This document shows, piece after piece, positions 1 through 64,000 of a stretch of DNA of 64,000 nt. The notes beneath the pieces were generated by a model. The model had not been told where the DNA came from, did no database searches, and worked only from the letters and a program-made list of their open reading frames with translations. How positions within the stretch are numbered: the stretch's first letter is position 1; each line of letters opens with the position of its first letter. The position numbers and the translations under genes are program-made. The stretch comes from Chitinophagaceae bacterium 26-R-25 (lineage in GTDB: Bacteria; Bacteroidota; Bacteroidia; Chitinophagales; Chitinophagaceae). The stretch spans positions 372,001 to 436,000 of the forward strand of contig JARWSJ010000002.1 in NCBI GenBank assembly GCA_029906195.1, in the 5' to 3' direction.

Positions 1-2
1 GC

Positions 3-671
3 ATGTCTTACGCCAAAGGCGATTTTATATTTATCGTCAATAATGACACGGAGTTGCCGCCCAATCTTCTCGAATTATTGTTGCAGCCATTTTATAAGGA
101 TGAAACGATTGGCGTTGTAAGTCCGAAAATAAAATTCTACTTCGCTCCCAATGTGATACAGTATGCAGGCTTCAACCCGATGAACCCTTACACCGGCCGC
201 ACTTCGGAAATTGGCCACAAGGAAGAGGATCGCGGGCAGTACGATGTTTCCGGCAATACGAATGGTGCACACGGCTGCGCCATGATGGTAAAAAGGGAAG
301 TGGCAGAAAAAGTAGGTAAGTTCCCCGAAAAGTTTTTCCTTTATTATGAAGAATGGGATTGGTCTGCCAGGATATTAAAAGCCGGCTACAAAATATGGTA
401 CAATGCAGAAGCTGTGGTGTATCACAAAGAATCGATGAGTGTGGGAAAACAAAATCCGATGAAGGTTTACTATCACACACGCAACCGCATATTGTACATG
501 AGGCGCAACGCCAGTAAGTTTCAACTGGTTTCATTCTATATGTTTTTTATGTTCTTAACCGTTCCAAAATCGTTGCTGGGTTATATAAAAAACAGGCAGT
601 TCGAACATTTGAAATTCTTTTTAAAAGGTATAGCCTGGAATTTTTATTCTTCGAGCTATTCGCCGATTTGA
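3..671 (+). CDS. Glycosyltransferase family 2, 5'-truncated by window edge
   Basis: C-terminal part of a GT-A fold glycosyltransferase that probably transfers a sugar to a surface polysaccharide or O-antigen-like chain on the cytoplasmic side. The first in-frame Met is at base 3, but the protein opens inside the fold: AKGDFIFIVNNDTELPPN carries the NND metal/nucleotide motif that normally lies about 80-90 residues into such enzymes. The true start is therefore upstream of the window. Downstream are the acceptor-site segment HGCAMMVKREV (about residue 90) and the EEWDWSARILKAGYKI catalytic-base region (about 115-132). A hydrophobic stretch follows near the C-terminus (about 178-195). This arrangement is typical of the rhamnosyltransferase-like branch of GT2. 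The acceptor and donor cannot be told from sequence. The next gene is also a GT2, so the region left of the window may be a polysaccharide cluster. Confidence 0.85.
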   Translation: MSYAKGDFIFIVNNDTELPPNLLELLLQPFYKDETIGVVSPKIKFYFAPNVIQYAGFNPMNPYTGRTSEIGHKEEDRGQYDVSGNTNGAHGCAMMVKREVAEKVGKFPEKFFLYYEEWDWSARILKAGYKIWYNAEAVVYHKESMSVGKQNPMKVYYHTRNRILYMRRNASKFQLVSFYMFFMFLTVPKSLLGYIKNRQFEHLKFFLKGIAWNFYSSSYSPI

Positions 672-785
672 GTTGTTAGTCGTTAGTTGATGGTTGTTAG
701 AAAATGTACAAAGTTCATTAAAAAGTAACAGCCTAAACAATTTCGTACATCGTACTTCGAACACCGTACATTGAATTTGGAAATT

Positions 786-1985
786 ATGCTACACACAATA
801 CTGAACATAATCTTCGCACTATTCTTCCTCTATCTGGCAGCAAGCGTTCTGTATTTGCTCATGTTGTCCATTGCAGCACGGTTCCGTAAAAAAGTGGACT
901 ATGGTGTGGTGGCGGAAAAGAAAAAGATCGCCGTGTTTATTCCATCGTACAAAGAAGATGGAATCATTGTGGATACAGCGTTGCAGGCCAGCCGGCATTT
1001 TTATCCATCAGAAAAATTTACCGTCATTGTAATTGCAGATAAACTACAACCGGAAACCGTTGCTAAATTAAAAGCCATTCCTGTTGAGGTAGTAGAGGTC
1101 GCATTTGATGTGAGCATGAAATCAAAATCTCTGAACGCCGCGCTTAATAAATTTGCCGGTAAAGGGTATGACATCGGGATGATACTGGATGCGGACAATG
1201 TGATGGGAACGGACTGTCTTGAAAAAGTAAACGCTGCGTTCCAGAAAGGGTACGAAGTGGTGCAATGCCACCGTACGGCAAAAAACCAGCAGACGCCGGT
1301 TGCCTTGCTCGACGCTATCAGTGAAGAGATCAACAACCACATTTTCCGCCAGGGGCAACGAGCCATGGGACTTCCTTCATCATTGATAGGGTCCGGGATT
1401 GCATTTGATTATTCCCTGCTTCACTACATTTTTAATTTGCCTGAAATACAAAACAATCCGGGGGAAGACAGAGAAATTGACGTGCAGCTTGTTATAAAAA
1501 AAATGGATGTTGAGTACATAGAAGATGCTTACGTATACGATGAAAAAGTGGCCAGCGCCGCAGTGTTTGAAAAACAACGGGTAAGGTGGCTTGAGGCGCA
1601 GGTAACGCACATAAAAGGTTTTTTGCAACCGAAGCTCGCACCGCAACGGCTCAGCCGAGTGTTTCTGCATAAATTTTTCCAGTGCTTTTTGTTACCGAGG
1701 TTGTTGTACATCGCGTTGTTTGGCTGCATGTTAATGCTCTTGCTCGTGCAATATCTTTTTTCCGCATCTTTCATCTATCCTTCACCGGAAATTTGGATTG
1801 CACTTACAGTTTTGTATTTTGTAACACTATTGCTATCAGTACCAGGTCGTTTTTACAAAATGACCACCTTTAAAGCTATATTGCACATTCCTTTATTGGC
1901 CGTATCGATGATTAAAGCCATGTTGAAGATCAAGACCAACAGGCGCTATTTCATTCATACTCCCAAGACCTTTTCCTCAAAGTAA
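786..1985 (+). CDS. Membrane-anchored glycosyltransferase family 2
   Basis: A 399-residue inverting GT2 of the cellulose synthase/N-acetylglucosaminyltransferase-like type. Residues 1-30 form a membrane segment. The cytoplasmic catalytic domain opens with IAVFIPSYKEDG, followed by DAD (ILDADNVMG), the catalytic-base motif GEDREIDVQL, and an RVRWLEAQ motif equivalent to QxxRW. Two or three C-terminal transmembrane helices follow (about 300-370). Its likely role is synthesis or extension of a cell-surface glycan or glycolipid. The frame extends upstream to a TTG at 771, but the ATG at 786 immediately before the hydrophobic N-terminus is the better start. It lies 114 bp after the truncated GT2 and probably belongs to the same cluster. 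Substrate is unknown. Confidence 0.85.
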   Translation: MLHTILNIIFALFFLYLAASVLYLLMLSIAARFRKKVDYGVVAEKKKIAVFIPSYKEDGIIVDTALQASRHFYPSEKFTVIVIADKLQPETVAKLKAIPVEVVEVAFDVSMKSKSLNAALNKFAGKGYDIGMILDADNVMGTDCLEKVNAAFQKGYEVVQCHRTAKNQQTPVALLDAISEEINNHIFRQGQRAMGLPSSLIGSGIAFDYSLLHYIFNLPEIQNNPGEDREIDVQLVIKKMDVEYIEDAYVYDEKVASAAVFEKQRVRWLEAQVTHIKGFLQPKLAPQRLSRVFLHKFFQCFLLPRLLYIALFGCMLMLLLVQYLFSASFIYPSPEIWIALTVLYFVTLLLSVPGRFYKMTTFKAILHIPLLAVSMIKAMLKIKTNRRYFIHTPKTFSSK

Positions 1986-1989
1986 GTTT

Positions 1990-2080
1990 GAGTTGCCGGT
2001 TGTTATTTGCTAGTTATTAGTTGTTAAGAAGACAGGTTGCACTTTAGTCTAACAACTAACAACCAACAACTAATAACTCA
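1990..2080. repeat. Foldback repeat, TTGTTAG-word family
   Basis: The left arm (1990-2028) and right arm (2048-2080) are imperfect reverse complements built from short words such as TAGTTATTAGTTGTTA. The element lies just after the GT2 stop. A single arm of the same family is visible at 668-700. The rest of the 302-bp gap before the next gene (2081-2287) holds nothing recognised. Confidence 0.7.
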
Positions 2081-2287
2081 AAGCACAAGAATGATGATAA
2101 ATTAAGGCTCCGCCGGGCCTGTTTGGCATTATTTTTAGTGCGTTAAAAGGATTTTTACCTTCCGATGAAAAAAGCAAAGAATTAACCTTGTTTCTCTGTT
2201 CCATACCGTAGTTCCCTCCGAAAACAAAACTGACAATCTCCAATTGCCTTAGGTTTTCTTATTTTATTATGCTTAAAACTCCTTAAC

Positions 2288-5200
2288 ATGAGGTCGATTC
2301 TACTCGTCGCTCTGATGACTGCTTATTCATTTTTTGCCGTATCCCAAACGCTTACGCCGCACAACATAACGTCGGCGGGGCATTCAAACATTGGATTTTA
2401 TGATTTTAAACCGGCGGACTACACCACCAATCCTGCAACTAAATTCCCCCTGATCATTCCGCTGCACGGAAACGGGGAAAAAGGAAACGGTACCACCCAG
2501 CTGGATGCCGTATTTACATCTGGCATCGGCTACCTTGTAAAACATGGTGCCAGCATGCGTTTCAACTATCCTACCAACGGCGTAAAAGGTTCTTTCCTTG
2601 TATTGCTTCCACAGCTTGATCCGATATATGGGGACTGGCAGCCGTTCTATATTGATGAAATGATAAAGTGGGCAAAGGGAAATCTAAATGTAGATACAAA
2701 TCGAATTTTTATAACGGGCTATAGTCTTGGAGGCGGCGGTACATGGGTGTACCCTGCTTCTTCTGTTTTAGCCGCATCGCAGGTTACGGCAGTGATTCCC
2801 GTGTCCGGCACCGGACTGTCGCAAGGTACTGCATGTAACATTGCACAGGGTGGCACCGCTGTTTGGGCCATTCACACAACGGATGATGACCAGGTGTCTG
2901 TTTACAACACCCAGGGTGTTGTGAACGGAGTGTTGGGCTGCAACCCAAAAAATCCCGTGTTCGGCTGGTACCCTGTTGGGAACCACCAGATTTATGACCA
3001 GAAGATTTATCCCGACACTACAAACAGGTATTCGTACCCAACTGTCTATCAGTACATGCTGGGGATGAATAAGAAGAACACCAAACAAAACAACCAGGCA
3101 CCTGTGGCAAATGTGGGTGCGACAGATACGACGGTTGTAGTGAATTCCAGTATGATGTTTTACAAAAAAAGAATCACTGCTGAATTTTCAACTGACCCCA
3201 ATGATGTGATCTTTCATTACAACTGGCAGATCACTTCCAATAACTTATCCAAAGTCTGGCCATTCGGTGGCTATCAGCCGATAGACACTTCTACAGCATG
3301 GCCGGCGCATGACCTGGATTACAAGAACTTTAGCTGGCCATGGCAGGACCTTGAGTTTCATGCCCTTGGCGATTATACTTTCAAACTAACGGTTACCGAT
3401 ACGTACGGAGCCACCAGCACGCAAACAAAAACAATCCACATTACCAATAATGGACAAAATACTGCGCCGGTTGTAGATCTTGGGCCAGACCTGACGCTTG
3501 CTGCAGGTGTGACTACTGCTTCTTTCATTGGCACAAAAGTGTTTGACTGGGAAGCGCAATCAATGACCTACAAAGTAACACAGGAGGCAGGTCCGGTAAC
3601 GGCAACGTTAAGTGCCAATAACTGGTACCAATTTAACGTGAGTGGAATGACTGCTCCCGGTACCTATACCTTCAAAGTGGCTGCAACCGATGCAGGCGGT
3701 GCAACAGGTGTTGATTATGTAAATGTGGTAGTTCCGGGCGGAACAAACAATCCACCGGTGGCAAAAATCACTGCACCTACCGGCATCATATTGCCTGTGG
3801 CCAGCATAACCCTTGATGGAAGTGGATCTACAGACAGCGATGGCAGCATCGCAGCATATTTGTGGTCGCAAACTGCAGGACCTAACACCGCTAACATCGT
3901 TACTCCAACAGGAAAGACAACAGTTGTTAATGGTTTGGTCGCAGGAACATACACGTTCCAATTGAAAGTGACGGACAACCTGGGTGCAACAGCCGTAACC
4001 AGTGCATCTGTAAAGGTTACCGCTGCAGTGAACGCACCACCGGTGGCGAAAATTACAGGCACCACAACCATCACACTACCAACAAACAGCACCACACTTG
4101 ATGGAAGCACATCTACAGATGATGGAAGCATTACAGCGTATAAATGGTTTCAATACGGAGGTGGTCCAAACACGGCAGCTATTGCAACTCCAACAGGCAA
4201 GTCAACCGTCATCAATGGTTTAATAGCCGGTAGTTATTTGTTTGGTTTGGTGGTTACTGATAATCAATCTGCAGTCGACACCGCAAATGTAACAGTAGTT
4301 GTTAAGCCTGCTGTTTCCACAAATAAACCTCCTGTTGCAAATGCAGGCAGTGATTTCACAACAACTAATAGTTACGCCTACCTAAGTGCCGGCGGGTCTT
4401 ACGATCCTGATGGCACCATTGAAGGTTATAACTGGACACAAGTGAGTGGGCCAAATACAGCAACCATTTTGTCTGGCAACACTATGTTCCCAACAGTACA
4501 GGGACTGGTTTCAGGCACCTATGTTTTCAGAGTGACTGTAACAGATAATCTTGGCGCAACAGATATTGATGATGTACAATTAACAGTAGGCGGTAACAAG
4601 CCACCGGTTGCTGATGCCGGTGATGACTTTACTGTAAACAGTGTTACGACTGCAAGCCTGAGTGCAAGTGGATCATCTGATCCGGATGGTAGCATCGCGT
4701 CGTACAAATGGACACAGGTAAGCGGGCCGAATACAGCCACTATTGTTTCCAGCGCTTCAGTATCAACAACAGTACAGGGCCTGATCGTTGGTGTATACGT
4801 GTTCAGAGTAACTGTAACAGACAATCTTGGCGCAACCGCAACGGATGATGTACAGGTAACCGTTACCAATAATACCAACAACAAACCGCCGGTTGCGAAT
4901 GCAGGCAATGATTTCAGCACAACAAATACTTACGCTTATTTGAGTGCCGGTGGTTCCTATGATCCTGACGGAAGTATCGCCGCCTATAACTGGGTGCAAG
5001 TGAGCGGACCAAATACTGCGACAATTTTGGGTGGCAATACAATGTTCCCAACCGTTCAGAATTTGGTGTCTGGTGTGTATGTGTTCAAAGTAACAGTTAC
5101 TGATAACCTGGGTGCAACAGCATCCGATAATGTGCAGTTAACCATGGGCAACGGTGCCAACAAGCCACCGGTGGCTAATGCGGGAGCTGATATCGGTGTA

Positions 5201-6034
5201 AACGGCGCTACGACCACAAGCCTGAATGCAAACGGATCATCTGATCCGGACGGTAGCATTACATCATACAAATGGACGCAAGTAAGCGGACCAAATACGG
5301 CAACCATTGTCTCAGGTACGTCAGTATCTACAACGGTGCAAGGTTTGGTGGTGGGTGTGTACGTGTTCAGAGTAACCGTGACTGATAATCTTGGAGCAAC
5401 TGACACAGATGATGTGCAGGTAACTGTTTCCAACAATAATAACAAATCGCCAATTGCCAATGCAGGTAATGATTTCAGTACTGCTAATAACTACGCTTAT
5501 CTAAGTGCCGGAGCTTCATACGATCCTGATGGTAGCATTGCCGCATTCCAGTGGACACAGGTGAGCGGGCCAAATACTGCAACCATTTTGGGCGGCAATA
5601 CGATGTTCCCAACAGTTCAGGGATTGATCAAAGGAACGTATGTATTCCGTGTACAGGTAACAGACAATGACGGCGCTACTGCCACAGATGATGTAGCGAT
5701 GACGGCAACAGGAAGTGTTGCTACGGGTGCAGTGATCGCACAATCCGCAACTGGTAGGGATTCAGCCGCAAATCCAGTACAGATAAGCATTTATCCAAAT
5801 CCTGCCACCACACAGATTACAGTATCGAACACAAACAACTTTGTGGGTAACTACAAAGTGATCGTGTACGATGCGACAGGCAAAGTAGAAGCGCAATACA
5901 ACTTTGTAAAATCTGCAGCAGGTTTGGTAAAACAACAATTGGATATTTCGAGACTTCCGATTGGTATTCATTATGTAGAGACAATCTACGATGGCAATCA
6001 GCATTCGACAATTCAGAAATTTATGAAACAATAG
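2288..6034 (+). CDS. Secreted esterase-like hydrolase with nine PKD-type units and T9SS sorting domain (paralogue 1)
   Basis: A 1248-residue exported protein. Residues 1-19 are a signal peptide ending near FFAVSQ. An alpha/beta-hydrolase domain (about 25-265) carries the HGNGEKGNG oxyanion loop, nucleophile elbow GYSLGGGG (Ser146), TDDDQ (Asp200 region) and GNHQ (His233), a complete plausible catalytic triad. The domain resembles PHB-depolymerase/carboxylesterase-family proteins, and the substrate is probably an ester-linked polymer or decorated polysaccharide. About nine PKD-like units follow (about 270-1130). The last five are close to one another in sequence and alternate between two subtypes. 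The C-terminus (about 1165-1248), with IYPNPATTQITV and ending KFMKQ, is a type A T9SS sorting domain, so the product should cross the outer membrane and be anchored or released. It is the longest copy of the array. Confidence 0.87.
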   Translation: MRSILLVALMTAYSFFAVSQTLTPHNITSAGHSNIGFYDFKPADYTTNPATKFPLIIPLHGNGEKGNGTTQLDAVFTSGIGYLVKHGASMRFNYPTNGVKGSFLVLLPQLDPIYGDWQPFYIDEMIKWAKGNLNVDTNRIFITGYSLGGGGTWVYPASSVLAASQVTAVIPVSGTGLSQGTACNIAQGGTAVWAIHTTDDDQVSVYNTQGVVNGVLGCNPKNPVFGWYPVGNHQIYDQKIYPDTTNRYSYPTVYQYMLGMNKKNTKQNNQAPVANVGATDTTVVVNSSMMFYKKRITAEFSTDPNDVIFHYNWQITSNNLSKVWPFGGYQPIDTSTAWPAHDLDYKNFSWPWQDLEFHALGDYTFKLTVTDTYGATSTQTKTIHITNNGQNTAPVVDLGPDLTLAAGVTTASFIGTKVFDWEAQSMTYKVTQEAGPVTATLSANNWYQFNVSGMTAPGTYTFKVAATDAGGATGVDYVNVVVPGGTNNPPVAKITAPTGIILPVASITLDGSGSTDSDGSIAAYLWSQTAGPNTANIVTPTGKTTVVNGLVAGTYTFQLKVTDNLGATAVTSASVKVTAAVNAPPVAKITGTTTITLPTNSTTLDGSTSTDDGSITAYKWFQYGGGPNTAAIATPTGKSTVINGLIAGSYLFGLVVTDNQSAVDTANVTVVVKPAVSTNKPPVANAGSDFTTTNSYAYLSAGGSYDPDGTIEGYNWTQVSGPNTATILSGNTMFPTVQGLVSGTYVFRVTVTDNLGATDIDDVQLTVGGNKPPVADAGDDFTVNSVTTASLSASGSSDPDGSIASYKWTQVSGPNTATIVSSASVSTTVQGLIVGVYVFRVTVTDNLGATATDDVQVTVTNNTNNKPPVANAGNDFSTTNTYAYLSAGGSYDPDGSIAAYNWVQVSGPNTATILGGNTMFPTVQNLVSGVYVFKVTVTDNLGATASDNVQLTMGNGANKPPVANAGADIGVNGATTTSLNANGSSDPDGSITSYKWTQVSGPNTATIVSGTSVSTTVQGLVVGVYVFRVTVTDNLGATDTDDVQVTVSNNNNKSPIANAGNDFSTANNYAYLSAGASYDPDGSIAAFQWTQVSGPNTATILGGNTMFPTVQGLIKGTYVFRVQVTDNDGATATDDVAMTATGSVATGAVIAQSATGRDSAANPVQISIYPNPATTQITVSNTNNFVGNYKVIVYDATGKVEAQYNFVKSAAGLVKQQLDISRLPIGIHYVETIYDGNQHSTIQKFMKQ

Positions 6035-6051
6035 TAGAAGTCAGTTGTTAG

Positions 6052-6130
6052 GTGAGAGTGGAGAGTGGAGAATGGAGAGTTTTTTTTAATGCAAAGAACT
6101 CTCCACTCTCAATTCTCCACTCTCCATTTT
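6052..6130. repeat. Foldback repeat, GAGTGGAGAATGGAGAG family
   Basis: The left arm at 6052-6080 (words GAGAGTGGAGAATGGAGAGT) is mirrored by the right arm at 6098-6130. It sits directly after the stop of paralogue 1. The same family recurs at 55074-55168. Confidence 0.75.
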
Positions 6131-6209
6131 CCGACGCACTTAAAGTGTGGAATAACATTTTAAGCGTCTCTCTTTATTGATAACTTTATATTAAGCCTAA
6201 AATCTGTTT

Positions 6210-8246
6210 ATGAAACCAGCTCTACTTACTTTGTTGCTTGTTGTAAGCTTTGGTATTTCTCGCTCGCAACTTGCTCCACACTATATGCCCCAGCAGCCAG
6301 GCGACACCTTACCTGGTGTGGGGTTTTACACTTATTTGCCACCCGACTACAACACGAATCCTGCTAATAAATTTCCTGTTATCATTGCATTGTCCGGCAA
6401 TGGCGAGAAAGGAAACGGAACAACTGATCTTGATAAAGTATTTACTTCTGGTATTGGCTTCTTAGTTAAGACTAAGAAAGCAACCATGAAATTCAGCTAT
6501 GCAAATGGAGTGCATGGTTCCTTTGTAGTGTTGCTTCCACAGCTGGATTCCAAATATCCTAACTGGGTGCCTGCTTATGTTGGCAGGGTGATTGCATGGG
6601 CGAAGCTTAACTTAAACATAGATCCCAACCGTATTTTTCTGACAGGCTACAGCCTCGGTGGAGGTGGTACCTGGATGTACCCCGCAGCAGGTGTGGACTC
6701 GGCGATGAGAATAGCAGGGATAGTTCCCGTGTCTGCTTCTGGTCTGGCGCCTTTTTTGGGAGAGAGTGCGTGCAACATCGCTTCTGGTGGCACTGCAATA
6801 TGGGCGATTCACACGAGGGATGACAACCAGATACCGGATAGCATTTCGAGGAAAATTATAGATTCGATCAAGCATTGCGGTCCAATAAGTCCCGTGGTAT
6901 TAGACAGTCCCATTGGCAATCACCAGATATATGATCTGAAAATATTTCCGGATACTGCCAATCAATTTGAGTATCCTAACATCTATCAATGGATGCTGGG
7001 AGTCAACAGACAAAATGTTGGAACAGCAAATCAACCACCTGTTGCAAATGGTGGCGCAACCGATTCGACGGTTAACGTATCTACGAGTTATCATTATCGC
7101 CAAACGATTTCCGGTGTTTTATCAACTGATCCCAACGATGTGATTGTAAAATATGTATGGAGTTGGGTTGCAGGAGATTCGTTAAAAATATTTCCATTTA
7201 ACTCTCCTGTCTACTATCTGCCGGTTAAGTTCTATGACAGCACGTGGCCGCGACTGGATCTAGACTACCGAAACATGACGTGGCCCGAGCAAAACTTTGA
7301 ATTCACCGCATTGGGGAACTACACTTTTAAACTAACAGTAACTGACATGTTTGGAGCGGTTTCTTCCGTTAACAAAACGATCAGACTCACAAACAATGGT
7401 GTGAACACTGCTCCATATGTGAGCATCGGAAACAATATTACATTGTCTGCAACCGCATCCGATACAAGCGCCAATATAAACGCTACTGTTTTTGACTGGG
7501 AGACTGCCAGCTTGACTAATTTTTCACTAACACCTGCCGGAACAAATCCGGCCACGGTCAAAAATGACGTTCCCGGATGGTTCCAGACCAAATTGCATCC
7601 TTTTACAACACCGGGAGTGTATAAGTTTACATTAACAGCAACAGATGGCCAGGGGTTATCAAATTCCAGCACCATTACAGTCACCAAGCAGGCGCCACTT
7701 CCAGTAACATATCTCTATTTCAATGGTGCAAACAACGATGGAAAAAACATTTTAAAATGGGCCACCAGCAAGGAGCTTAACAATGATCACTTTGATGTGC
7801 TGAAGAGCGATGATGGTGCAAATTTCTCACCTGTCGTTACTATCCCTGCATCTACTGCAGCTACTGAAACCAAAGAATATTCCTTTACTGACATCAATCC
7901 TTTTCCAGGTAGCAACTACTACAGGCTTGCCCAGTACGACATTGACGGTACAAAAAAATTATCTGACATCATCAATATCCGAAATGCCGGAAATACAGTC
8001 ATAGCAACCTATCCTAACCCCATAAAAGATCAATTGTATTTCACTGTAAAAGGCAGCGACATTAAAGGTCTTGTAAAAGCACGTGTACTGGATGCCTCAG
8101 GAAAAGTGGTGAAACAAATGAATTTTGAAAAGAACACCAGCGTTTCCAATCAAACCATTCAACTGCCTGGTTTGCAATCCGGCATTTATATTTTGGAATT
8201 GAGCCAGGACAATGGCTGGCAATCGGTCCATAGGTTTGTGAAGTAA
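6210..8246 (+). CDS. Secreted esterase-like hydrolase, short PKD region (paralogue 2)
   Basis: A 678-residue paralogue of the preceding gene. The signal peptide (about 1-19) ends near GISRSQ. The hydrolase domain has nucleophile elbow GYSLGGGG (Ser148), TRDDNQ and GNHQIYD, so Ser, Asp and His are all kept. The oxyanion segment reads LSGNGEKGNG where most paralogues have LHG. Only two divergent PKD-like units follow (about 275-490); they match the first two of paralogue 1. A linker starting YLYFNGANNDGKN (about 497) comes next, a type often seen before sorting domains. The C-terminus with TYPNPIKDQLYF and ending HRFVK is a type A T9SS sorting domain. The close match to the first part of paralogue 1 suggests these two are sister copies. 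A near-consensus -7 box (TAACTTTA) lies at 6181-6188. Confidence 0.85.
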   Translation: MKPALLTLLLVVSFGISRSQLAPHYMPQQPGDTLPGVGFYTYLPPDYNTNPANKFPVIIALSGNGEKGNGTTDLDKVFTSGIGFLVKTKKATMKFSYANGVHGSFVVLLPQLDSKYPNWVPAYVGRVIAWAKLNLNIDPNRIFLTGYSLGGGGTWMYPAAGVDSAMRIAGIVPVSASGLAPFLGESACNIASGGTAIWAIHTRDDNQIPDSISRKIIDSIKHCGPISPVVLDSPIGNHQIYDLKIFPDTANQFEYPNIYQWMLGVNRQNVGTANQPPVANGGATDSTVNVSTSYHYRQTISGVLSTDPNDVIVKYVWSWVAGDSLKIFPFNSPVYYLPVKFYDSTWPRLDLDYRNMTWPEQNFEFTALGNYTFKLTVTDMFGAVSSVNKTIRLTNNGVNTAPYVSIGNNITLSATASDTSANINATVFDWETASLTNFSLTPAGTNPATVKNDVPGWFQTKLHPFTTPGVYKFTLTATDGQGLSNSSTITVTKQAPLPVTYLYFNGANNDGKNILKWATSKELNNDHFDVLKSDDGANFSPVVTIPASTAATETKEYSFTDINPFPGSNYYRLAQYDIDGTKKLSDIINIRNAGNTVIATYPNPIKDQLYFTVKGSDIKGLVKARVLDASGKVVKQMNFEKNTSVSNQTIQLPGLQSGIYILELSQDNGWQSVHRFVK

Positions 8247-8275
8247 TAATAATTTAATAAAGAATAATTAATACG

Positions 8276-8335
8276 GGCTTCGACAAGCTCAGCGTGACAG
8301 TCTTAGCGGCTTGTCTAGCTGACCTTGTCGAAGCC
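8276..8335. repeat. Foldback repeat with GGCTTCGACAAG arms
   Basis: Perfect 12-bp arms at 8276-8287 and 8324-8335 enclose a 36-bp centre with further partial pairing. I recall this CTTCGACAAGCTCAG-type element as widespread in bacterial intergenic DNA. A lone arm of the TCATGAAAATCAG family lies at about 8385-8415. The remainder of the 425-bp gap up to 8671 shows nothing else recognisable. Confidence 0.75.
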
Positions 8336-8671
8336 TTCTTACAAACGGGAACCGCGAATCTGAAATCTTAAATGTCAAATCATGGCCATCATGATAATCA
8401 TGAAAATCAGTGTTCCTCCTTCTTTCTTCGAAACTATTTTTTTGCACTTTATAAACAATATCGCCCGATATACTGTTTTTAACTTTCCACCCCAGTGAAT
8501 AGCTAGATTAGTGCAAATGCAACAACCCGACACTGCTATTTCAATCCGCTACTTTTCTAATCTTACCGGTTACAATTTTTTTAATGTTGTCTGCACCCAC
8601 AAAATCCACTGGCTCTATTGAAGCATCTGTTAGTAGCACACCAATTTCTAAAAAAAATTAAATGGACTGTT

Positions 8672-11600
8672 ATGAAAAGAATGCTATTACTATTGACCTT
8701 GTTCTCGTCCTATTTATCCTTCGGGCAGTTGACCCAACAGCATTTAACTGCCGCAAACGGAACAGCCATCGGTTTCTATCGATTCCTCCCCGCTGGTTAT
8801 AACCCCGCAAAAAAATATCCCATGATCGTATTCCTGCATGGCGCGGGGGAGGTTGGAAATGGTACAAGCGATTTAGGTAAAGTACTGAACAATGGAATTG
8901 GACGCCTGATTAGGTCTGGTGCAACGATGACCTTTACCGTAAATGGAGAAACCAGCAGCTTTATAGTTCTTATGCCACAGCTGGCTTCTAACTACGGTAA
9001 CTGGCAGGATTTCTATACCGATGAAATGATGAAATATGCCAAGGCCAATCTTAGCGTTGACCTGAACAGAGTATACCTCACAGGGTTAAGCCTTGGCGGT
9101 GGCGGAACCTGGCGATGGTCCAGCAGCGATACCACCCATACGATACAATTGGCCGGTATGGCCCCAATTTGCGGAACAGGAGAAACCCAGCAATATTTCT
9201 GTTGGGTAACCTATTACAGAGTAGCCTGTTGGGCATTCCATAATATGGATGATGGTACCGTGCCGGTTGGTAACACACAATATGCACAAATGACCCTCGA
9301 CAATTGCGACCCTAACCACAACGAAGTGCGTAAATTCACTTACTATCCAAGTGGCGGACACAATGCCTGGGATAAAGCTTATGATACCGGTCATGGCATT
9401 CAGAACCCCAACCTTTATGAGTTTTTCTTAATGAATCCAAGGAAGTCGCCTGATCCGGTACTACCTGTTGCCGAAGCAGGTCCGGATCAGGTTGTAAACT
9501 TTCCTCAAAACTCGGTTACTCTCGATGGCAGCAAATCTTACGATCCCAGTGGAGGTACAATAGTTTCCTATAAATGGACCGCCAAAGAACCAACGCTGCG
9601 CGGAGCCATTCAGAATCCTAACAGTGCGGTAACTACATATACTAATCTAAACCCTGGGCTGCATGTCGTTACCCTAGAGGTAACCAACAACAAGGGCCAG
9701 AAAGGCTATGACGTTGTAAACATTGGCGTTAAAGGCGATCCGGCACTCGACGTTCCACCAGTTGCTATAGCAGAAGCGGATACAACTATTAGTGCGCCAA
9801 GCGACAGCGTTCACCTGGATGGTCAGCAATCTTATGATCCCGACAATGCCATCATTGCCAGTTTCCGTTGGGAAAAAGCCTCCGGTGCGTCTGGCGACAA
9901 CATTGTAACACCTCAGGGATATAAAACATCAGTTAATGGATTAAAACCGGGCACCTATTGGTATCGCTTAACAGTTACAGATTTTACAGGCAAAGCCGGT
10001 GCAGATTCTGTAAAGGTTATTGTAAATCCGCCTCCGGCAAATAATAAACCACCGGTTGCAAATGCAGGAGATGATTTCTCCACCTCAGATAAATTTGCTT
10101 ACCTGAGCGCCGGCGCTTCTTACGACCCGGACGGCAAGATTACCACCTATCTGTGGTCACAGGTTTCCGGACCAAATACGGCAACCATTCTTTCCGGCAA
10201 TACAGTGTTCCCAACAGTTCAGGGACTCGTTTCCGGTAATTATAAGTTCCGTGTGCTCGTAACCGATAATTATGGAGCAACAGATGATGATACAGTGGCA
10301 TTGCAAGTGCTCGGAAGCAACAAAGCGCCAATTGCCAATGCGGGCCCGGATCAAAATCTTACATTACCAGCCAGCACAGCAATGCTTGATGGTAGCTTAT
10401 CCAGCGACCCGGATGGTACCATCACAACATATGCGTGGACAAAACTTAGTGGTCCTTCCGGTGGTAATATCGCCTCTCCTGGAAGTGCAAAGACACAGGT
10501 GAGCAATCTTGTGGCCGGCACATATACTTATCAGTTAGTAGTAACCGATAATATGGGCGCTACAGGCACTGCCACTACACGCGTCACAGTCGGAGTTTCA
10601 AGTAACAAGCCGCCGGTAGCAAATGCGGGCAACGACTTCAGTACCAATGACAATTTCGTTTACTTAAGCGCAGGTGCATCCTACGATCCTGATGGTAAAA
10701 TAGCAAGCTTCCTGTGGTCAAAGGTGAGCGGACCAAACAATCCTACTGTGTTGTCTGGCAACACCATGTTCCCAACCGTACAGGGCCTCATAGCAGGAAC
10801 CTACGTATACAGATGTGTAGTAACTGATAACGGTGGGGCAAGCAGCCAGGACGACGTTCAGTTTGTAGTAAATGCCAACAAGAATCCTGTTGCAGTTATC
10901 CCGAGCCAAATAGTGATTACCATTCCAGGTGGCAAATTTGACCTCAGTGCAACGCAATCTTTCGATCCCGACGGAACCATTGTTTCTTACATGTGGAGCC
11001 TTTCACATCCAGGCATCGTGAACTTGTCGGCAACAGACAAGAGTATGATTTCTCTGTCAGGACTGGTTTCTGGAGCCATTGATTTACAACTTACCGTTAC
11101 CGATAACAGAGGCGGTATAGGTACTGCAGTCGTACACGTAATAGTTACGACCAACAAGCCGCCTGTGGCAAAAGCAGGATTTGATTTTGTAACAGCAAAT
11201 TCATGGGCATACCTGAGCGGTGCAGGTTCATATGATCTTGATGGCCACATTGTTTCATTCGCGTGGACGCAGGCTCAAGGACCAAGTACGGCTAATATCC
11301 TGGGCGCAAATACAATGTTCCCAACCGTTTCATCACTTGTACCAGGTATCTACAGGTTCAATTTGGTAGTAACTGACGACGCCGGATTCTCATCCAGTGA
11401 CTATGTAACGGTCGTAGTAATACCATCTAACAGTGAAACCGTTGTTCCTAATCAGCTTCTGGTCGGAACACTCAGAAACGATCTGTCGGCAAATGGTGGT
11501 ACTGCATTACTGTATCCAAATCCGGTACGCGAAACAGCCAAGCTATTATTGAACAACACACTTACCGGAAAAGTGCAAATAGTAGTATTCGACGCTACAG

Positions 11601-11752
11601 GTAAAATGCAAATGACAGCGAACTACGATAAACGTACTTCAGACTTCCAACAACAACTGGATGTTTCCAAACTTCCTCAGGGTGTTTACTATATGCGAAT
11701 AATGGTAGATGGAAAATCTGCGAGCGCTGTTAAAAAGTTCATTAAACTATAA
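8672..11752 (+). CDS. Secreted esterase-like hydrolase with seven PKD-type units (paralogue 3)
   Basis: A 1026-residue protein from the chosen ATG. An upstream in-frame TTG at 8618 would add 18 residues before an otherwise normal signal peptide, so it was not used. The signal peptide (1-18) ends near LSFGQ. The hydrolase domain (about 22-265) has LHGAGEVGNG, GLSLGGGG (Ser140), MDDGTV and GGHNAWD. About seven PKD-like units follow, of which the third, fifth and seventh are the YLSxGxSYD..NTMFPTV subtype and the others the TLDG subtype. The sorting domain starts near LLYPNPVRETAKL and ends KKFIKL. A strong intrinsic terminator follows at once. The sorting domain is closer to that of paralogue 6 than to its neighbours, a sign of segment exchange within the array. 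Confidence 0.87.
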   Translation: MKRMLLLLTLFSSYLSFGQLTQQHLTAANGTAIGFYRFLPAGYNPAKKYPMIVFLHGAGEVGNGTSDLGKVLNNGIGRLIRSGATMTFTVNGETSSFIVLMPQLASNYGNWQDFYTDEMMKYAKANLSVDLNRVYLTGLSLGGGGTWRWSSSDTTHTIQLAGMAPICGTGETQQYFCWVTYYRVACWAFHNMDDGTVPVGNTQYAQMTLDNCDPNHNEVRKFTYYPSGGHNAWDKAYDTGHGIQNPNLYEFFLMNPRKSPDPVLPVAEAGPDQVVNFPQNSVTLDGSKSYDPSGGTIVSYKWTAKEPTLRGAIQNPNSAVTTYTNLNPGLHVVTLEVTNNKGQKGYDVVNIGVKGDPALDVPPVAIAEADTTISAPSDSVHLDGQQSYDPDNAIIASFRWEKASGASGDNIVTPQGYKTSVNGLKPGTYWYRLTVTDFTGKAGADSVKVIVNPPPANNKPPVANAGDDFSTSDKFAYLSAGASYDPDGKITTYLWSQVSGPNTATILSGNTVFPTVQGLVSGNYKFRVLVTDNYGATDDDTVALQVLGSNKAPIANAGPDQNLTLPASTAMLDGSLSSDPDGTITTYAWTKLSGPSGGNIASPGSAKTQVSNLVAGTYTYQLVVTDNMGATGTATTRVTVGVSSNKPPVANAGNDFSTNDNFVYLSAGASYDPDGKIASFLWSKVSGPNNPTVLSGNTMFPTVQGLIAGTYVYRCVVTDNGGASSQDDVQFVVNANKNPVAVIPSQIVITIPGGKFDLSATQSFDPDGTIVSYMWSLSHPGIVNLSATDKSMISLSGLVSGAIDLQLTVTDNRGGIGTAVVHVIVTTNKPPVAKAGFDFVTANSWAYLSGAGSYDLDGHIVSFAWTQAQGPSTANILGANTMFPTVSSLVPGIYRFNLVVTDDAGFSSSDYVTVVVIPSNSETVVPNQLLVGTLRNDLSANGGTALLYPNPVRETAKLLLNNTLTGKVQIVVFDATGKMQMTANYDKRTSDFQQQLDVSKLPQGVYYMRIMVDGKSASAVKKFIKL

Positions 11753-11776
11753 TTGAAAATTTTATCACTCATAAAG

Positions 11777-11799
11777 AAAGGGCCTTCGGGCCCTTTTTG
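11777..11799 (+). terminator. Intrinsic terminator with UUCG tetraloop
   Basis: The stem AAAGGGCC/GGCCCTTT closes a TTCG loop and is followed by TTG. It lies 24 bp after the stop codon of paralogue 3. Confidence 0.88.
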
Positions 11800-11819
11800 T
11801 TTTACTATGTTGGATCAAT

Positions 11820-11839
11820 TTACTAACGATCGTTAGTAA
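11820..11839. promoter_or_regulatory. Perfect 20-bp palindrome, candidate TetR-type operator
   Basis: TTACTAACGATCGTTAGTAA is a perfect inverted repeat without spacer. The core CTAACGATCGTTAG has the form of TetR-family operators (CNAACGNNCGTTNG is a type I recall). It stands alone 21 bp after the terminator, 1 kb before the next gene, with no regulator gene nearby. Confidence 0.45.
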
Positions 11840-12839
11840 GTTTCAGGTAACATCATTGCAATCGGAATTTTTTTGTTGAAATAAAAAATCTTAGCAAACC
11901 GAATCGCTTGTGCTGCGCTCATTCCTTGTCGTTAGCCATTGTTATTTTGCGCAGCTATACATTACAACTAAGTGTTATAAGAATTTTTAACTATTGTTTT
12001 ACAGACTGTATGATATTAATCATCATCCGGACTAGCTTCTCGTGTTTGAAGAATAAATAACGAGGCTTACCTTCGCGTCGCGAAAGAAAATTTTCGATTT
12101 TTTGACAAGTAAAAAATATATTTTTTTTGGTAGAACATAGAACGTTTACCTGTTGCTATACTTGTCAAACAGACACATATCCGCACCCCAAATGAATTTT
12201 CGCAATGCCCGGATCAGCTTATTTATTAAAAAAATAAATAACTAAAAAGCTCATTTGCAACAGACTGAAAAAGTAGAAGTGAGCGAAAACAAAACTCATG
12301 TTTTGATCGGGGCAATTAAATATTAAAAATCTCGTTATACGTTGCAAAAAAAAGGAGCTTGGTCCCTGGTAAGTATTCGCGATAAACTTATTCAGGCATT
12401 ACAATACGAAGATGGGGAAGAATCGCGCCAATATTGAGATGCGCGCAAAATTCAAATAACATAAAAAACTTATACCCTTATACACATTTTCCCCATTTTG
12501 GTATAGATATTGCTTTAGGAAAACTCCATGAAAACGGAACATTGAATGTTCGGAAGAGAATAAAGGTTTGAGGTTAAGGCACACCGTTAGATATTCAATT
12601 GTCAATTCGCATTTTTGAAGTGGTAAATGTAAATGCGAGACTCACTCACGTACTGGATTTCTGCTACCCCAACCGAAAGCTTATTCAATTCTTATTTTAT
12701 GTGAAAAAGCAGGACGAACGCTGCTATTCATCCATGTAAAGTTTTGCTTGTACAAAACAGCACGTGGAGTGAAGCAGGAAAGGTATGCCCTGTTTTGTTT
12801 GAAAAGTAAATGAAAAATCTGAAAAAAATCTGATTGCAA
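11840..12839. other. 1-kb AT-rich intergenic region without a supported gene
   Basis: Rich in A/T runs and without a convincing reading frame on either strand. A short palindrome TTCGCGTCGCGAA lies at 12072-12084. No clear -7 box was found upstream of the next gene. The length may point to a long leader, a decayed gene or a small RNA, none of which the sequence alone supports. Confidence 0.5.
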
Positions 12840-15422
12840 ATGAGATCCTTTTTACTCGGTCTGTTAGTGCTGATTAGTGCTTCCTCCTCTTTCGCACAGC
12901 AAGTTGCGAAATCAATGACATCCTCTGCAGGTTTGTTTGTTGGCTTCTATGATTTTAGGCCACCTGGCTATGTAGCGTCCAACACTACCAAAAAGTATCC
13001 ATTGATCATATTTCTCCATGGCATTGGAGAGCGTGGTAATGGTACAACCGATCTTCCCAATGTTTGTGCAAACGGTATACCTCGCAATATAAAGTGGGGC
13101 TCTACAATGACTTATACAGTTAATGGCGTTACCGAAAGCTTCCTGGTATTGTCTCCGCAATTGGATACAAAGTATGGCGGCTGGGTGAATGGCTATGTAG
13201 ATGCCATGCTTGAATATGCAAAAGCAAATCTTAACTACGATCCTGATCGCGTGTACCTTACCGGCTTAAGCGCCGGCGGTGGTGGCACATGGGACTATGT
13301 ATCCAACAAAGCGGGTAACGCCGGCATTTTCGCCGCAATTGCCCCTGTGTGCGGTTCCAGCTACACTGCTTATGGTATGTGCTACATTGCACAGGCACAC
13401 CTTCCCGTATGGGCCTTCCACGCTGTGGATGATGGTACCGTACCGGTAAGCATGACTCAAAATGCAATAGCGCTGATTAATAAATGCTCACCAGCTCCAA
13501 ATCCTGCACCAAAAGTAACCTACTATGCTGCAGGCCTTGGTGGACACGGTATTTGGTATATGAGCTACGATGAAACGCACACGTATGCCAATCCAAATCT
13601 TTATGAATGGTTCCTCTCAAAAAGAAGAAGCACAAATGGTAATGGTGTGAACCAGGCACCTGTTGTGCAACTGACAAATGATATTTCCCTTGTTCTACCA
13701 ACAAATTCTACAACGCTTGATGCAAGCAAATCTTATGATTTTGATGGTACTGTAGCATCTTATAGCTGGACGCAGGTATCTGGTCCTTCGACGGCTGCAA
13801 TTGCATCTGCTACCTCTGCAACTACAAAAGTTAGTAACATGGTGGAAGGAACATATGTGTTCCAGGTAAAAATTACTGACGATAAAGGCGCGAGTTCAAC
13901 TGGTCAATTAAAAGTATTGGTTCAGACAACTTACGGTGCTGACCTGGCACCAATATGTAAAGCTGGTGATGATTTTACTTCTGCTAACAGCACTGTATAC
14001 TTAAGCGGTGCGGGATCTTATGATCCTGATGGCAAAATTGCAACCTACCAGTGGTATCAAATCGCCGGACCTGCAACGGCAACTATTACTGATGGCACGA
14101 CTCCTTTCCCAACTATCAGTAAGTTAGTTACCGGGAACTACAAATTCAGATTGGTGGTAACCGATAATGTTGGTAAACCTGCCGACGACACAGTAGCAGT
14201 TAGTATATCAACCGGCTCTGTTGTACTTGTTCCGCCGGTAGTAAAGATCACCGGTACAACCACCATTACTTTGCCAACAAATACGACAACACTTGATGGT
14301 AGCAGTTCTATCAGTAGCAATGCCAATGGAACGATCAGCAGCTATCAGTGGTCACAGGTTTCTGGTCCTAATACCGCAACGTTTGGCACAGCTACCGCAA
14401 AAGCTACAACTGTAAATGGACTGGTAGCGGGCACTTACAGCTTCCAGTTGAAAGTAACAGATAACCTTGGTTCAACAGGAACAACAACAGTTACAGTTAC
14501 AGTGAAAGCATCTACCGGCAGCAACAAAGCGCCGATAGCCAATGCCGGTGCGGATTTCACCACACAATACAAAGACTACGCATACCTGAGTGGTGGTGCT
14601 TCATACGATCCTGACGGAAGTATCGCAACGTGGGCATGGACGCAAATAAGCGGACCAAACACGGCAAAGATCGTTTCAGGAAACTCTATGTTCCCAACCA
14701 TCAACAATATGGTAGCTGGTACTTATACATTCAGATTAACAGTAACAGATAATCTTGGAGCAACTGCTTCCGATGATGTGAACGTATCACTCGGTTCAAC
14801 TGGCAAACCTCCGGTTGCGAATGCAGGTAACGATTTCAGCACATCTAACAACTATGCATACCTGAGCGGCGGTGCATCATACGATCCTGATGGCAGCATA
14901 ACAGGATGGGCATGGTCACAGGTAAGCGGACCAAATACTGCATCAATACTTTCAGGAAACTCAATGTTCCCAACAGTTCAAAGTCTTGTCGCAGGATCTT
15001 ACACTTTCCGCGTGAAAGTAACTGATAACAGCGGTCAGTCTGCAACTGATGACGTAGTGTTAACCGTAACAGCAAAAACTGCAACAGCAGCGCTGGCCGG
15101 ATCTGTAAGCACACAAGCGTTGAGTGTAGATGTAAATGCAGGATCTACTAAGGTGAATGACCTGGCAAAAGAACCAACCATTTATCCAAACCCTGCAACC
15201 AACCAGATCACTGTTACATTCACTAATGATTTTGTCGGCAACTACAAATTCTTAGTGTACGATGTGAAAGGAAAAGTTGTAACTCAATATAATTATTCTA
15301 AGCAGGCGGGTCAGGTACAGCAAAAGCTTGACATTTCAAAACTGCCTGCAGGAATGTACTATTTGGAAACTATTTATGAGGGCAACCAGAAGGCTGTCAG
15401 CAAAAAGTTTGTAAAACTGTAG
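12840..15422 (+). CDS. Secreted esterase-like hydrolase with five PKD-type units (paralogue 4)
   Basis: An 860-residue protein. The ATG at 12840 is preferred over the in-frame TTG two codons earlier because it starts a clean signal peptide, MRSFLLGLLVLISASSSFAQ. The hydrolase domain has LHGIGERGNG, nucleophile elbow GLSAGGGG (Ser144; Ala replaces the usual Leu, as in paralogue 7), VDDGTV and GGHGIW. Five PKD-like units follow in the subtype order B-A-B-A-A (A: YLSGGxSYDPDG; B: TLDGS). The type A T9SS sorting domain begins near IYPNPATNQITV and ends KKFVKL. It is nearly identical to that of paralogue 5, including the 20-odd residues before it, which points to recent duplication or gene conversion. 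Export through the outer membrane is expected; the substrate is unknown. Confidence 0.87.
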   Translation: MRSFLLGLLVLISASSSFAQQVAKSMTSSAGLFVGFYDFRPPGYVASNTTKKYPLIIFLHGIGERGNGTTDLPNVCANGIPRNIKWGSTMTYTVNGVTESFLVLSPQLDTKYGGWVNGYVDAMLEYAKANLNYDPDRVYLTGLSAGGGGTWDYVSNKAGNAGIFAAIAPVCGSSYTAYGMCYIAQAHLPVWAFHAVDDGTVPVSMTQNAIALINKCSPAPNPAPKVTYYAAGLGGHGIWYMSYDETHTYANPNLYEWFLSKRRSTNGNGVNQAPVVQLTNDISLVLPTNSTTLDASKSYDFDGTVASYSWTQVSGPSTAAIASATSATTKVSNMVEGTYVFQVKITDDKGASSTGQLKVLVQTTYGADLAPICKAGDDFTSANSTVYLSGAGSYDPDGKIATYQWYQIAGPATATITDGTTPFPTISKLVTGNYKFRLVVTDNVGKPADDTVAVSISTGSVVLVPPVVKITGTTTITLPTNTTTLDGSSSISSNANGTISSYQWSQVSGPNTATFGTATAKATTVNGLVAGTYSFQLKVTDNLGSTGTTTVTVTVKASTGSNKAPIANAGADFTTQYKDYAYLSGGASYDPDGSIATWAWTQISGPNTAKIVSGNSMFPTINNMVAGTYTFRLTVTDNLGATASDDVNVSLGSTGKPPVANAGNDFSTSNNYAYLSGGASYDPDGSITGWAWSQVSGPNTASILSGNSMFPTVQSLVAGSYTFRVKVTDNSGQSATDDVVLTVTAKTATAALAGSVSTQALSVDVNAGSTKVNDLAKEPTIYPNPATNQITVTFTNDFVGNYKFLVYDVKGKVVTQYNYSKQAGQVQQKLDISKLPAGMYYLETIYEGNQKAVSKKFVKL

Positions 15423-15439
15423 CACCAGGTAATGTGCTC

Positions 15440-15588
15440 ATTTGAAAATTTGAAAATTGTCTCTGTGTGGCTTCTCTGTTGTGGGTTCAGTCTCTTTGAA
15501 TATTGGAGAGTTGGCAAAACATTGGAAAGGATACACCGGCAGCATTTTCAAATTTTCAAATCCTCAAATTTTCAAATTTGAAAATTGG
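15440..15588. repeat. Foldback repeat, TTTGAAAATTTGAAAATTG family
   Basis: The left arm at 15440-15459 pairs with the longer right arm at 15544-15588. It fills most of the gap between paralogues 4 and 5. The same family occurs at 18539-18692. Confidence 0.75.
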
Positions 15589-15636
15589 GTAAACCGTAGT
15601 TGTATGAAATGATGTTTTTTCAAAAATGATTAAATT

Positions 15637-18534
15637 ATGAAAAGTATTTTACTTATTGCGGGGATTTTGTGTTTGTCGGTGTTTGCCGGAGCGCAACAGG
15701 TAGCTCGTAGTTTAACTGCAACGAACGGTAAGAAGATCGGGTTTTATGAATATAAGCCTACGGATTATTCTACATCAAAAAAATATCCCCTTATTATTTT
15801 CCTCCATGGGATTGGAGAGAGAGGCAATGGCACAACAGATCTTCCAAGAGTGTTGGCAAATGCCACTCCACGCATGATCAGAGCAGGCAACACCATGACT
15901 TTCACCAATCCTAAAACAGGGGTTCGCGAAACGTTTCTTGTGTTGACTCCTCAATTAGACGTACAATACGGCAGTTGGGAAAACTTTTATGTGGACGAAA
16001 TGTTGAAGTACGCCAAAGCTAATCTTAGCATCGATCCAAATCGCGTGTTTCTATGCGGGCTCAGCCTTGGTGGCGGTGGTGTTTGGAAATATGCAACCAA
16101 CTCATTAAAAAATGCCAGTCAGTTTGCCGGCATCATTCCATGTTGTGGAACTGGTGAAGGAACTGACTTTTGTAATCTTAATAAGGCAAAAACGGCCGTA
16201 TGGGGATTCCATGCTATGGACGACGGAACTGTAGGAGTGGGAAATACACAGTACGCACAAATTAAATTGGCACAGTGTACCCCCGCCATGACTGCGAAGT
16301 TTACTTACTATGCATCAGGCGGACATGGTATTTGGGAAAGAGCTTTCGATCCTGGCCATGGCTTTCAAAATCCTAACGTGTACGAATGGATGCTTGGTTT
16401 ATCTCGTGATGGTAATAATAATGACAACCAGGGACAAGACAATAACAACCAGGGCAAACCTCAGGTTCCTAATGTTGTACCTGTTTCAAACGCAGGCGGT
16501 GACCAGGCAATTACGTTACCTGTAAACACCGTAACATTAAACGGAACCGGTTCAAAAGACAGCGACGGTTCAATTAAAAAATATGCATGGACAAAAGTAA
16601 GCGGACCTGCCGGTGGCACCATTGCGTCTCCATCTGATGCAACAACAAAGGTTAACGGCCTTACTGTAGGTACATATGTGTTCCAGTTAACTGTAATAGA
16701 TGATCAAGGTGCAACTGCTTCTGATAATGTTACCGTTTCCGTAAACGCAGCTGTAGTGGTTAACTTACCGCCAACAGCAGACGCGGGAGCTGCACAAACA
16801 ATTACATTGCCTGTGAACAGTGTAACATTGAACGGAACAGGCTCAAAAGATAGTGATGGTAAGATTAAAAAATATGGATGGACAAAAGTAAGCGGACCAG
16901 CTGATGGTTCTATTGCGTCTCCATCTGATGCGACAACAAAAGTTAACGGACTTTCAGCAGGTACTTATGTGTTCCAGTTAACTGTAACGGATGACGACGG
17001 AGCAACTGCTTCTAAAAATGTATCCATTTCTGTAAATCCAGCTGTAGTGGTTAACACGCCACCAACAGCCGACGCAGGTGATGCACAAACAATTACATTA
17101 CCTGTAAACAGTGTAACATTAAACGGAACAGGATCAAAAGACAGCGACGGTAAAATTAAAAAATATGCATGGGCAAAAGTAAGCGGACCATCTGCTGGTG
17201 CTATTGCTTCTCCAAATGATGCAACAACAAAAATTGCCAGTTTGATAGTGGGTGGTTATGTATTCCGGTTGACAGTAACGGATGACGGCGGCGCAACTTC
17301 TTATAGTGATGTAGTGGTTACTGTGAAGCCGGCTGTGGTTCCAATTAACCAGCCGCCAACAGCAGATGCCGGTGATGCGCAAACTATTACGCTGCCAGCA
17401 AACAATGTAACACTCAATGGTGACGGCTCAAAAGATAGTGATGGTAAAATCGTAACTTATACATGGACGAAAATAAGTGGACCGGCATCAGGCACAATTG
17501 CTACGCCGTCTGCAGTATCAACGAAGGTTACTGGCCTGGTTGAAGGTGCATACATTTTCAATTTAACGGTGACAGATAACGCAGGCGCAACTGCTTCAGC
17601 CACTGTTTCGGTTACGGTAAAACCAGTTGTTGTGGCCAACAAACCGCCAGTGGCGAAGGCCGGAGATGATTTCTCTACAGCAAATACCTATGCGTATTTG
17701 AGTGGCGCAGGTTCTTATGATCTGGATGGAAGCATCGTGTCATGGACATGGAAGCAACTGAGCGGACCAAACACTGCAACCGTTCTTTCCGGAAACACAA
17801 TGTTCCCGACAATTGAAAACCTGGTTTTGGGTACTTATACTTTCAAATTAACAGTAACAGATAATTCTGGTGCAAGCGTTTCCGATGAAGTAAAAGTAAC
17901 AGTCATTCCGGGCAAAGTGCCGATCGCCAATGCAGGTACCGATTTCAGTACATCTAACAATTATGCATACCTGAGCGGCGGTGCATCATACGATCCCGAC
18001 GGAAGTATAAAAGGATGGGCATGGTCACAGGTAAACGGGCCAAACAAAGCGTCCATACTTTCTGCAGACGGAATGTTCCCAACAGTACAAAACCTTGTTG
18101 CAGGGGCTTATACGTTCCGCTTAAAAGTAACGGACAACAGTGGTCAGTCTGCAACGGACGATATAGTAGTAACGGTAAAAGCGAATACGGCTAAATCTGC
18201 GGTAGCAGGTAGTAGCTTGAGCACACAAGCTTTGGGAACAGATGTAAATGTAGGATCTACTAAGGTGAATGATCTGGCGAAAGAACCAAGCATTTATCCA
18301 AATCCTGCAACAAACCAGATCACTGTTACGTTCAACAATGATTTTGTTGGCAACTACAAATTCGTAGTGTACGATGTTAAAGGAAAAATTGTAACTCAAT
18401 ATAATTATTCTAAGCAAGCGGGTCAGGTGCAACAGCAGCTTGACATTTCAAAACTGCCTGCAGGAATGTATTATTTAGAAACTATTTATGAAGGCAGTCT
18501 GAAACCTGTCATCAAGAAGTTCGTGAAACTTTAG
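15637..18534 (+). CDS. Secreted esterase-like hydrolase with six PKD-type units (paralogue 5)
   Basis: A 965-residue protein with signal peptide MKSILLIAGILCLSVFAGAQ. The hydrolase domain has LHGIGERGNG, GLSLGGGG (Ser143), MDDGTV and GGHGIW, with a CCGTGEG motif. Its N-terminal domain is nearly the same as that of paralogue 6 over about 250 residues. A low-complexity Asn/Gln/Asp linker (about 264-285) leads into six PKD-like units. Four consecutive B units (PPTADAG...ITLPVNSVTLNG) are very similar to one another at protein and DNA level, then two A units follow. The sorting domain (IYPNPATNQITV to KKFVKL) is almost identical to that of paralogue 4. The gene thus looks like a mosaic of its two neighbours. 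Function and export are as for the other copies. Confidence 0.87.
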   Translation: MKSILLIAGILCLSVFAGAQQVARSLTATNGKKIGFYEYKPTDYSTSKKYPLIIFLHGIGERGNGTTDLPRVLANATPRMIRAGNTMTFTNPKTGVRETFLVLTPQLDVQYGSWENFYVDEMLKYAKANLSIDPNRVFLCGLSLGGGGVWKYATNSLKNASQFAGIIPCCGTGEGTDFCNLNKAKTAVWGFHAMDDGTVGVGNTQYAQIKLAQCTPAMTAKFTYYASGGHGIWERAFDPGHGFQNPNVYEWMLGLSRDGNNNDNQGQDNNNQGKPQVPNVVPVSNAGGDQAITLPVNTVTLNGTGSKDSDGSIKKYAWTKVSGPAGGTIASPSDATTKVNGLTVGTYVFQLTVIDDQGATASDNVTVSVNAAVVVNLPPTADAGAAQTITLPVNSVTLNGTGSKDSDGKIKKYGWTKVSGPADGSIASPSDATTKVNGLSAGTYVFQLTVTDDDGATASKNVSISVNPAVVVNTPPTADAGDAQTITLPVNSVTLNGTGSKDSDGKIKKYAWAKVSGPSAGAIASPNDATTKIASLIVGGYVFRLTVTDDGGATSYSDVVVTVKPAVVPINQPPTADAGDAQTITLPANNVTLNGDGSKDSDGKIVTYTWTKISGPASGTIATPSAVSTKVTGLVEGAYIFNLTVTDNAGATASATVSVTVKPVVVANKPPVAKAGDDFSTANTYAYLSGAGSYDLDGSIVSWTWKQLSGPNTATVLSGNTMFPTIENLVLGTYTFKLTVTDNSGASVSDEVKVTVIPGKVPIANAGTDFSTSNNYAYLSGGASYDPDGSIKGWAWSQVNGPNKASILSADGMFPTVQNLVAGAYTFRLKVTDNSGQSATDDIVVTVKANTAKSAVAGSSLSTQALGTDVNVGSTKVNDLAKEPSIYPNPATNQITVTFNNDFVGNYKFVVYDVKGKIVTQYNYSKQAGQVQQQLDISKLPAGMYYLETIYEGSLKPVIKKFVKL

Positions 18535-18538
18535 TCAA

Positions 18539-18692
18539 TATGAAAATTTGAAAATATGAAAATTTGAAAATGTAATACGGCGGTCTTTCCGGTGTGTCGC
18601 AAACCCTCAAACACTTAAAGAGGTATGATTAAAGTGTTGAGAACTTGCACAGAAACTATTTTCAAATTTCCATATTTTCAGATTCTCAAATT
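18539..18692. repeat. Foldback repeat, AAATTTGAAAATATG family
   Basis: The left arm at 18539-18572 (tandem TATGAAAATTTGAAAA words) is mirrored at 18659-18692. It begins just after the stop of paralogue 5. Confidence 0.75.
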
Positions 18693-19397
18693 ATTATCGT
18701 CAAACCTTATCCATTCTAAAAAAAATTCCGGCTGTGGCTTGCCGTTAAGTGGCCTGCCATGCTGTGAAAATGTGTTAACCCTGATTTCTCTTATTGCATA
18801 ATACTTTGTAAAAGAGATCACTAACATAGTTTACTATGTAAAGATGGTCTTGCTCGTAATCCTGCTTTCTGGAAGGGGATTGCCTGGGCACAAGGTGATG
18901 CTTACAGCGTGCTATTGCTTGCTCGCATTATCAGCAAATGTGAAGAGTGAATTCGAGACAATGGTTTCCACTTCCCCGAGGGGGAGTGCTTCTAAACGTT
19001 TGTGCCATGCAGTTAGCAGAGCAATAAAAAGCTTAAGTTTTTTTCAGTCGACATCCGAAAACGGCATCCTTATTGGCTTTCGAGATAACTCAAATGGATC
19101 AATGCAGCGTCGGTGTGTAGTCGGTTCAAAAAATATTCGAATCGGATATTTTTTTAAGATTGAAGTTATGTGGTATAGAAATTGGTGCGTAATCGATCAA
19201 CCAAAAACCTTTATGAGACTGACCCGGTACTTACTTTCGAGGTGAAATGTTTTGAAGACGTTATTGCAAATTCACAAAAGAGTTATGTCAAGGATTTGAA
19301 ATTGTGTTGAGAGCAAATTTGATTTCGTTAGAAAAGTAGTAGTAAACAGTATTGTATAAACAGGTATTTTTTAGTGAATCCTTGAATTAATTTTTTT
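18693..19397. other. 0.7-kb intergenic region with two small palindromes, no supported gene
   Basis: Contains ACATAG-TTTA-CTATGT at 18824-18839 and, just before it (18796-18820), a 25-bp stretch including AATACTTTGTAAA that closely matches one upstream of the membrane glycosyltransferase at 30.4 kb. An AT-rich dyad with T-run, AAAAATATTCGA/ATCGGATATTTTTT, lies at 19129-19154 and could act as a weak terminator. A 133-codon open frame (18844-19245) has no protein-like composition and was not accepted as a gene. Confidence 0.45.
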
Positions 19398-21950
19398 ATG
19401 AAAAATCTTTTACTCATTGTGGGCATTGTATGCCTATCCCTATTCGCTAATGCGCAAGAAGTTGCACGTAGCTTAACAGCCGCTAATGGCACAAAAATCG
19501 GGTTTTACGAGTATAAACCCACGAGTTACACGACCTCGAAAAAATACCCTCTTATTGTCTTCCTGCACGGAATTGGGGAACGAGGTAATGGTACTACTGA
19601 CCTGTACAAGGTTAATGCAAACGCCATACCGCGCCTTATCAGTGCAGGCAATACCATGACATTTACTAACCCTAACACAGGGATAGCCGAAACATTCCTT
19701 GTACTTGCCCCTCAATTAGACGTACAATACGGTAGTTGGGAAACATTTTATGTAGATGAAATGTTGAAGTATGCCAAGGCAAATCTTAGCATCGATCCAA
19801 ATCGTGTGTTCCTTTGTGGGCTTAGCCTTGGTGGCGGTGGTGTTTGGAAATATGCAACCAACTCCCTGGCAAATGCTTCTCAGTTTGCCGGCATTATTCC
19901 ATGCTGCGGTACCGGTGAAGGAACTTATTTCTGTAACCTTGCCGATGCAAAAGTTGCAGTTTGGGCTTTTCACGCAATGGACGATCCTACTGTAGGGGTG
20001 GGAAATACACAGTATGCGCAAATCAAATTGGGACAATGCCCCAACCTCACGGTACAGCCTAAGTTCACTTACTACCCATCTGGCGGACACGGCATTTGGG
20101 AATGGGCTTTCGACCCCGGTCATGGCATTCAGAATCCTAACGTATATGAGTGGATGCTTACGCTCTCCCGCGCAAATAACGGAGCGACTCCTCCGGCAGT
20201 TCCTGCGAATGTGTTGCCAGTGGCAAATGCAGGTGCGGCTCAGGCAATTACTTTACCTACGAGCACAGTAACATTAAACGGCAGTGGCTCTACAGATAGC
20301 GACGGTACAATCGCCAGCTACTCATGGACAAAAGTAAGCGGACCTTCTGTAGGAGTAATCACTTCTCCGTCGTCTGCTACAACAACAGTTACCGGCTTGA
20401 TCGCAGGTACTTATGTTTTCCAACTAACAGTAACCGATAACTCTGGTGGAACTTCCTCAGCCAATGTAACAATCTCTGTTAACTCGGCTTCGATTGTCAA
20501 TGTTCCTCCAACTGCTGTTGCAGGTGCTAATCAAGCAATTACATTGCCTACAAGCGCAGTAACATTAGACGGTAGCGGTTCGAAAGATGCGGATGGCAGC
20601 ATTTCAAGATATGCATGGTCACAGGTAAGCGGTCCTTCTGCATCAACTATCGCTTCTCCAACCACCGCATCAACACAGGTTACAGGACTAATAGCAGGAA
20701 CTTATGTGTACCAGTTAACAGTATACGACAACAATGCAGCAACGGCCACATCTAATGTAACAATTACTGTAAATGCTGCTGTTAACAATAACAAAGCACC
20801 TGTTGCAAACGCAGGAAATAATTTCACCACTACAAACAACTATGCATACCTGAGTGGTGGCGGATCTTATGATCCTGATGGAAGTATTACAAAATGGGCA
20901 TGGTCGCAAGTCAGCGGTCCTGGCACTGCAACAATATTAGCGGGTGATGGTATGTTCCCGACTGTGAAAGATCTTGTTGGTGGTGTGTATGTTTTCAACC
21001 TAACAGTAACGGATAACCAGGGAGCGTCAGCTTCTGCAACGGTTTCCCTCACTGTAGGTACAAACAAACCTCCGGTAGCAAGCGCAGGCGGTAACTTTAA
21101 TGTACAACTTCCTCAGGGAACTGTAACATTGGATGGTAGCCTGTCTTACGATCCTGATGGTACCATTTCAACTTATGAGTGGACAAAAGTGAGCGGACCA
21201 ACGGGAGGAACTATTGTTACGCCTTCAGGCAAAACATCCCAATTAACAGGATTGATCGCCGGCACCTATGTATATCAGGTGAAGGTGACTGACAATGGTG
21301 GTCTTACCGCAACGGCACAGGTGACTGTAACAGTACTTGCTGCAAACAATAATAACAAAGCGCCTTATTGCAACGCAGGAAACAATTTCACGTCTTCAAA
21401 CAACTATGTATACCTGAGTGGTGGTGCTTCTTATGATCCTGATGGAAAAATCGTAACATGGGCATGGAGCCAGGTATCCGGACCAAACACAGCGACTGTA
21501 ATTGCAGGAAACTCAATGTTCCCGACAGTTCAGGGCTTAGTTGCAGGAACCTACGTGTTCAACCTCACAGTTACAGATGATTTAGGTGCTACGGCTTCTG
21601 CGCAGGTTTCATTCACTACTACCACAACAGTAAAAACAGCAGCTACGCCTTCTACAACAAGCATCGTGTCTGCTGATACAAAAGCGGTTGCTACAACAGC
21701 GTCACTCAGTCTGAGTCCTAATCCGGCACAGAGCTACGTGAACCTTGTAGTGAATAACGAAGCAACCGGTAAAATGAAAGTGCTGATCTTCGACGCAACC
21801 GGAAAAGCCGCGAAGACAATTGAATACAGCAAAGGACAATTCGATTTCCGTCAGCAAATAGACATTACAAGCCTTTCACAAGGTGTGTACTATATGCAAA
21901 TAGTGCTGGATGGCAAATCACTTCCAACGCAGAAATTCGTTAAACTATAA
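19398..21950 (+). CDS. Secreted esterase-like hydrolase with five PKD-type units (paralogue 6)
   Basis: An 850-residue protein with signal peptide MKNLLLIVGIVCLSLFANAQ. The hydrolase domain, nearly identical to paralogue 5, has LHGIGERGNG, GLSLGGGG (Ser143), MDDPTV and GGHGIWEWAFD. Five PKD-like units follow in the order B-B-A-B-A. The sorting domain (LSPNPAQSYVNL to QKFVKL) differs from that of paralogue 5 and resembles paralogue 3, so the head and tail of this gene have different closest relatives within the array. The sequence from the last codons to shortly past the stop (21937-21970) is repeated at 23765-23798 on the far side of the T6SS cassette. A strong intrinsic terminator follows. 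Confidence 0.87.
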   Translation: MKNLLLIVGIVCLSLFANAQEVARSLTAANGTKIGFYEYKPTSYTTSKKYPLIVFLHGIGERGNGTTDLYKVNANAIPRLISAGNTMTFTNPNTGIAETFLVLAPQLDVQYGSWETFYVDEMLKYAKANLSIDPNRVFLCGLSLGGGGVWKYATNSLANASQFAGIIPCCGTGEGTYFCNLADAKVAVWAFHAMDDPTVGVGNTQYAQIKLGQCPNLTVQPKFTYYPSGGHGIWEWAFDPGHGIQNPNVYEWMLTLSRANNGATPPAVPANVLPVANAGAAQAITLPTSTVTLNGSGSTDSDGTIASYSWTKVSGPSVGVITSPSSATTTVTGLIAGTYVFQLTVTDNSGGTSSANVTISVNSASIVNVPPTAVAGANQAITLPTSAVTLDGSGSKDADGSISRYAWSQVSGPSASTIASPTTASTQVTGLIAGTYVYQLTVYDNNAATATSNVTITVNAAVNNNKAPVANAGNNFTTTNNYAYLSGGGSYDPDGSITKWAWSQVSGPGTATILAGDGMFPTVKDLVGGVYVFNLTVTDNQGASASATVSLTVGTNKPPVASAGGNFNVQLPQGTVTLDGSLSYDPDGTISTYEWTKVSGPTGGTIVTPSGKTSQLTGLIAGTYVYQVKVTDNGGLTATAQVTVTVLAANNNNKAPYCNAGNNFTSSNNYVYLSGGASYDPDGKIVTWAWSQVSGPNTATVIAGNSMFPTVQGLVAGTYVFNLTVTDDLGATASAQVSFTTTTTVKTAATPSTTSIVSADTKAVATTASLSLSPNPAQSYVNLVVNNEATGKMKVLIFDATGKAAKTIEYSKGQFDFRQQIDITSLSQGVYYMQIVLDGKSLPTQKFVKL

Positions 21951-21970
21951 GCAGAAAACAACTCCGTTTT
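21937..21970 (+). repeat. Direct repeat 1 flanking the T6SS cassette
   Basis: This 34-bp stretch spans the last four codons and the stop of paralogue 6 and continues 20 bp beyond it. It matches 23765-23798 at 29 of 34 positions by eye: 14 identical bases (TCGTTAAACTATAA), 8 mostly different, then 12 identical (CAACTCCGTTTT). Confidence 0.8.
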
Positions 21971-21978
21971 GATACTAA

Positions 21979-22003
21979 CCCCGGCGCATAGCCGGGGTTT
22001 TTG
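21979..22003 (+). terminator. Intrinsic terminator after paralogue 6
   Basis: The stem CCCCGGC/GCCGGGG has a GCATA loop and is followed by a T-run. It lies 28 bp after the stop codon. Confidence 0.88.
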
Positions 22004-22040
22004 TTTTGAAGATGTTCAAATAGATTGAGATTCATTTCCC

Positions 22041-22048
22041 TATATTTG
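22041..22048 (+). promoter_or_regulatory. Candidate -7 box for tssD
   Basis: TATATTTG matches the Bacteroidota -7 consensus TAnnTTTG and lies 85 bp before the tssD ATG. No convincing -33 element sits at the expected distance. Confidence 0.45.
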
Positions 22049-22132
22049 GTTTCCAAATTACTTTCTCTTTAGTAACGCTACTCATCTATCTACCTACATT
22101 CATTTCGTCTATTAAAAAATAAAACGATTCAC

Positions 22133-22549
22133 ATGAGTACGTTTAACGCACGTTTATTTCTAAAAGGATCCAGTGGTGTGCTGGGTAATTATTCACTGAC
22201 ATTTTGCACTTATGAGAGTTACAGAAAACTTAATAATGACGGACGTCCCATCAGTGGTATCAACTCCGGTATTGTCACGCTTATGTTTCGCGATCCTGTA
22301 GATGAACATATCATAAAGTGGGGTATGAATGCACACGATCACAAAGATGGGTCAATAAAATTTTATAATCACGAAGGTGGTGATCTCATTGAATTTCAGG
22401 TGCTGGAATTTGAACGTGGATTTTGTGCCCATTTTAAAAATACATTTTCTGTGGAGAATGCCACGGGAGCATTAAGGGCTATGGTGACGATCAGCTGTGA
22501 ACGTCTGAAAATTGGTAATGTGGATCATGATAATAAATGGGCGATGTAA
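22133..22549 (+). CDS. tssD: T6SS tube protein TssD (Hcp-like), Bacteroidota type
   Basis: A 138-residue protein of the Bacteroidota TssD/Hcp family, the ring-forming unit of the inner tube of T6SS subtype iii, which also carries effectors. Family features seen are the start MSTFNARLFLKG, the central DGRPISGINSGIVTLMF segment, HKDGSIKFY, and the C-terminal core RAMVTISCERLKIGN. Length fits the usual 130-140 residues, so no toxin domain is fused. There is no signal peptide, as expected for a cytoplasmic substrate. It lies 37 bp before a DUF3289-like gene and a lipoprotein gene, an arrangement that suggests a dedicated carrier with effector and immunity. No sheath, baseplate or membrane-complex gene is near. 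It could be an orphan Hcp serving a T6SS elsewhere, perhaps together with the VgrG at 61.1 kb. Confidence 0.82.
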   Translation: MSTFNARLFLKGSSGVLGNYSLTFCTYESYRKLNNDGRPISGINSGIVTLMFRDPVDEHIIKWGMNAHDHKDGSIKFYNHEGGDLIEFQVLEFERGFCAHFKNTFSVENATGALRAMVTISCERLKIGNVDHDNKWAM

Positions 22550-22586
22550 TTCATTAGGCAAATAATCCTTAAAATAATAATGTAAA

Positions 22587-23363
22587 ATGATGGAAATTAA
22601 TTTTCCTTCAAGCACGGCCTTAAATGTGCTGCCTGGCCGTTGTTTGCCTACGGTAATAGCGGAAAGCGATGTGAGGCCTTTATTTGATAAAGACGGAGCC
22701 ATCGCAGAAGATATGCGTTTCCATGACAAGCCACGTCTTACAAAAGCGATGGCGATAAGCGACAGTTTTTTGTATGGTACGACAGATTCTAAACTATTTG
22801 CAGATATGGAAAGCCTTATTAGCAAGTTATCATATGGTGCTTACTACACCGTAGCAAGACGGATGTTTGAGCATTTTAAATTAAGCCGTGGAGGACAGTT
22901 CGCAGATGAATTGTTGAATGAATTAGTATCGCAAGATGTGTCATTTGTAGAATGGTGTAATTATTTTTTCAGAAAACTAAGCGAATGGATAAAAGAAGAA
23001 AAAGGGAATGTTTGTAATATGAAGAAGAAAACTATTCAACGATTTTCGTTTGATTGTTTTGATCATCGCTGGCATGGATTGGGTATCATGATTCACCAAG
23101 TCCAAGCAATTGATGTTGAGTTATTGGAATTTGAAATGAATGAAAAGAATGGAAATTATAAAGGCAAAGTGAAAATTCACCTGTATGATCATTTTGGGCT
23201 AGATAAAGTAGATGTTGAAAAAGGCCACGCTCGATATACACAACCTTGGGGAAGTGAGGATGGTTTTAAAGCGTGGTGGATATTGCAGCATTATCGTTGG
23301 TGTAAACCTTTCTTGACACATATTGAGATTACAAAAAGCTTTCATTCTAAAAGTAACAATTAA
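22587..23363 (+). CDS. DUF3289-like protein, putative T6SS effector
   Basis: A 258-residue protein without signal peptide or membrane segment. The second half matches what I recall of DUF3289 (YPO3983-like) proteins: KVKIHLYDHFGLDKVDVEK (about 192-211) and GFKAWWILQHYRWCKPFLT (about 226-244), followed by IEIT. The first half has the FHDKPRLTKAMA region and a helical stretch through about residue 145, also in line with the family. DUF3289 proteins are best known from enterobacteria, where some occur with T6SS genes; the biochemical activity is not established to my knowledge. The position directly after a free-standing TssD and before a lipoprotein argues for a secreted toxin. Base composition is visibly more AT-rich than the esterase genes around it, suggesting separate acquisition. 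The start is ATG-ATG; either may be used. Confidence 0.72.
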   Translation: MMEINFPSSTALNVLPGRCLPTVIAESDVRPLFDKDGAIAEDMRFHDKPRLTKAMAISDSFLYGTTDSKLFADMESLISKLSYGAYYTVARRMFEHFKLSRGGQFADELLNELVSQDVSFVEWCNYFFRKLSEWIKEEKGNVCNMKKKTIQRFSFDCFDHRWHGLGIMIHQVQAIDVELLEFEMNEKNGNYKGKVKIHLYDHFGLDKVDVEKGHARYTQPWGSEDGFKAWWILQHYRWCKPFLTHIEITKSFHSKSNN

Positions 23364-23373
23364 TATCTACCGA

Positions 23374-23757
23374 ATGTCGAAACTTGCTTATGTCTTACTT
23401 GCGCTGTTGGTCGCAATTTCATGCACGAATAAAGAACTAGAAATTTGTCCGTATAGTTCAGTTTATTATGATTCAATTGGTGGAAAATACAGGTTGCATT
23501 TATACTACGAAGTGCTAAACTATAACGGAGATTCGTCAAAGCTTTGCAACCATATTTTACATTTAATGGATAGTATGGTGCCGGATAAGTATAAAAAATA
23601 CGATGATTTGAGTGTTTTTATTTTCAAAGGGAATTATACCAATTGCAAAGAGCAGGAGAATAATGATAAGAACAAGTATAATTACAAGGATTTAATTGCA
23701 GAACTACAATGGATTAGTAATGGATCGGCAAAACATAAATGGAATTTTTATAAATAA
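23374..23757 (+). CDS. Small lipoprotein, candidate immunity protein
   Basis: A 127-residue lipoprotein. The ATG at 23374 is chosen because it opens a lipoprotein signal, MSKLAYVLLALLVAISC, with lipobox AISC. An in-frame TTG at 23323 would overlap the previous gene and mask the signal. The mature part is rich in Lys, Asn, Tyr and Asp, and has no domain that I recognise. It starts 10 bp after the DUF3289 stop, so it is very probably cotranscribed. A periplasm-facing lipoprotein encoded just behind a putative T6SS effector is a typical place for an immunity protein, which would imply that the toxin acts in the periplasm. This role is inferred from position only. Confidence 0.65.
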   Translation: MSKLAYVLLALLVAISCTNKELEICPYSSVYYDSIGGKYRLHLYYEVLNYNGDSSKLCNHILHLMDSMVPDKYKKYDDLSVFIFKGNYTNCKEQENNDKNKYNYKDLIAELQWISNGSAKHKWNFYK

Positions 23758-23764
23758 AATAAGG

Positions 23765-23798
23765 TCGTTAAACTATAAACGTTAAGCAACTCCGTTTT
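23765..23798 (+). repeat. Direct repeat 2 flanking the T6SS cassette, esterase-gene 3' relic
   Basis: Second copy of the 34-bp stretch at 21937-21970. It begins TCGTTAAACTATAA, the Val-Lys-Leu-stop codons of an esterase gene in the right order, but here there is no reading frame in front of it. It is therefore either the scar of an insertion or the remaining tail of a lost paralogue. Confidence 0.8.
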
Positions 23799-23800
23799 TC

Positions 23801-23837
23801 GGGCTGGCAGGTTTTAATACTTGTCAGCCCTTTTTTT
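23801..23837 (+). terminator. Intrinsic terminator after the T6SS cassette
   Basis: The stem GGGCTGGCA/TGTCAGCCC (one G-T pair) is followed by seven T. It stands directly behind direct repeat 2, in the same relative place as the terminator of paralogue 6 behind direct repeat 1, but with an unrelated stem. Confidence 0.85.
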
Positions 23838-23838
23838 A

Positions 23839-23986
23839 AATTAAGAATTAGGAATTAAGAATTAAGAATTGTTCCATCGCAACAGTCAATCTATTTATTT
23901 GCATTGCCTTTAAGGCTAAACATAGTGGTACAAGAATTAGCAGGAACGCTACACAGAAAGAATTCTTAATTCCTAATTCTTAATTT
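23839..23986. repeat. Foldback repeat, GAATTAGGAATTAAGAATT family
   Basis: The left arm at 23839-23871 and right arm at 23959-23986 enclose about 87 bp of unrelated sequence. The rest of the gap to 24256 holds nothing certain; a near-consensus -7 box, TATTCTTTG, lies at about 24132-24140. Confidence 0.78.
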
Positions 23987-24256
23987 GTTTTTCCCTCCAT
24001 TCGCCCCTTTACCACCATTTTTAACGTTAAACTACTACCGCCTTCCGTATTTTCCACATGCCTAACGCGCTGTAATAAACGAAAATCTGTGTTAAGTCTT
24101 CAAAACAAATATTCTGATTTCTAATCATTTGTATTCTTTGTATGGAAAAATACTTGCCCGGGCGGCAATTCCACAAACGATTTTATACATGTTTTACGTT
24201 TTACAAGCAGCTTGGGCAATGCTATATACCCTGATTTCTTAATCCAATGTATGAGT

Positions 24257-26176
24257 ATGAAAACAATTCTCCTCAGTGTGGGGCTGCTTCTGGTAACTCT
24301 TGGTATTTCTGCGCAGCAGGTGGCAAAATCTCTTACCTATAATGGGCTGTTTGTAGGTTACTACGAATACAAGCCTACTTCTTACGGTTGGAGTTCAACA
24401 AAAAAATATCCCCTGATGATTTTTCTTCATGGGGTGGGAGAAAGAGGAAATGGTACTACTGACTTGTATAAAGTCGCATTCAATGGTCCTCCAAAAAACA
24501 TTGCAGGGGGTTCGCAAATGGCCTTTACTGTGAACGGCGTAAAAGACACGTTCCTGGTATTATCGCCCCAGTTGAGCCTCACTTACACGGGATGGATCAA
24601 CAATTACGTGGATGCCATGTATAACTACGCAACGGCCAATCTGCAGGTAGACCCCAACAGGGTTTATCTCACGGGATTGAGTGCAGGCGGTGGTGGTGTG
24701 TGGGACTACGTGACCAGTGACCCTGCGAATGCGCCAAAATTTGCCGCGGTTGTTGTAAGCTGCGGTGTGGCTCCGGCCAACACAAATGGCATCTGTTACA
24801 TGAACCAGGCGAATTTGCCTGTATGGGCATTTCACGCCATGGACGATCCAACTGTGCCTGTAGGCTATACACAAGCCCTTATAGATAAAATGAACAACGG
24901 TTGCACCCCTTCACCTGATCCATATCCCCTGGCAAAATATTTCCCTTCCGGCGGCCATGGCATCTGGGGCTGGGTATACGATGAAACACACGCTTATCAA
25001 AATCCAAACGTTTATGAATGGATGTTGATGCATACAAGAGGCGTTGCACCGGTAGACCAGCTGCCTGTTTCAAAAGCCGGTAATGATACGATCATTGTAC
25101 TTCCTGCAAACAAGGCATCGCTGAATGGCGGCGCTTCGTATGATGCCGATGGTACCATTGCCGAATATAAATGGACAAAAATTGCCGGCCCCGATAACTT
25201 TACCATTACAACCCCTGCCGCGAGTGCGACAACCGTAACAGGCATGGTTACGGGAACTTACACTTTTGTTCTGCGCACGTTGGATTATTACGGCAAGGCC
25301 GGTTTCGATACAATGACTGTGACCATTAAACCCGGTATCGGTGCAAACGTACCGCCTGTGGCAAATGCAGGAAATGACTTCAGTACCACGAATAACTATG
25401 CATATCTGAGTGGTGGTGGTTCGTATGACCCTGACGGTAGTATTATTGCCTATACCTGGAAACAACTGACTGGCCCTGCAATAACGCTTGTTAATGCCCA
25501 AAGCTCGTTCCCAACGGTACAAAGTGTCGTGGGTGGTATATACAAATTCCAGCTTACCGTGTATGATAACATGGGAGCTTCCGCTTCCAATTTTGTAACA
25601 ATGACCAATCCAACGGGATTGTTGCCTGTAGAATTTTTGTACATAAAAGCTACTAAAGTAAACGGAAAAAACACTGTGCAGTGGGCAACGGACAAAGAAA
25701 CCAACACAGATCATTTTGATGTGCAGAGAAGCGAAGACGGAACAACATTTATGACCATTGGAAATGTTGCAGCCGCTGGTAGTTCTGCCTCTACAAAAGA
25801 ATATTTGTTCACAGATAATCAGTACACAAAAACAAAATATCTGTACAGGCTTCAGGAAGTAGACAAAGACGGTGCGATTAAATTTTCTAAAATTGTTTCC
25901 GTAGCTGATAACGATAACAAAGGTGGTGCAACTATTTATCCTAACCCTGTAAAGGAAAGCTTAAACATAGCCATCAACAATACCGAAAAAGGAAACGGTG
26001 TGATCAATTTGTATGGTATTGACGGTAAACTAATACAACGCCAGGTATTCTATAAATCACAGACGGATTATTACACCAGCATCAACGCACAAAGCCTCAA
26101 AGCCGGCATTTATTTGGTAGAAGTAAGCGTGGGAGATAAGTATAAGACGGTGGAGAGAATGGTGAAAGCCAACTAG
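24257..26176 (+). CDS. Secreted esterase-like hydrolase with two PKD-type units (paralogue 7)
   Basis: A 639-residue protein. The ATG at 24257 gives signal peptide MKTILLSVGLLLVTLGISAQ. An ATG at 24251 is equally possible, and the longer TTG frame from 24212 is unlikely. The hydrolase domain has LHGVGERGNG, GLSAGGGG (Ser142), MDDPTV and GGHGIWGWVYDETH, and is closest to paralogue 4. Two PKD-like units (B then A) are followed by a linker of the EFLYIKATKVNGKNTVQW type, shared in kind with paralogue 2. A type A T9SS sorting domain (IYPNPVKESLNI to ERMVKAN) ends the protein. It is separated from the other six by the T6SS cassette and closes the array. Product: exported hydrolase, substrate unknown. 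Confidence 0.87.
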   Translation: MKTILLSVGLLLVTLGISAQQVAKSLTYNGLFVGYYEYKPTSYGWSSTKKYPLMIFLHGVGERGNGTTDLYKVAFNGPPKNIAGGSQMAFTVNGVKDTFLVLSPQLSLTYTGWINNYVDAMYNYATANLQVDPNRVYLTGLSAGGGGVWDYVTSDPANAPKFAAVVVSCGVAPANTNGICYMNQANLPVWAFHAMDDPTVPVGYTQALIDKMNNGCTPSPDPYPLAKYFPSGGHGIWGWVYDETHAYQNPNVYEWMLMHTRGVAPVDQLPVSKAGNDTIIVLPANKASLNGGASYDADGTIAEYKWTKIAGPDNFTITTPAASATTVTGMVTGTYTFVLRTLDYYGKAGFDTMTVTIKPGIGANVPPVANAGNDFSTTNNYAYLSGGGSYDPDGSIIAYTWKQLTGPAITLVNAQSSFPTVQSVVGGIYKFQLTVYDNMGASASNFVTMTNPTGLLPVEFLYIKATKVNGKNTVQWATDKETNTDHFDVQRSEDGTTFMTIGNVAAAGSSASTKEYLFTDNQYTKTKYLYRLQEVDKDGAIKFSKIVSVADNDNKGGATIYPNPVKESLNIAINNTEKGNGVINLYGIDGKLIQRQVFYKSQTDYYTSINAQSLKAGIYLVEVSVGDKYKTVERMVKAN

Positions 26177-26294
26177 GAATTAGAAATTAGGAATTAGATG
26201 AGTGTTGAAAATTCTTTATTGTTGGCTGAATACTGGATTTTTAAAGCTAATATATTATTGCAAACGTTGCACTGTGTCTAATTCCTAATTCCTA
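26174..26294. repeat. Foldback repeat, GGAATTAG family, touching two stop codons
   Basis: The left arm at 26174-26198 starts in the stop codon of paralogue 7. The right arm at 26279-26294 overlaps the stop codon of the convergent HAD gene. Confidence 0.7.
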
Positions 26295-26882
26295 CCTAAA
26301 GGGTTTATAAAACGTCTTCGTGCCCAGCGCCAGCATTGGTTTATCGCCGCTGGTATCGCCGTAGCAATATATTTCGTCGTACTCTTTCAAGTTGTAGCGT
26401 TGATTGATCAACGCTACTTTTTCTTCCCCATAACAGTTTTTGCCTGTTATTTTTCCAGTCACTTTATTGTTGTGCACTTCCAGTGTGGTGCTGATCATTT
26501 TGAGGTTGTGCTCGTCTGCCCATTTGCGAAACCAGTTGGAGGCCGATGCAGAAACGATCACCACTTCGGTGCCTTGCTCCAGATGTTTTCTTATTTCATG
26601 AACAGCTTTCGGGCGGATCATTTCAGGAAGTTTTGCAGTCGCAAAATCATCGCATTTTTTTTGAAAAGAAATTTCATCGCTGCCACCAAAAAAGTACTTC
26701 AATACTTTTTCCTTGGCCGTTTGGTTAGAAATAACCTTTGCCTTGAAAGCCACTAAATATGGGCTGTTGAGCAAAAAGCCAACATAAAACCCTAAGCTGC
26801 CTTTATGAAACTTTATATTTTCCAGCAGCGTATCTTTTGTAGTGATCGTTCCGTCGAAATCAAAAAAAGCGATACGTCTCAT
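26292..26882 (-). CDS. HAD-superfamily phosphatase (HAD-IB type)
   Basis: A 196-residue soluble hydrolase of the phosphoserine-phosphatase-like HAD-IB group. Motif I is FFDFDGTIT at the N-terminus (catalytic Asp9 and Asp11). Motif II is IVSASAS (about 108-114). The Lys of motif III lies near GEEKVALI, and motif IV is YGDTSGDKPML (about 173-183). A helical cap lies between motifs I and II. It is the last gene of a minus-strand group after UbiA-like, DprE1-like and DprE2-like genes. In the actinobacterial pathway the UbiA product carries a 5-phosphate that must be removed before DprE1 acts, so this enzyme is a good candidate for that step. This is an inference from context; the family also includes serine phosphatases and other small-molecule phosphatases. 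Confidence 0.8.
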   Translation of the reverse strand: MRRIAFFDFDGTITTKDTLLENIKFHKGSLGFYVGFLLNSPYLVAFKAKVISNQTAKEKVLKYFFGGSDEISFQKKCDDFATAKLPEMIRPKAVHEIRKHLEQGTEVVIVSASASNWFRKWADEHNLKMISTTLEVHNNKVTGKITGKNCYGEEKVALINQRYNLKEYDEIYCYGDTSGDKPMLALGTKTFYKPFR

Positions 26883-26893
26883 GTGTGAGAGAT

Positions 26894-27060
26894 TGGAACG
26901 CAGATTATCAAGATTTTCATGATTTGTTATGATTTTTTTGAAAAAGCACTTTCACAAAAGGCCTCTCTATTAAATCTTAATTAACCATCAAAATCATTAC
27001 CTGCGCTCTATTTTAAAAAAATCTTGATAAACCATGACAATCATGAAAATCTGCGTTCTG
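26894..27060. repeat. Foldback repeat, AACGCAGATTNTCATGATT family
   Basis: The left arm at 26894-26932 (GGAACGCAGATTATCAAGAT) is the reverse complement of the right arm at 27021-27060 (ending ATGAAAATCTGCGTTC). The same family recurs at 44698-44823. Confidence 0.78.
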
Positions 27061-27066
27061 TATTTG

Positions 27067-27798
27067 TCAGATGTTCATTTTCTTGAACACCGGCTCCGGT
27101 ACATTCTTAATGATCATCATGATGTACTTCCACATCCACTTTGTGTAAATGGTATTTTTCTTTTTTTCCACGGCTTTGAAAACTGCCTTTGCCACTTCTT
27201 CAGGTTGAGCCGTAAGTGGTTTTGGTAAAGGAAGATCTTCCGTCATTTTGGTATATACAAAGCCCGGTTTCACAGAAACAACATGCACATTGTCTTTAAA
27301 CAATTTATTTCTTAAGCCAGCAAGATATGCGCTGAAAGCCGCTTTGGCACTGCCATAGATCAATTTGCTCTGTCTGCCGCGCTCGCCTGCAACAGAACTG
27401 ATGCCCACGATTGTTCCTTTCTTTTGTGAACTGTAATACTTAGCAACAATATTTAAAATAGAAACCGCACCGGTATAGTTGGTGTCGATCATGAGATGTG
27501 TAAGCTTCCAGTCATTCCATGCATCCTCCTCTTCATACATCACACCAAAAACGCACACTGTAACATCAGGCTTCACAGGCAGGCTGTCGAAGAAGCTCTG
27601 ATGACTATCGTAATTCAATGCATCAAATGCATGAACGGAACAGTCAACATTGTACCTGATCTTTAAGTCAGATTGAATAGGTAAAAGATGTTCAGTATTT
27701 CTGGCGGCAAGTTGTAATGAGTATCCATGAGCGCCGAATTCTTTTGCAATAGCAACGGAAATGTCAGACGTAGCGCCTAATAAAAGTACAGTTGGCAT
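27067..27798 (-). CDS. dprE2: SDR-family reductase, DprE2-like (polyprenyl-phospho-2-ketopentose reductase candidate)
   Basis: A 243-residue short-chain dehydrogenase. The cofactor-binding start is MPTVLLLGATSDIS (Gly-rich loop). The active site shows GISSVAGERG and YGSAKAAFSAYLAGL, i.e. Ser and YxxxK (about residues 135-155). The start at 27798 was chosen because the 18 extra residues of the longer frame come from an AT-rich foldback repeat. In mycobacteria DprE2 reduces the 2-keto intermediate made by DprE1, completing epimerisation of polyprenyl-phospho-ribose to arabinose. The immediate DprE1-like neighbour, 50 bp upstream in transcription, supports that role here. The C-terminal segment with hydrophobic and basic residues (about 215-243) could associate with the membrane. 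Other sugar-lipid reductases cannot be excluded. Confidence 0.78.
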   Translation of the reverse strand: MPTVLLLGATSDISVAIAKEFGAHGYSLQLAARNTEHLLPIQSDLKIRYNVDCSVHAFDALNYDSHQSFFDSLPVKPDVTVCVFGVMYEEEDAWNDWKLTHLMIDTNYTGAVSILNIVAKYYSSQKKGTIVGISSVAGERGRQSKLIYGSAKAAFSAYLAGLRNKLFKDNVHVVSVKPGFVYTKMTEDLPLPKPLTAQPEEVAKAVFKAVEKKKNTIYTKWMWKYIMMIIKNVPEPVFKKMNI

Positions 27799-27822
27799 GT
27801 GTGTGGTTAAAGAGTTTTCAAA

Positions 27823-27900
27823 AAAAGTAAAAATTAAAAATTCAAAAGTCAAAACTGGGTGTCCAAAACTTTTGAATTTTGAATTTTTACTTTTGACTTG
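27823..27900. repeat. Foldback repeat, AAGTAAAAATTAAAAATTC family, partly coding
   Basis: The left arm is at 27823-27856 and the right arm at 27863-27900. The right arm codes for about the last 16 residues of the dprE1-like gene, and the whole element separates dprE1 from dprE2. Confidence 0.78.
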
Positions 27901-29237
27901 TCTTCTTCTTTGGTCAATAATAATCTATCAGACTGATGAGATCTGAATTTAAAATCCGGGTTGAATTTTTTAACGATCGCTTTAAATCTGTCAAGATGTG
28001 GATAGCCTGCTTTTAAAATTTCAGGTTTCATTCTTGCATCTTTAGACATGTACAAGCGGCCTCCATATTTCAATACGATTTGATCAAGCTCATCAAGAAA
28101 TTCAAAAAGGCCCTTGCGCACAGGTATATCAAGCGCCAGCGTGTAGCCTTCTGTGGGAAATGAAATAAGGCTTTCCTGTTTGCCAAATACTTTCAACACC
28201 GCAAGGAACGAACCAATGCCTTCATCGCTGATACGATTCAAGATATCAATCAGGCCTTGCTTTGCATGCAGTGGCAAAACGAACTGATATTGTATAAAAC
28301 CAGGTTTTCCGTAACCTCGGTTCCAATGAAGAATTGCATCGAGCGGATAGAAAAATGGTTCGTAAGAAACAACATTGTTGATTTCCTTTTTAAAATTCTT
28401 TCCATAATAAAGGAAGTTGAAAGCCTTTACTGTAAAGGTGTTCAGCACCCATGAAGGAAGATTGAAAGGAAATGTGATCTGTTTCTTTTTAGGTAATTGT
28501 AAAGGATCGCTTTTTTGTTTGTCATTCAGTTCGTCTTTCTTCGCATGTTCGCCAAGAATAAGAATGCTTCTTCCGAAGTTCTTTCCTTTTTTCAAACAAT
28601 CGATCCAGGCAACAGAATAAGTATAGTGAGCATAAGTATCGAAGAGTTGTAGAATTTCTTCGAGGTTCTCTGCTTTAACCTGTTTCTGTTTTATAAATGA
28701 AGTTTCAATTTTTTTCAAATCAAAGATCACTCTCTCGATCACACCTGTAAGGCCCATGCCTCCACATGTTGCTTCGAAAAGGTCAGTGTTTTCAGTGGGA
28801 GAGCAGGTAAGCGTTTCGCCACTTGCCAGCAAAATATCCATCTCAATAACGTGGTGAGAAAATGCACCATCTACGTGGTGGTTTTTTCCATGCACGTCAC
28901 TAGCAATGGCACCGCCAACGGTAATGTATTTTGTGCCCGGTGTAACAGGAAGGAACCAGCCTTTCGGTACAATGATATCCAGCACCTGGTCAAGCGTAAG
29001 GCCGCTCTGCACTTCAAGCAAACCTTTCTCAGTGTCGAACGATAGGACCTTGTCGTACTTAAGTGTGGAAATAGTATTGTCAGCCAACGATGCATCGCCA
29101 TAGCAGCGGCCGTTTCCGCGTGCTATATAGCTTTTAGGCTGCGCAACTAGTTTGTCGAGCTCATCTGTGTATGAAAACGATTTCTCATCACTTTCAATTA
29201 CCGGATAATTTCCCCAGTTAGCGATTTGTTTTTTCAT
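27849..29237 (-). CDS. dprE1: FAD-dependent oxidase, DprE1-like
   Basis: A 462-residue flavoenzyme of the FAD-binding-4/ALO family. The N-terminal part has the pyrophosphate-binding stretch ARGNGRCYGDASL (about 39-51) and TVGGAIASDVHGKNHH (about 107-122) typical of decaprenylphosphoryl-ribose 2-oxidase, the mycobacterial DprE1. It would oxidise the C2 hydroxyl of a polyprenyl-phospho-pentose at the membrane; the neighbouring SDR reductase would then reduce the keto product. The C-terminal 16 residues, beginning KSKVKIQNSK, are encoded by one arm of an intergenic foldback repeat and have the low-complexity look of acquired sequence. The core fold is complete without them. UbiA-like prenyltransferase lies 97 bp upstream. 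Related family members oxidise other sugar derivatives, so the exact pentose is inferred from context. Confidence 0.82.
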   Translation of the reverse strand: MKKQIANWGNYPVIESDEKSFSYTDELDKLVAQPKSYIARGNGRCYGDASLADNTISTLKYDKVLSFDTEKGLLEVQSGLTLDQVLDIIVPKGWFLPVTPGTKYITVGGAIASDVHGKNHHVDGAFSHHVIEMDILLASGETLTCSPTENTDLFEATCGGMGLTGVIERVIFDLKKIETSFIKQKQVKAENLEEILQLFDTYAHYTYSVAWIDCLKKGKNFGRSILILGEHAKKDELNDKQKSDPLQLPKKKQITFPFNLPSWVLNTFTVKAFNFLYYGKNFKKEINNVVSYEPFFYPLDAILHWNRGYGKPGFIQYQFVLPLHAKQGLIDILNRISDEGIGSFLAVLKVFGKQESLISFPTEGYTLALDIPVRKGLFEFLDELDQIVLKYGGRLYMSKDARMKPEILKAGYPHLDRFKAIVKKFNPDFKFRSHQSDRLLLTKEEDKSKVKIQNSKVLDTQF

Positions 29238-29334
29238 AAAAACGTTTTATGATTCTGTGGTGTATCATACAACAGCAATTGTTACAACAGGCGGGTGTGG
29301 ATTATGAGCTATGTGGCGACTGCTGAAGCCTTTG

Positions 29335-30237
29335 CTAGTACGATTTTAAAAAGGTTAATTCCTTAAGGTAAACAATCATGTAGAAACTGGCTATCCACAG
29401 TAATAAAGTGATTTGAATGAAGCGGTCTTTGTACAGGATTTCGGTTGGAGATCCGGCTTGGTTCTGAACCAATGTTAATTGCAAATATCGCATCAAGCCG
29501 GCAATTACAAAAATAGAAGTATAATAAAGTTGGTACGTGCCCAATTTTTCTATCGTGAACGGTGATACACAATACATTATGTACGTTACAATGATGATGG
29601 CACTGAACAATCCAAGCATAGTGTTCAGAAAATCGAGGTTATATCCTTTGATCGACTTGCGCATGTCCGCACCGGTTTCAATCTTCAAAAGAATATCATC
29701 GCGACGCTTAGCAATAGCCATGAACAAGGAAAGCAGGAACACCATCAGGTTCAGCCACAATGATAAATTGATGTGTGCAATAAGTCCGCCGCCCTTTACG
29801 CGAAGCACAAAGCCCACTGCGATGATCATGATGTCAAGTATGGAAATGTTTTTTGCACCAAACGAATAGGCCAGGTTCATGACAAAATAGAAGGCAAGAA
29901 CAAATGTGAAGTGCAAACTCTTATCTGCCAGGTAGGATAAAATAAAGCCGATAATGGGAAGTAATATAAAAATAACAATGGCTGCCTGTTTGCTCACGGC
30001 GCCGCTTGCCAAAGGTCTTTTGCTTTTTTTAGGATGCTTGCGGTCATCTTCAATATCACGATAATCATTGATAATATAGATAGAACTCGCTACAAAGCTA
30101 AACGCGAAGAAGCCGATAATCAGTACAAGAATATTTTCTTTTGTGAGATAAGCAAAGCCCGAGAAGATCAGGGGTATAAAAAGAAATAAGTTCTTGGCCC
30201 AGTCCTTAGGTCGCAACAATTTTATGTAACTGCCCAT
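29335..30237 (-). CDS. UbiA-family prenyltransferase, polyprenyl-phosphate phosphoribosyltransferase-like
   Basis: A 300-residue membrane protein with about eight or nine hydrophobic helices. It resembles the UbiA branch that makes decaprenylphosphoryl-5-phosphoribose from PRPP and polyprenyl phosphate (mycobacterial Rv3806c). Key signals are LLRPKDWAKNLFLF near the N-terminus and the first Asp-rich motif NDYRDIEDDRKHPKKSKRP (about 62-80), a form typical of this branch. The second polar loop is near KRRDDILLK (about 185-193). The start at 30237 (MGSYIKLLRP) was chosen over a longer frame that reads into the upstream region. It leads a minus-strand group with DprE1-like, DprE2-like and HAD genes, forming a plausible route to polyprenyl-phospho-arabinose. 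Membrane location: inner membrane. Confidence 0.82.
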   Translation of the reverse strand: MGSYIKLLRPKDWAKNLFLFIPLIFSGFAYLTKENILVLIIGFFAFSFVASSIYIINDYRDIEDDRKHPKKSKRPLASGAVSKQAAIVIFILLPIIGFILSYLADKSLHFTFVLAFYFVMNLAYSFGAKNISILDIMIIAVGFVLRVKGGGLIAHINLSLWLNLMVFLLSLFMAIAKRRDDILLKIETGADMRKSIKGYNLDFLNTMLGLFSAIIIVTYIMYCVSPFTIEKLGTYQLYYTSIFVIAGLMRYLQLTLVQNQAGSPTEILYKDRFIQITLLLWIASFYMIVYLKELTFLKSY

Positions 30238-30435
30238 CAGTACGAATTTGGTTGGTTGTGTTTTAAAACTCCGGAAAATGCTGTTTAGCAAGCAGAAAGG
30301 ATATTGGACCTGCAAGGTCCCGGCGGATTGATTGTAAATTCAGTGCCAAGATAGTATATAAAGGTAGTTTGTGCAATACTTTGTAAAGAGATAACCATGT
30401 AGTAATTTTCGCCATCATTGACCAACCACCTTATT

Positions 30436-32040
30436 ATGAAGAGAATACTAGCCTGGGCCGAAATTTTCCTGATTATAATCATAGCAATCATACCCGTTTT
30501 TGGAACATTTCCGTATCGCTTGAATATTTTTCTTTCCTATGAAGGCGCCTATCGTTTATACCTTGGTGAAATACCTTTCAAAGATTTTGGCGTTCCCACA
30601 GGCTTTATGTTTTGGGTAATTCCTGCCATGTTTTTTAAAATCTTTGGGCCGCAGTTAATTACGCTTGTGAAAGCGCAAGTGTTGATTAATGTTATATCTG
30701 GCCTGGCTTTCAGATCCATTCTAAAAAGCCTTTCCGTAAAAGAAGGAATACGATTTGTATGTGTTTGCCTTTATGTTTTTTCTTTTTCGTTTCTCAATTA
30801 TTGGCCATGGTACAATCATACTGTTATCGTGTATGAATTTGCAGGCATTGCTTTTATTTTAAAATTTGTTTTTGGCGAAGGCCGCAAGTGGCGCTACACT
30901 TACATGATAGCGGGTGTGCTGTTTACGCTCTGTTCGTTCTTTACAAAACAAGATGGAGGTGCCTTGGGATATCTGATTTGCACTGCGCTGATTTGCTATA
31001 CTTCGTATAACGAAAAGGATTGGAAGCAACCGATGTATTTTCTCGCAACTACAATTATTATCGGTTGTTTATTTGTTGTGCCATTTCTCAAATATGGTTT
31101 TGGTTATTGGTTCAATCACGGCCAACCGCCGCATTCATCACGCTTTTCAGCGATGGACATAGTCGATGAATTTTTCAGTGCTTCACAATGGATAAAATTT
31201 TATGCAGGTGTAATTATAGTTTTGTTGTTTATTCAGTATAAACGCAAAGGCGCTGCTGATTTTTGGGCAAATAAAACGCTCATTATTTTTTCATTACTAG
31301 CGTTAGGCATCCTTGCAGAAGCAGCTGTATTCCAGGTTACGAGCTATGTGCCGCAAGACAACAATATTTTCTTTCACAGCTTTGCCATCGCATTTATACT
31401 GGTGATGCTTGCAGAATATTTACCAATAAATTTCGGGTCGGCTTCTACTGTTGTTGTTTGTACGCTTGCTGTAATGCTTTGGTGGAGCCAGGTTTACTGG
31501 AGATACGTTTACAAATATGCAGAAATAGTTTTGGGAAAAAAGAAAACTGATCCAGCTATTGTGAACAAAAATACTTACCTCATTTTACCGGTAGATACAA
31601 CAGATGTTCCAATGAGCGACTGGCGCGGCATAGAACTTCCATCATTCAGAAAAATGTTGCTACCCGGCCCAACCGTTGATGGTATTCATCGCATCATGCA
31701 AATGCCCGAGATTAAAAAGCCAGATGCCAAAGTGCTTAACATGACTGAGCTCACACCGCTTGCAAATGATCTTCATTTCTCATTGGAAACAGGAAGTGAA
31801 TATCCATTGTGGTTTCACAAAGGCGTGGGCATGTTCGAAAAACAAACGCAAATGTTTTGTGACCGCATCAAAAACAATTACTACGACATCGTATTGTTCG
31901 AATACATTCCTTACCTCAACAACTTCTATCCATTCGAAGTGCGCGACACACTTACGAAATACTACAAACGGGTTGATTCGTTTACTGCTCCCCGTAAGCC
32001 AAGCGCGCAAGCGTGGGTGGAAGTGTATGTGAGGAAATAA
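30436..32040 (+). CDS. Polytopic membrane protein, GT-C-like glycosyltransferase candidate
   Basis: A 534-residue protein with about ten hydrophobic segments in the first 370 residues and a soluble C-terminal domain of about 160. The loop after helix 1 reads SYEGAYRLYLGEIPFKDFG, followed by PTGFMFW. This pattern (acidic residue in the first loop, then a short FKDF/P-G segment) is common in lipid-phosphosugar-dependent GT-C enzymes. The ATG at 30436 is preferred over the upstream TTG at 30418. It is transcribed away from the UbiA-like gene with a gap of 198 bp. A user of the lipid-linked sugar made by that group would fit here, but this is inference. A stretch containing AATACTTTGTAAA at 30374-30387 may be part of its promoter. 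No named family is certain. Confidence 0.65.
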   Translation: MKRILAWAEIFLIIIIAIIPVFGTFPYRLNIFLSYEGAYRLYLGEIPFKDFGVPTGFMFWVIPAMFFKIFGPQLITLVKAQVLINVISGLAFRSILKSLSVKEGIRFVCVCLYVFSFSFLNYWPWYNHTVIVYEFAGIAFILKFVFGEGRKWRYTYMIAGVLFTLCSFFTKQDGGALGYLICTALICYTSYNEKDWKQPMYFLATTIIIGCLFVVPFLKYGFGYWFNHGQPPHSSRFSAMDIVDEFFSASQWIKFYAGVIIVLLFIQYKRKGAADFWANKTLIIFSLLALGILAEAAVFQVTSYVPQDNNIFFHSFAIAFILVMLAEYLPINFGSASTVVVCTLAVMLWWSQVYWRYVYKYAEIVLGKKKTDPAIVNKNTYLILPVDTTDVPMSDWRGIELPSFRKMLLPGPTVDGIHRIMQMPEIKKPDAKVLNMTELTPLANDLHFSLETGSEYPLWFHKGVGMFEKQTQMFCDRIKNNYYDIVLFEYIPYLNNFYPFEVRDTLTKYYKRVDSFTAPRKPSAQAWVEVYVRK

Positions 32041-32303
32041 TTAATAAAGAATAATTAATAGGCGATCTGCGGAGAGAGCAATTAAGAATTAGGAATTAAG
32101 AATTCGTTTAGATCGGACATGCGTTATTGAAAACGAATTTGTTCAAGGCGAAAAAATGTTTCAACCGCGGAGTGCAAGACCTGACAGGTTTCTAAAAACC
32201 TGTCAGGTCTTCGACCTTCAAGAATACTAGTCCATCACGAAGATCAAATAAAGAAATAAGAGCGCGTGATTTAAGCGAGTTTGCCCTATTAATTATTAAT
32301 TTT
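32041..32303. repeat. Long foldback region with TAATAAAGAATAATTAATA outer arms
   Basis: The outer arms are at 32041-32062 and 32284-32303; the right arm carries the stop codon of the GT2 gene. Inside lie a single GAATTAGGAATTAAGAATT arm (32076-32106) and the hairpin listed separately. Confidence 0.65.
32176..32211. repeat. Perfect 16-bp hairpin, AGACCTGACAGGTTT type
   Basis: AAGACCTGACAGGTTT and its exact reverse complement are separated by CTAA. There is no T-run after it, so it looks like a repeat hairpin more than a terminator. Confidence 0.8.
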
Positions 32304-33129
32304 TCTCGAGGTTGCTTGTATCAATTCGTTGAGTTAATGCGCGTTTAAACCTTCTTGTAAACGAAGAGAATACTCCTCCTCCTTCAATCAATCTTCTATC
32401 ACTTGTCCAGGCAAGCGCTTTATTAGAGGTGACTTTATATAACTTGCCAAACTTTGTGCGGAGTTTATAACCTAGATAACCATCTTCATTTGTTCCCGGA
32501 GGATGTTCGAAACCATTTACGGCAATCGCTTGTTCCTTGCGATAGCAGGAGCTGCAACCGTATACAAACATGGCTTCTTCTTTTGTTTTTGCCAGCCACC
32601 ATTTATAAGGATCACTGGATGTTTCATACAAGAAGTAGAGTAATCTCGGCGCGCCGCTTTCAGGGAAGAAGGCGAATTTGCCATAGGCCATCGAAATATT
32701 TTCGTTCTTCAAAGGGCTTGTCATGAGTTCCACCCAATATGGAGTGTAGATGGTATCGGCATCTGCATTGATGATCAACTTTCCTCTTGCAGCGTGAAGG
32801 CCCGCCGTGCGTGCATTTTGAACACCTTGTTTTGTTTCTGTAATTACTGTTGCTCCGCCAAGCTCAGCAAGTTCCTTTGTTTTATCAGAAGAGTTGTTGT
32901 TGACAATTAGTACCTCAACAGAAAGGCTGGTTTGTGTTTTAGAAAGAGAAGCAAGCGTGCGCAATATTTTTTCTTCCTCGTTGTATGCAGGAATCACAAC
33001 ACTCACATCAATCTCCTCTCTTTTTGCAAGACCACGAATGCCGTTTCTTATTTCATCAACATGTTGTAAAAAATAATTTTTATCGTGGTAGAGAGTGGTA
33101 ATGTATGATGGTGTGGTGATTGGACGCAT
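32296..33129 (-). CDS. Glycosyltransferase family 2
   Basis: A 277-residue cytoplasmic or membrane-associated GT2. The catalytic domain starts at about residue 41 with VSVVIPAYNEEEKILRTL. NNNSSDKT follows (about 78-85), then the metal-binding DAD in IINADADTIYTPYW (about 117-130), and NEDGYLGYKLRTKFGK (about 214-229) as the catalytic-base region. The first 40 residues lack homology that I recognise. There is no clear transmembrane helix. It is convergent with the membrane glycosyltransferase at 30.4 kb and may serve the same glycan. The donor sugar cannot be read from the sequence. Confidence 0.85.
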   Translation of the reverse strand: MRPITTPSYITTLYHDKNYFLQHVDEIRNGIRGLAKREEIDVSVVIPAYNEEEKILRTLASLSKTQTSLSVEVLIVNNNSSDKTKELAELGGATVITETKQGVQNARTAGLHAARGKLIINADADTIYTPYWVELMTSPLKNENISMAYGKFAFFPESGAPRLLYFLYETSSDPYKWWLAKTKEEAMFVYGCSSCYRKEQAIAVNGFEHPPGTNEDGYLGYKLRTKFGKLYKVTSNKALAWTSDRRLIEGGGVFSSFTRRFKRALTQRIDTSNLEKN

Positions 33130-33173
33130 AAAGTTCGTAATGGTTCAACAAAATACGAAAATTGTTGAGAGAG

Positions 33174-33379
33174 AATTGAAAATTGAAAGTTGAAAGTTGA
33201 AAATGCTTTCTGTGTACGATGTTGAGTATGTTGTGAAATTAATTCTGTGTTACTAATTGCTAGGTGTTATAGCGTTTGTTTAACGAGATGAGGCATTCTT
33301 CATTTTCAAATTCTCATATTTTCAAATTGCCACATTCCACCCTCCCATTTTCAATTTTCAACTTTCAATTTTCAATTTA
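33174..33379. repeat. Foldback repeat, TTGAAAATTGAAAGTTGAAA family
   Basis: The left arm at 33174-33204 is mirrored by the right arm at 33347-33379, with a spacer of about 140 bp. The recG -7 box begins 4 bp after the right arm. Confidence 0.78.
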
Positions 33380-33382
33380 AAC

Positions 33383-33390
33383 TACATTTG
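33383..33390 (+). promoter_or_regulatory. Candidate -7 box for recG
   Basis: TACATTTG matches TAnnTTTG and lies 27 bp before the GTG start. No clear -33 box; the foldback repeat arm occupies that place. Confidence 0.5.
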
Positions 33391-33416
33391 TCGATAAACA
33401 TTTTTCTATCAGCAGC

Positions 33417-35519
33417 GTGTCATCCATATTATCTAATCCGATAGAGTACCTGAAAGGTGTGGGTCCTTTACGGGCAGACATTCTGAAGAAGGAGCTCAAT
33501 ATTTTCACTTTTAAAGATCTGCTGGAGCATTTTCCGTTCAGGCATGTGGATAAAACGCAGGTCCAACTCATAAGGGAAATCACACCCCAAACGGACCAGG
33601 TGCAGGTTGCGGGCCGGCTGGTGAGTCTTCAGGTGCTCGGCGAAAACAGGGGAAAGCGACTGGTGGGTGAGCTAAGGGACAGCTCCGGCACCATGGAACT
33701 TGTTTGGTTCCAGGGAATTAACAGGGTACAAAAGTCGCTTGAAATAGGGAAGGAGTACCTCGTATATGGAAAAGCCAGCTTTTTTAGCGGCTATCCGCAA
33801 ATAACACACCCCGAAATAGAAGCCTTCAGCCCGGAAAAGTCGGAAGGAAAGAGCTTTCTTGAACCGGTTTACCCCACAACTGAAAAATTAAAGCATAAGC
33901 AGCTTGGAGGCAGGCAAATCGGTAAACTGACCTGGGGCCTTTTAACAGCCCTACAGGCCGCTGATATACCGGAAAATCTGCCTGATAAACTTTTGCAATC
34001 ACTTAACTTAATTTCCAGGTACAAAGCGTACAACGATATCCATTTTCCAGCGAACTTTAACGCCTATCAGGATGCGCTTAACAGGCTCAAATTTGAAGAG
34101 CTTTTCATGGCTCAGTTAAGATTGAATCTTATCAAATCTGAACGCCACCGTTTTTCGCATGGCGTGGTTTTTAAACAAGTAGGAGAATTATTCAATTCAT
34201 TTTACAAAACCTGTTTGCCTTTTGAACTTACCGGGGCGCAGAAAAGAGTGTTGAGGGAAATAAGACAGGACACGGCGCATGGCCGACAAATGAACAGGCT
34301 TTTGCAGGGAGATGTGGGTAGCGGAAAAACCATTGTGGCATTGCTGAGCATGTTGCTGGCAGTAGACAACGGATTTCAGAGTTGCATGATGGCACCCACG
34401 GAGATATTAGCCAATCAACATTTTGCGGGAATAAGCGAGTTGGTAAAAGACTTGCCGGTTACGGTGAGGTTGCTTACCGGGTCTACGAAAGCGAAGGAAA
34501 GAAGGGAGATTTTGGCCTTGCTGGAAAGTGGTGAACTTGACCTTATCATCGGTACGCATGCCTTGTTGGAGGATCCCGTAAAATTTAAAAATATCGGGCT
34601 TGCAATAATTGATGAACAGCATCGTTTTGGAGTAGAGCAGCGGTCAAAATTATGGCGAAAAGCGAACATACCACCCCATGTTCTTGTTATGACTGCAACA
34701 CCTATTCCCCGTACCCTCGCCATGACTGCTTATGGAGATCTTGACTACAGTGTAATTGATGAATTGCCGCCCGGCAGGCAACCTGTGACCACAGTTCATC
34801 GTTTTGAACAAGCAAGGGGTTCTGTAATGGACTTCATAAAACAGGAAATTGCCAAAGGCAGGCAGGCGTATATAATCTTTCCTTTGATCGAAGAATCAGA
34901 AAAAATCAACTATGAAAACCTCATGCGCGGGTATGAAAATGTAAAAGCATTTTTTCCCGAGCCAAAGTATTGGATCAGTATGGTGCATGGACGACAGCCA
35001 GCTGAGCAAAAGGATACCAACATGCAACGTTTCATTACACGCGACACTCAAATAATGGTATCAACCACGGTGATTGAAGTTGGTGTAAATGTGCCGAATG
35101 CAAGCGTGATGGTGATTGAGAGTTCTGAGAAATTTGGATTGTCACAATTGCATCAGTTGCGCGGAAGAGTGGGGCGGGGAAGTGATAAAAGTTATTGTAT
35201 CTTACTAACGGGCAATAAACTTTCCAGCGAGGCGAAAGAACGATTGAAAATAATGACCGCAACGAACGATGGATTTAAGATTGCCGAGAAAGACATGGAA
35301 TTGCGCGGACCGGGAGATATTGAAGGTACAAGGCAGAGCGGAATGCTGAATTTTAAACTGGCGAGTTTGTTACAAGATAAAAACTGGCTGGATGCTGCAA
35401 AGCAAATGGCTCAACAAATACTGGAGGAAGATCCGGACCTTTCAGAGAAAGCGAATGAAAGATTAAAACACTTTTTGCAAGCGCAAAAAGGAAAAACGGC
35501 TTGGAGCAAAATTTCGTAA
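33417..35519 (+). CDS. recG: ATP-dependent DNA helicase RecG
   Basis: A 700-residue superfamily 2 helicase that reverses stalled replication forks and branch-migrates recombination intermediates. The N-terminal wedge/OB domain (about 60-160) is followed by helicase motifs: Walker A GDVGSGKT (about 300), DEQHRFG (motif II, about 400), MTATPIPRT (motif III), and the SF2 C-terminal motif QLRGRVGRG (about 580). The C-terminal TRG region includes ELRGPGDIEGTRQSG. Length is as usual. The start is GTG at 33417, 27 bp after a good -7 box; the first residues SSILSNPIEYLKGVGP are typical of RecG. The next gene begins 25 bp after its stop and may be cotranscribed. Confidence 0.95.
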   Translation: MSSILSNPIEYLKGVGPLRADILKKELNIFTFKDLLEHFPFRHVDKTQVQLIREITPQTDQVQVAGRLVSLQVLGENRGKRLVGELRDSSGTMELVWFQGINRVQKSLEIGKEYLVYGKASFFSGYPQITHPEIEAFSPEKSEGKSFLEPVYPTTEKLKHKQLGGRQIGKLTWGLLTALQAADIPENLPDKLLQSLNLISRYKAYNDIHFPANFNAYQDALNRLKFEELFMAQLRLNLIKSERHRFSHGVVFKQVGELFNSFYKTCLPFELTGAQKRVLREIRQDTAHGRQMNRLLQGDVGSGKTIVALLSMLLAVDNGFQSCMMAPTEILANQHFAGISELVKDLPVTVRLLTGSTKAKERREILALLESGELDLIIGTHALLEDPVKFKNIGLAIIDEQHRFGVEQRSKLWRKANIPPHVLVMTATPIPRTLAMTAYGDLDYSVIDELPPGRQPVTTVHRFEQARGSVMDFIKQEIAKGRQAYIIFPLIEESEKINYENLMRGYENVKAFFPEPKYWISMVHGRQPAEQKDTNMQRFITRDTQIMVSTTVIEVGVNVPNASVMVIESSEKFGLSQLHQLRGRVGRGSDKSYCILLTGNKLSSEAKERLKIMTATNDGFKIAEKDMELRGPGDIEGTRQSGMLNFKLASLLQDKNWLDAAKQMAQQILEEDPDLSEKANERLKHFLQAQKGKTAWSKIS

Positions 35520-35544
35520 ATTAGAAATAAAGCTAGACAACTTG

Positions 35545-38500
35545 ATGAAAACTACTACTATCATATTATGCCTCCTGGTGAGCAGCCTGCAATTACTGGC
35601 GCAATCGGGTGGTAATTTTAATAGCCTCGAGTTTGTTGAAAATAAAGGACAGTGGGATAAACAAGTTCAGTTTCAGGCAGATTTTGGTTCAGGCGCTTTT
35701 TTCCTCCGGAAGAATGGTATCGCCGTATTGCAACGCAATACACAGGATATGGAAAGTTTGGGTCACGTAAAATATAATCCGGCAGATACCTTGCACTCTC
35801 GTCCCATCCGTACGGATGGTTCGCAGTCCGGCCCAACAGATGATAACACACAACACATCCTCCATTCTCACATGTACTTCATGGATTTTGTAGGCGCCAA
35901 CGAAAACGCGGAGATCGTGGGTGAAAAACCGCAGGACACTTACTACAACTACTTTATAGGAAATGATAAATCAAAATGGGCAGGCGGCTGTAAAGTCTAT
36001 CAGTCTGTTTTGTACAAAAATATTTATCCGAATATCGATGTACGTTATTTCACCAACGACGGTTTGGCGAAATATGAATTCATTGTCAATCCAGGTGGCG
36101 ACCCTTCCAAAATTGTAATGCAGTTCCGCGGAGCAGATAAATTAAGCATCAATAAAAACAATGAACTTGTTATAAAAACATCTGTAGGTGATGTCACAGA
36201 ACTGGCTCCATACACCTACCAGTTTCAAAATGGTACAAGAGTAAAGATCGATTGTAAATACGTGATCAATGGCAACAATGTAACATTCAAACTAAAAAGT
36301 TTCCAGAGCACAGAAACATTGATCATCGACCCTGCTTTGATATTTGCCAGCTTTACCGGCAGCCGTGCAGACAACTGGGGTTATACGGCCACTTACGGCG
36401 GTGATGGTTCTTTCTATGCGGGCGGTATCGTATTTGCCAACGGCTTTGTTACAACCGCAGGCGCTTTCCAAAGCAGCTATTCAGGAAGGGGACAGGAAAT
36501 GTTTAACATGGGTATCATGCGTTTCAATCCTTCGGGCTCACAACGTATGTTTGGAACATATATTGGTGGAACCGGAAAAGAGCAACCCCACAGTATGTTT
36601 GCTGATGGCGCTGGAAATTTAGTGATTGCAGGAAGGACCACCTCTAAGGATTATCCTGCCACGATTAGCCAGGTAAATGGTGGCGACGGCGATTGGAATA
36701 TTGTACTTACAAAAATCAGTTTTGACGGAAAACAATTGTTGGGCTCACTGGTGATTGGTGGTTCCGGCGATGACGGCCGCAACATAGGAGATAGCCATAG
36801 CAGCATTACACGCAATCAAAGCCTTATTAACTTTTACGGAGATGATGCAAGAAGCGAAGTGATTCTTGATAGAACCGGAAACATCTATCTCGCGTCCTGC
36901 ACACAATCAACAAATTTTCCAACAACATCAAATGCCGTACAATCAGCTCCCGGTGGTAAACAAGATGGCGTTTTGATAAAAGTTAATGCGGCCTTTACAC
37001 AGCTTTTATACAGTTCATACATCGGAGGAAATGGTGATGATGCAGCTTTTGTACTGGCACTGGATCAAAAATCGCAAGATGTTTATGTTGCTGGCGGTAC
37101 AAATAGTACCAACCTCCCGGTAACAGCAGGCGTTTTACAACCAACATATGGAGGCGGCGAAAGTGATGGTTTTGTTGCAGCGTTTTCCAATGACGGTACG
37201 ATTTTAAAGAAAATGACTTATGTCGGCACATCAAGAACAGATGTCGTATACGGCATACAATTCGATCGCGATAACTTTCCTTATGTAATGGGCATCAGCA
37301 CCGGGGACTGGCAGCCGATCAATGCTGCGTGGTCACAAGGCGGTTGTCAATTTGTAGGAAAGCTGAAAGAAGATTTATCTGACTGGGTTTTTAGAACCAA
37401 ATTCGGAACTTCTCTGAGTGCACCTAACATGTCTCCTGTGGCTTTCCTGGTGGATCGTTGTGAAAATATGTATATCTCCGGCTGGGGAAAGGCATACGGA
37501 AGCTTCAACATGCAAGGTGTTCGCGGCATGAGCGTAACTCCGGATGCCATAAAAAGCGATGCGCCTGATAATGCAGATTTTTACTTCATCGTAATAAAAA
37601 GAAATGCAGCATCTCAGCTATACGGAACTTTCTTCGGACAAAACAGTGGTGGTCCTGAGCATGTGGATGGCGGTACCAGCCGCTTCGACCAGAACGGTGT
37701 GATCTACCAGGCGATGTGTGCAAACTGTTTATCTTCCGCAACGGCGCCAAGGCCCCAGTTTCCCATAACAGCCGGTGCCGTGTGTTGCTCAAACAAATGG
37801 AGCGGCGCAAATGGAACAGGAAGTGGGGCAGAATGTAATCTGGCAGCAGTAAAAATTGTGTTCAACTATGCAGGTGTGGGTAGTGGCGTCAAATCATTTC
37901 TGGCCGGCAAGATAAGAAGTAAAGGATGTGCCCCTGCAGACTTTGAATTTAAAGATACCGTATTAAATGCCGCCAGCTATGTCTGGGATTTTGGTGATGG
38001 CAGTCCTCAACTCGCAACAACCAATTTTGATGTGACGCATACTTATGCAAATGTTGGCAACTACAGGGTTATGCTGATCGGTATAGATTCCAGCAGTTGT
38101 AACATACGCGACACTGCGTACACTATCATTCGGGTAGGAGATGACCGGGTGAACTTCGCATTTGATTTCCAAAAACTGCAGCCTTGTGAGGCACTCGATT
38201 ATCAATTTACCAACAAATCAACTGTCATTAGCGGTAAACCGTTTACCAATACTTCTTTCATTTGGGATTTTGGTGACGGTACAAGAATACCAAGCGGCAC
38301 GGCTCCTCAAACACACTCATATGCGGCACCGGGAACGTACAATGTAACATTGGTACTTGCAGATACCGGTTATTGTAATTCGCCAGATTCCCTGGTAGAA
38401 TCTTTACGTGTGTCGCCGTTGGTGCGGGCACAGTTTGAGACGCCGGCAGAAGGTTGCGCACCATATACCGCCGCCTTCCACAATACATCCTTAGGTGGTG

Positions 38501-39195
38501 ATACATTTGATTGGGATTTTGGTGATGGCTCAGCTATATCGCACGATATAAATCCGTCACATACATTCCCTCCGGGACCAAATGTTTACACCGTGAAGTT
38601 GACTGCATACGATGAAAACACTTGTAACAAAGTGCATGATACAACATTCACCATCACTGTGCATACGAGCCCTACAGCTGCATATACGTTTGCGCCCATA
38701 ACGCCTGCAGAAAACAAGCCGACAACATTTACCAACAATTCATCTACTGATGCGATTCAGTTTGCATGGAGATTTGGTGACGGAGATTCGCTGATCACAA
38801 GCAGCCGTAATGACATCGATCACCAGTACAACATTTCCGGCACTTTCGAAGCTTGTTTGGATGCCGTAAATGCTTTTGGTTGTCACGATACTGTTTGCAA
38901 CAATATCCAGGCAATAGTTGTTCCTAAATTGGATGTGCCGAATGCGTTTACTCCGTTAGGGCCAACCTCTGCCAGCACGATCTATGTGCACGGTTTTGGC
39001 ATCAACACCATGAAGTGGGTTATATACAATCGCTGGGGACAAAAGGTTTTTGAAACCAATGATAGGCGGAGAGGATGGGATGGAAGATTTAACGGTGTAG
39101 TACAACCGATGGATGTATACGGCTATACGTTGGAAGTAGAATTTGTAGACGGAGAAAAGCTGAGCAGGAAGGGAGATATTACTTTGATTAGATAG
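35545..39195 (+). CDS. Giant T9SS type B surface protein (DUF7948, SBBP repeats, PKD domains)
   Basis: A 1216-residue exported protein. The signal peptide (about 1-20) ends LQLLAQ. The N-terminal domain starts near FVENKGQWDKQVQFQ, the hallmark of DUF7948. A beta-propeller-like SBBP region follows (about 270-770, repeats such as YIGGTGKEQPHSM and YIGGNGDDAAFVLALD). About four PKD domains with WDFGDG motifs come next (about 790-1130). The C-terminus, from VPNAFTPLG with WVIYNRWGQKVFE and GWDGRFNG, is a gliding-motility-associated type B sorting domain. The product should be a cell-surface adhesin-like protein delivered by T9SS. The downstream PorP/SprF-like gene is the usual partner for type B substrates. 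A TTG codon directly precedes the chosen ATG. Confidence 0.88.
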   Translation: MKTTTIILCLLVSSLQLLAQSGGNFNSLEFVENKGQWDKQVQFQADFGSGAFFLRKNGIAVLQRNTQDMESLGHVKYNPADTLHSRPIRTDGSQSGPTDDNTQHILHSHMYFMDFVGANENAEIVGEKPQDTYYNYFIGNDKSKWAGGCKVYQSVLYKNIYPNIDVRYFTNDGLAKYEFIVNPGGDPSKIVMQFRGADKLSINKNNELVIKTSVGDVTELAPYTYQFQNGTRVKIDCKYVINGNNVTFKLKSFQSTETLIIDPALIFASFTGSRADNWGYTATYGGDGSFYAGGIVFANGFVTTAGAFQSSYSGRGQEMFNMGIMRFNPSGSQRMFGTYIGGTGKEQPHSMFADGAGNLVIAGRTTSKDYPATISQVNGGDGDWNIVLTKISFDGKQLLGSLVIGGSGDDGRNIGDSHSSITRNQSLINFYGDDARSEVILDRTGNIYLASCTQSTNFPTTSNAVQSAPGGKQDGVLIKVNAAFTQLLYSSYIGGNGDDAAFVLALDQKSQDVYVAGGTNSTNLPVTAGVLQPTYGGGESDGFVAAFSNDGTILKKMTYVGTSRTDVVYGIQFDRDNFPYVMGISTGDWQPINAAWSQGGCQFVGKLKEDLSDWVFRTKFGTSLSAPNMSPVAFLVDRCENMYISGWGKAYGSFNMQGVRGMSVTPDAIKSDAPDNADFYFIVIKRNAASQLYGTFFGQNSGGPEHVDGGTSRFDQNGVIYQAMCANCLSSATAPRPQFPITAGAVCCSNKWSGANGTGSGAECNLAAVKIVFNYAGVGSGVKSFLAGKIRSKGCAPADFEFKDTVLNAASYVWDFGDGSPQLATTNFDVTHTYANVGNYRVMLIGIDSSSCNIRDTAYTIIRVGDDRVNFAFDFQKLQPCEALDYQFTNKSTVISGKPFTNTSFIWDFGDGTRIPSGTAPQTHSYAAPGTYNVTLVLADTGYCNSPDSLVESLRVSPLVRAQFETPAEGCAPYTAAFHNTSLGGDTFDWDFGDGSAISHDINPSHTFPPGPNVYTVKLTAYDENTCNKVHDTTFTITVHTSPTAAYTFAPITPAENKPTTFTNNSSTDAIQFAWRFGDGDSLITSSRNDIDHQYNISGTFEACLDAVNAFGCHDTVCNNIQAIVVPKLDVPNAFTPLGPTSASTIYVHGFGINTMKWVIYNRWGQKVFETNDRRRGWDGRFNGVVQPMDVYGYTLEVEFVDGEKLSRKGDITLIR

Positions 39196-39351
39196 TTAAG
39201 AATTAGGAATTAGGAATTAGGAATTAAGAATTGTAGAGAGTGTGATTTTCAGTACCGAATTTGACCTCCCAATACTTAATGTCTGAAGCATAAAATAACC
39301 GGAAGGTCGACCTGAAAGAATTCTTAATTCTTAATTCCTAATTCTTAATTT
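39195..39351. repeat. Foldback repeat, GAATTAGGAATTAAGAATT family
   Basis: The left arm at 39195-39233 starts in the stop codon of the preceding gene. The right arm is at 39316-39351. It separates the type B protein from its PorP/SprF partner. Confidence 0.78.
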
Positions 39352-39379
39352 GAATAATAATGTCGAAAAGATTTGAAGA

Positions 39380-40483
39380 ATGATTGATCAAACACACAGA
39401 CCCATGAAAATAGATGCATTAAACAGTTCACGCGCTAAAGCGAGCCAGGTGATGGTGAAAATGTTGTTGCTTCTATGCCCTGTAATGTTTTTTGTAACAA
39501 GAAAAATTCAGGCACAGGATCTTCATTACTCTCAATGGTACGCCTCGCCGTTGCTCGTGAATCCCGCCAATACAGGATTTATACCGGATGCAGATTATCG
39601 ACTGGGAGCTAATTACCGTAGCCAATACATGAATGTTCTTTCTTCTCCATACAAAACCATGAGTGTTTGGGGAGATGCACAGATAATGCGCGACAGATTT
39701 GACAATGCGTGGCTTGGCGTGGGGGGAGTGATTCTTCGCGACCAGGCAGGTAGCGGCAACCTCACTTCTACAAAAGTTTACGGATCGCTCGCTTATCACC
39801 AGATGCTGGGTTTATCGAGTTTGCTGACAGCAGGATTTAACCTTGGCTGGGCACAAAAAAGAATTGATCCCACCAAGCTTACATTCCCCGATCAGTTTAA
39901 CGATGCAACGGGTTTCTTTGAATCGGGCATGCCAACAAGCGTAGTGTTTAATACGACCTCCATCAATTACATGGATGTTCAGGTAGGAGTAAACTATGCA
40001 TATTTCCCAACACAAAATGTTTACGTGAACGGCGGTTTTTCAGTTCAGCACATTAACAGGCCCAAAGAAGGATTTTTTGTAGAAAGCTCAGTGTATGACA
40101 ACAGGCTCTCTGCGAGATATATTGGTTTTGTGAACGCCAGCATTAAGGTTAGCAACCTGGTCATACTTAATCCCATGGCATACTATACCAACCAGGCCAG
40201 TGCCTCTGAAGTGACGGGTGGTTTGAGCATGGATTATAATTTGTCCGGCGATGGCAATACCATCGTAAGCGCCGGCTTATTTTATCGCCCCGGCGATGCA
40301 TTTATACCGCAGCTCGGTTTTGAGATCAATGATTTCCGTCTCAACTTTACATATGATGCCACCACCTCTGGTTTGAAATCGTATAATGGTGGTCGTGGTG
40401 CCGTAGAATTTTCGCTGATTAAAAAAGGATTGTATCCTGATAAAGAATCGAGACAGTCATGGTGCCCAACATTCAAAATGTAA
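39380..40483 (+). CDS. PorP/SprF-family outer-membrane protein, T9SS type B partner
   Basis: A 367-residue predicted outer-membrane beta-barrel. The mature start QDLHYSQWYASPLLVNPANTGF is the signature of the PorP/SprF family, whose members help secrete or anchor T9SS substrates with type B sorting domains (SprF with SprB in Flavobacterium). Its position right after such a substrate fits. The signal peptide ends near RKIQAQ, but the N-terminal region before it is long; starts at 39404 and 39452 would give shorter leaders and cannot be excluded. The barrel strands end with the usual aromatic-rich C-terminal region. A strong terminator follows. Confidence 0.87.
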   Translation: MIDQTHRPMKIDALNSSRAKASQVMVKMLLLLCPVMFFVTRKIQAQDLHYSQWYASPLLVNPANTGFIPDADYRLGANYRSQYMNVLSSPYKTMSVWGDAQIMRDRFDNAWLGVGGVILRDQAGSGNLTSTKVYGSLAYHQMLGLSSLLTAGFNLGWAQKRIDPTKLTFPDQFNDATGFFESGMPTSVVFNTTSINYMDVQVGVNYAYFPTQNVYVNGGFSVQHINRPKEGFFVESSVYDNRLSARYIGFVNASIKVSNLVILNPMAYYTNQASASEVTGGLSMDYNLSGDGNTIVSAGLFYRPGDAFIPQLGFEINDFRLNFTYDATTSGLKSYNGGRGAVEFSLIKKGLYPDKESRQSWCPTFKM

Positions 40484-40500
40484 TAATTCTATTGTTTATA

Positions 40501-40530
40501 AAAAGCGCTTCCTCGTGAAGCGCTTTTTTG
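40501..40530 (+). terminator. Intrinsic terminator after the PorP/SprF gene
   Basis: The stem AAAAGCGCTTC/GAAGCGCTTTT has a CTCGT loop and a T-run ending in G. It starts 18 bp after the stop codon. Confidence 0.88.
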
Positions 40531-40786
40531 TTTACGTCCATTTTTAATAAAATTAATATTATTGCTCACCTTTAGATCAGTACTCCTCATTGATCCTGAC
40601 AGATACTTGCTTTTATCATTCAAACAAAGCAAGCATGCATTATCTTATTTTTTACCGACCATAATTCTTCCTCTCATTTACAAGCACAGCAAAATATACT
40701 GAATGACCGCGCCGGTGCTGAGATTGCTTCGACCGGTCTCCGCCGTGAAGCTTTGCTTTCGTTAATAATCTTCAAGCTTTGCCGGT

Positions 40787-40825
40787 CTCGCAATGACGTA
40801 TGAAGAACCGAACCGTCATTGCGAG
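40787..40825. repeat. Foldback repeat, CGTCATTGCGAG arms
   Basis: Perfect 12-bp arms at 40787-40798 and 40814-40825. Related words (CCGGTCTC, GCGAAGCAATCCC) extend the element to about 40713-40905. Elements with CATTGCGAG and GAAGCAATCC are, as I recall, common in many bacterial genomes. The rest of the 509-bp gap (40531-40992) shows nothing else. Confidence 0.75.
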
Positions 40826-40992
40826 CCCCTGCTTAACAACAAGTAAAAATAAAATGAAGATTAGTTTACATGAAGAATGCGGGGCGAAGCAATCCCACCA
40901 GCGAGCAACAAAAACGATGAACTGAACAAACAAAAAGCCCAACTCACGTTGGGCTTAATATAGAAACCGTCCACTATAAAAAGGTTTGTCTG

Positions 40993-41469
40993 TTACTGTT
41001 TTGCGTTTCTAACATCCAGCAATTTGATAGAAAAATACAAAGGACTGTTCGGTTTAATAGCGGCATTGCCGTTGCAACCGTAAGCAAGGTAGGAAGGCAT
41101 TACGATTTGCAATCCGCCACCTTCTTTTACTTTCAATAAACCCCACTGGAACCCGGGAATAAATGTTCCCGCATAAGCCATCACAGAATCGCCATGGTCG
41201 AACACCACATTGTCTAAAGTTTTGCCCACGTAGCTGATAACAACAGTATCGTAAGCACTCGTTACGGAAGGGCCCGTACCTAACGAATCTATCTGAAAAT
41301 AGTTGCCAACAGTGTCAACCTGATAGTTTAAACCCTGGGTCACGCAGAAAGCCTGCATTGCAGGAGCCTCTACAGAAGCGTCCTGATCTTTACAACCACT
41401 ATCTGTTTTCTTAGAACACGCTAAAAACAAAACGGGAACGGCAAACATCAGCAAAAAAAATCTTTTCAT
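40993..41469 (-). CDS. FKBP-type peptidyl-prolyl isomerase lipoprotein
   Basis: A 158-residue lipoprotein with signal MKRFFLLMFAVPVLFLAC (lipobox LFLAC, Cys18). The C-terminal FKBP domain (about 70-158) shows VVISYVGKTLDN, FIPGFQWGLLKVKEGGGLQIVMPSYLAYG and a terminal PLYFSIKLLDV, all matching FKBP consensus strands. It would catalyse prolyl isomerisation of periplasmic or outer-membrane proteins. The ATG at 41469 fits the lipoprotein signal better than the GTG three codons upstream. It stands alone on the minus strand. Confidence 0.88.
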   Translation of the reverse strand: MKRFFLLMFAVPVLFLACSKKTDSGCKDQDASVEAPAMQAFCVTQGLNYQVDTVGNYFQIDSLGTGPSVTSAYDTVVISYVGKTLDNVVFDHGDSVMAYAGTFIPGFQWGLLKVKEGGGLQIVMPSYLAYGCNGNAAIKPNSPLYFSIKLLDVRNAKQ

Positions 41470-41639
41470 CTTGGTCACTTGTTTTTTAAATGGTACTACT
41501 AATATTAACTAACTGCAAAAATCAGAAAGCTTTTTGTCTTAACGCTTATTTTGACCCAATTTATTCTTAAATCGTTGCGTATAAATTTGACATTCAAAGT
41601 ATATATTCTAAAATTATATTTATACACCAGACTGTGAGC

Positions 41640-41667
41640 TTGCTCTGCGTACGGTTTCTTATATTTG
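41640..41667 (+). promoter_or_regulatory. Promoter of the GlcD-like gene
   Basis: TTG at 41640-41642 and TATATTTG at 41660-41667 are 17 bp apart, a good Bacteroidota -33/-7 pair. The box lies 22 bp before the ATG. Confidence 0.6.
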
Positions 41668-41688
41668 CGCCACAAAATTCTATTATAG

Positions 41689-43104
41689 ATGCAAGCGACC
41701 TTGACGAGAAAAACTGCTTTAACTGCTGATCACATCAAATTGTTTATCAATCTGTTAGGGGAAAATTATGTGCTTTTTGACCAGGAATCACTGCATGATT
41801 ACGGTCACGACCAAACCGAGCACCTTCTGTTTTTACCCGATGTTGTATTAAAACCACGTACCACAGAGGAAATCAGCGAAATAATGAAAATTTGTAATGC
41901 TAATGGCATTCCGGTAACCCCACGCGGTGGCGGTACAGGCCTTAGCGGAGGAGCGTTGCCTCACCTTGGCGGCGTTGTGTTATCCACGGAAAGACTAAAT
42001 ACCATTTTAAGCATAGACGAAAAAAATCTTCAGGTTACAACTGAACCAGGAGTGATCACAGAGGTTTTACAAGAGACAGTGAAAGAAAAAGGACTTTTTT
42101 ACCCTCCTGATCCAAGCAGCAAAGGGTCTTGCTTTATCGGCGGAAACATTGCTGAAAACAGTGGTGGTCCTAAAGCGGTAAAATACGGTGTGGTGAAAGA
42201 TTACGTGTTGAACCTGGAAGTTGTGTTGCCAACCGGCGATATAATCTGGACAGGAGCAAACGTTTTAAAAAATTCCACCGGATATAACCTTACTCAGTTA
42301 GTTGTAGGCAGCGAAGGGACGCTCGGAATTGTCACTAAGATAGTACTGAAGCTGATTCCCCTTCCAAAATATGATTTACTGATGTTGGTGCCATTTACAT
42401 CACTTGAGAAAGCGGGAGAGGCTGTAAGTGCTATTTTCCGTGCGGGTTTTACACCAAGTGCTTTGGAGCTGGTAGAATATGATGCATTGAAAATAACTGC
42501 AGCAATGGTTGACAGCACTGCTGTTCAGGTAACAGACGATACAGCGGCGCACCTGATCATTGAAGTCGATGGCAACCACATGGATGCATTGATGAGTGAG
42601 ATGGAATCAATTAGTGAGTTGTTAACACAGTTTGATTGTGGAGAAGTGTACTTTGCAGATGACGCACAACAGAAAGCAGAATTGTGGAAGCTTCGCAGAC
42701 GCGCTGCAGAAGCCGTGAAATTACAGGGTTATACAATTGAAGAAGACACCGTGGTACCAAGAGCAGAGTTGCCAAAATTGATCAGAGGAGTAAAGGAACT
42801 TGGCCGCCAGTATGACTTTCATGCAGTGTGCTACGGTCACGCCGGTGATGGCAACTTGCACATTCGCATTAAAAAGGAAGGCCTGCAGAACAGCCAGGAT
42901 GATCCGCAAATGGTACAGTGCCTAAGAGCCTTGTTTGAGTTGGTGAAAGAACTTGGCGGAACGATCAGCGGCGAACATGGTATTGGGCTGGTGCAAAAAG
43001 GATACATGGACATTGTATTCAGCAATACACAGCTTCAAATCATGAGAGACATCAAAAAAGTATTTGATCCGAATAATATATTGAACGCCGGAAAGATTTT
43101 TTAA
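41689..43104 (+). CDS. glcD: FAD-linked oxidase, glycolate oxidase/D-lactate dehydrogenase GlcD-like
   Basis: A 471-residue flavoprotein of the FAD-binding-4 family with an FAD-oxidase C-terminal domain. The N-terminal half carries TPRGGGTGLSGGALP (about 76-90) and YPPDPSSKGSCFIGGNIAENSGG (about 137-159), FAD-binding segments typical of GlcD and D-lactate dehydrogenases. The C-terminal half has CYGHAGDGNLHIRI (about 381-394) and GTISGEHGIGLVQKG, also diagnostic. It oxidises a 2-hydroxy acid such as glycolate or D-lactate and passes electrons onward. No glcE or glcF partner is adjacent, so a single-subunit D-lactate dehydrogenase role is equally likely. Length is normal. Confidence 0.88.
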   Translation: MQATLTRKTALTADHIKLFINLLGENYVLFDQESLHDYGHDQTEHLLFLPDVVLKPRTTEEISEIMKICNANGIPVTPRGGGTGLSGGALPHLGGVVLSTERLNTILSIDEKNLQVTTEPGVITEVLQETVKEKGLFYPPDPSSKGSCFIGGNIAENSGGPKAVKYGVVKDYVLNLEVVLPTGDIIWTGANVLKNSTGYNLTQLVVGSEGTLGIVTKIVLKLIPLPKYDLLMLVPFTSLEKAGEAVSAIFRAGFTPSALELVEYDALKITAAMVDSTAVQVTDDTAAHLIIEVDGNHMDALMSEMESISELLTQFDCGEVYFADDAQQKAELWKLRRRAAEAVKLQGYTIEEDTVVPRAELPKLIRGVKELGRQYDFHAVCYGHAGDGNLHIRIKKEGLQNSQDDPQMVQCLRALFELVKELGGTISGEHGIGLVQKGYMDIVFSNTQLQIMRDIKKVFDPNNILNAGKIF

Positions 43105-43157
43105 ATGAACCCTGACCAGTACCCCTGAAAATTACGGTACCATTTAAAAATTTAAGT

Positions 43158-43730
43158 ATGAAATTATTGAAACTGGCTACGTTCTGCTTACTCTGCGCCT
43201 TTGTGTCAACGGCCCTGCAGGCTCAGGAAGAACCGGCGCCGGAAAAAGGGTTTGACAAGAACAAACTTTTCTTTGGAGGTAACTTCGGATTAAGCTTTGG
43301 AGATTACACGATTGTAAACATCTCTCCGCAACTGGGTTATCGTTTCAATAGATACATTGCCGCAGGTGTGGGTATTAACGGCCAGTATTATTCATACAAT
43401 GATGGTTACGGCAAGAACCAGTACGGCATTGCAGGATTAAATGTTTTTGGAAGAGTTTATCCGATCCCGCAATTGTTTGCGCAACTTCAGCCCGAGGCAA
43501 ACTATACATGGGGAAAGTATATTCCCAATAATGCAGCTGATGGCCCTACGCAAACAAAGGACAGTGAAGTGCGTCCTGCATTGTTGATTGGTGCCGGAGG
43601 CGTTATTCCAATAGGAGCGGGCAGCAGCGGAATTATCTTAATGGTGCAATACGATCTGTTGGGAGAAAGAGATATGCCACCGTATGGGAACAAGCCGTTT
43701 TTTAGTTTCGGTGTAAACTTTGGATTTTAG
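43158..43730 (+). CDS. Small outer-membrane beta-barrel protein
   Basis: A 190-residue exported protein. The signal peptide MKLLKLATFCLLCAFVSTALQAQ is followed by a short charged stretch and then amphipathic strands with alternating aromatic residues (FFGGNFGLSFGDYTI, LGYRFNRYIAAGVGI, PFFSFGVNFGF). This fits an eight-stranded OmpA-N/OmpW-like barrel, ending in Phe as expected for outer-membrane insertion. No enzymatic motif. It lies 53 bp after the GlcD-like gene and probably shares its transcript. A terminator follows. Function is unknown. Confidence 0.8.
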   Translation: MKLLKLATFCLLCAFVSTALQAQEEPAPEKGFDKNKLFFGGNFGLSFGDYTIVNISPQLGYRFNRYIAAGVGINGQYYSYNDGYGKNQYGIAGLNVFGRVYPIPQLFAQLQPEANYTWGKYIPNNAADGPTQTKDSEVRPALLIGAGGVIPIGAGSSGIILMVQYDLLGERDMPPYGNKPFFSFGVNFGF

Positions 43731-43767
43731 GGCAAGTAAAAATTTAAAAGTCAAAAGTAAAAATAGA

Positions 43768-43796
43768 AGCCTGGGCTGCGTGCCTGGGCTTTTTTA
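43768..43796 (+). terminator. Intrinsic terminator after the outer-membrane barrel gene
   Basis: AGCCTGGGC and GCCTGGGCT pair with two G-T wobbles around a TGCGT loop, followed by a T-run. Confidence 0.7.
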
Positions 43797-43810
43797 TGTG
43801 CAGGCTCGAC

Positions 43811-43998
43811 TTTTACCACAGAGTGCACGGAGGTTTTTTCACAGAGAAAAGGAGGGCACCAATGGATAGCAAAAAAATAAAAGGGAAGAAGAGATTTCAC
43901 AAATCTCTTCTTCCCTTTTATTTTCGAAAGTACGATCGTTCACGAAGCAAATCCTCCCTTCCTCTGTGAAAAAACACTCCTTTCCTCTGTGGTTAAAA
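43811..43998. repeat. Foldback repeat, ACCACAGAG/CTCTGTGGT family with nested 20-bp hairpin
   Basis: The left arm (43811-43860) contains ACCACAGAG and TTTTCACAGAG, the right arm (43948-43998) the complements. In the centre, 43878-43897 and 43901-43920 form a perfect 20-bp stem with a CAC loop. A second element with the same outer arms lies at 60638-60822 but lacks the inner hairpin. Single words of the related CTTAGTG series lie to the right up to about 44042. Confidence 0.8.
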
Positions 43999-44056
43999 TA
44001 GAAACCTCTTAGTGTGGCTTAGTGCCCTCAGTGCCTTAGTGGTAATTATTTCACTC

Positions 44057-44596
44057 TTACTCGATCTTATTGAAAATATCCACCGGCGAATCACAAAAAA
44101 TAATGCGTTCATCCACCGGCTCGTAAAGAAAGCCTTCTTTCTCAGCTTGTTTAAGATACAGGATCAGATTATTGTAATAACCATCACTGTTTAATATGTA
44201 GATCTTTTTATCGTGAATTTTTAACTGGTTCCATGTTAGCATTTCGAAAAACTCATCCATCGTGCCGAAGCCGCCCGGCATCACAATTGCCGCGTCGCTC
44301 ATATCGTAAATGGTCTTTTTTCGCGTATGCATATCTGGTACTATAGCCAGCTCAGTAAGTCCATCATGCTGTTGTTCCCATTCAGTAAGAATTTTAGGAA
44401 TAACACCCATCACTTGTCCTTTGTGCTCAAGCACCGAATTGGCAATCGCACCCATAAGGCCTTTTTTTCCACCGCCATAAACCAATTTCAATTTAAGAAT
44501 GGCAATCAATTTACCCAGCTCTGCCGCATGCTGTAAAAAAATGGGGTTCTTCCCACTATTGGAACCACAAAAAACCGCAACCGAAGAAATATTCAT
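44057..44596 (-). CDS. LOG-family protein (TIGR00730-type, nucleoside monophosphate phosphoribohydrolase)
   Basis: A 179-residue Rossmann-fold enzyme. SVAVFCGSNSG opens the protein, LVYGGGKKGLMGAIANS follows (about 38-54), and the family motif PGGFGTMDEFFEMLTW is at about 107-122 (PGGxGTxxE). Members release a nucleobase from nucleoside 5'-monophosphates, for example cytokinin riboside phosphates or purine and pyrimidine nucleotides. In a free-living bacterium the role is probably nucleotide housekeeping. It stands alone on the minus strand. A -7 box lies 48 bp upstream. Confidence 0.88.
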   Translation of the reverse strand: MNISSVAVFCGSNSGKNPIFLQHAAELGKLIAILKLKLVYGGGKKGLMGAIANSVLEHKGQVMGVIPKILTEWEQQHDGLTELAIVPDMHTRKKTIYDMSDAAIVMPGGFGTMDEFFEMLTWNQLKIHDKKIYILNSDGYYNNLILYLKQAEKEGFLYEPVDERIIFCDSPVDIFNKIE

Positions 44597-44643
44597 AGAA
44601 AAATGGGTTTAATTCTAAAGCTTCAACGTCCATTAATACAAAT

Positions 44644-44651
44644 CAAATGTA
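44644..44651 (-). promoter_or_regulatory. Candidate -7 box for the LOG-family gene
   Basis: Read on the minus strand the site is TACATTTG (TAnnTTTG). It lies 48 bp before the start codon. No clear -33 element. Confidence 0.4.
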
Positions 44652-44697
44652 AGCATACTGATTTTTATTGATAAAGATTTTTATATCTTCATTTAAC

Positions 44698-44823
44698 AGG
44701 GAACGCAGATTGTCATGATTTTCATGATTAGGATGATTTAATATTTGAAGCTTATCGCCTGTAATTTCAGATATTAAATAAGTAATCATAACAAATCATG
44801 ACAATCATGAAAATCAGCGTTCC
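44698..44823. repeat. Foldback repeat, AACGCAGATTNTCATGATT family
   Basis: The left arm is at 44698-44740 and the right arm at 44784-44823, ending TGAAAATCAGCGTTCC. Same family as 26894-27060. It lies between two divergent genes, 18 bp before the symporter start. Confidence 0.78.
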
Positions 44824-44841
44824 TCTTCCTCTAAAAGAAAC

Positions 44842-46347
44842 ATGATGTCATCTATTCTACTGTTTGCTGTTGTTATTGCATATTTCTTAATCCTTTTGTC
44901 CGTTGCCTACGTTACCTCACGCAATTCTACCAACGACACTTTTTTCATAGGGAATAAAAGCTCCAACTGGATGCTCGTGGCATTTGGCATGGTGGGTACA
45001 TCGTTGTCTGGTGTAACATTTGTTTCCGTGCCCGGAACAACCGGAGATTTTGCGGGAAATGCATTCAAAGGCTTTGGATATTTCCAGGTTGTTATTGGTT
45101 ACTTCATCGGTTATTTCATTGTCGCTTATGTATTACTGCCTTTGTATTACAAACACAACCTCACTTCGATTTACAACTATCTGCAAAAAAGACTCGGCAT
45201 TTTTTCCTATAAAACAGGCGCACTGTTTTTCATTATATCCAGAACGATTGGCGCAACTGCACGTTTGTATCTGGTGATCAATGTATTACAGATATTCATT
45301 CTGGACGAAATGGGAGTGCCTTTCATCGTTACAGCATTAGTGATCTTGTTAATGATCTTGCTTTATACATTTGAAGGCGGCGTAAAAACAATTGTGTATA
45401 CTGATACTTTGCAAACCACATTCATGCTTCTTGGCCTTATCGTTTGTATTTTTTACATCATGAGCCAGTTGCATTTGGGCGCAGGCTCCACCATGCAAAC
45501 GCTCGCTGCAAAGGGCTACACGAATATTTTCAACTTTGATGTGAAGAGCAAGGGCTTTTTCCTGAAACAAATATTGGGAGGAGCCTTTATCACTATTGCA
45601 ATGACAGGGCTTGACCAGGAGATGATGCAAAAAAACATCAGCGTTGAAAGATTGAAAGACTCTCAAAAAAACATGCTCAGTTTCAGTACGGTGATATTGC
45701 TGGTAAATCTATTGTTCCTTGCGTTGGGAGGATTGCTGTACATTTTCATGATCAATAAAGGAGCTTCTTACGATTTTGCAAAACACACATTAGTGCTTGG
45801 CGATAAGAATATCATTGGCGATGATTTGTTTCCTTACACTGCATTAAAATTACTGCCTCAGTCTGTTGGTTTGATCTTTATCATTGGTTTGATATCTGCA
45901 TTGTTTCCAAGTGCAGACGGCGCACTGACTGCATTGACCTCTTCTTTCTGTATAGACATATTGGGTATTAAAAGGAGAACCGACATCCCGGAAGATAAAA
46001 AGAAGAGAACACGCATGATCGTGCACATTACCTTCACCCTGATTTTCATGTTGTGCATTCTCATATTCAAATGGATCAACAACAAATCCATCATCAACAT
46101 TATACTTGATCTTGCCGGCTACACCTACGGCCCGTTATTGGGATTGTTCTCCTTTGGCATATTGAGTAAGCGCAGATTAAATGATGGCATTTTGGTGACA
46201 ATTATTTGCCTGCTGTCACCTGTTATTTGTTTCTTTTTAAGCAAATACTCTGCAAGTATGTTCGGTGGCTATCAGATAGGCATCGAATTACTTATTATCA
46301 ACGGTTTGTTAACTTATCTCGGTTTGTTAACAATATCTAAAAAATAG
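44842..46347 (+). CDS. Sodium:solute symporter family transporter
   Basis: A 501-residue inner-membrane transporter of the SSS family with about 13 hydrophobic helices. Family signs are the N-terminal NDTFFIGNKSSNWMLVAFGMVGTSLSGVTFVSVPG (about 31-65) and the unwound-helix region with SLSGVTF. Later signs are GLDQEMMQKNISVERLKDSQKN (about 254-275) and the FPSADGALTALTSSF motif (about 354-368). It should import an organic solute together with Na+. The substrate cannot be told from sequence, and no catabolic gene adjoins it. The start is ATG-ATG; either may be used. Confidence 0.88.
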   Translation: MMSSILLFAVVIAYFLILLSVAYVTSRNSTNDTFFIGNKSSNWMLVAFGMVGTSLSGVTFVSVPGTTGDFAGNAFKGFGYFQVVIGYFIGYFIVAYVLLPLYYKHNLTSIYNYLQKRLGIFSYKTGALFFIISRTIGATARLYLVINVLQIFILDEMGVPFIVTALVILLMILLYTFEGGVKTIVYTDTLQTTFMLLGLIVCIFYIMSQLHLGAGSTMQTLAAKGYTNIFNFDVKSKGFFLKQILGGAFITIAMTGLDQEMMQKNISVERLKDSQKNMLSFSTVILLVNLLFLALGGLLYIFMINKGASYDFAKHTLVLGDKNIIGDDLFPYTALKLLPQSVGLIFIIGLISALFPSADGALTALTSSFCIDILGIKRRTDIPEDKKKRTRMIVHITFTLIFMLCILIFKWINNKSIINIILDLAGYTYGPLLGLFSFGILSKRRLNDGILVTIICLLSPVICFFLSKYSASMFGGYQIGIELLIINGLLTYLGLLTISKK

Positions 46348-46432
46348 ACGTTCCGTTTGATATGGCTCAATATTGTAGCTTATTTCAAAGCATTTTAGCC
46401 TGATTTGTATAACTACTCGAATCTGGTTGGAT

Positions 46433-46440
46433 TATATTTG
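46433..46440 (+). promoter_or_regulatory. Candidate -7 box upstream of the O-methyltransferase gene
   Basis: TATATTTG (TAnnTTTG). A TTTG at 46404-46407 is 25 bp away, longer than usual. The foldback repeat at 46454-46562 would then lie in the 5' leader. Confidence 0.4.
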
Positions 46441-46453
46441 CAAAAAAATAAAG

Positions 46454-46562
46454 TTATGAGTTCTGGGTTTTGAGTTGTGAGTTTATGACTCATATTCAAA
46501 CAGAGCATCTGAAACGCTAACAGGTTGATGCTTCTACTCAAAACATATAACTTATAACTCAA
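46454..46562. repeat. Foldback repeat, TTTGAGTTGTGAGTTTATGA family
   Basis: The left arm at 46454-46487 is built of GAGTT words, with matching AACTC words in the right arm at 46536-46562. It ends 9 bp before the next start codon. Confidence 0.65.
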
Positions 46563-46571
46563 TACGTCAAA

Positions 46572-47204
46572 ATGGAATTGATTTCTTCATTAGTAGAAGC
46601 ATATGCCGATAAATTTACCTCGCCGGAAGACGAAGTTTCGCTTGGTATATCTGCAGCTACCCAAATGCACGATCATGCCCATATGCTCAGTGGCCATGTG
46701 CAGGGCAAATTCCTCGAATTGATCAGCCGCCTGGTTGCTCCAAAATACATTCTCGAAATAGGAACATTTACCGGTTATAGTGCAGTTTGCCTTGCAAAAG
46801 GATTACAGCAGGATGGTATTTTGCATACTATAGAATTAAGGGAAGAAGACGCGGCCGCTGCGCAAAAATATTTTACAAAGGCAGGCGCTTCAAACATTCA
46901 ATTGCACATTGGAAATGCAATGGAAATTATTCCAACATTTACCGAAACGTTTGATATTGTATTTATTGACGCTGATAAAACGGGCTACCTCGATTATTAC
47001 AAAATGGTGTTGCCCAAAGTGAGGAAACGCGGATTGATTATTGCAGATAATGTATTGTTTCATGGGCAGGTGTTGGAAGATCCAATAAAAGGAAAAAACG
47101 CAAAAGCCATTCAGGCTTTCAATGAATATGTACAGCAGGATGCATCCGTAGAGCAGGTATTGCTCACGGTAAGAGATGGCCTGTTGTTTATTGTAAAAAA
47201 TTAA
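46572..47204 (+). CDS. Class I SAM-dependent O-methyltransferase
   Basis: A 210-residue methyltransferase of the CCoAOMT-like/YrrM group. SAM-binding motif I is EIGTFTGYSAVCLAKGL (about 57-73) with the acidic ELREE after strand 2. Metal-binding and catalytic residues lie in FIDADKTGYLDYYKMVLPKV (about 135-154) and IIADNVLFHGQV (about 160-171). These enzymes methylate catechol-type or other small hydroxylated substrates, and some modify tRNA (TrmR). The true substrate is unknown. The next gene starts 60 bp downstream on the same strand. Confidence 0.87.
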   Translation: MELISSLVEAYADKFTSPEDEVSLGISAATQMHDHAHMLSGHVQGKFLELISRLVAPKYILEIGTFTGYSAVCLAKGLQQDGILHTIELREEDAAAAQKYFTKAGASNIQLHIGNAMEIIPTFTETFDIVFIDADKTGYLDYYKMVLPKVRKRGLIIADNVLFHGQVLEDPIKGKNAKAIQAFNEYVQQDASVEQVLLTVRDGLLFIVKN

Positions 47205-47217
47205 TATCGGTTTAATC

Positions 47218-47240
47218 GTAGGGGCGAATCGAATTCGCCC
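47218..47240. repeat. Short hairpin, GGGCGAAT/ATTCGCCC family
   Basis: GGGCGAAT-CGA-ATTCGCCC at 47222-47240 preceded by GTAG. Same family at 48506-48530, 57264-57289 and, in three tandem copies, 58840-58916. Confidence 0.78.
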
Positions 47241-47264
47241 TTGAACGAAAAAAAATAATAAAGA

Positions 47265-48500
47265 ATGCAGTTGAAGAGATTAACAGTTTTATTAGCGGCG
47301 CTTTTTTGTATGCATTATGTGCATGCGCAAAAACCCGACGTAATTATCCAATACATTAATGCCTATAAAGACATTGCGATCAGTGAAGAGCAACGCACCG
47401 GAGTGCCTGCTGCTATTAAGCTGGCGCAAGGCATTCATGAAACACAGGCCGGCACAAGTGACCTGGTGATAAAGTCCAACAATCACTTTGGTATTAAATG
47501 CAAGAACACATGGCAGGGTGACAAAGTGTATCACGATGATGATGCAAGAGGCGAATGTTTTAGAAGTTACAGTTCTCCCGCAGATTCATACAAAGATCAT
47601 TCGGACTTTTTGAAGGGCAGTCCGCGCTATGCGTTTTTATTTCAACTTGATCCTACAGATTATAAAGCATGGGCCTACGGATTGAAAAAAGCAGGCTATG
47701 CTACCAACATCCGCTATTCGCAGATATTGATCAATCTTATTGAAACGTACAATCTGGAAGAATATACGTTGATCGCACTAGGCAAAGCAAAACCAACTGA
47801 CGATGCGATCGCTTCCAATACAAATGACAACAAGCCCGCCAATGTGACGACGGTGACAATGGATCAGCCGGTGAACAACGTGCAACCTGTAACTGCAGTG
47901 GCATTGCCGGCTCCGAATTATCCCGATGGAGAGTTTGAGATAAACAAGACGCGGGCTACTTATGTTAAACAAGGAACCTCTTTGCTGGCGCTTGCGGAAT
48001 ATTATCATTTATCGTTGAGCCGTTTGCTGGATTTTAATGATATGGAGCAAGGTGAAGGTGATATACTATCTGAGGACCAACTCATTTTTCTGCAACGCAA
48101 AAGAAAAGTAAGCAACAACGAATTTCACGTAGTGCAAATGGGCGAAGACTTATATGACATTGCGCAGAAAGAAGGTGTTCGCTATGAAAGCTTGTTGGAA
48201 CTGAACTTAATGAAAGAAGACATGGACCCTGCTGTTGGCGAAAAGATCAGTTTGCAAAAGAGACTAAGTACACGCCCTGCACTGATAACAGAAAAGTCCA
48301 GTGTTGTTATAAATGCTGCGAGTAATAATGCATCTTTGCAGCAGCCACAATCTACAACTAAGCACATTGTTCAGACGAAGGAAACATTGTACAGTATTTC
48401 AAAAAAGTACGGTGTCGATGTAGAGCAGATCAAAAACTGGAACAATTTGCAGGACATGAGTTTGAAGGTGGGGCAGGAGTTGATTATTTATAAGAATTGA
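47265..48500 (+). CDS. Secreted N-acetylglucosaminidase (GH73-type) with three LysM domains
   Basis: A 411-residue exported peptidoglycan hydrolase. The signal peptide MQLKRLTVLLAALFCMHYVHAQ leads into a glucosaminidase domain (about 25-165). The catalytic Glu lies in LAQGIHETQAGTSDLVIKSN (about 52-71), followed by HFGIKCKNTWQG and YSSPADSYKDHSDFL. A Pro/Asn/Thr-rich linker (about 180-220) leads to three LysM domains at about 228-278, 284-331 and 364-411, which bind glycan chains. It should cut cell-wall glycan in the periplasm during growth or separation. The same-strand genes on both sides are separated from it by GGGCGAAT hairpins, so its transcription unit is unclear. Confidence 0.88.
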   Translation: MQLKRLTVLLAALFCMHYVHAQKPDVIIQYINAYKDIAISEEQRTGVPAAIKLAQGIHETQAGTSDLVIKSNNHFGIKCKNTWQGDKVYHDDDARGECFRSYSSPADSYKDHSDFLKGSPRYAFLFQLDPTDYKAWAYGLKKAGYATNIRYSQILINLIETYNLEEYTLIALGKAKPTDDAIASNTNDNKPANVTTVTMDQPVNNVQPVTAVALPAPNYPDGEFEINKTRATYVKQGTSLLALAEYYHLSLSRLLDFNDMEQGEGDILSEDQLIFLQRKRKVSNNEFHVVQMGEDLYDIAQKEGVRYESLLELNLMKEDMDPAVGEKISLQKRLSTRPALITEKSSVVINAASNNASLQQPQSTTKHIVQTKETLYSISKKYGVDVEQIKNWNNLQDMSLKVGQELIIYKN

Positions 48501-48505
48501 GAATT

Positions 48506-48530
48506 GTAGGGGCGAATTGCATTCGCCTAC
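48506..48530. repeat. Short hairpin, GTAGGGGCGAAT/ATTCGCCTAC
   Basis: Nearly perfect stem just after the glucosaminidase stop. Two CATTCACGATT-like words follow (48529-48555). Confidence 0.78.
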
Positions 48531-48566
48531 ATTCACGATTTACCATTCACGATTAACATAAAACAC

Positions 48567-49109
48567 ATGGCTAACACGAACGTAAACGGTAAGTTTTTCA
48601 AACCTTATTTGTCGGACGGAGACATTCAAAGCGCAATTGCAAGAATTGCAGATGAAATTAAAGCAGAGTATAAGGGTAAACGTCCTTTGTTTATCGCTAT
48701 TTTGAATGGCTCGTTCATGTTTGCTTCTGATCTTTTTAAAAAGCTGGAAATAGACGCTGAAATTTGTTTTATTAAACTCGCTTCATATAAAGGCACCAAA
48801 TCAACAGGCCATGTAATTACCGCTATTGGTTTGGACATGGACCTTTATGATCGCCATGTGGTGATCGTCGAAGACATCGTTGACACCGGTAAAACCTTGA
48901 ATGAATTTTTACCGCAATTGACTCACCAGCAGCCTGCTTCCCTTAAAATTGCTGCGTTGCTTCACAAACCAGAGGCCACTCTATTTCCCATTCCGATAGA
49001 CTACCTGGGCTTCTCCATTCCCAATAAATTTGTTGTGGGCTACGGCCTTGATTATGATGGACTTGGAAGAAATCTGCCTGAAATTTTGCAACTAGCAGAC
49101 GGAGACTAG
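48567..49109 (+). CDS. hpt: Hypoxanthine phosphoribosyltransferase
   Basis: A 180-residue purine-salvage enzyme that converts hypoxanthine (and often guanine) with PRPP into IMP (GMP). The PRPP-binding motif is VVIVEDIVDTGKTLNEFL (about 92-109). The flexible-loop region contains LASYKGTKSTG (about 71-81), and the base-binding end has VGYGLDYDGLGRNLPEI (about 153-169), all typical of the family. Length is normal. It is cytoplasmic and constitutively needed. The downstream stop touches a foldback repeat. Confidence 0.93.
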   Translation: MANTNVNGKFFKPYLSDGDIQSAIARIADEIKAEYKGKRPLFIAILNGSFMFASDLFKKLEIDAEICFIKLASYKGTKSTGHVITAIGLDMDLYDRHVVIVEDIVDTGKTLNEFLPQLTHQQPASLKIAALLHKPEATLFPIPIDYLGFSIPNKFVVGYGLDYDGLGRNLPEILQLADGD

Positions 49110-49198
49110 TTGAAAATTGAAAGTTGAAAATTGAAAATGGGTGAACGTGAAATCGTTTTTTCCTCTCTTTTTCAATTTTCAACTTTGAATTTTCAATT
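49109..49198. repeat. Foldback repeat, TTGAAAATTGAAAGTTGAAA family
   Basis: The left arm (49109-49138) begins in the hpt stop codon. The right arm is at 49170-49198. Same family as 33174-33379. Confidence 0.78.
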
Positions 49199-49302
49199 AC
49201 CTCAATATATTTTCCAATTTTTCGTTAAATCAGTTGTTTATGGCAAGAACCTGAGTAAATTGCAAAGAAAGCTAACTGTTGACGTTCCGGTTATTGCGAG
49301 GA

Positions 49303-51105
49303 ATGAGAATTCAAACAAATCAATTGAACCCGTTGAAATCAACTGCTTGCATATTATTATTGCTGATCAGTTTTCACACTAAACTTTTCTCTCAATATTA
49401 TTTACGAGGGGAAGTAATAGATGAGTCGGGGAAACCTCTTTCCAATGTAAAAATGTTGTTGCAATCGACCGGGTATGTTTATTACTCCGGTAGTTCCGGC
49501 TCGTTTGGCATCATGTCAAATGTTGCCAATGATTCCATTACACTTTCGCTTGACGGCTTTCGCGGGACCGGGGCAAGACTCGATGCCAAAAAATATCTTT
49601 CCATTACGATGAAAATGTTGCGGGCAGTGGGAAATACTGCGAAGCCCCGACTGGCATCTGTAACGAAAGATCTGAAAATGGATGAAAAGCTTCGCTGGAC
49701 GTTTGCCGGCGAAACCTACAGCACACTTCTCGAAAATGACTTCATTCCGGCTTCCCGTTTTCCTGAAACCGGGTTTGCCATGAATATTGATAAAGCAGCC
49801 TACAGCAATGTGCGTCGTTTCCTCAACATGCAAAGTACTGTGCCACCCGATGCCGTACGCATGGAGGAAATGCTCAACTACTTCAACTTTAGCTACAGGG
49901 AACCGGGCAAGGGGAAAGATTTTGATTTCGAATCACGGCTCAGCAGCTGCCCGTGGAACAAGGAAAACGAGTTGCTGTTTTTAAAAGTGTGTGCCCGTAA
50001 AACAGATCCCGATAAAGTGCCTCCAAGTAATCTTGTTTTTCTTATTGATGTTTCCGGTTCTATGGACATGCCTAACCGATTGCCTTTACTGCAATCGGCA
50101 TTTAAGTTAATGGTAGATAACCTGCGTGAAAAAGATACCATTTCCATCGTTGTGTATGGTGGAACAACGGGCATCTGGCTTCCTCCAACATCAGGCGCGG
50201 AGAAAGCCAAAATACGGCAATCGATCGAAGAGCTGACTGCAGGTGGTGAAACACCGGGGGAGTCGGGTATACAGCAAGCATATAAGGTAGCTCAAAACAA
50301 ATTCATAAAAAACGGTAACAACCGCGTTATACTTGCTACTGACGGCGACTTCAACGTAGGACAAAAGAACGATGAGGAGTTGGAAAAAATGATCTCGAAT
50401 TACCGCAATTCCGGCATTTATCTGACTTGTTTGGGAGTGGGAATGGGAAACTATAAAGATTCCAAACTGGAAATATTATCGAAAAAAGGGAATGGCAATT
50501 TCGCTTATCTCGACAATGAGCGCGAAGCGGAAAAAGTGTTGGTAAAGGAGCTGATGCAGACATTGTATGTCATAGCTGATGATGCCAATCTGAAAATTGT
50601 TTTCAATCCTGAAATGGTAAGCGAATACCGGTTGATCGGATTTGACAATAAAATAAATGCTGTTATTGACTCCAGCAGCGAATTGGAAGGCGGTGAAGTA
50701 GGCAGCGGTCACACGTTGATGGCCATGTTTGAAATAAAGCCAACCGTCATCAACAAAAGCCACACGAGTGACTCAATTGCTTCAGAACGATTGTCGACAG
50801 TTATTCTTGATTATAAAAAGCCTCGCGACAGTACTCAATTAAAGCTGTCTTACGAATGCCCATTATTGTACACAAAGTTTGATCAGCTGGATTCCTGCTA
50901 TCGCTTTGCTTCTGCCGTTGTGATGTTTGGCTCTATATTGCGCGAATCGAGATTTGTAAAGGCAGTTGGCTGGAATGATATAAGCATGCTGGCTGCTTCA
51001 TCGTACGATTCAAAAGATGTGGTACAGAGAGAATTTCTTACGCTGATTGATAAAGCCAAAAAGATCTACGGCAAAAGGAAAAAGGACAGGCAAAACCAGG
51101 ACTGA
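49303..51105 (+). CDS. VWA-domain protein, YfbK-like, with carboxypeptidase-regulatory-like domain
   Basis: A 600-residue exported protein. The ATG at 49303 is used; the longer frame starts with TTG. The N-terminus has a hydrophobic segment (about 15-30) ending LFSQ. A carboxypeptidase-regulatory-like beta-sandwich follows (YYLRGEVIDESGKPLSNVKM). The segment FAMNIDKAAYSNVRRFLNMQ (about 159-178) with MEEMLNYFNFSY matches the region that precedes the VWA domain in YfbK-type proteins. The VWA domain (about 245-420) has the MIDAS motif FLIDVSGSMD, and the C-terminal part corresponds to the DUF3520-like region. Such proteins probably bind ligands through a metal ion at the cell envelope. The CarboxypepD-like addition is a Bacteroidota feature. 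Precise function is unknown. Confidence 0.82.
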   Translation: MRIQTNQLNPLKSTACILLLLISFHTKLFSQYYLRGEVIDESGKPLSNVKMLLQSTGYVYYSGSSGSFGIMSNVANDSITLSLDGFRGTGARLDAKKYLSITMKMLRAVGNTAKPRLASVTKDLKMDEKLRWTFAGETYSTLLENDFIPASRFPETGFAMNIDKAAYSNVRRFLNMQSTVPPDAVRMEEMLNYFNFSYREPGKGKDFDFESRLSSCPWNKENELLFLKVCARKTDPDKVPPSNLVFLIDVSGSMDMPNRLPLLQSAFKLMVDNLREKDTISIVVYGGTTGIWLPPTSGAEKAKIRQSIEELTAGGETPGESGIQQAYKVAQNKFIKNGNNRVILATDGDFNVGQKNDEELEKMISNYRNSGIYLTCLGVGMGNYKDSKLEILSKKGNGNFAYLDNEREAEKVLVKELMQTLYVIADDANLKIVFNPEMVSEYRLIGFDNKINAVIDSSSELEGGEVGSGHTLMAMFEIKPTVINKSHTSDSIASERLSTVILDYKKPRDSTQLKLSYECPLLYTKFDQLDSCYRFASAVVMFGSILRESRFVKAVGWNDISMLAASSYDSKDVVQREFLTLIDKAKKIYGKRKKDRQNQD

Positions 51106-51106
51106 G

Positions 51107-51214
51107 AAAAGTCAAAATTTAAAAGTAAAAAGTAAAAAATTGATGCCGCCGTAGGTTCGTGTAGGTTGGTCGCACCTAAACGTTTTTTTACTTTTGATTT
51201 TTTACTTTTGACTT
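51107..51214. repeat. Foldback repeat, AAAAGTAAAAAGTAAAAAA family
   Basis: The left arm is at 51107-51140 and the right arm at 51183-51214. Same word family as 27823-27900. Confidence 0.75.
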
Positions 51215-51228
51215 ATTAAACCATTTCA

Positions 51229-51624
51229 ATGAATCCTCCTCCCGACACAAAACTCATTCACGGAGAAATTGCAGATTACTATTTGGACAATGATGGCATA
51301 CTGTATTCGTATTCAAAAAGCATTTTAAGAACAGTTGATAACATCGCTGCAAATGTTGCGCTGGTAAAGCAAATAACAGGGAATAGGAAAGTACCGTTAT
51401 TGATCTATTTGAAAAATTCACCAGTTCCTGATAAGGCCACAAGGAAATTTTCAACGGAACAACTGCCCAATATTTATAGCGCCATGGCAATGGTTTCAAA
51501 ACCCGGGCTGGCGCAGTTTATCATGAAGATATTATTCAAATTGAAGCCTCCACCCATTCCCATGAAATCATTTGCTGATGATAAAGAAGCACGGGATTGG
51601 TTGTTACAATTTGTAACGCCGTAG
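51229..51624 (+). CDS. Conserved small protein, SpoIIAA/STAS-like fold candidate
   Basis: A 131-residue soluble protein without signal peptide. It starts with a beta-rich segment (LIHGEIADYYLDNDGILYSYSK), followed by a helix (TVDNIAANVALVKQITG), a strand (KVPLLIYLK) and a C-terminal helical part with PMKSFADDKEARDWLLQF. This alternation and the last segment recall SpoIIAA-like/DUF7793 proteins, common in Bacteroidota and of unknown role. No catalytic residues are evident. It lies convergent to dnaJ, separated by hairpins. Confidence 0.65.
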   Translation: MNPPPDTKLIHGEIADYYLDNDGILYSYSKSILRTVDNIAANVALVKQITGNRKVPLLIYLKNSPVPDKATRKFSTEQLPNIYSAMAMVSKPGLAQFIMKILFKLKPPPIPMKSFADDKEARDWLLQFVTP

Positions 51625-51646
51625 AGACGCATGATAATGCGTCTCT
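51623..51646. repeat. Short hairpin, AGAGACGCAT/ATGCGTCTCT
   Basis: Perfect 10-bp arms starting 1 bp upstream of the stop-codon end of the SpoIIAA-like gene. Same family as 51748-51769 and 56434-56460. Confidence 0.75.
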
Positions 51647-51700
51647 GAAACCGCACGCATGATATGCGGGCATAACCTGCAACGCATTACACACCACAAC

Positions 51701-51740
51701 GCAAAGACCCCGATTGTCTAGTGATAATCGGGGTCTTTGC
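51701..51740. terminator. Bidirectional terminator between convergent genes
   Basis: A perfect 15-bp stem GCAAAGACCCCGATT/AATCGGGGTCTTTGC with a 10-nt loop. The short A- and T-tracts at its base could act on both strands. Confidence 0.65.
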
Positions 51741-51747
51741 ATTACGG

Positions 51748-51769
51748 GAGACGGATTTTCATCCGTCTC
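51748..51769. repeat. Short hairpin overlapping the dnaJ stop codon
   Basis: GAGACGGAT-TTTC-ATCCGTCTC. The last base lies in the dnaJ stop codon (51769-51771). Confidence 0.7.
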
Positions 51770-52932
51770 TACGAAAACATTTCTCGTACTTTATCGAAAA
51801 AGCTCTTCTCGTCTTTACCTGGTTTAGGTTCGAAGTTGGAAGACTTGTGCAGTTTTTCCATCATTGCTTTTTCCTCTGCATTTACATGTTGCGGTGTCCA
51901 CACATTCACGTGGATCAACTGGTCACCTTTTTCATATGAATTAACAGCAGGGAATCCTTTTCCTTTCAGGCGGAAAATTTTCCCGCTTTGAGTACCGGCA
52001 GGAATTTTAATTTTTGCACGACCATCGATCGTTGGTACTTCTACATTTGTTCCGAAAACAGCATCAGGGATAGAAATGTACAGATCGTAAGCAACATTCA
52101 AACCATCGCGTTGCAATTCAGGATGTTTTTCCTCTTCGATCAAAACGATCAGGTCGCCAGGGGAACCGCCGCGTTCGCCGGCATTACCTCTGCCGCCAAC
52201 GCTCAACTGCATTCCTTCCTGAACACCAGCCGGAATATCGATGGTTACTGTTTCTTCGCCATACACACGACCTTCTCCTTTACAGCTACCGCATTTCGCA
52301 GTAATCGTAGTGCCTTCTCCGTTACAGGTAGGGCAGGTAGTTACTGTCTGCATCTGACCAAGGAATGTGCTGGTTACTTTACGCACCTGACCGCTTCCGC
52401 CGCAGGTACCACATGTTTGTACACTGCCTTTGTCCTTTGCTCCGCTACCACTACAAGTGGTACAGGAAACATATTTTTTAACCTTGATGCTTTTGGTAAC
52501 ACCTTTCGCGATCTCTTCGTAATTCAATTTCAGTTTCACGCGAAGGTTGCTTCCGCGAACACCGCGCGATCTTCCACCACCGCCTCTGCGGCCGCCACCG
52601 CCACCAAAGAAGCTACCGAAAATATCATCACCAAACACGTCGCCGAACTGGCTGAAAATATCATCCATGTTCATGCCGTGGCCACCATTGAAGCCACCTC
52701 TGCCGTTACCGCTCACGCCTGCGTGGCCATAACGGTCGTATTGGGCTCTCTTGTCAGCGTCGCTTAATATTTCATAAGCTTCTGCTGCTTCTTTGAATTT
52801 GTCTTCCGCGGCTTTGTCTCCAGGGTTACGGTCGGGGTGAAATTGCATAGCCACCTTGCGGTAGGCCTTTTTAATTTCGTCTGCCGAGGCTCCTTTCTGC
52901 ACACCGAGTATTTCGTAAAAATCTCTTTTCAT
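51769..52932 (-). CDS. dnaJ: Chaperone protein DnaJ
   Basis: A 387-residue type I Hsp40 that delivers unfolded clients to DnaK and stimulates its ATPase. The J domain (about 4-68) has the HPD motif in [12 protein letters not shown] Gly-rich region ([13 protein letters not shown], about 78-130) follows. The zinc-finger domain has four CxxCxGxG repeats ([32 protein letters not shown]; about 155-222). The C-terminal substrate-binding domains follow. Length is usual. It lies 47 bp after grpE in the same direction, so the two form an operon; dnaK is not in the window. Confidence 0.95.
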
Positions 52933-52979
52933 GCCTCAAGTAAATGATTGAGTGAATATTACTGAATGATTGAATTATT

Positions 52980-53567
52980 TTATTTTCCCACTACCACCTG
53001 CGCGTGACGAATGATTTTGTCACCCAGGTAATAGCCTTTCGTGACTTCATCCAGCACTTTCCCTGCCAGATCAGGCGTAGGAGCCGGAATCTCGGTAATC
53101 GCTTCGTGAAGGTCCGGATTGAATTCTTCTCCCTTAGATACCATCGGTTTCAAACCCTTTGCCTGCAATACATTTCTTAATTTGTTGAAAACCAGCGTTA
53201 CACCTTCTTTTACGTTGGTATCTTCAGACGCATCCACTTGTTTTTGTGCACGATCGCAGTCGTCAAGCACAGTCAGTAAAGATGTCATGATATCTTTACC
53301 CGCAGTCTGGATCAACTCCATGCGCTCTTTCGCTGTTCTTCTCTTATAATTATCAAACTCAGCGGCCTGGCGAATGTATTTGTCTTTCATTTCTGCCAGA
53401 TCCTGCTCCAGTTTTTCTGTAAAGCTCATATCTGCCATCGCATCGCTTAAGTGTGTGCTGCCCGGAACATCAGAATCAGAATTGATATCCATTCCAGAAT
53501 TATTTTCCTGTTCATTTTTGACATTTTTCATGTCCTCAGCTGAAGTTTTTACATCTTTTTCTTCCAT
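52980..53567 (-). CDS. grpE: Nucleotide exchange factor GrpE
   Basis: A 195-residue co-chaperone that releases ADP from DnaK. The start at 53567 (MEEKDVK) was chosen; the longer frame adds 29 residues of non-GrpE character. The acidic N-terminal part and coiled coil (EKLEQDLAEMKDKYIRQAAEFDNYKRRTAKERME, shown here in words: LEQDLAEMKDKYIRQ, then FDNYKRRT) precede the beta-domain with GVTLVFNKLRNVLQAKGL and EEFNPDLHEAITEIP, ending KVIRHAQVVV-like in GDKIIRHAQVVVGK. First gene of the grpE-dnaJ pair. Confidence 0.94.
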   Translation of the reverse strand: MEEKDVKTSAEDMKNVKNEQENNSGMDINSDSDVPGSTHLSDAMADMSFTEKLEQDLAEMKDKYIRQAAEFDNYKRRTAKERMELIQTAGKDIMTSLLTVLDDCDRAQKQVDASEDTNVKEGVTLVFNKLRNVLQAKGLKPMVSKGEEFNPDLHEAITEIPAPTPDLAGKVLDEVTKGYYLGDKIIRHAQVVVGK

Positions 53568-53651
53568 ATCTATACAAGTTGACAGTGAACATAGGGTTGA
53601 CAAGAATTTTGCCAACCTGTTTTTAGGGACAAATTGTCCTGAAAACGGCTG

Positions 53652-53659
53652 CAAAATTA
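53652..53659 (-). promoter_or_regulatory. Candidate -7 box of grpE-dnaJ
   Basis: TAATTTTG on the minus strand fits TAnnTTTG, 84 bp before the grpE start. No clear -33 box and no CIRCE-like inverted repeat was seen. Confidence 0.4.
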
Positions 53660-53879
53660 AATCAAATGAATGGCTTAATTAAGGAATTTGAAATGTAATT
53701 GAAGCATTTATCTGTTTAAATGGTTTTTTTAACAAAAAAAGGTCACCGAACCAGTATAAAACGGTTAAATGACGCTCTTTTTTATGTACTGTTATTTGTT
53801 AATCAACAGGTTTGTGAATAGTGACAGGTGCAGCGAAAGGAATTAATAACCTGGCATATAATCTCATCAAAAAACGCCC

Positions 53880-55073
53880 ATGCAACCAATGAATTTGCTT
53901 GTTTTGCTACTATCGTTGTCTTTGTTTTCGTGTAAGAAAAATGACAATGGAACGCCTGCCGAGCCCCAGGCTCCCACCGTACAGCTAAGCGATGTGACTC
54001 AACAGCGAAAAACCACCGACGTTTCGGTTCGTTTTTATGTAACCGTATCATCATCAAATTTTACAAAACCTATTGCAATTACCTATACCACACAGGAGGG
54101 AACTGCTAAACAGGGCAAGGATTTTATTGCGGCAAATGGTACACTTTCCATCCAGCCCGGTTCCAGCCAGGCATATGTGGATGTGACCGTGAAAGGAGAT
54201 AGCCTGCGGCAAAATGACCTCCAGTTTTATTTACAATTCAGCAATGCACAAAACGCTTTGCTGGGCGGAACAAAATCGACAGCTACCATCTTGAATGGTG
54301 ATAATTCGTATTTGCCTACCAGCAACGATGGCTACTCAACGCCGGGTAGCTATCCCGGATATTCTTTGGCCTGGACCGATGAATTTAATGGCGCTGCCCT
54401 TGACACAAAAGCCTGGAACACAGAGCTGGGGAACAACAATGGCTGGGGAAATCATGAACTGGAGTATTATACCGGTAGGCCGCAGAATGTTTTTCTGTCC
54501 AATGGCAACCTGATCATTGAAGCAAGAAAAGAGACTTACGAAGGCTCTAATTATACGTCGGCGCGTTTGACTACGCAAAACAAAAAGACATTTACGTTTG
54601 GAAGAATCGACATTCGCGCAAAGCTTCCTGTGCTGAAAGGCATGTGGCCGGCAATCTGGGCGCTGGGCAGCAATATTTCAACTGTTAACTGGCCGGAATG
54701 CGGCGAGATAGATATTATGGAACTTGTAGGGCAAACGCCGGGAACTGTTTTTGGAACAGCGCATTGGAAAAATGCAAGCAACGGCCATTCTTACAAAGGC
54801 GGCCAACAGGCATTAAGCAGTGGTGATTTTTCACAAAACTTCCATGTATTCAGCATATTATGGGAGAAAGATAGTATTCAATGGTTGGTTGATGACAAAC
54901 CATATTATAAAGCGACAAAAGATATCGTTGACGGAATTTATCCGTTTAACAATCCCTTCTTTTTCCTCTTAAATGTAGCGGTGGGCGGCGATTGGCCGGG
55001 CAACCCAGACGGCACGACGCAATTTCCGCAGCGTATGTTTGTGGATTATGTGAGGGTGTTTCAGAAAAACTAG
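53880..55073 (+). CDS. GH16-family glycoside hydrolase lipoprotein with Calx-beta-like domain
   Basis: A 397-residue lipoprotein with signal MQPMNLLVLLLSLSLFSC (lipobox LFSC). A Calx-beta-like sandwich occupies about 35-140 (ITYTTQEGTAKQGKDFI). The GH16 domain (about 160-397) has WTDEFNGAALDTKAWN at its start, the catalytic motif GEIDIMELVG (ExDxxE; about 280-289) and MFVDYVRVFQ at the end. These enzymes hydrolyse beta-1,3- or beta-1,3/1,4-glucans such as laminarin or lichenin; other GH16 members attack agar or carrageenan, so the substrate is not certain. The lipid anchor probably places it at the outer membrane. No SusCD pair is adjacent, so it does not belong to a classical PUL within this window. 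Confidence 0.88.
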   Translation: MQPMNLLVLLLSLSLFSCKKNDNGTPAEPQAPTVQLSDVTQQRKTTDVSVRFYVTVSSSNFTKPIAITYTTQEGTAKQGKDFIAANGTLSIQPGSSQAYVDVTVKGDSLRQNDLQFYLQFSNAQNALLGGTKSTATILNGDNSYLPTSNDGYSTPGSYPGYSLAWTDEFNGAALDTKAWNTELGNNNGWGNHELEYYTGRPQNVFLSNGNLIIEARKETYEGSNYTSARLTTQNKKTFTFGRIDIRAKLPVLKGMWPAIWALGSNISTVNWPECGEIDIMELVGQTPGTVFGTAHWKNASNGHSYKGGQQALSSGDFSQNFHVFSILWEKDSIQWLVDDKPYYKATKDIVDGIYPFNNPFFFLLNVAVGGDWPGNPDGTTQFPQRMFVDYVRVFQKN

Positions 55074-55168
55074 TTGAGAGGTGAGAGTGGAGAATTGAAA
55101 GTTAACTTGTAGCTAGTTATATGTGGTATGGCTAACTCTCCACTCTCCATTCTCAATTCTCAACTTTC
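55074..55168. repeat. Foldback repeat, GAGTGGAGAATTGAAAGTT family
   Basis: The left arm is at 55074-55102 and the right arm at 55132-55168. It ends 3 bp before the -7 box of the next gene. Same family as 6052-6130. Confidence 0.75.
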
Positions 55169-55171
55169 GCA

Positions 55172-55179
55172 TACCTTTG
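55172..55179 (+). promoter_or_regulatory. -7 box immediately before the rlmI-like ATG
   Basis: TACCTTTG (TAnnTTTG) ends 6 bp before the ATG at 55186. A transcript from it would begin at or near the ATG and so have almost no leader. Confidence 0.5.
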
Positions 55180-55185
55180 CCCGCT

Positions 55186-56358
55186 ATGACAAAGTTGTTT
55201 TTAAAGAAAAAGATCAGCAGAAGGATTGAAAGTGGTCACCCGTGGATATTTACTAATGAAGTAAATAAGATTGAAGGCGAAGTGAATGGTGGTGATATTG
55301 TGGAAGTGGTCACACACGAAGGGAAGTTTGTTGGTCGTGGTTATATCAACCCGAAATCGCAGATCATTGTGCGATTGCTGACGCGTGACAAGAAAGAAGA
55401 GATCAACGAAGATTTTTTCTACAAACGTTTGTTGCAGGCATGGCAATACAAAAAACAAATGGGGTACGAAGAAAACTGCCGTTTGATTTTTGGTGAAGCC
55501 GATTTTATTCCTGCACTTATTATCGATAAATTCAACGATTATTTTGTACTGCAAACTTTGGCGCTTGGTATTGATGTTTGGAAACCTGCCATAGTAAAGG
55601 CGTTGGAGAAAATATTCAAACCTAAAGGTATTTACGAGCGTAACGATGTTCCGGTTCGTGAACTGGAAGGCTTGGAACAACACAAAGGATTTTTGTCTGC
55701 ACCGTTTGATACAAAGATCGTCATCAACGAGAACGGATTGAAGTTTCTAGTGGATGTTGAGAACGGACAAAAAACAGGTTACTTTTTGGACCAGCAGGAT
55801 AACCGCCGTGCGATCCAGCACATTGTAAAAGGCGCTGATGTTTTGGGTGCATTCACGTACACCGGAACGTTTGAAATACATGCTGCACAATACGGCGCAA
55901 AATCTGTTTTAGGATTGGATATTTCTGCGAATGCGGTAGACCAGGCAAATGAAAATGCAAAGTTGAACAGTCTGGAAAATATTGTTCATTTCGAAGCGAT
56001 GAATGCGTTTGATGTATTGAAACAATGGGGCAAAGACGGCAGGCAATATGATGTTGTAATGCTTGACCCGCCTGCATTTACAAAGAGCCGTGAAAATATT
56101 CAGAAAGCAATTACCGGTTATAAAGAGATCAATTTGAGAGGGATGAAGCTGGTGAAACCTGGTGGTTTCCTGGTAACTTCATCTTGTACAAACCTCGTGC
56201 AGCCGGAGCTGTTTTTAGAGATCATCGGCATGGCAGCGAAGGATGCAAGACGCACATTAAGGCAAGTTACTTACAATGCGCAAAGCGCCGATCACCCGAT
56301 CATTTGGGGATTGGAGAATACGCATTATTTGAAGTTTTTGATAGTGCAGGTGCTTTGA
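55186..56358 (+). CDS. rlmI: Class I rRNA methyltransferase, RlmI-like
   Basis: A 390-residue SAM-dependent methyltransferase. The ATG at 55186 was chosen because the longer frame (from 55123) reads through a foldback repeat. The N-terminal PUA domain (about 1-75) starts KISRRIESGHPWIFTNEVN. The middle EEHD-like region contains YERNDVPVRELEGL, with VDVENGQKTGYFLDQQDNR after it. The Rossmann core (about 210-390) has DVLGAFTYTGTFEIHAAQYG (motif I), the catalytic motif DPPAFTKSRENI (motif IV) and TSSCTNLVQPE. Family members methylate C5 of a cytosine in 23S rRNA (RlmI, C1962 in E. coli). Length and motif order match. Confidence 0.88.
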   Translation: MTKLFLKKKISRRIESGHPWIFTNEVNKIEGEVNGGDIVEVVTHEGKFVGRGYINPKSQIIVRLLTRDKKEEINEDFFYKRLLQAWQYKKQMGYEENCRLIFGEADFIPALIIDKFNDYFVLQTLALGIDVWKPAIVKALEKIFKPKGIYERNDVPVRELEGLEQHKGFLSAPFDTKIVINENGLKFLVDVENGQKTGYFLDQQDNRRAIQHIVKGADVLGAFTYTGTFEIHAAQYGAKSVLGLDISANAVDQANENAKLNSLENIVHFEAMNAFDVLKQWGKDGRQYDVVMLDPPAFTKSRENIQKAITGYKEINLRGMKLVKPGGFLVTSSCTNLVQPELFLEIIGMAAKDARRTLRQVTYNAQSADHPIIWGLENTHYLKFLIVQVL

Positions 56359-56359
56359 T

Positions 56360-56393
56360 CAATTAAGAATTAAGAATTAGGAATTAAGAATTG
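56360..56393. repeat. Single arm of the GAATTAGGAATTAAGAATT family
   Basis: Follows the rlmI stop directly. No matching second arm is present, so it is either a solo arm or a decayed element. Confidence 0.6.
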
Positions 56394-56433
56394 CATTACA
56401 GTGCAGTTTTTACAATTAATAGAGAATCTCTGT

Positions 56434-56460
56434 AGAGACGCGTTGAACGCGTCTCTTTTT
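56434..56460 (+). terminator. Terminator-like hairpin AGAGACGCGTT/AACGCGTCTCT
   Basis: Perfect 11-bp arms with a T-run behind, between convergent rlmI-like and glpF genes. Also a member of the GAGACGC hairpin family. Confidence 0.65.
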
Positions 56461-56509
56461 GTATCAGGTTGTTCCAACAAATAGACCGCATCTCTTTGAT
56501 ATCAGTTTG

Positions 56510-57220
56510 TCACAACAAATTAAACACTACTGCGGCCAACACCGCGCCAAGCACGGGCCCTACAATTGGCACCCACGCATAGCTCCAGTCAGATGATCCC
56601 TTTCCTTTTATAGGCACAATCGCATGAATGATGCGAGGCCCTAAATCACGTGCTGGGTTAATAGCATAGCCAGTTGTACCTCCTAATGAAAGCCCGATGG
56701 CGAACACGAGTATCGCAACAGGCAATGGGCCAAGTGCTGCGAGGCCCGCGACGTTTTTATCTGTTCCAAAAAATAATATCACAAATATCAGCACAAACGT
56801 GCCGATGATTTCACTTAACAGGTTGGCCGGATAATTCAATATCGCCGGACCTGTTGCAAACACTGCAAGTTGCCCGCCGGGATTATCTGCCGATGCATCG
56901 AAATGCGGTTTGTACATTATCCAAACAATAAACGCTCCGCACATGGCGCCAAGTATCTGTGCTGCTATATAGCTGAACACACTTGCCCATGCAAACTTTC
57001 CGGCAACCGCCAATGAAAGCGTTACCGCGGGATTTAAATGCGCACCGCTTGGCTGTGCTACAATGACTCCGCAAAAAACGGCAAACGCCCACGCCGTCGT
57101 AATAACGATCCAGCCTGAGTTTTGGCCTTTTGTTTTATTTAGGACTACGTTTGCTACAACGCCATCGCCGAGGAGAATGAGTGTTGCGGTGCCGAGGAAT
57201 TCTGAGATAAATGGGGACAT
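56510..57220 (-). CDS. glpF: Glycerol uptake facilitator GlpF (aquaglyceroporin)
   Basis: A 236-residue MIP-family channel with six helices. Both pore motifs are seen: SGAHLNPAVTL (first NPA, about 63-73) and GYAINPARDLGPR (second NPA; the Asp after NPAR is typical of glycerol facilitators). Glycerol diffuses through it into the cytoplasm, where GlpK traps it. The start MSPFISEFLGTA at 57220 is used; the longer frame is read from a foldback repeat. Third gene of a glpD-glpK-glpF series on the minus strand. Confidence 0.93.
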   Translation of the reverse strand: MSPFISEFLGTATLILLGDGVVANVVLNKTKGQNSGWIVITTAWAFAVFCGVIVAQPSGAHLNPAVTLSLAVAGKFAWASVFSYIAAQILGAMCGAFIVWIMYKPHFDASADNPGGQLAVFATGPAILNYPANLLSEIIGTFVLIFVILFFGTDKNVAGLAALGPLPVAILVFAIGLSLGGTTGYAINPARDLGPRIIHAIVPIKGKGSSDWSYAWVPIVGPVLGAVLAAVVFNLL

Positions 57221-57224
57221 AGGT

Positions 57225-57289
57225 AATTGAAAGTTGAAAGTTGAAAGTTGAGAGTTGAAAATGGTAGGGGCGAATTGCATTCGCCCTAC
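57225..57289. repeat. Two repeats in tandem: TTGAAAGTTGAAAG arm and GTAGGGGCGAAT hairpin
   Basis: 57225-57259 is a single arm of the TTGAAAATTGAAAG family. 57264-57289 is a perfect GTAGGGGCGAAT/ATTCGCCCTAC-type hairpin that covers the glpK stop codon (57286-57288). Confidence 0.75.
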
Positions 57290-58797
57290 ACATCATACGT
57301 TGGATCGATCCAATTGCGTGAACGTTCGACGGCCTTCTTCCAGTATTTAAGCAGTTCGGTTGCTTTGTTGTTTTCCAATTGCGGATCAAACTTTACGTCT
57401 ACCGCCCATTGTTTTTTTATTTCTTCAATATCTTTCCAATAACCGACTGCAAGCCCTGCCAGATACGCAGCGCCCAACGCTGTGGTCTCTAAAATTTTTG
57501 GACGAACAACCGCACTGCCAAACAGGTTTGCCTGGAATTGCATCAACATATTGTTAGCAACAGCTCCTCCATCAACCCTTAGTTCAATTGATTTTCCGCC
57601 GCTGTCAGATTCCATGGCTGCAAGGAGATCGTGCACCTGGAATGCAATGCCTTCCAGTGCCGCACGTGCTATATGCGCAGAGGTTGTTCCTCTTGTTATG
57701 CCAAATATTGCGCCCCTCGCATATTGGTCCCAGTAAGGTGCACCCATCCCTGCAAGTGCCGGAACGAAATACACGCCGCCATTATCTTCCACAGAAGCAG
57801 CAAGCTTTTCACTTTCCGATGCAGTGTGAAGAAGGCCAAGTCCGTCACGCAGCCACTGAATAGCCGCACCGCCAATGAACACACTGCCTTCCAATGCATA
57901 ATTTGTTTTGCCGTTGATCTTCCATGCAACGGTTGTAAGTAAATTGTTTTTTGATCTCACGGGTTTGTCGCCAGTGTTCATCAACATAAAACAACCAGTG
58001 CCATAGGTATTTTTAGCCATGCCCGGAGCATCACACATTTGCCCAAACAGTGCCGCCTGCTGGTCTCCGGCGATTCCTGCAATTGGGATTTTTGTGGCAA
58101 ATAATGTCGTGGCCGTTTCTCCATATACTTCGCTGCTTTCTTTTACTTCGGGTAAAACGCTTGGGGGAATATTGAGAAGCTGCAATAATTCATCGTCCCA
58201 CTGCAGGGTGTGAATGTTAAACAACATTGTTCTGCTTGCGTTGGTAACATCTGTGATATGCATTTTGCCACGCGTAAATTTCCACACGAGCCATGTGTCC
58301 ACGGTGCCGAAACAAAGTTTGCCCTGCTCCGCTTTTTCTCTTGCTCCCGCTACATTATCAAGGATCCATTTTAGCTTAGTAGCAGAAAAATAAGCGTCAA
58401 TTACCAATCCTGTTTTTTCTTGTATTGCATCTGCGTGACCTTGTTCCTTTAATTGATCGCAATATTTTGAAGTGCGTCTGTCTTGCCACACAATCGCATT
58501 GTACACTGGAGTGCCGGTCTCCCTGTCCCATACAATAGTTGTTTCACGCTGGTTGGTGATGCCAATCGCGGCGATTTCCTTTCCTGTAAGATCCGCCTTG
58601 GCAACGGCTTCCGCGGCTACAGAAGATTGTGTTGACCATATTTCCAATGGATCGTGCTCTACCCATCCCGGCTTGGGAAAAATTTGTTCGAAGGGTTTCT
58701 GGGCAAGCGATACCACTTCACCATTGTGATTAAAAATTATCGCTCTCGAACTTGTTGTGCCCTGGTCAAGGGCAAGAATGAATTTTTCAGTTGACAT
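57286..58797 (-). CDS. glpK: Glycerol kinase
   Basis: A 503-residue FGGY-family kinase that phosphorylates glycerol to sn-glycerol 3-phosphate. The N-terminal phosphate-binding motif is [15 protein letters not shown] (about 8-22), with the [17 protein letters not shown] stretch at about 78-94. The FGGY signatures are [18 protein letters not shown] (about 262-279) and the C-terminal [21 protein letters not shown] (about 407-427). Length is normal. It stands between glpD and glpF, with a 65-bp gap to glpF filled by repeat sequences. Its last codon and stop lie in a GGGCGAAT-type hairpin. Confidence 0.95.
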
Positions 58798-58839
58798 AGA
58801 ATCTTTTTATATGAGCAATCATTTTGTGGTGTTAAAATC

Positions 58840-58916
58840 AGGGCGAATACGATTCGCTGTTATACATGGCGAATACGATTCGCTGTTATAAGAGGGCGAA
58901 TGCGATTCGCCCCTAC
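58840..58916. repeat. Three tandem GGCGAATNCGATTCGC hairpins
   Basis: Copies start at about 58841, 58868 and 58894. The first two continue with TGTTATA and the third with CCCCTAC. They lie between glpD and glpK. Confidence 0.8.
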
Positions 58917-58928
58917 GGAAACACATTT

Positions 58929-60509
58929 TCAATTTTCAATTTTTAGCTTTCCATTCAAAATGTATCCCGTTGCTAACTTTGTAAAATCGTTGATTTGACC
59001 GTGCATCCAATTGTCATCACGTCCCAATTCTTTTGCAAGGATCTGCGCGACAACCGGTGCCGCCTTAATTGCTTCGCGTGCATCGAGAAACAACAGTCTG
59101 CAACGCCGCGCAAGCACATCATCAACTGTTCTTGCAAATTCTTTTCGCACAGCCCACACAACTTCTGCTTTTGTGAAATCGTATGTTGCAGAAATCTTTT
59201 CTTTCAGTTCAGCATCTTCATTTGTAAGCTGTTGAACGTTTTCAATATCTGATCCATAAACGTACAAATGATTTTGCATGTTTACTTGTTCTCTATAGCC
59301 ATGTATTTTTAGTGTTTTCGTAACACATGGTTTGTAAGCAAGATGCACCTGGTGAATTGCCCTGTCTACCACATCCTGCGCCATCCTGCGAAATGTTGTC
59401 CATTTGCCACCAGTAATGGTAACGAGGTTACTTTTCGAAACAATGATCTTATGATTGCGTGATATTTCTTTTGTGCTTTTGCCTTCTGTTTGTGGGGCCG
59501 CCAATGGACGCAAGCCTGCAAATACCGACAACACATCAGCACGTGTCGGTTGGCGTGTGAGATAATTTGCTGCAGTATTTAGAATGAAATTTATTTCCTG
59601 CTCCAATGCATGCGGCTCCAATTCAATGTGCTCGCGAACTGTGTCAGTTGTTCCTACCACCAGTTTGTCGTGCCATGGAACCGCAAATAGCACACGTCCG
59701 TCGCTTGTTTTGGGAATCATCAATGCATGTTCGCTATCAAGAAACGAACGATCCATTACCAAATGAATGCCCTGGCTTGGCATCACCAATTTTCTTGCTT
59801 CGGGTTTATCCATCAACAACAAGTCGTCAACAAATACACCGGTAGCATTGATCACCACTTTGCCTTTTACCGAGTATTCAATATTTGTTTCCTGGTCTTT
59901 TACCTTCACACCGCAGATTTTTCCGTTTTGTTTTTGCAGACTCACTACACGGGCATAGTTCAAAATGCAGGCGCCTTTTCCGATTGCTGTTTGCGCAAGA
60001 TTCACGGCAAGACGCGCATCATCAAATTGTCCATCCTGGTAAATAACGCCACCTCTTAGCCCTTTCTGACGAATGGTGGGTAAATGTTCTATCGTTTTTT
60101 TCTTGCCAATAAATTTAGATCTGCCGAGACTTAATTTGCCTGCGAGCATATCGTAAAACTTCAAACCAATTGTGTATAGAACGTTATCGAAGAAAGTATA
60201 ATTAGGTATAACGAAAGATTGATTTTTGGCGAGATGCGGCGCGTTCTTTAACAACAAACCTCTTTCATAGCAGGCTTCTCTTACCAAAGCTAAATCGCCC
60301 TGCGCCATATAACGGACGCCACCATGTACGAGTTTTGTGCTGCGGCTGGAGGTGCCCTTTGCAAGATCCGATTGCTCCAATAAGATGGTTGAGTATCCTC
60401 TGGAAGCTGCGTCCACGGCGGCTCCCAGTCCCGTAGCGCCGCCGCCGACTATTATAAAATCCCAGGTTTTGTCTTCATTCAATTGATCTAGTAACAAACT
60501 CCTATTCAT
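58929..60509 (-). CDS. glpD: Glycerol-3-phosphate dehydrogenase (aerobic, FAD-dependent)
   Basis: A 526-residue flavoprotein that oxidises glycerol 3-phosphate to dihydroxyacetone phosphate and feeds electrons to the respiratory chain at the inner membrane. The FAD-binding start is FIIVGGGATGLGAAVDAASR (about 19-38). The family motifs GTSSRSTKLVHGGVRYM (about 53-69) and LVTITGGKWTTFRRMA (about 360-375) are present, as is the C-terminal helical domain. The last six residues (KLKIEN) are read from an arm of the TTGAAAATTGAAA repeat family (58925-58943), so the gene end has been shaped by the repeat. First gene of the glp series. Confidence 0.94.
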   Translation of the reverse strand: MNRSLLLDQLNEDKTWDFIIVGGGATGLGAAVDAASRGYSTILLEQSDLAKGTSSRSTKLVHGGVRYMAQGDLALVREACYERGLLLKNAPHLAKNQSFVIPNYTFFDNVLYTIGLKFYDMLAGKLSLGRSKFIGKKKTIEHLPTIRQKGLRGGVIYQDGQFDDARLAVNLAQTAIGKGACILNYARVVSLQKQNGKICGVKVKDQETNIEYSVKGKVVINATGVFVDDLLLMDKPEARKLVMPSQGIHLVMDRSFLDSEHALMIPKTSDGRVLFAVPWHDKLVVGTTDTVREHIELEPHALEQEINFILNTAANYLTRQPTRADVLSVFAGLRPLAAPQTEGKSTKEISRNHKIIVSKSNLVTITGGKWTTFRRMAQDVVDRAIHQVHLAYKPCVTKTLKIHGYREQVNMQNHLYVYGSDIENVQQLTNEDAELKEKISATYDFTKAEVVWAVRKEFARTVDDVLARRCRLLFLDAREAIKAAPVVAQILAKELGRDDNWMHGQINDFTKLATGYILNGKLKIEN

Positions 60510-60574
60510 GAAATTGGTTGTGCTTGTAAGATAGGTGTTTCAGTAGGAAGGCGCAAGAGAGATGCTTAGCATCT

Positions 60575-60870
60575 TTTTCACCACTAATGCACTGAGCACA
60601 CTGAGTTTTCGCTAAGAGTTAATGGAGAGGCAAAACCACAGAGGGCATGGAGGATTTTTCTTCACAGAGGAAAGGAGGGGAGTTAAAATGATAGTAAATC
60701 ACAAAGAGTACAAAGCGATGGCGACAATTTTTCTATTTTTCATTTCGGTGCTATTATTTACAAGGCACATCCTCCGTTCCTCTGTGAAGAAAAACTCCTT
60801 AACTCTGTGGTTAATCTAAAACGCAAAGCCTTTCCTCTTAGTGGAACCTAGTGTCCCTGAGTGTCTTTGT
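60575..60870. repeat. Large nested foldback element, CACAGAG and CACTGAG families
   Basis: The outer words (CACTAATGCACTGAG, 60580-60612; AGTGTCCCTGAGTG, 60848-60863) enclose inner arms with AACCACAGAG (60634) and CTCTGTGGTT (60813-60822). The inner arms match the element at 43811-43998. The centre (about 60690-60765) is unrelated to the other copy. Confidence 0.75.
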
Positions 60871-60964
60871 GTTTTTATTTAGACTCTGCACTATTTACGT
60901 AGCCCGATTCACTCCCACACCTGTTAGCATTAAAGAACCGCGGTATGATGTTCATGAATAATTT

Positions 60965-60993
60965 TTTGCGTTATTGTTTTAGTTATATATTTG
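60965..60993 (+). promoter_or_regulatory. Promoter candidate upstream of vgrG
   Basis: TTTG at 60965-60968 and TATATTTG at 60986-60993 are 17 bp apart, the same spacing as the GlcD-like promoter at 41.6 kb. The ATG follows 135 bp downstream, leaving a leader without recognised features. Confidence 0.55.
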
Positions 60994-61128
60994 AGCCATA
61001 CCTATGCACTTCTATATAACGATCAGGCATATTCCTAATTGCCAACAATTCTAAAATCGTTTTTTCCCATTGTTGTTTCCTGTGCCAATGCTGCTGTTTA
61101 AAAATATTAAACACGTTATATTTTTTGA

Positions 61129-64000
61129 ATGAGAGCAATTGGAACGAGCAGTTTTTCAAAGGCCGAAGACCAGGCCCATATCGGTTGCCTGGTGTACATT
61201 AACAACCAAAAAATTGAAAACATACAGTCCATAGACATTACGCAAACCTATGGACAACCCAACCAACTGGAGATGCGTATGTTTTGTGATGGCATACAGG
61301 ATATTGCCAGCATGTATATAAATGGTTCAGAAAAGTTGTTTGGCAAAACGGCCCATGTAATGCTGCTCAATGTGAATCATGATAACAATGACCGCCAGGA
61401 GCAGCTCTTCGTAATAACCAATGTAAAGCTCGAACAACAGGGAGTCTTGTTGCTGACCGGCCGTTCGCCCGACTACCTGCTCAAAAGCGAGCCCCACTAT
61501 GAAGCTTTTGCGGAAACCACCCTGCAACAAATAGCGGAATACATGTACTGGCCGCTTCAATCTATCTCGCAGTCATATATGGATTGCAGGCCCGCCTATG
61601 TCCGTGAAATTAGTTTTGCATGCTGCTTCAACCAACATTATTATGATTTTTTGCAACGCTATGCAGCCGAGTTGGGAGAGTGGTTTTTCTTTAACCGCAG
61701 TAAACTAGTGTTTGGCCAGCTGCCTTCTTATGAATTATCCAAGCTGGTATATGGCGTTAATTGCAGCCATATAGAAATGGAGATGGAGATGCAGCCTCTG
61801 CAATCCAACCTGGAGGATTACGATGCCTCTGCCAATAGCCGTCTGTTACAAAAAGCGTCAGCGGATGATGGCAACATTGGCTACCTCAACAAAAAAGCCT
61901 TTGGTCAATCGGCCATCTTATACAGAAATGAAACCACAGCCCGCCCGGCAGCAATGGGTGCCGATAACGGCGCGATAGAAGCAATGGCGCGTGCACGTTC
62001 CCGTGGCATTGCTGCAAAAATGTACACCATCAGTGGCGAAAGCACAGACTGGAAGCTGCACATAGGCAAGCCCGCACAGCTAAGCTTTAAAATAAAAGGA
62101 GAAGAAAAACTGTACAATACGGTGCGCATTATAGAAGTGAAGCATCACTACAAAGCGGGCGGACAATATACCAACAGTTTCAAAGCCATCCCCGCCACTG
62201 CGACCGTGCCTCCGCGGGTGCCCTATGTTGCGCCGCAGCCATTTACCGTGCTGGCAACCGTGGTGGACAATAGAGATGCCGAAGGCCGTGTAAAAGTAGA
62301 TTTCAAAGGCTGGAGCCACGACAACAAAATGACCCACCGCCTCAGTAACTGGATGCGCGTGGCAGCTAATTATGCAGGACAAAGCGATAAGGTAGGTACC
62401 AACAGGGGATTTGTGTTTATACCGGAAGTGGGCGAGCAGGTGTATGTAAGTTTTGAAAACGGCAATCCCGACAGGCCCTACGTAAGCGGCAGCGCTTTTC
62501 ATGGCGGCAATGGCCGGGGCGGTGAGGCGGGCAACCATATTAAAAGCATTACCACCCGGAGCGGAGTGCAGCAACTCATTAATGATGCAGACGGAAGCTG
62601 GCAGCAGCAGGATGCCAGCGGCAGCTACATTCGAATGAATGGAAAGCGCACAATGGAAATCAACACAGATGTTTTGGAAATTAATGTAAGAAAACTAATC
62701 ATTAATGCCAGCCAAAGCACCGAGATTACCACCAACGATTATGTGCTGAATGCGCTGAGCAGAATTTATATAATGAGCAAAATGCTGAGGCAAACCATTA
62801 GTGGTTTCATGCACCTGTTTAGCAGCAAGGCGCTTATTAACAGCACGAATACGCTGGACATAGAAGCCAAAGAAACCAAGCTGCACGGAACGGAGAAAGC
62901 CCTCGTGCATTCCGATAAACAAGCCGTGATCAACAGCACCGGCTCGGCAGAAATACACGGTACAAACGGCACCAACCATACCAACCAGGGCAAAGATATA
63001 ATGGCCACTGGAACCGAAGGTATCGCGCTGGCGATGGTGTACTTTAGGCCGCAGGCCGAATGGTGGGGACAGTTTGGTTTTGACTGGCTACGGGAAAAGG
63101 ACAATGGACTAACACCCGAGACCCCAGCCTATGAGGATATTATAAAAGGCGGTTATAAAGATGGCGCCGAGGATCTTACACCGGGCGAGGCCTACGAAAA
63201 ATTTAAAACGGAGTACCAAATACTGCCCATTGCCCGTAAAGGCCAACATTCGGCGGGTGCATCCACGGAGTATTTTGTGCCTTATCTTACCCTGTTTTCC
63301 AAAGAATTTGTAGACCAGCTGACCGATGCCACAAAATCCGGGCATCAGGCAATGTCCGGGCAAGAAGAAAAAAAACAGTATAAATCAGAACCCAAGTGTT
63401 CTGCGACACTGGACATGCTGGTGGAAATAGAAGAAGACATAGACAGGCTGCAGTTTGAGTACGACCACTCTTTGTTTGCCATAAGCACCCCCATCCTGAA
63501 GGACAAAGCCAAAACAAAAGGATTGGTGAGCTCCGCTAATGCAACGGTTACCATTACCTGCCTGAAAGATTTGGATGGCGATAGAGAAATAAAGATTTAC
63601 GCCTATCCTAAAAACAAATCACACTCACCCCTGCTTGAGCGCAAACTGGCCGGGAAAATTATAGTGTTGAGAAACGATGCCACCGTAAGAAAAACGCAAA
63701 AGTTTGTACTGGTGATCGTGAACACGAATATTGCTAATGCGAGCGGGAAGGAGAACACAGGGGAATTTAAATGGGCTGAGCAGCAAAGATTAAAGGATGC
63801 CCTGCACCAGTGCCTTGTTATGGCTGCGCTGGAAGATGGGCCGGTGCTTGATTTAAGCCGTGATGCCAAATTCCAGATCAGAACCGACGCACAGGGCAAA
63901 AAGGTATACGGAGAATACATGTATAAAAATGAACCCAAGAGAAGCGACCGGTCAGAAAATATTGATTCAGGCAAAGAGGAGATATATAATTATGTGAGAG
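61129..64000 (+). CDS. vgrG: T6SS spike protein VgrG (TssI) with long C-terminal extension, 3' end outside window
   Basis: An open frame from ATG 61129 to the right edge: 957 codons without a stop, longer than ordinary VgrG. The N-terminal gp27/gp44-like part (about 1-360) includes SPDYLLKSEPHYEAF and RYAAELGEWFFFNRSKLVFG. The gp5 OB-fold (about 371-465) has TVVDNRDAEGRVKVDFKGW, FIPEVGEQVYVSFENGNPDR and PYVSGSAFHGG. A beta-rich needle region follows (about 500-615), with short repeats such as ALINSTNTLDIEAKETKLHG. The region from about 625 onward is unusual: AEWWGQFGFDWLRE, then YFVPYLTLFSKEFVD and EIKIYAYPKNKSHSP near 815. I recall similar stretches in other Bacteroidota T6SS-linked proteins but cannot name a domain. 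The extension may be an adaptor or the start of an effector. TssD at 22.1 kb could serve the same machine. Confidence 0.85.
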   Translation, partial: MRAIGTSSFSKAEDQAHIGCLVYINNQKIENIQSIDITQTYGQPNQLEMRMFCDGIQDIASMYINGSEKLFGKTAHVMLLNVNHDNNDRQEQLFVITNVKLEQQGVLLLTGRSPDYLLKSEPHYEAFAETTLQQIAEYMYWPLQSISQSYMDCRPAYVREISFACCFNQHYYDFLQRYAAELGEWFFFNRSKLVFGQLPSYELSKLVYGVNCSHIEMEMEMQPLQSNLEDYDASANSRLLQKASADDGNIGYLNKKAFGQSAILYRNETTARPAAMGADNGAIEAMARARSRGIAAKMYTISGESTDWKLHIGKPAQLSFKIKGEEKLYNTVRIIEVKHHYKAGGQYTNSFKAIPATATVPPRVPYVAPQPFTVLATVVDNRDAEGRVKVDFKGWSHDNKMTHRLSNWMRVAANYAGQSDKVGTNRGFVFIPEVGEQVYVSFENGNPDRPYVSGSAFHGGNGRGGEAGNHIKSITTRSGVQQLINDADGSWQQQDASGSYIRMNGKRTMEINTDVLEINVRKLIINASQSTEITTNDYVLNALSRIYIMSKMLRQTISGFMHLFSSKALINSTNTLDIEAKETKLHGTEKALVHSDKQAVINSTGSAEIHGTNGTNHTNQGKDIMATGTEGIALAMVYFRPQAEWWGQFGFDWLREKDNGLTPETPAYEDIIKGGYKDGAEDLTPGEAYEKFKTEYQILPIARKGQHSAGASTEYFVPYLTLFSKEFVDQLTDATKSGHQAMSGQEEKKQYKSEPKCSATLDMLVEIEEDIDRLQFEYDHSLFAISTPILKDKAKTKGLVSSANATVTITCLKDLDGDREIKIYAYPKNKSHSPLLERKLAGKIIVLRNDATVRKTQKFVLVIVNTNIANASGKENTGEFKWAEQQRLKDALHQCLVMAALEDGPVLDLSRDAKFQIRTDAQGKKVYGEYMYKNEPKRSDRSENIDSGKEEIYNYVR

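What the first reader, a model, noticed from the sequence alone, without database searches (positions are those of the whole stretch)
12840..21950. Mosaic genes within the array: heads and tails have different closest relatives
Paralogues 5 and 6 share nearly identical hydrolase domains but different sorting domains. Paralogues 4 and 5 share nearly identical sorting domains but more distant hydrolases. The sorting domain of 6 is closest to 3. This points to domain exchange by recombination through the PKD repeats.
Basis: seen in the sequence. Interest (0 to 1): 0.55.

Follow-up and report, generated by a model that had tools for sequence, protein, structure and literature searches.

The report
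Mosaic stalked esterase genes in Pinibacter
Neighbouring genes for secreted esterases in a soil bacterium have swapped pieces, so the enzyme end and the anchoring end of one gene have different closest relatives; relatives elsewhere in the bacterial family show the same uncoupling, with enzyme ends becoming alike within a lineage while anchor ends stay distinct.

Summary
Confirmed: a seven-gene tandem array of signal peptide, alpha/beta-hydrolase, PKD repeats and T9SS type A sorting tail contains real chimeras. Heads of genes 5/6 are 83% identical (aa) and tails 30%; tails of 4/5 are 86% and heads 55%. "Nearly identical" is overstated. Head and tail trees reject each other (AU 1e-9 and 1e-5). 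Genes 1, 4 and 5 share one tail lineage on three head lineages. The same mosaic stands in three Pinibacter species, so it is older than the species and not an assembly error. Beyond the window, in two other genera heads group by genus and tails by class. In one genome a 651-nt tract inside the hydrolase alone is 90% identical, with flanks at 56-63%: gene conversion that needs no PKD crossover. Stalk length tracks tail class (2, 5-9, 9-17 PKDs). Best reading: domain-restricted gene conversion among tandem paralogues, a new variant of a known process. A "same enzyme on stalks of graded length" meaning is possible but untested.

The parts
2288..6034 (+). gene 1: hydrolase head (head lineage 1/2), 9 PKD units, tail of the 1/4/5 lineage
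6210..8246 (+). gene 2: hydrolase head (lineage 1/2), degenerate PKDs, own tail
8672..11752 (+). gene 3 (ORF from 8618, likely ATG 8672): head of lineage 3/5/6, 7 PKD units, tail of lineage 3/6 (tail 11429-11752)
   Evidence: start by comparison with the congeners
12840..13655 (+). gene 4 head: alpha/beta-hydrolase, head lineage 4/7
13656..15077 (+). gene 4 PKD units 4.1-4.5
15078..15422 (+). gene 4 tail: T9SS type A sorting domain, 86% aa to tail 5
14417..15457 (+). shared tract of gene 4 with gene 5 (17532-18571): 78% nt over 1050 columns; steps at the 4.3/4.4 and 4.4/4.5 borders
15637..16479 (+). gene 5 head: hydrolase, 83% aa to head 6; invariant Ser143, Asp196, His230
16480..17625 (+). 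gene 5 PKD units 5.1-5.4, the type shared with gene 6 units 6.1-6.2
17644..18186 (+). gene 5 PKD units 5.5-5.6, like gene 4 units 4.4-4.5 (nt 73% and 83%)
18187..18534 (+). gene 5 tail: type A sorting domain of the 1/4/5 lineage
15635..17045 (+). shared tract of gene 5 with gene 6 (19396-20782): 72% nt over 1418 columns
19398..20216 (+). gene 6 head: hydrolase of lineage 3/5/6
20217..21629 (+). gene 6 PKD units 6.1-6.5
21630..21950 (+). gene 6 tail, sorting domain of the 3/6 lineage
24212..26176 (+). gene 7: head of lineage 4/7, 2 PKD units, tail nearest the 2-PKD 'short' class of other genera
15440..15585 (.). interspersed inverted-octamer element directly behind gene 4 (also behind gene 5 at 18538-18691); not behind the other five array genes

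Best explanation
The genes are genuine chimeras made by homologous recombination (gene conversion) between tandem paralogues for surface-bound esterases. Shown: head and tail have incompatible genealogies, and the mosaic is shared by three Pinibacter species. Inferred: gene 5 combines the head and first PKDs of the 3/6 lineage with the last PKDs and tail of the 1/4 lineage, the join lying between PKD units 5.4 and 5.5; the last PKD and tail of 4 and 5 were probably exchanged at least once more. Shown for relatives: heads and tails are uncoupled across the family. Catalytic heads become alike within a lineage, in one case by a tract confined to the hydrolase domain, while the sorting tail and the stalk class (PKD number) stay with the locus. 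Inferred function: extracellular esterases on PKD stalks, exported and processed by the type IX system.
For: Head/tail contrast; AU tests: the head alignment rejects the tail topology (p=1.3e-9), the tail alignment rejects the head topology (p=1.4e-5) and also rejects pairing 5 with 6 (0.00025), 4 with 7 (0.002) and 1 with 2 (0.002). Steps at PKD borders. Two other genera: heads reject grouping by class (p=0.0004) and tails reject grouping by genus (p=0.001), also without G175/G267 (p=0.001 and 0.02). G175 tract: 587/651 nt identical inside, 77/138 and 183/291 outside; silent-site fragment test p=0.0002, Bonferroni 0.006.
Against: Renewed exchange of 4/5 tails after speciation is weak: orthology p-AU is 0.050 for last PKD+tail, 0.26 for the tail alone, 0.025 for the last PKD; the protein tail tree groups 4s with 4s and 5s with 5s; silent-site fragment tests are not significant (W4-W5 p=0.25, A4-A5 p=0.10). 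Silent sites do not separate 5/6 heads from tails (p=0.59). My fragment test on all sites is confounded by uneven constraint, and one cross-species pair also reached Bonferroni 0.027 at silent sites. In genus g85 heads keep orthology within the genus. G175, the clearest tract, is a MAG by contig match.
Confidence: 0.85

Rival explanations
1. Static ancient chimera: one duplication made 5 and 6, one tail replacement at 5 (or 6) followed, and nothing has been exchanged since. Still recombination, but no continuing conversion in Pinibacter.
For: Orthologues of 5 and of 6 heads group across species (hyd356 tree, 89 and 86); PKD 4.4/5.5 follows orthology and concerted grouping is rejected (p<0.001); protein tail tree keeps 4s and 5s apart; silent-site tests in 4/5 not significant.
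Against: Last PKD+tail favours W/A 4 with 5 (UFB 90, orthology p-KH 0.024, p-AU 0.050); unit 5.6 of the window is nearer to 4.5 of all three species (82-84%) than to 5.6 of P. soli (76%).
Confidence: 0.4
2. No recombination: heads of 5/6 and tails of 4/5 are alike because of selection on the protein.
For: 5/6 silent sites do not differ between head and tail (p=0.59).
Against: Four-fold sites of 4/5 differ 44/68 in the head and 29/87 in last PKD+tail (p=0.0002; A p=2e-6; B p=0.002); topologies conflict strongly.
Confidence: 0.04
3. Horizontal acquisition of a head or tail from another species instead of exchange inside the array.
For: Not excluded for the oldest joins; no genome outside the genus with a gene closer than 62% to head 5 was listed among the 294 searched.
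Against: Tails 1,3,4,5,6 form a Pinibacter-only clade (UFB 99) and heads 5/6 a Pinibacter-only clade (UFB 100) among 70 genes.
Confidence: 0.06
4. Assembly error in repeats.
For: PKD units are repetitive.
Against: Unit counts of genes 3,4,5,6,7 agree in three assemblies (7,5,6,5,2) and the shared parts are only 72-86% identical at nt level, too diverged to be collapsed.
Confidence: 0.01

Closest known systems
Porphyromonas gingivalis gingipains and HagA (RgpA, Kgp; PMC5266723, passages read)
   Same: T9SS cargo with a catalytic head, repeated modules and a C-terminal sorting domain; modules rearranged independently of the catalytic domain ('variants of the P. [quoted passage not shown]
   Different: There described as strain-level rearrangement and allelic exchange of adhesin domains in one species; here between tandem paralogues, older than the species, involving head and sorting tail and unrelated enzyme and stalk domains.
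RF1-RF2 partial gene conversion (PMC4530459, outline and abstract read)
   Same: Conversion confined to one domain shared by two paralogues, shown by sliding windows and ML trees.
   Different: Two cases between the two release-factor genes (not known to me as tandem; recalled); here repeated in a secreted multi-domain family, mostly tandem.
Long-lasting concerted evolution in prokaryotes (PMC6053082, passages read)
   Same: Paralogues within a lineage more alike than orthologues.
   Different: That survey covers full-length genes and names part-of-gene cases as future work; here only the head is concerted and the tail of the same gene is not.
4q82, phospholipase/carboxylesterase of Haliangium ochraceum
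   Same: Closest solved relative of head 5 by sequence (E 1.6e-23) and fold (TM 0.69/0.82).
   Different: 30% identity; the solved chain (277 residues) has no room for a PKD stalk or sorting tail.

Membership tests
T9SS type A cargo | C-terminal type A sorting domain PF18962/TIGR04183 above cut-off | tested here: met
   7 of 7 genes above the Pfam cut-off of 27 bits (36.8-56 bits); TIGR04183 above cut-off in 5 of 5 scanned
T9SS type A cargo | T9SS machinery in the same genome | tested here: met
   SprA_N PF14349 (528 bits) and three PorV-family proteins over cut-off in G000; other components not sought
T9SS type A cargo | actual secretion and cleavage of the tail | not testable with these tools
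   needs an experiment
alpha/beta-hydrolase esterase | fold, and invariant Ser-Asp-His | tested here: met
   model pLDDT 90, best fold match 4q82; S143, D196, H230 invariant in 25 of 25 aligned heads; their geometry in the model was not measured
alpha/beta-hydrolase esterase | named subfamily (PHB depolymerase TIGR01840, NF050058) | tested here: not met
   best scores 31.1 and 48.2 bits against cut-offs 107.85 and 150
gene conversion between paralogues | bounded tract of raised identity, also at silent sites | tested here: met
   met for G175 long/mid: 4-fold same 74/93 inside, 2/10 and 11/35 outside
gene conversion between paralogues | the same for the Pinibacter 4/5 tract | tested here: inconclusive
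   all-site tests significant (W4-W5 Bonferroni 0.048, A4-A5 0.003), silent-site tests not
concerted evolution | paralogues closer than orthologues | tested here: met
   met for heads of two other genera
concerted evolution | the same for Pinibacter heads 5/6 | tested here: not met
   orthologues group

The most novel reading that the evidence does not exclude
These families are 'one enzyme on stalks of fixed, graded length': gene conversion keeps the catalytic heads alike within a lineage, while each locus keeps its own stalk class and matching sorting tail (short: exactly 2 PKDs in 11 of 11; mid 5-9; long 9-17), so that a cell displays the same esterase at several distances from its surface and the tail type carries locus- or site-specific information.
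Probability: 0.27. Interest if true: 0.7.

Novelty: new variant of a known kind. Interest (0 to 1): 0.48.

Why it matters
Concerted evolution in bacteria has been surveyed for whole genes, and part-of-gene cases were named as future work (PMC6053082). Here heads and tails of one gene follow different rules, in a family with many replicates. A T9SS review asks whether different secretion signals are linked to different functions or final places of the cargo (PMC10202324, passages read). Homologous heads, some of them very alike, joined to distinct, class-conserved tails and stalk lengths are a natural experiment for that question. It is also a warning that naming orthologues in such families by best hit of the enzyme domain gives wrong answers.

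Tried and rejected
Assembly artefact: rejected. Whole-gene duplication alone: rejected by conflicting trees. Recent conversion of 5/6 heads in Pinibacter: looked for, not found; orthologues group and the silent-site test is p=0.017 before and 0.25 after correction (the all-site test, which is confounded, gave Bonferroni 0.012 for W5-W6). Conversion including the 3' interspersed element: elements behind 4 and 5 are 56-68% alike, against a background mean of 58-59% and maximum of 67%, so undecided. Spread of head conversion to the unlinked 'short' genes: heads favour grouping by genus but grouping of all short heads is not rejected (p-AU 0.079). All-site fragment tests were set aside as confounded by uneven constraint. 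Literature: searches listed no paper on this array; the held library lacks most subscription journals.

Rows dropped: of 50 hydrolase ORFs in 34 stretches from 19 genomes, one, truncated at a contig end without a tail, was left out. The 19 genomes were chosen by me from the 55 of 294 with a match, mainly for long open frames. Classes long, mid and short were assigned by me from the tail tree; the long class is not one supported clade in that 70-gene tree, but grouping by class is the ML tail tree in the 20-gene set.

Full report
What is there. The window (from a Pinibacter genome, 6.5 Mb in 6 contigs) holds seven tandem genes on the + strand, each a signal-peptide-like N-terminus, an alpha/beta-hydrolase head, PKD repeats of the K319L-like type and a T9SS type A sorting tail. 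PKD units number 9, degenerate only (gene 2), 7, 5, 6, 5 and 2. The genome holds SprA and three PorV-family proteins, so a type IX system is likely present. Head 5 folds as an alpha/beta-hydrolase (pLDDT 90), closest to the carboxylesterase 4q82; Ser143, Asp196 and His230 are invariant in 25 of 25 aligned heads. The substrate is unknown; the heads fall below the cut-offs of the PHB-depolymerase models.

The observation. Heads 5/6 are 83% aa identical (75% nt) and their tails 30%; tails 4/5 are 86% (85% nt) and their heads 55%; tail 6 is closest to tail 3 at 40%. The pattern is real, but none of it is 'nearly identical'. The head alignment of all 21 genes of three species rejects the tail topology (AU 1.3e-9) and the tails reject the head topology (1.4e-5).

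Age and artefact. Two congeners carry all seven genes in the same order; contig lengths identify them as P. aurantiacus MAH-26 and P. soli MAH-24. Both show the same mosaic. Unit counts of genes 3-7 agree; gene 1 has 10 in P. aurantiacus and 9 in the others. So the joins are older than the species and not assembly errors.

Where the joins are. Between genes 4 and 5 the nt identity is about 45-65% in unit 4.3/5.4, mostly 66-78% in 4.4/5.5, then 78-95% in the last unit and most of the tail, with a dip to 68% in the linker between them; blastn extends the tract to 14417-15457 and 17532-18571. Both steps fall at PKD borders. The 5/6 tract runs from the start codon through about the second PKD (15635-17045 with 19396-20782).

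Is exchange continuing? Heads 5/6 and unit 4.4/5.5 follow orthology. The last unit and tail prefer a tree in which 4 and 5 of the window species and P. aurantiacus group (UFB 90), and orthology is at p-AU 0.050 (0.025 for the last unit, 0.26 for the tail alone). Unit 5.6 of the window species is nearer to unit 4.5 of all three species (82-84%) than to unit 5.6 of P. soli (76%). Against this, the protein tail tree keeps 4s and 5s apart and silent-site tests are not significant. I call it suggestive. Inside gene 5, units 5.2-5.4 are alike in P. soli (86, 85, 79%), but units 5.1-5.3 are alike in the window species (80, 80, 74%), a sign of within-gene homogenisation.

The wider pattern. Of 294 family genomes, 55 had a head match at 1e-30. 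I read 50 hydrolase ORFs from 19 of these genomes and kept 49, plus the 21 Pinibacter genes. In two genera, g3 (Pseudobacter/Pseudoflavitalea by contig match for two members) and g85 (Paraflavitalea/Niastella by contig match for three), all five members read in each had a tandem 'long' gene followed by a 'mid' gene, and a 'short' gene elsewhere. These are 5 of 6 g3 and 5 of 5 g85 genomes in the collection; the sixth g3 genome, 88% complete, gave two matches and was not read. Tails group by class: grouping by genus is rejected (p=0.001). Heads group by genus: grouping by class is rejected (p=0.0004). Leaving out the two genomes with the strongest within-genome head grouping gives p=0.02 and 0.001. 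Same-genome long/mid heads are 58-84% identical and tails 27-38%.

A direct conversion tract. In G175 the long and mid genes are 587/651 nt identical (90%) from residue 57 to 273 of the long protein, ending 8 residues before the first PKD, with 77/138 and 183/291 on either side; four-fold sites agree in 74/93 inside, 2/10 and 11/35 outside (Fisher 1e-30 for nt and 1e-8 for four-fold sites). Silent-site fragment test p=0.0002. So conversion can act on the hydrolase domain alone. Caveat: by contig match this genome is a MAG, though a tract at 90% is not a collapsed repeat.

Stalk length. By tail class, PKD counts are 2 in 11 of 11 short genes, 5-9 in 12 mid and 9-17 in 11 long genes; long exceeds mid in 10 of 10 genomes (sign test p=0.002, not corrected for shared ancestry). 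Unit number varies widely, yet the order holds. This is the base for the display hypothesis in the section on the most novel reading; no function was tested.

Mechanism. Shown: conflicting genealogies, shared joins, PKD-border steps in 4/5, a bounded tract in G175. Inferred: homologous recombination between neighbours, using head or PKD homology. A genome-wide inverted-octamer element (208 exact 18-mers, control 0) sits directly behind genes 4 and 5 in all three species and not behind the window's other five array genes. It may mark the right end of the 4/5 tract, but its copies behind 4 and 5 are not clearly more alike than the background.

Known and new. Domain-wise conversion between bacterial paralogues is known (RF1/RF2, PMC4530459, outline and abstract), whole-gene concerted evolution is known (PMC6053082, passages), and so is module rearrangement in T9SS surface proteins (PMC5266723, passages). 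What I did not find in the searches listed is this family or the head/tail decoupling across genera. Hence 'new variant of a known kind'.

Noticed in passing
15440-15585, 18538-18691, 33302-33327; genome-wide: Interspersed element: arrays of the octamer ATTTGAAA in inverted orientation about 90-130 nt apart, with a short inner inverted motif in many copies; 208 exact 18-mers in the genome against 0 for the reversed control. Looks like a MITE- or REP-like element; no transposase was sought.
   Followed up: partly
23838-23986: Same architecture with a different octamer (AAATTAAGAATTAGGAATTAAGAATT, arms 100% complementary, 97 nt apart), between genes 6 and 7.
   Followed up: no
22587-23363: A DUF3289 gene in about 1.8 kb present between genes 6 and 7 only in the window genome; no match in the two congeners.
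   Followed up: partly
16480-17625: PKD units of gene 5 are homogenised differently in different species: 5.1-5.3 alike here, 5.2-5.4 alike in P. soli.
   Followed up: partly
2288-6034: Gene 1 has 9 PKD units here and in P. soli but 10 in P. aurantiacus: recent unit gain or loss.
   Followed up: no
25070-25714: A 214-aa open frame antisense to gene 7, probably a by-product of PKD codon usage.
   Followed up: no
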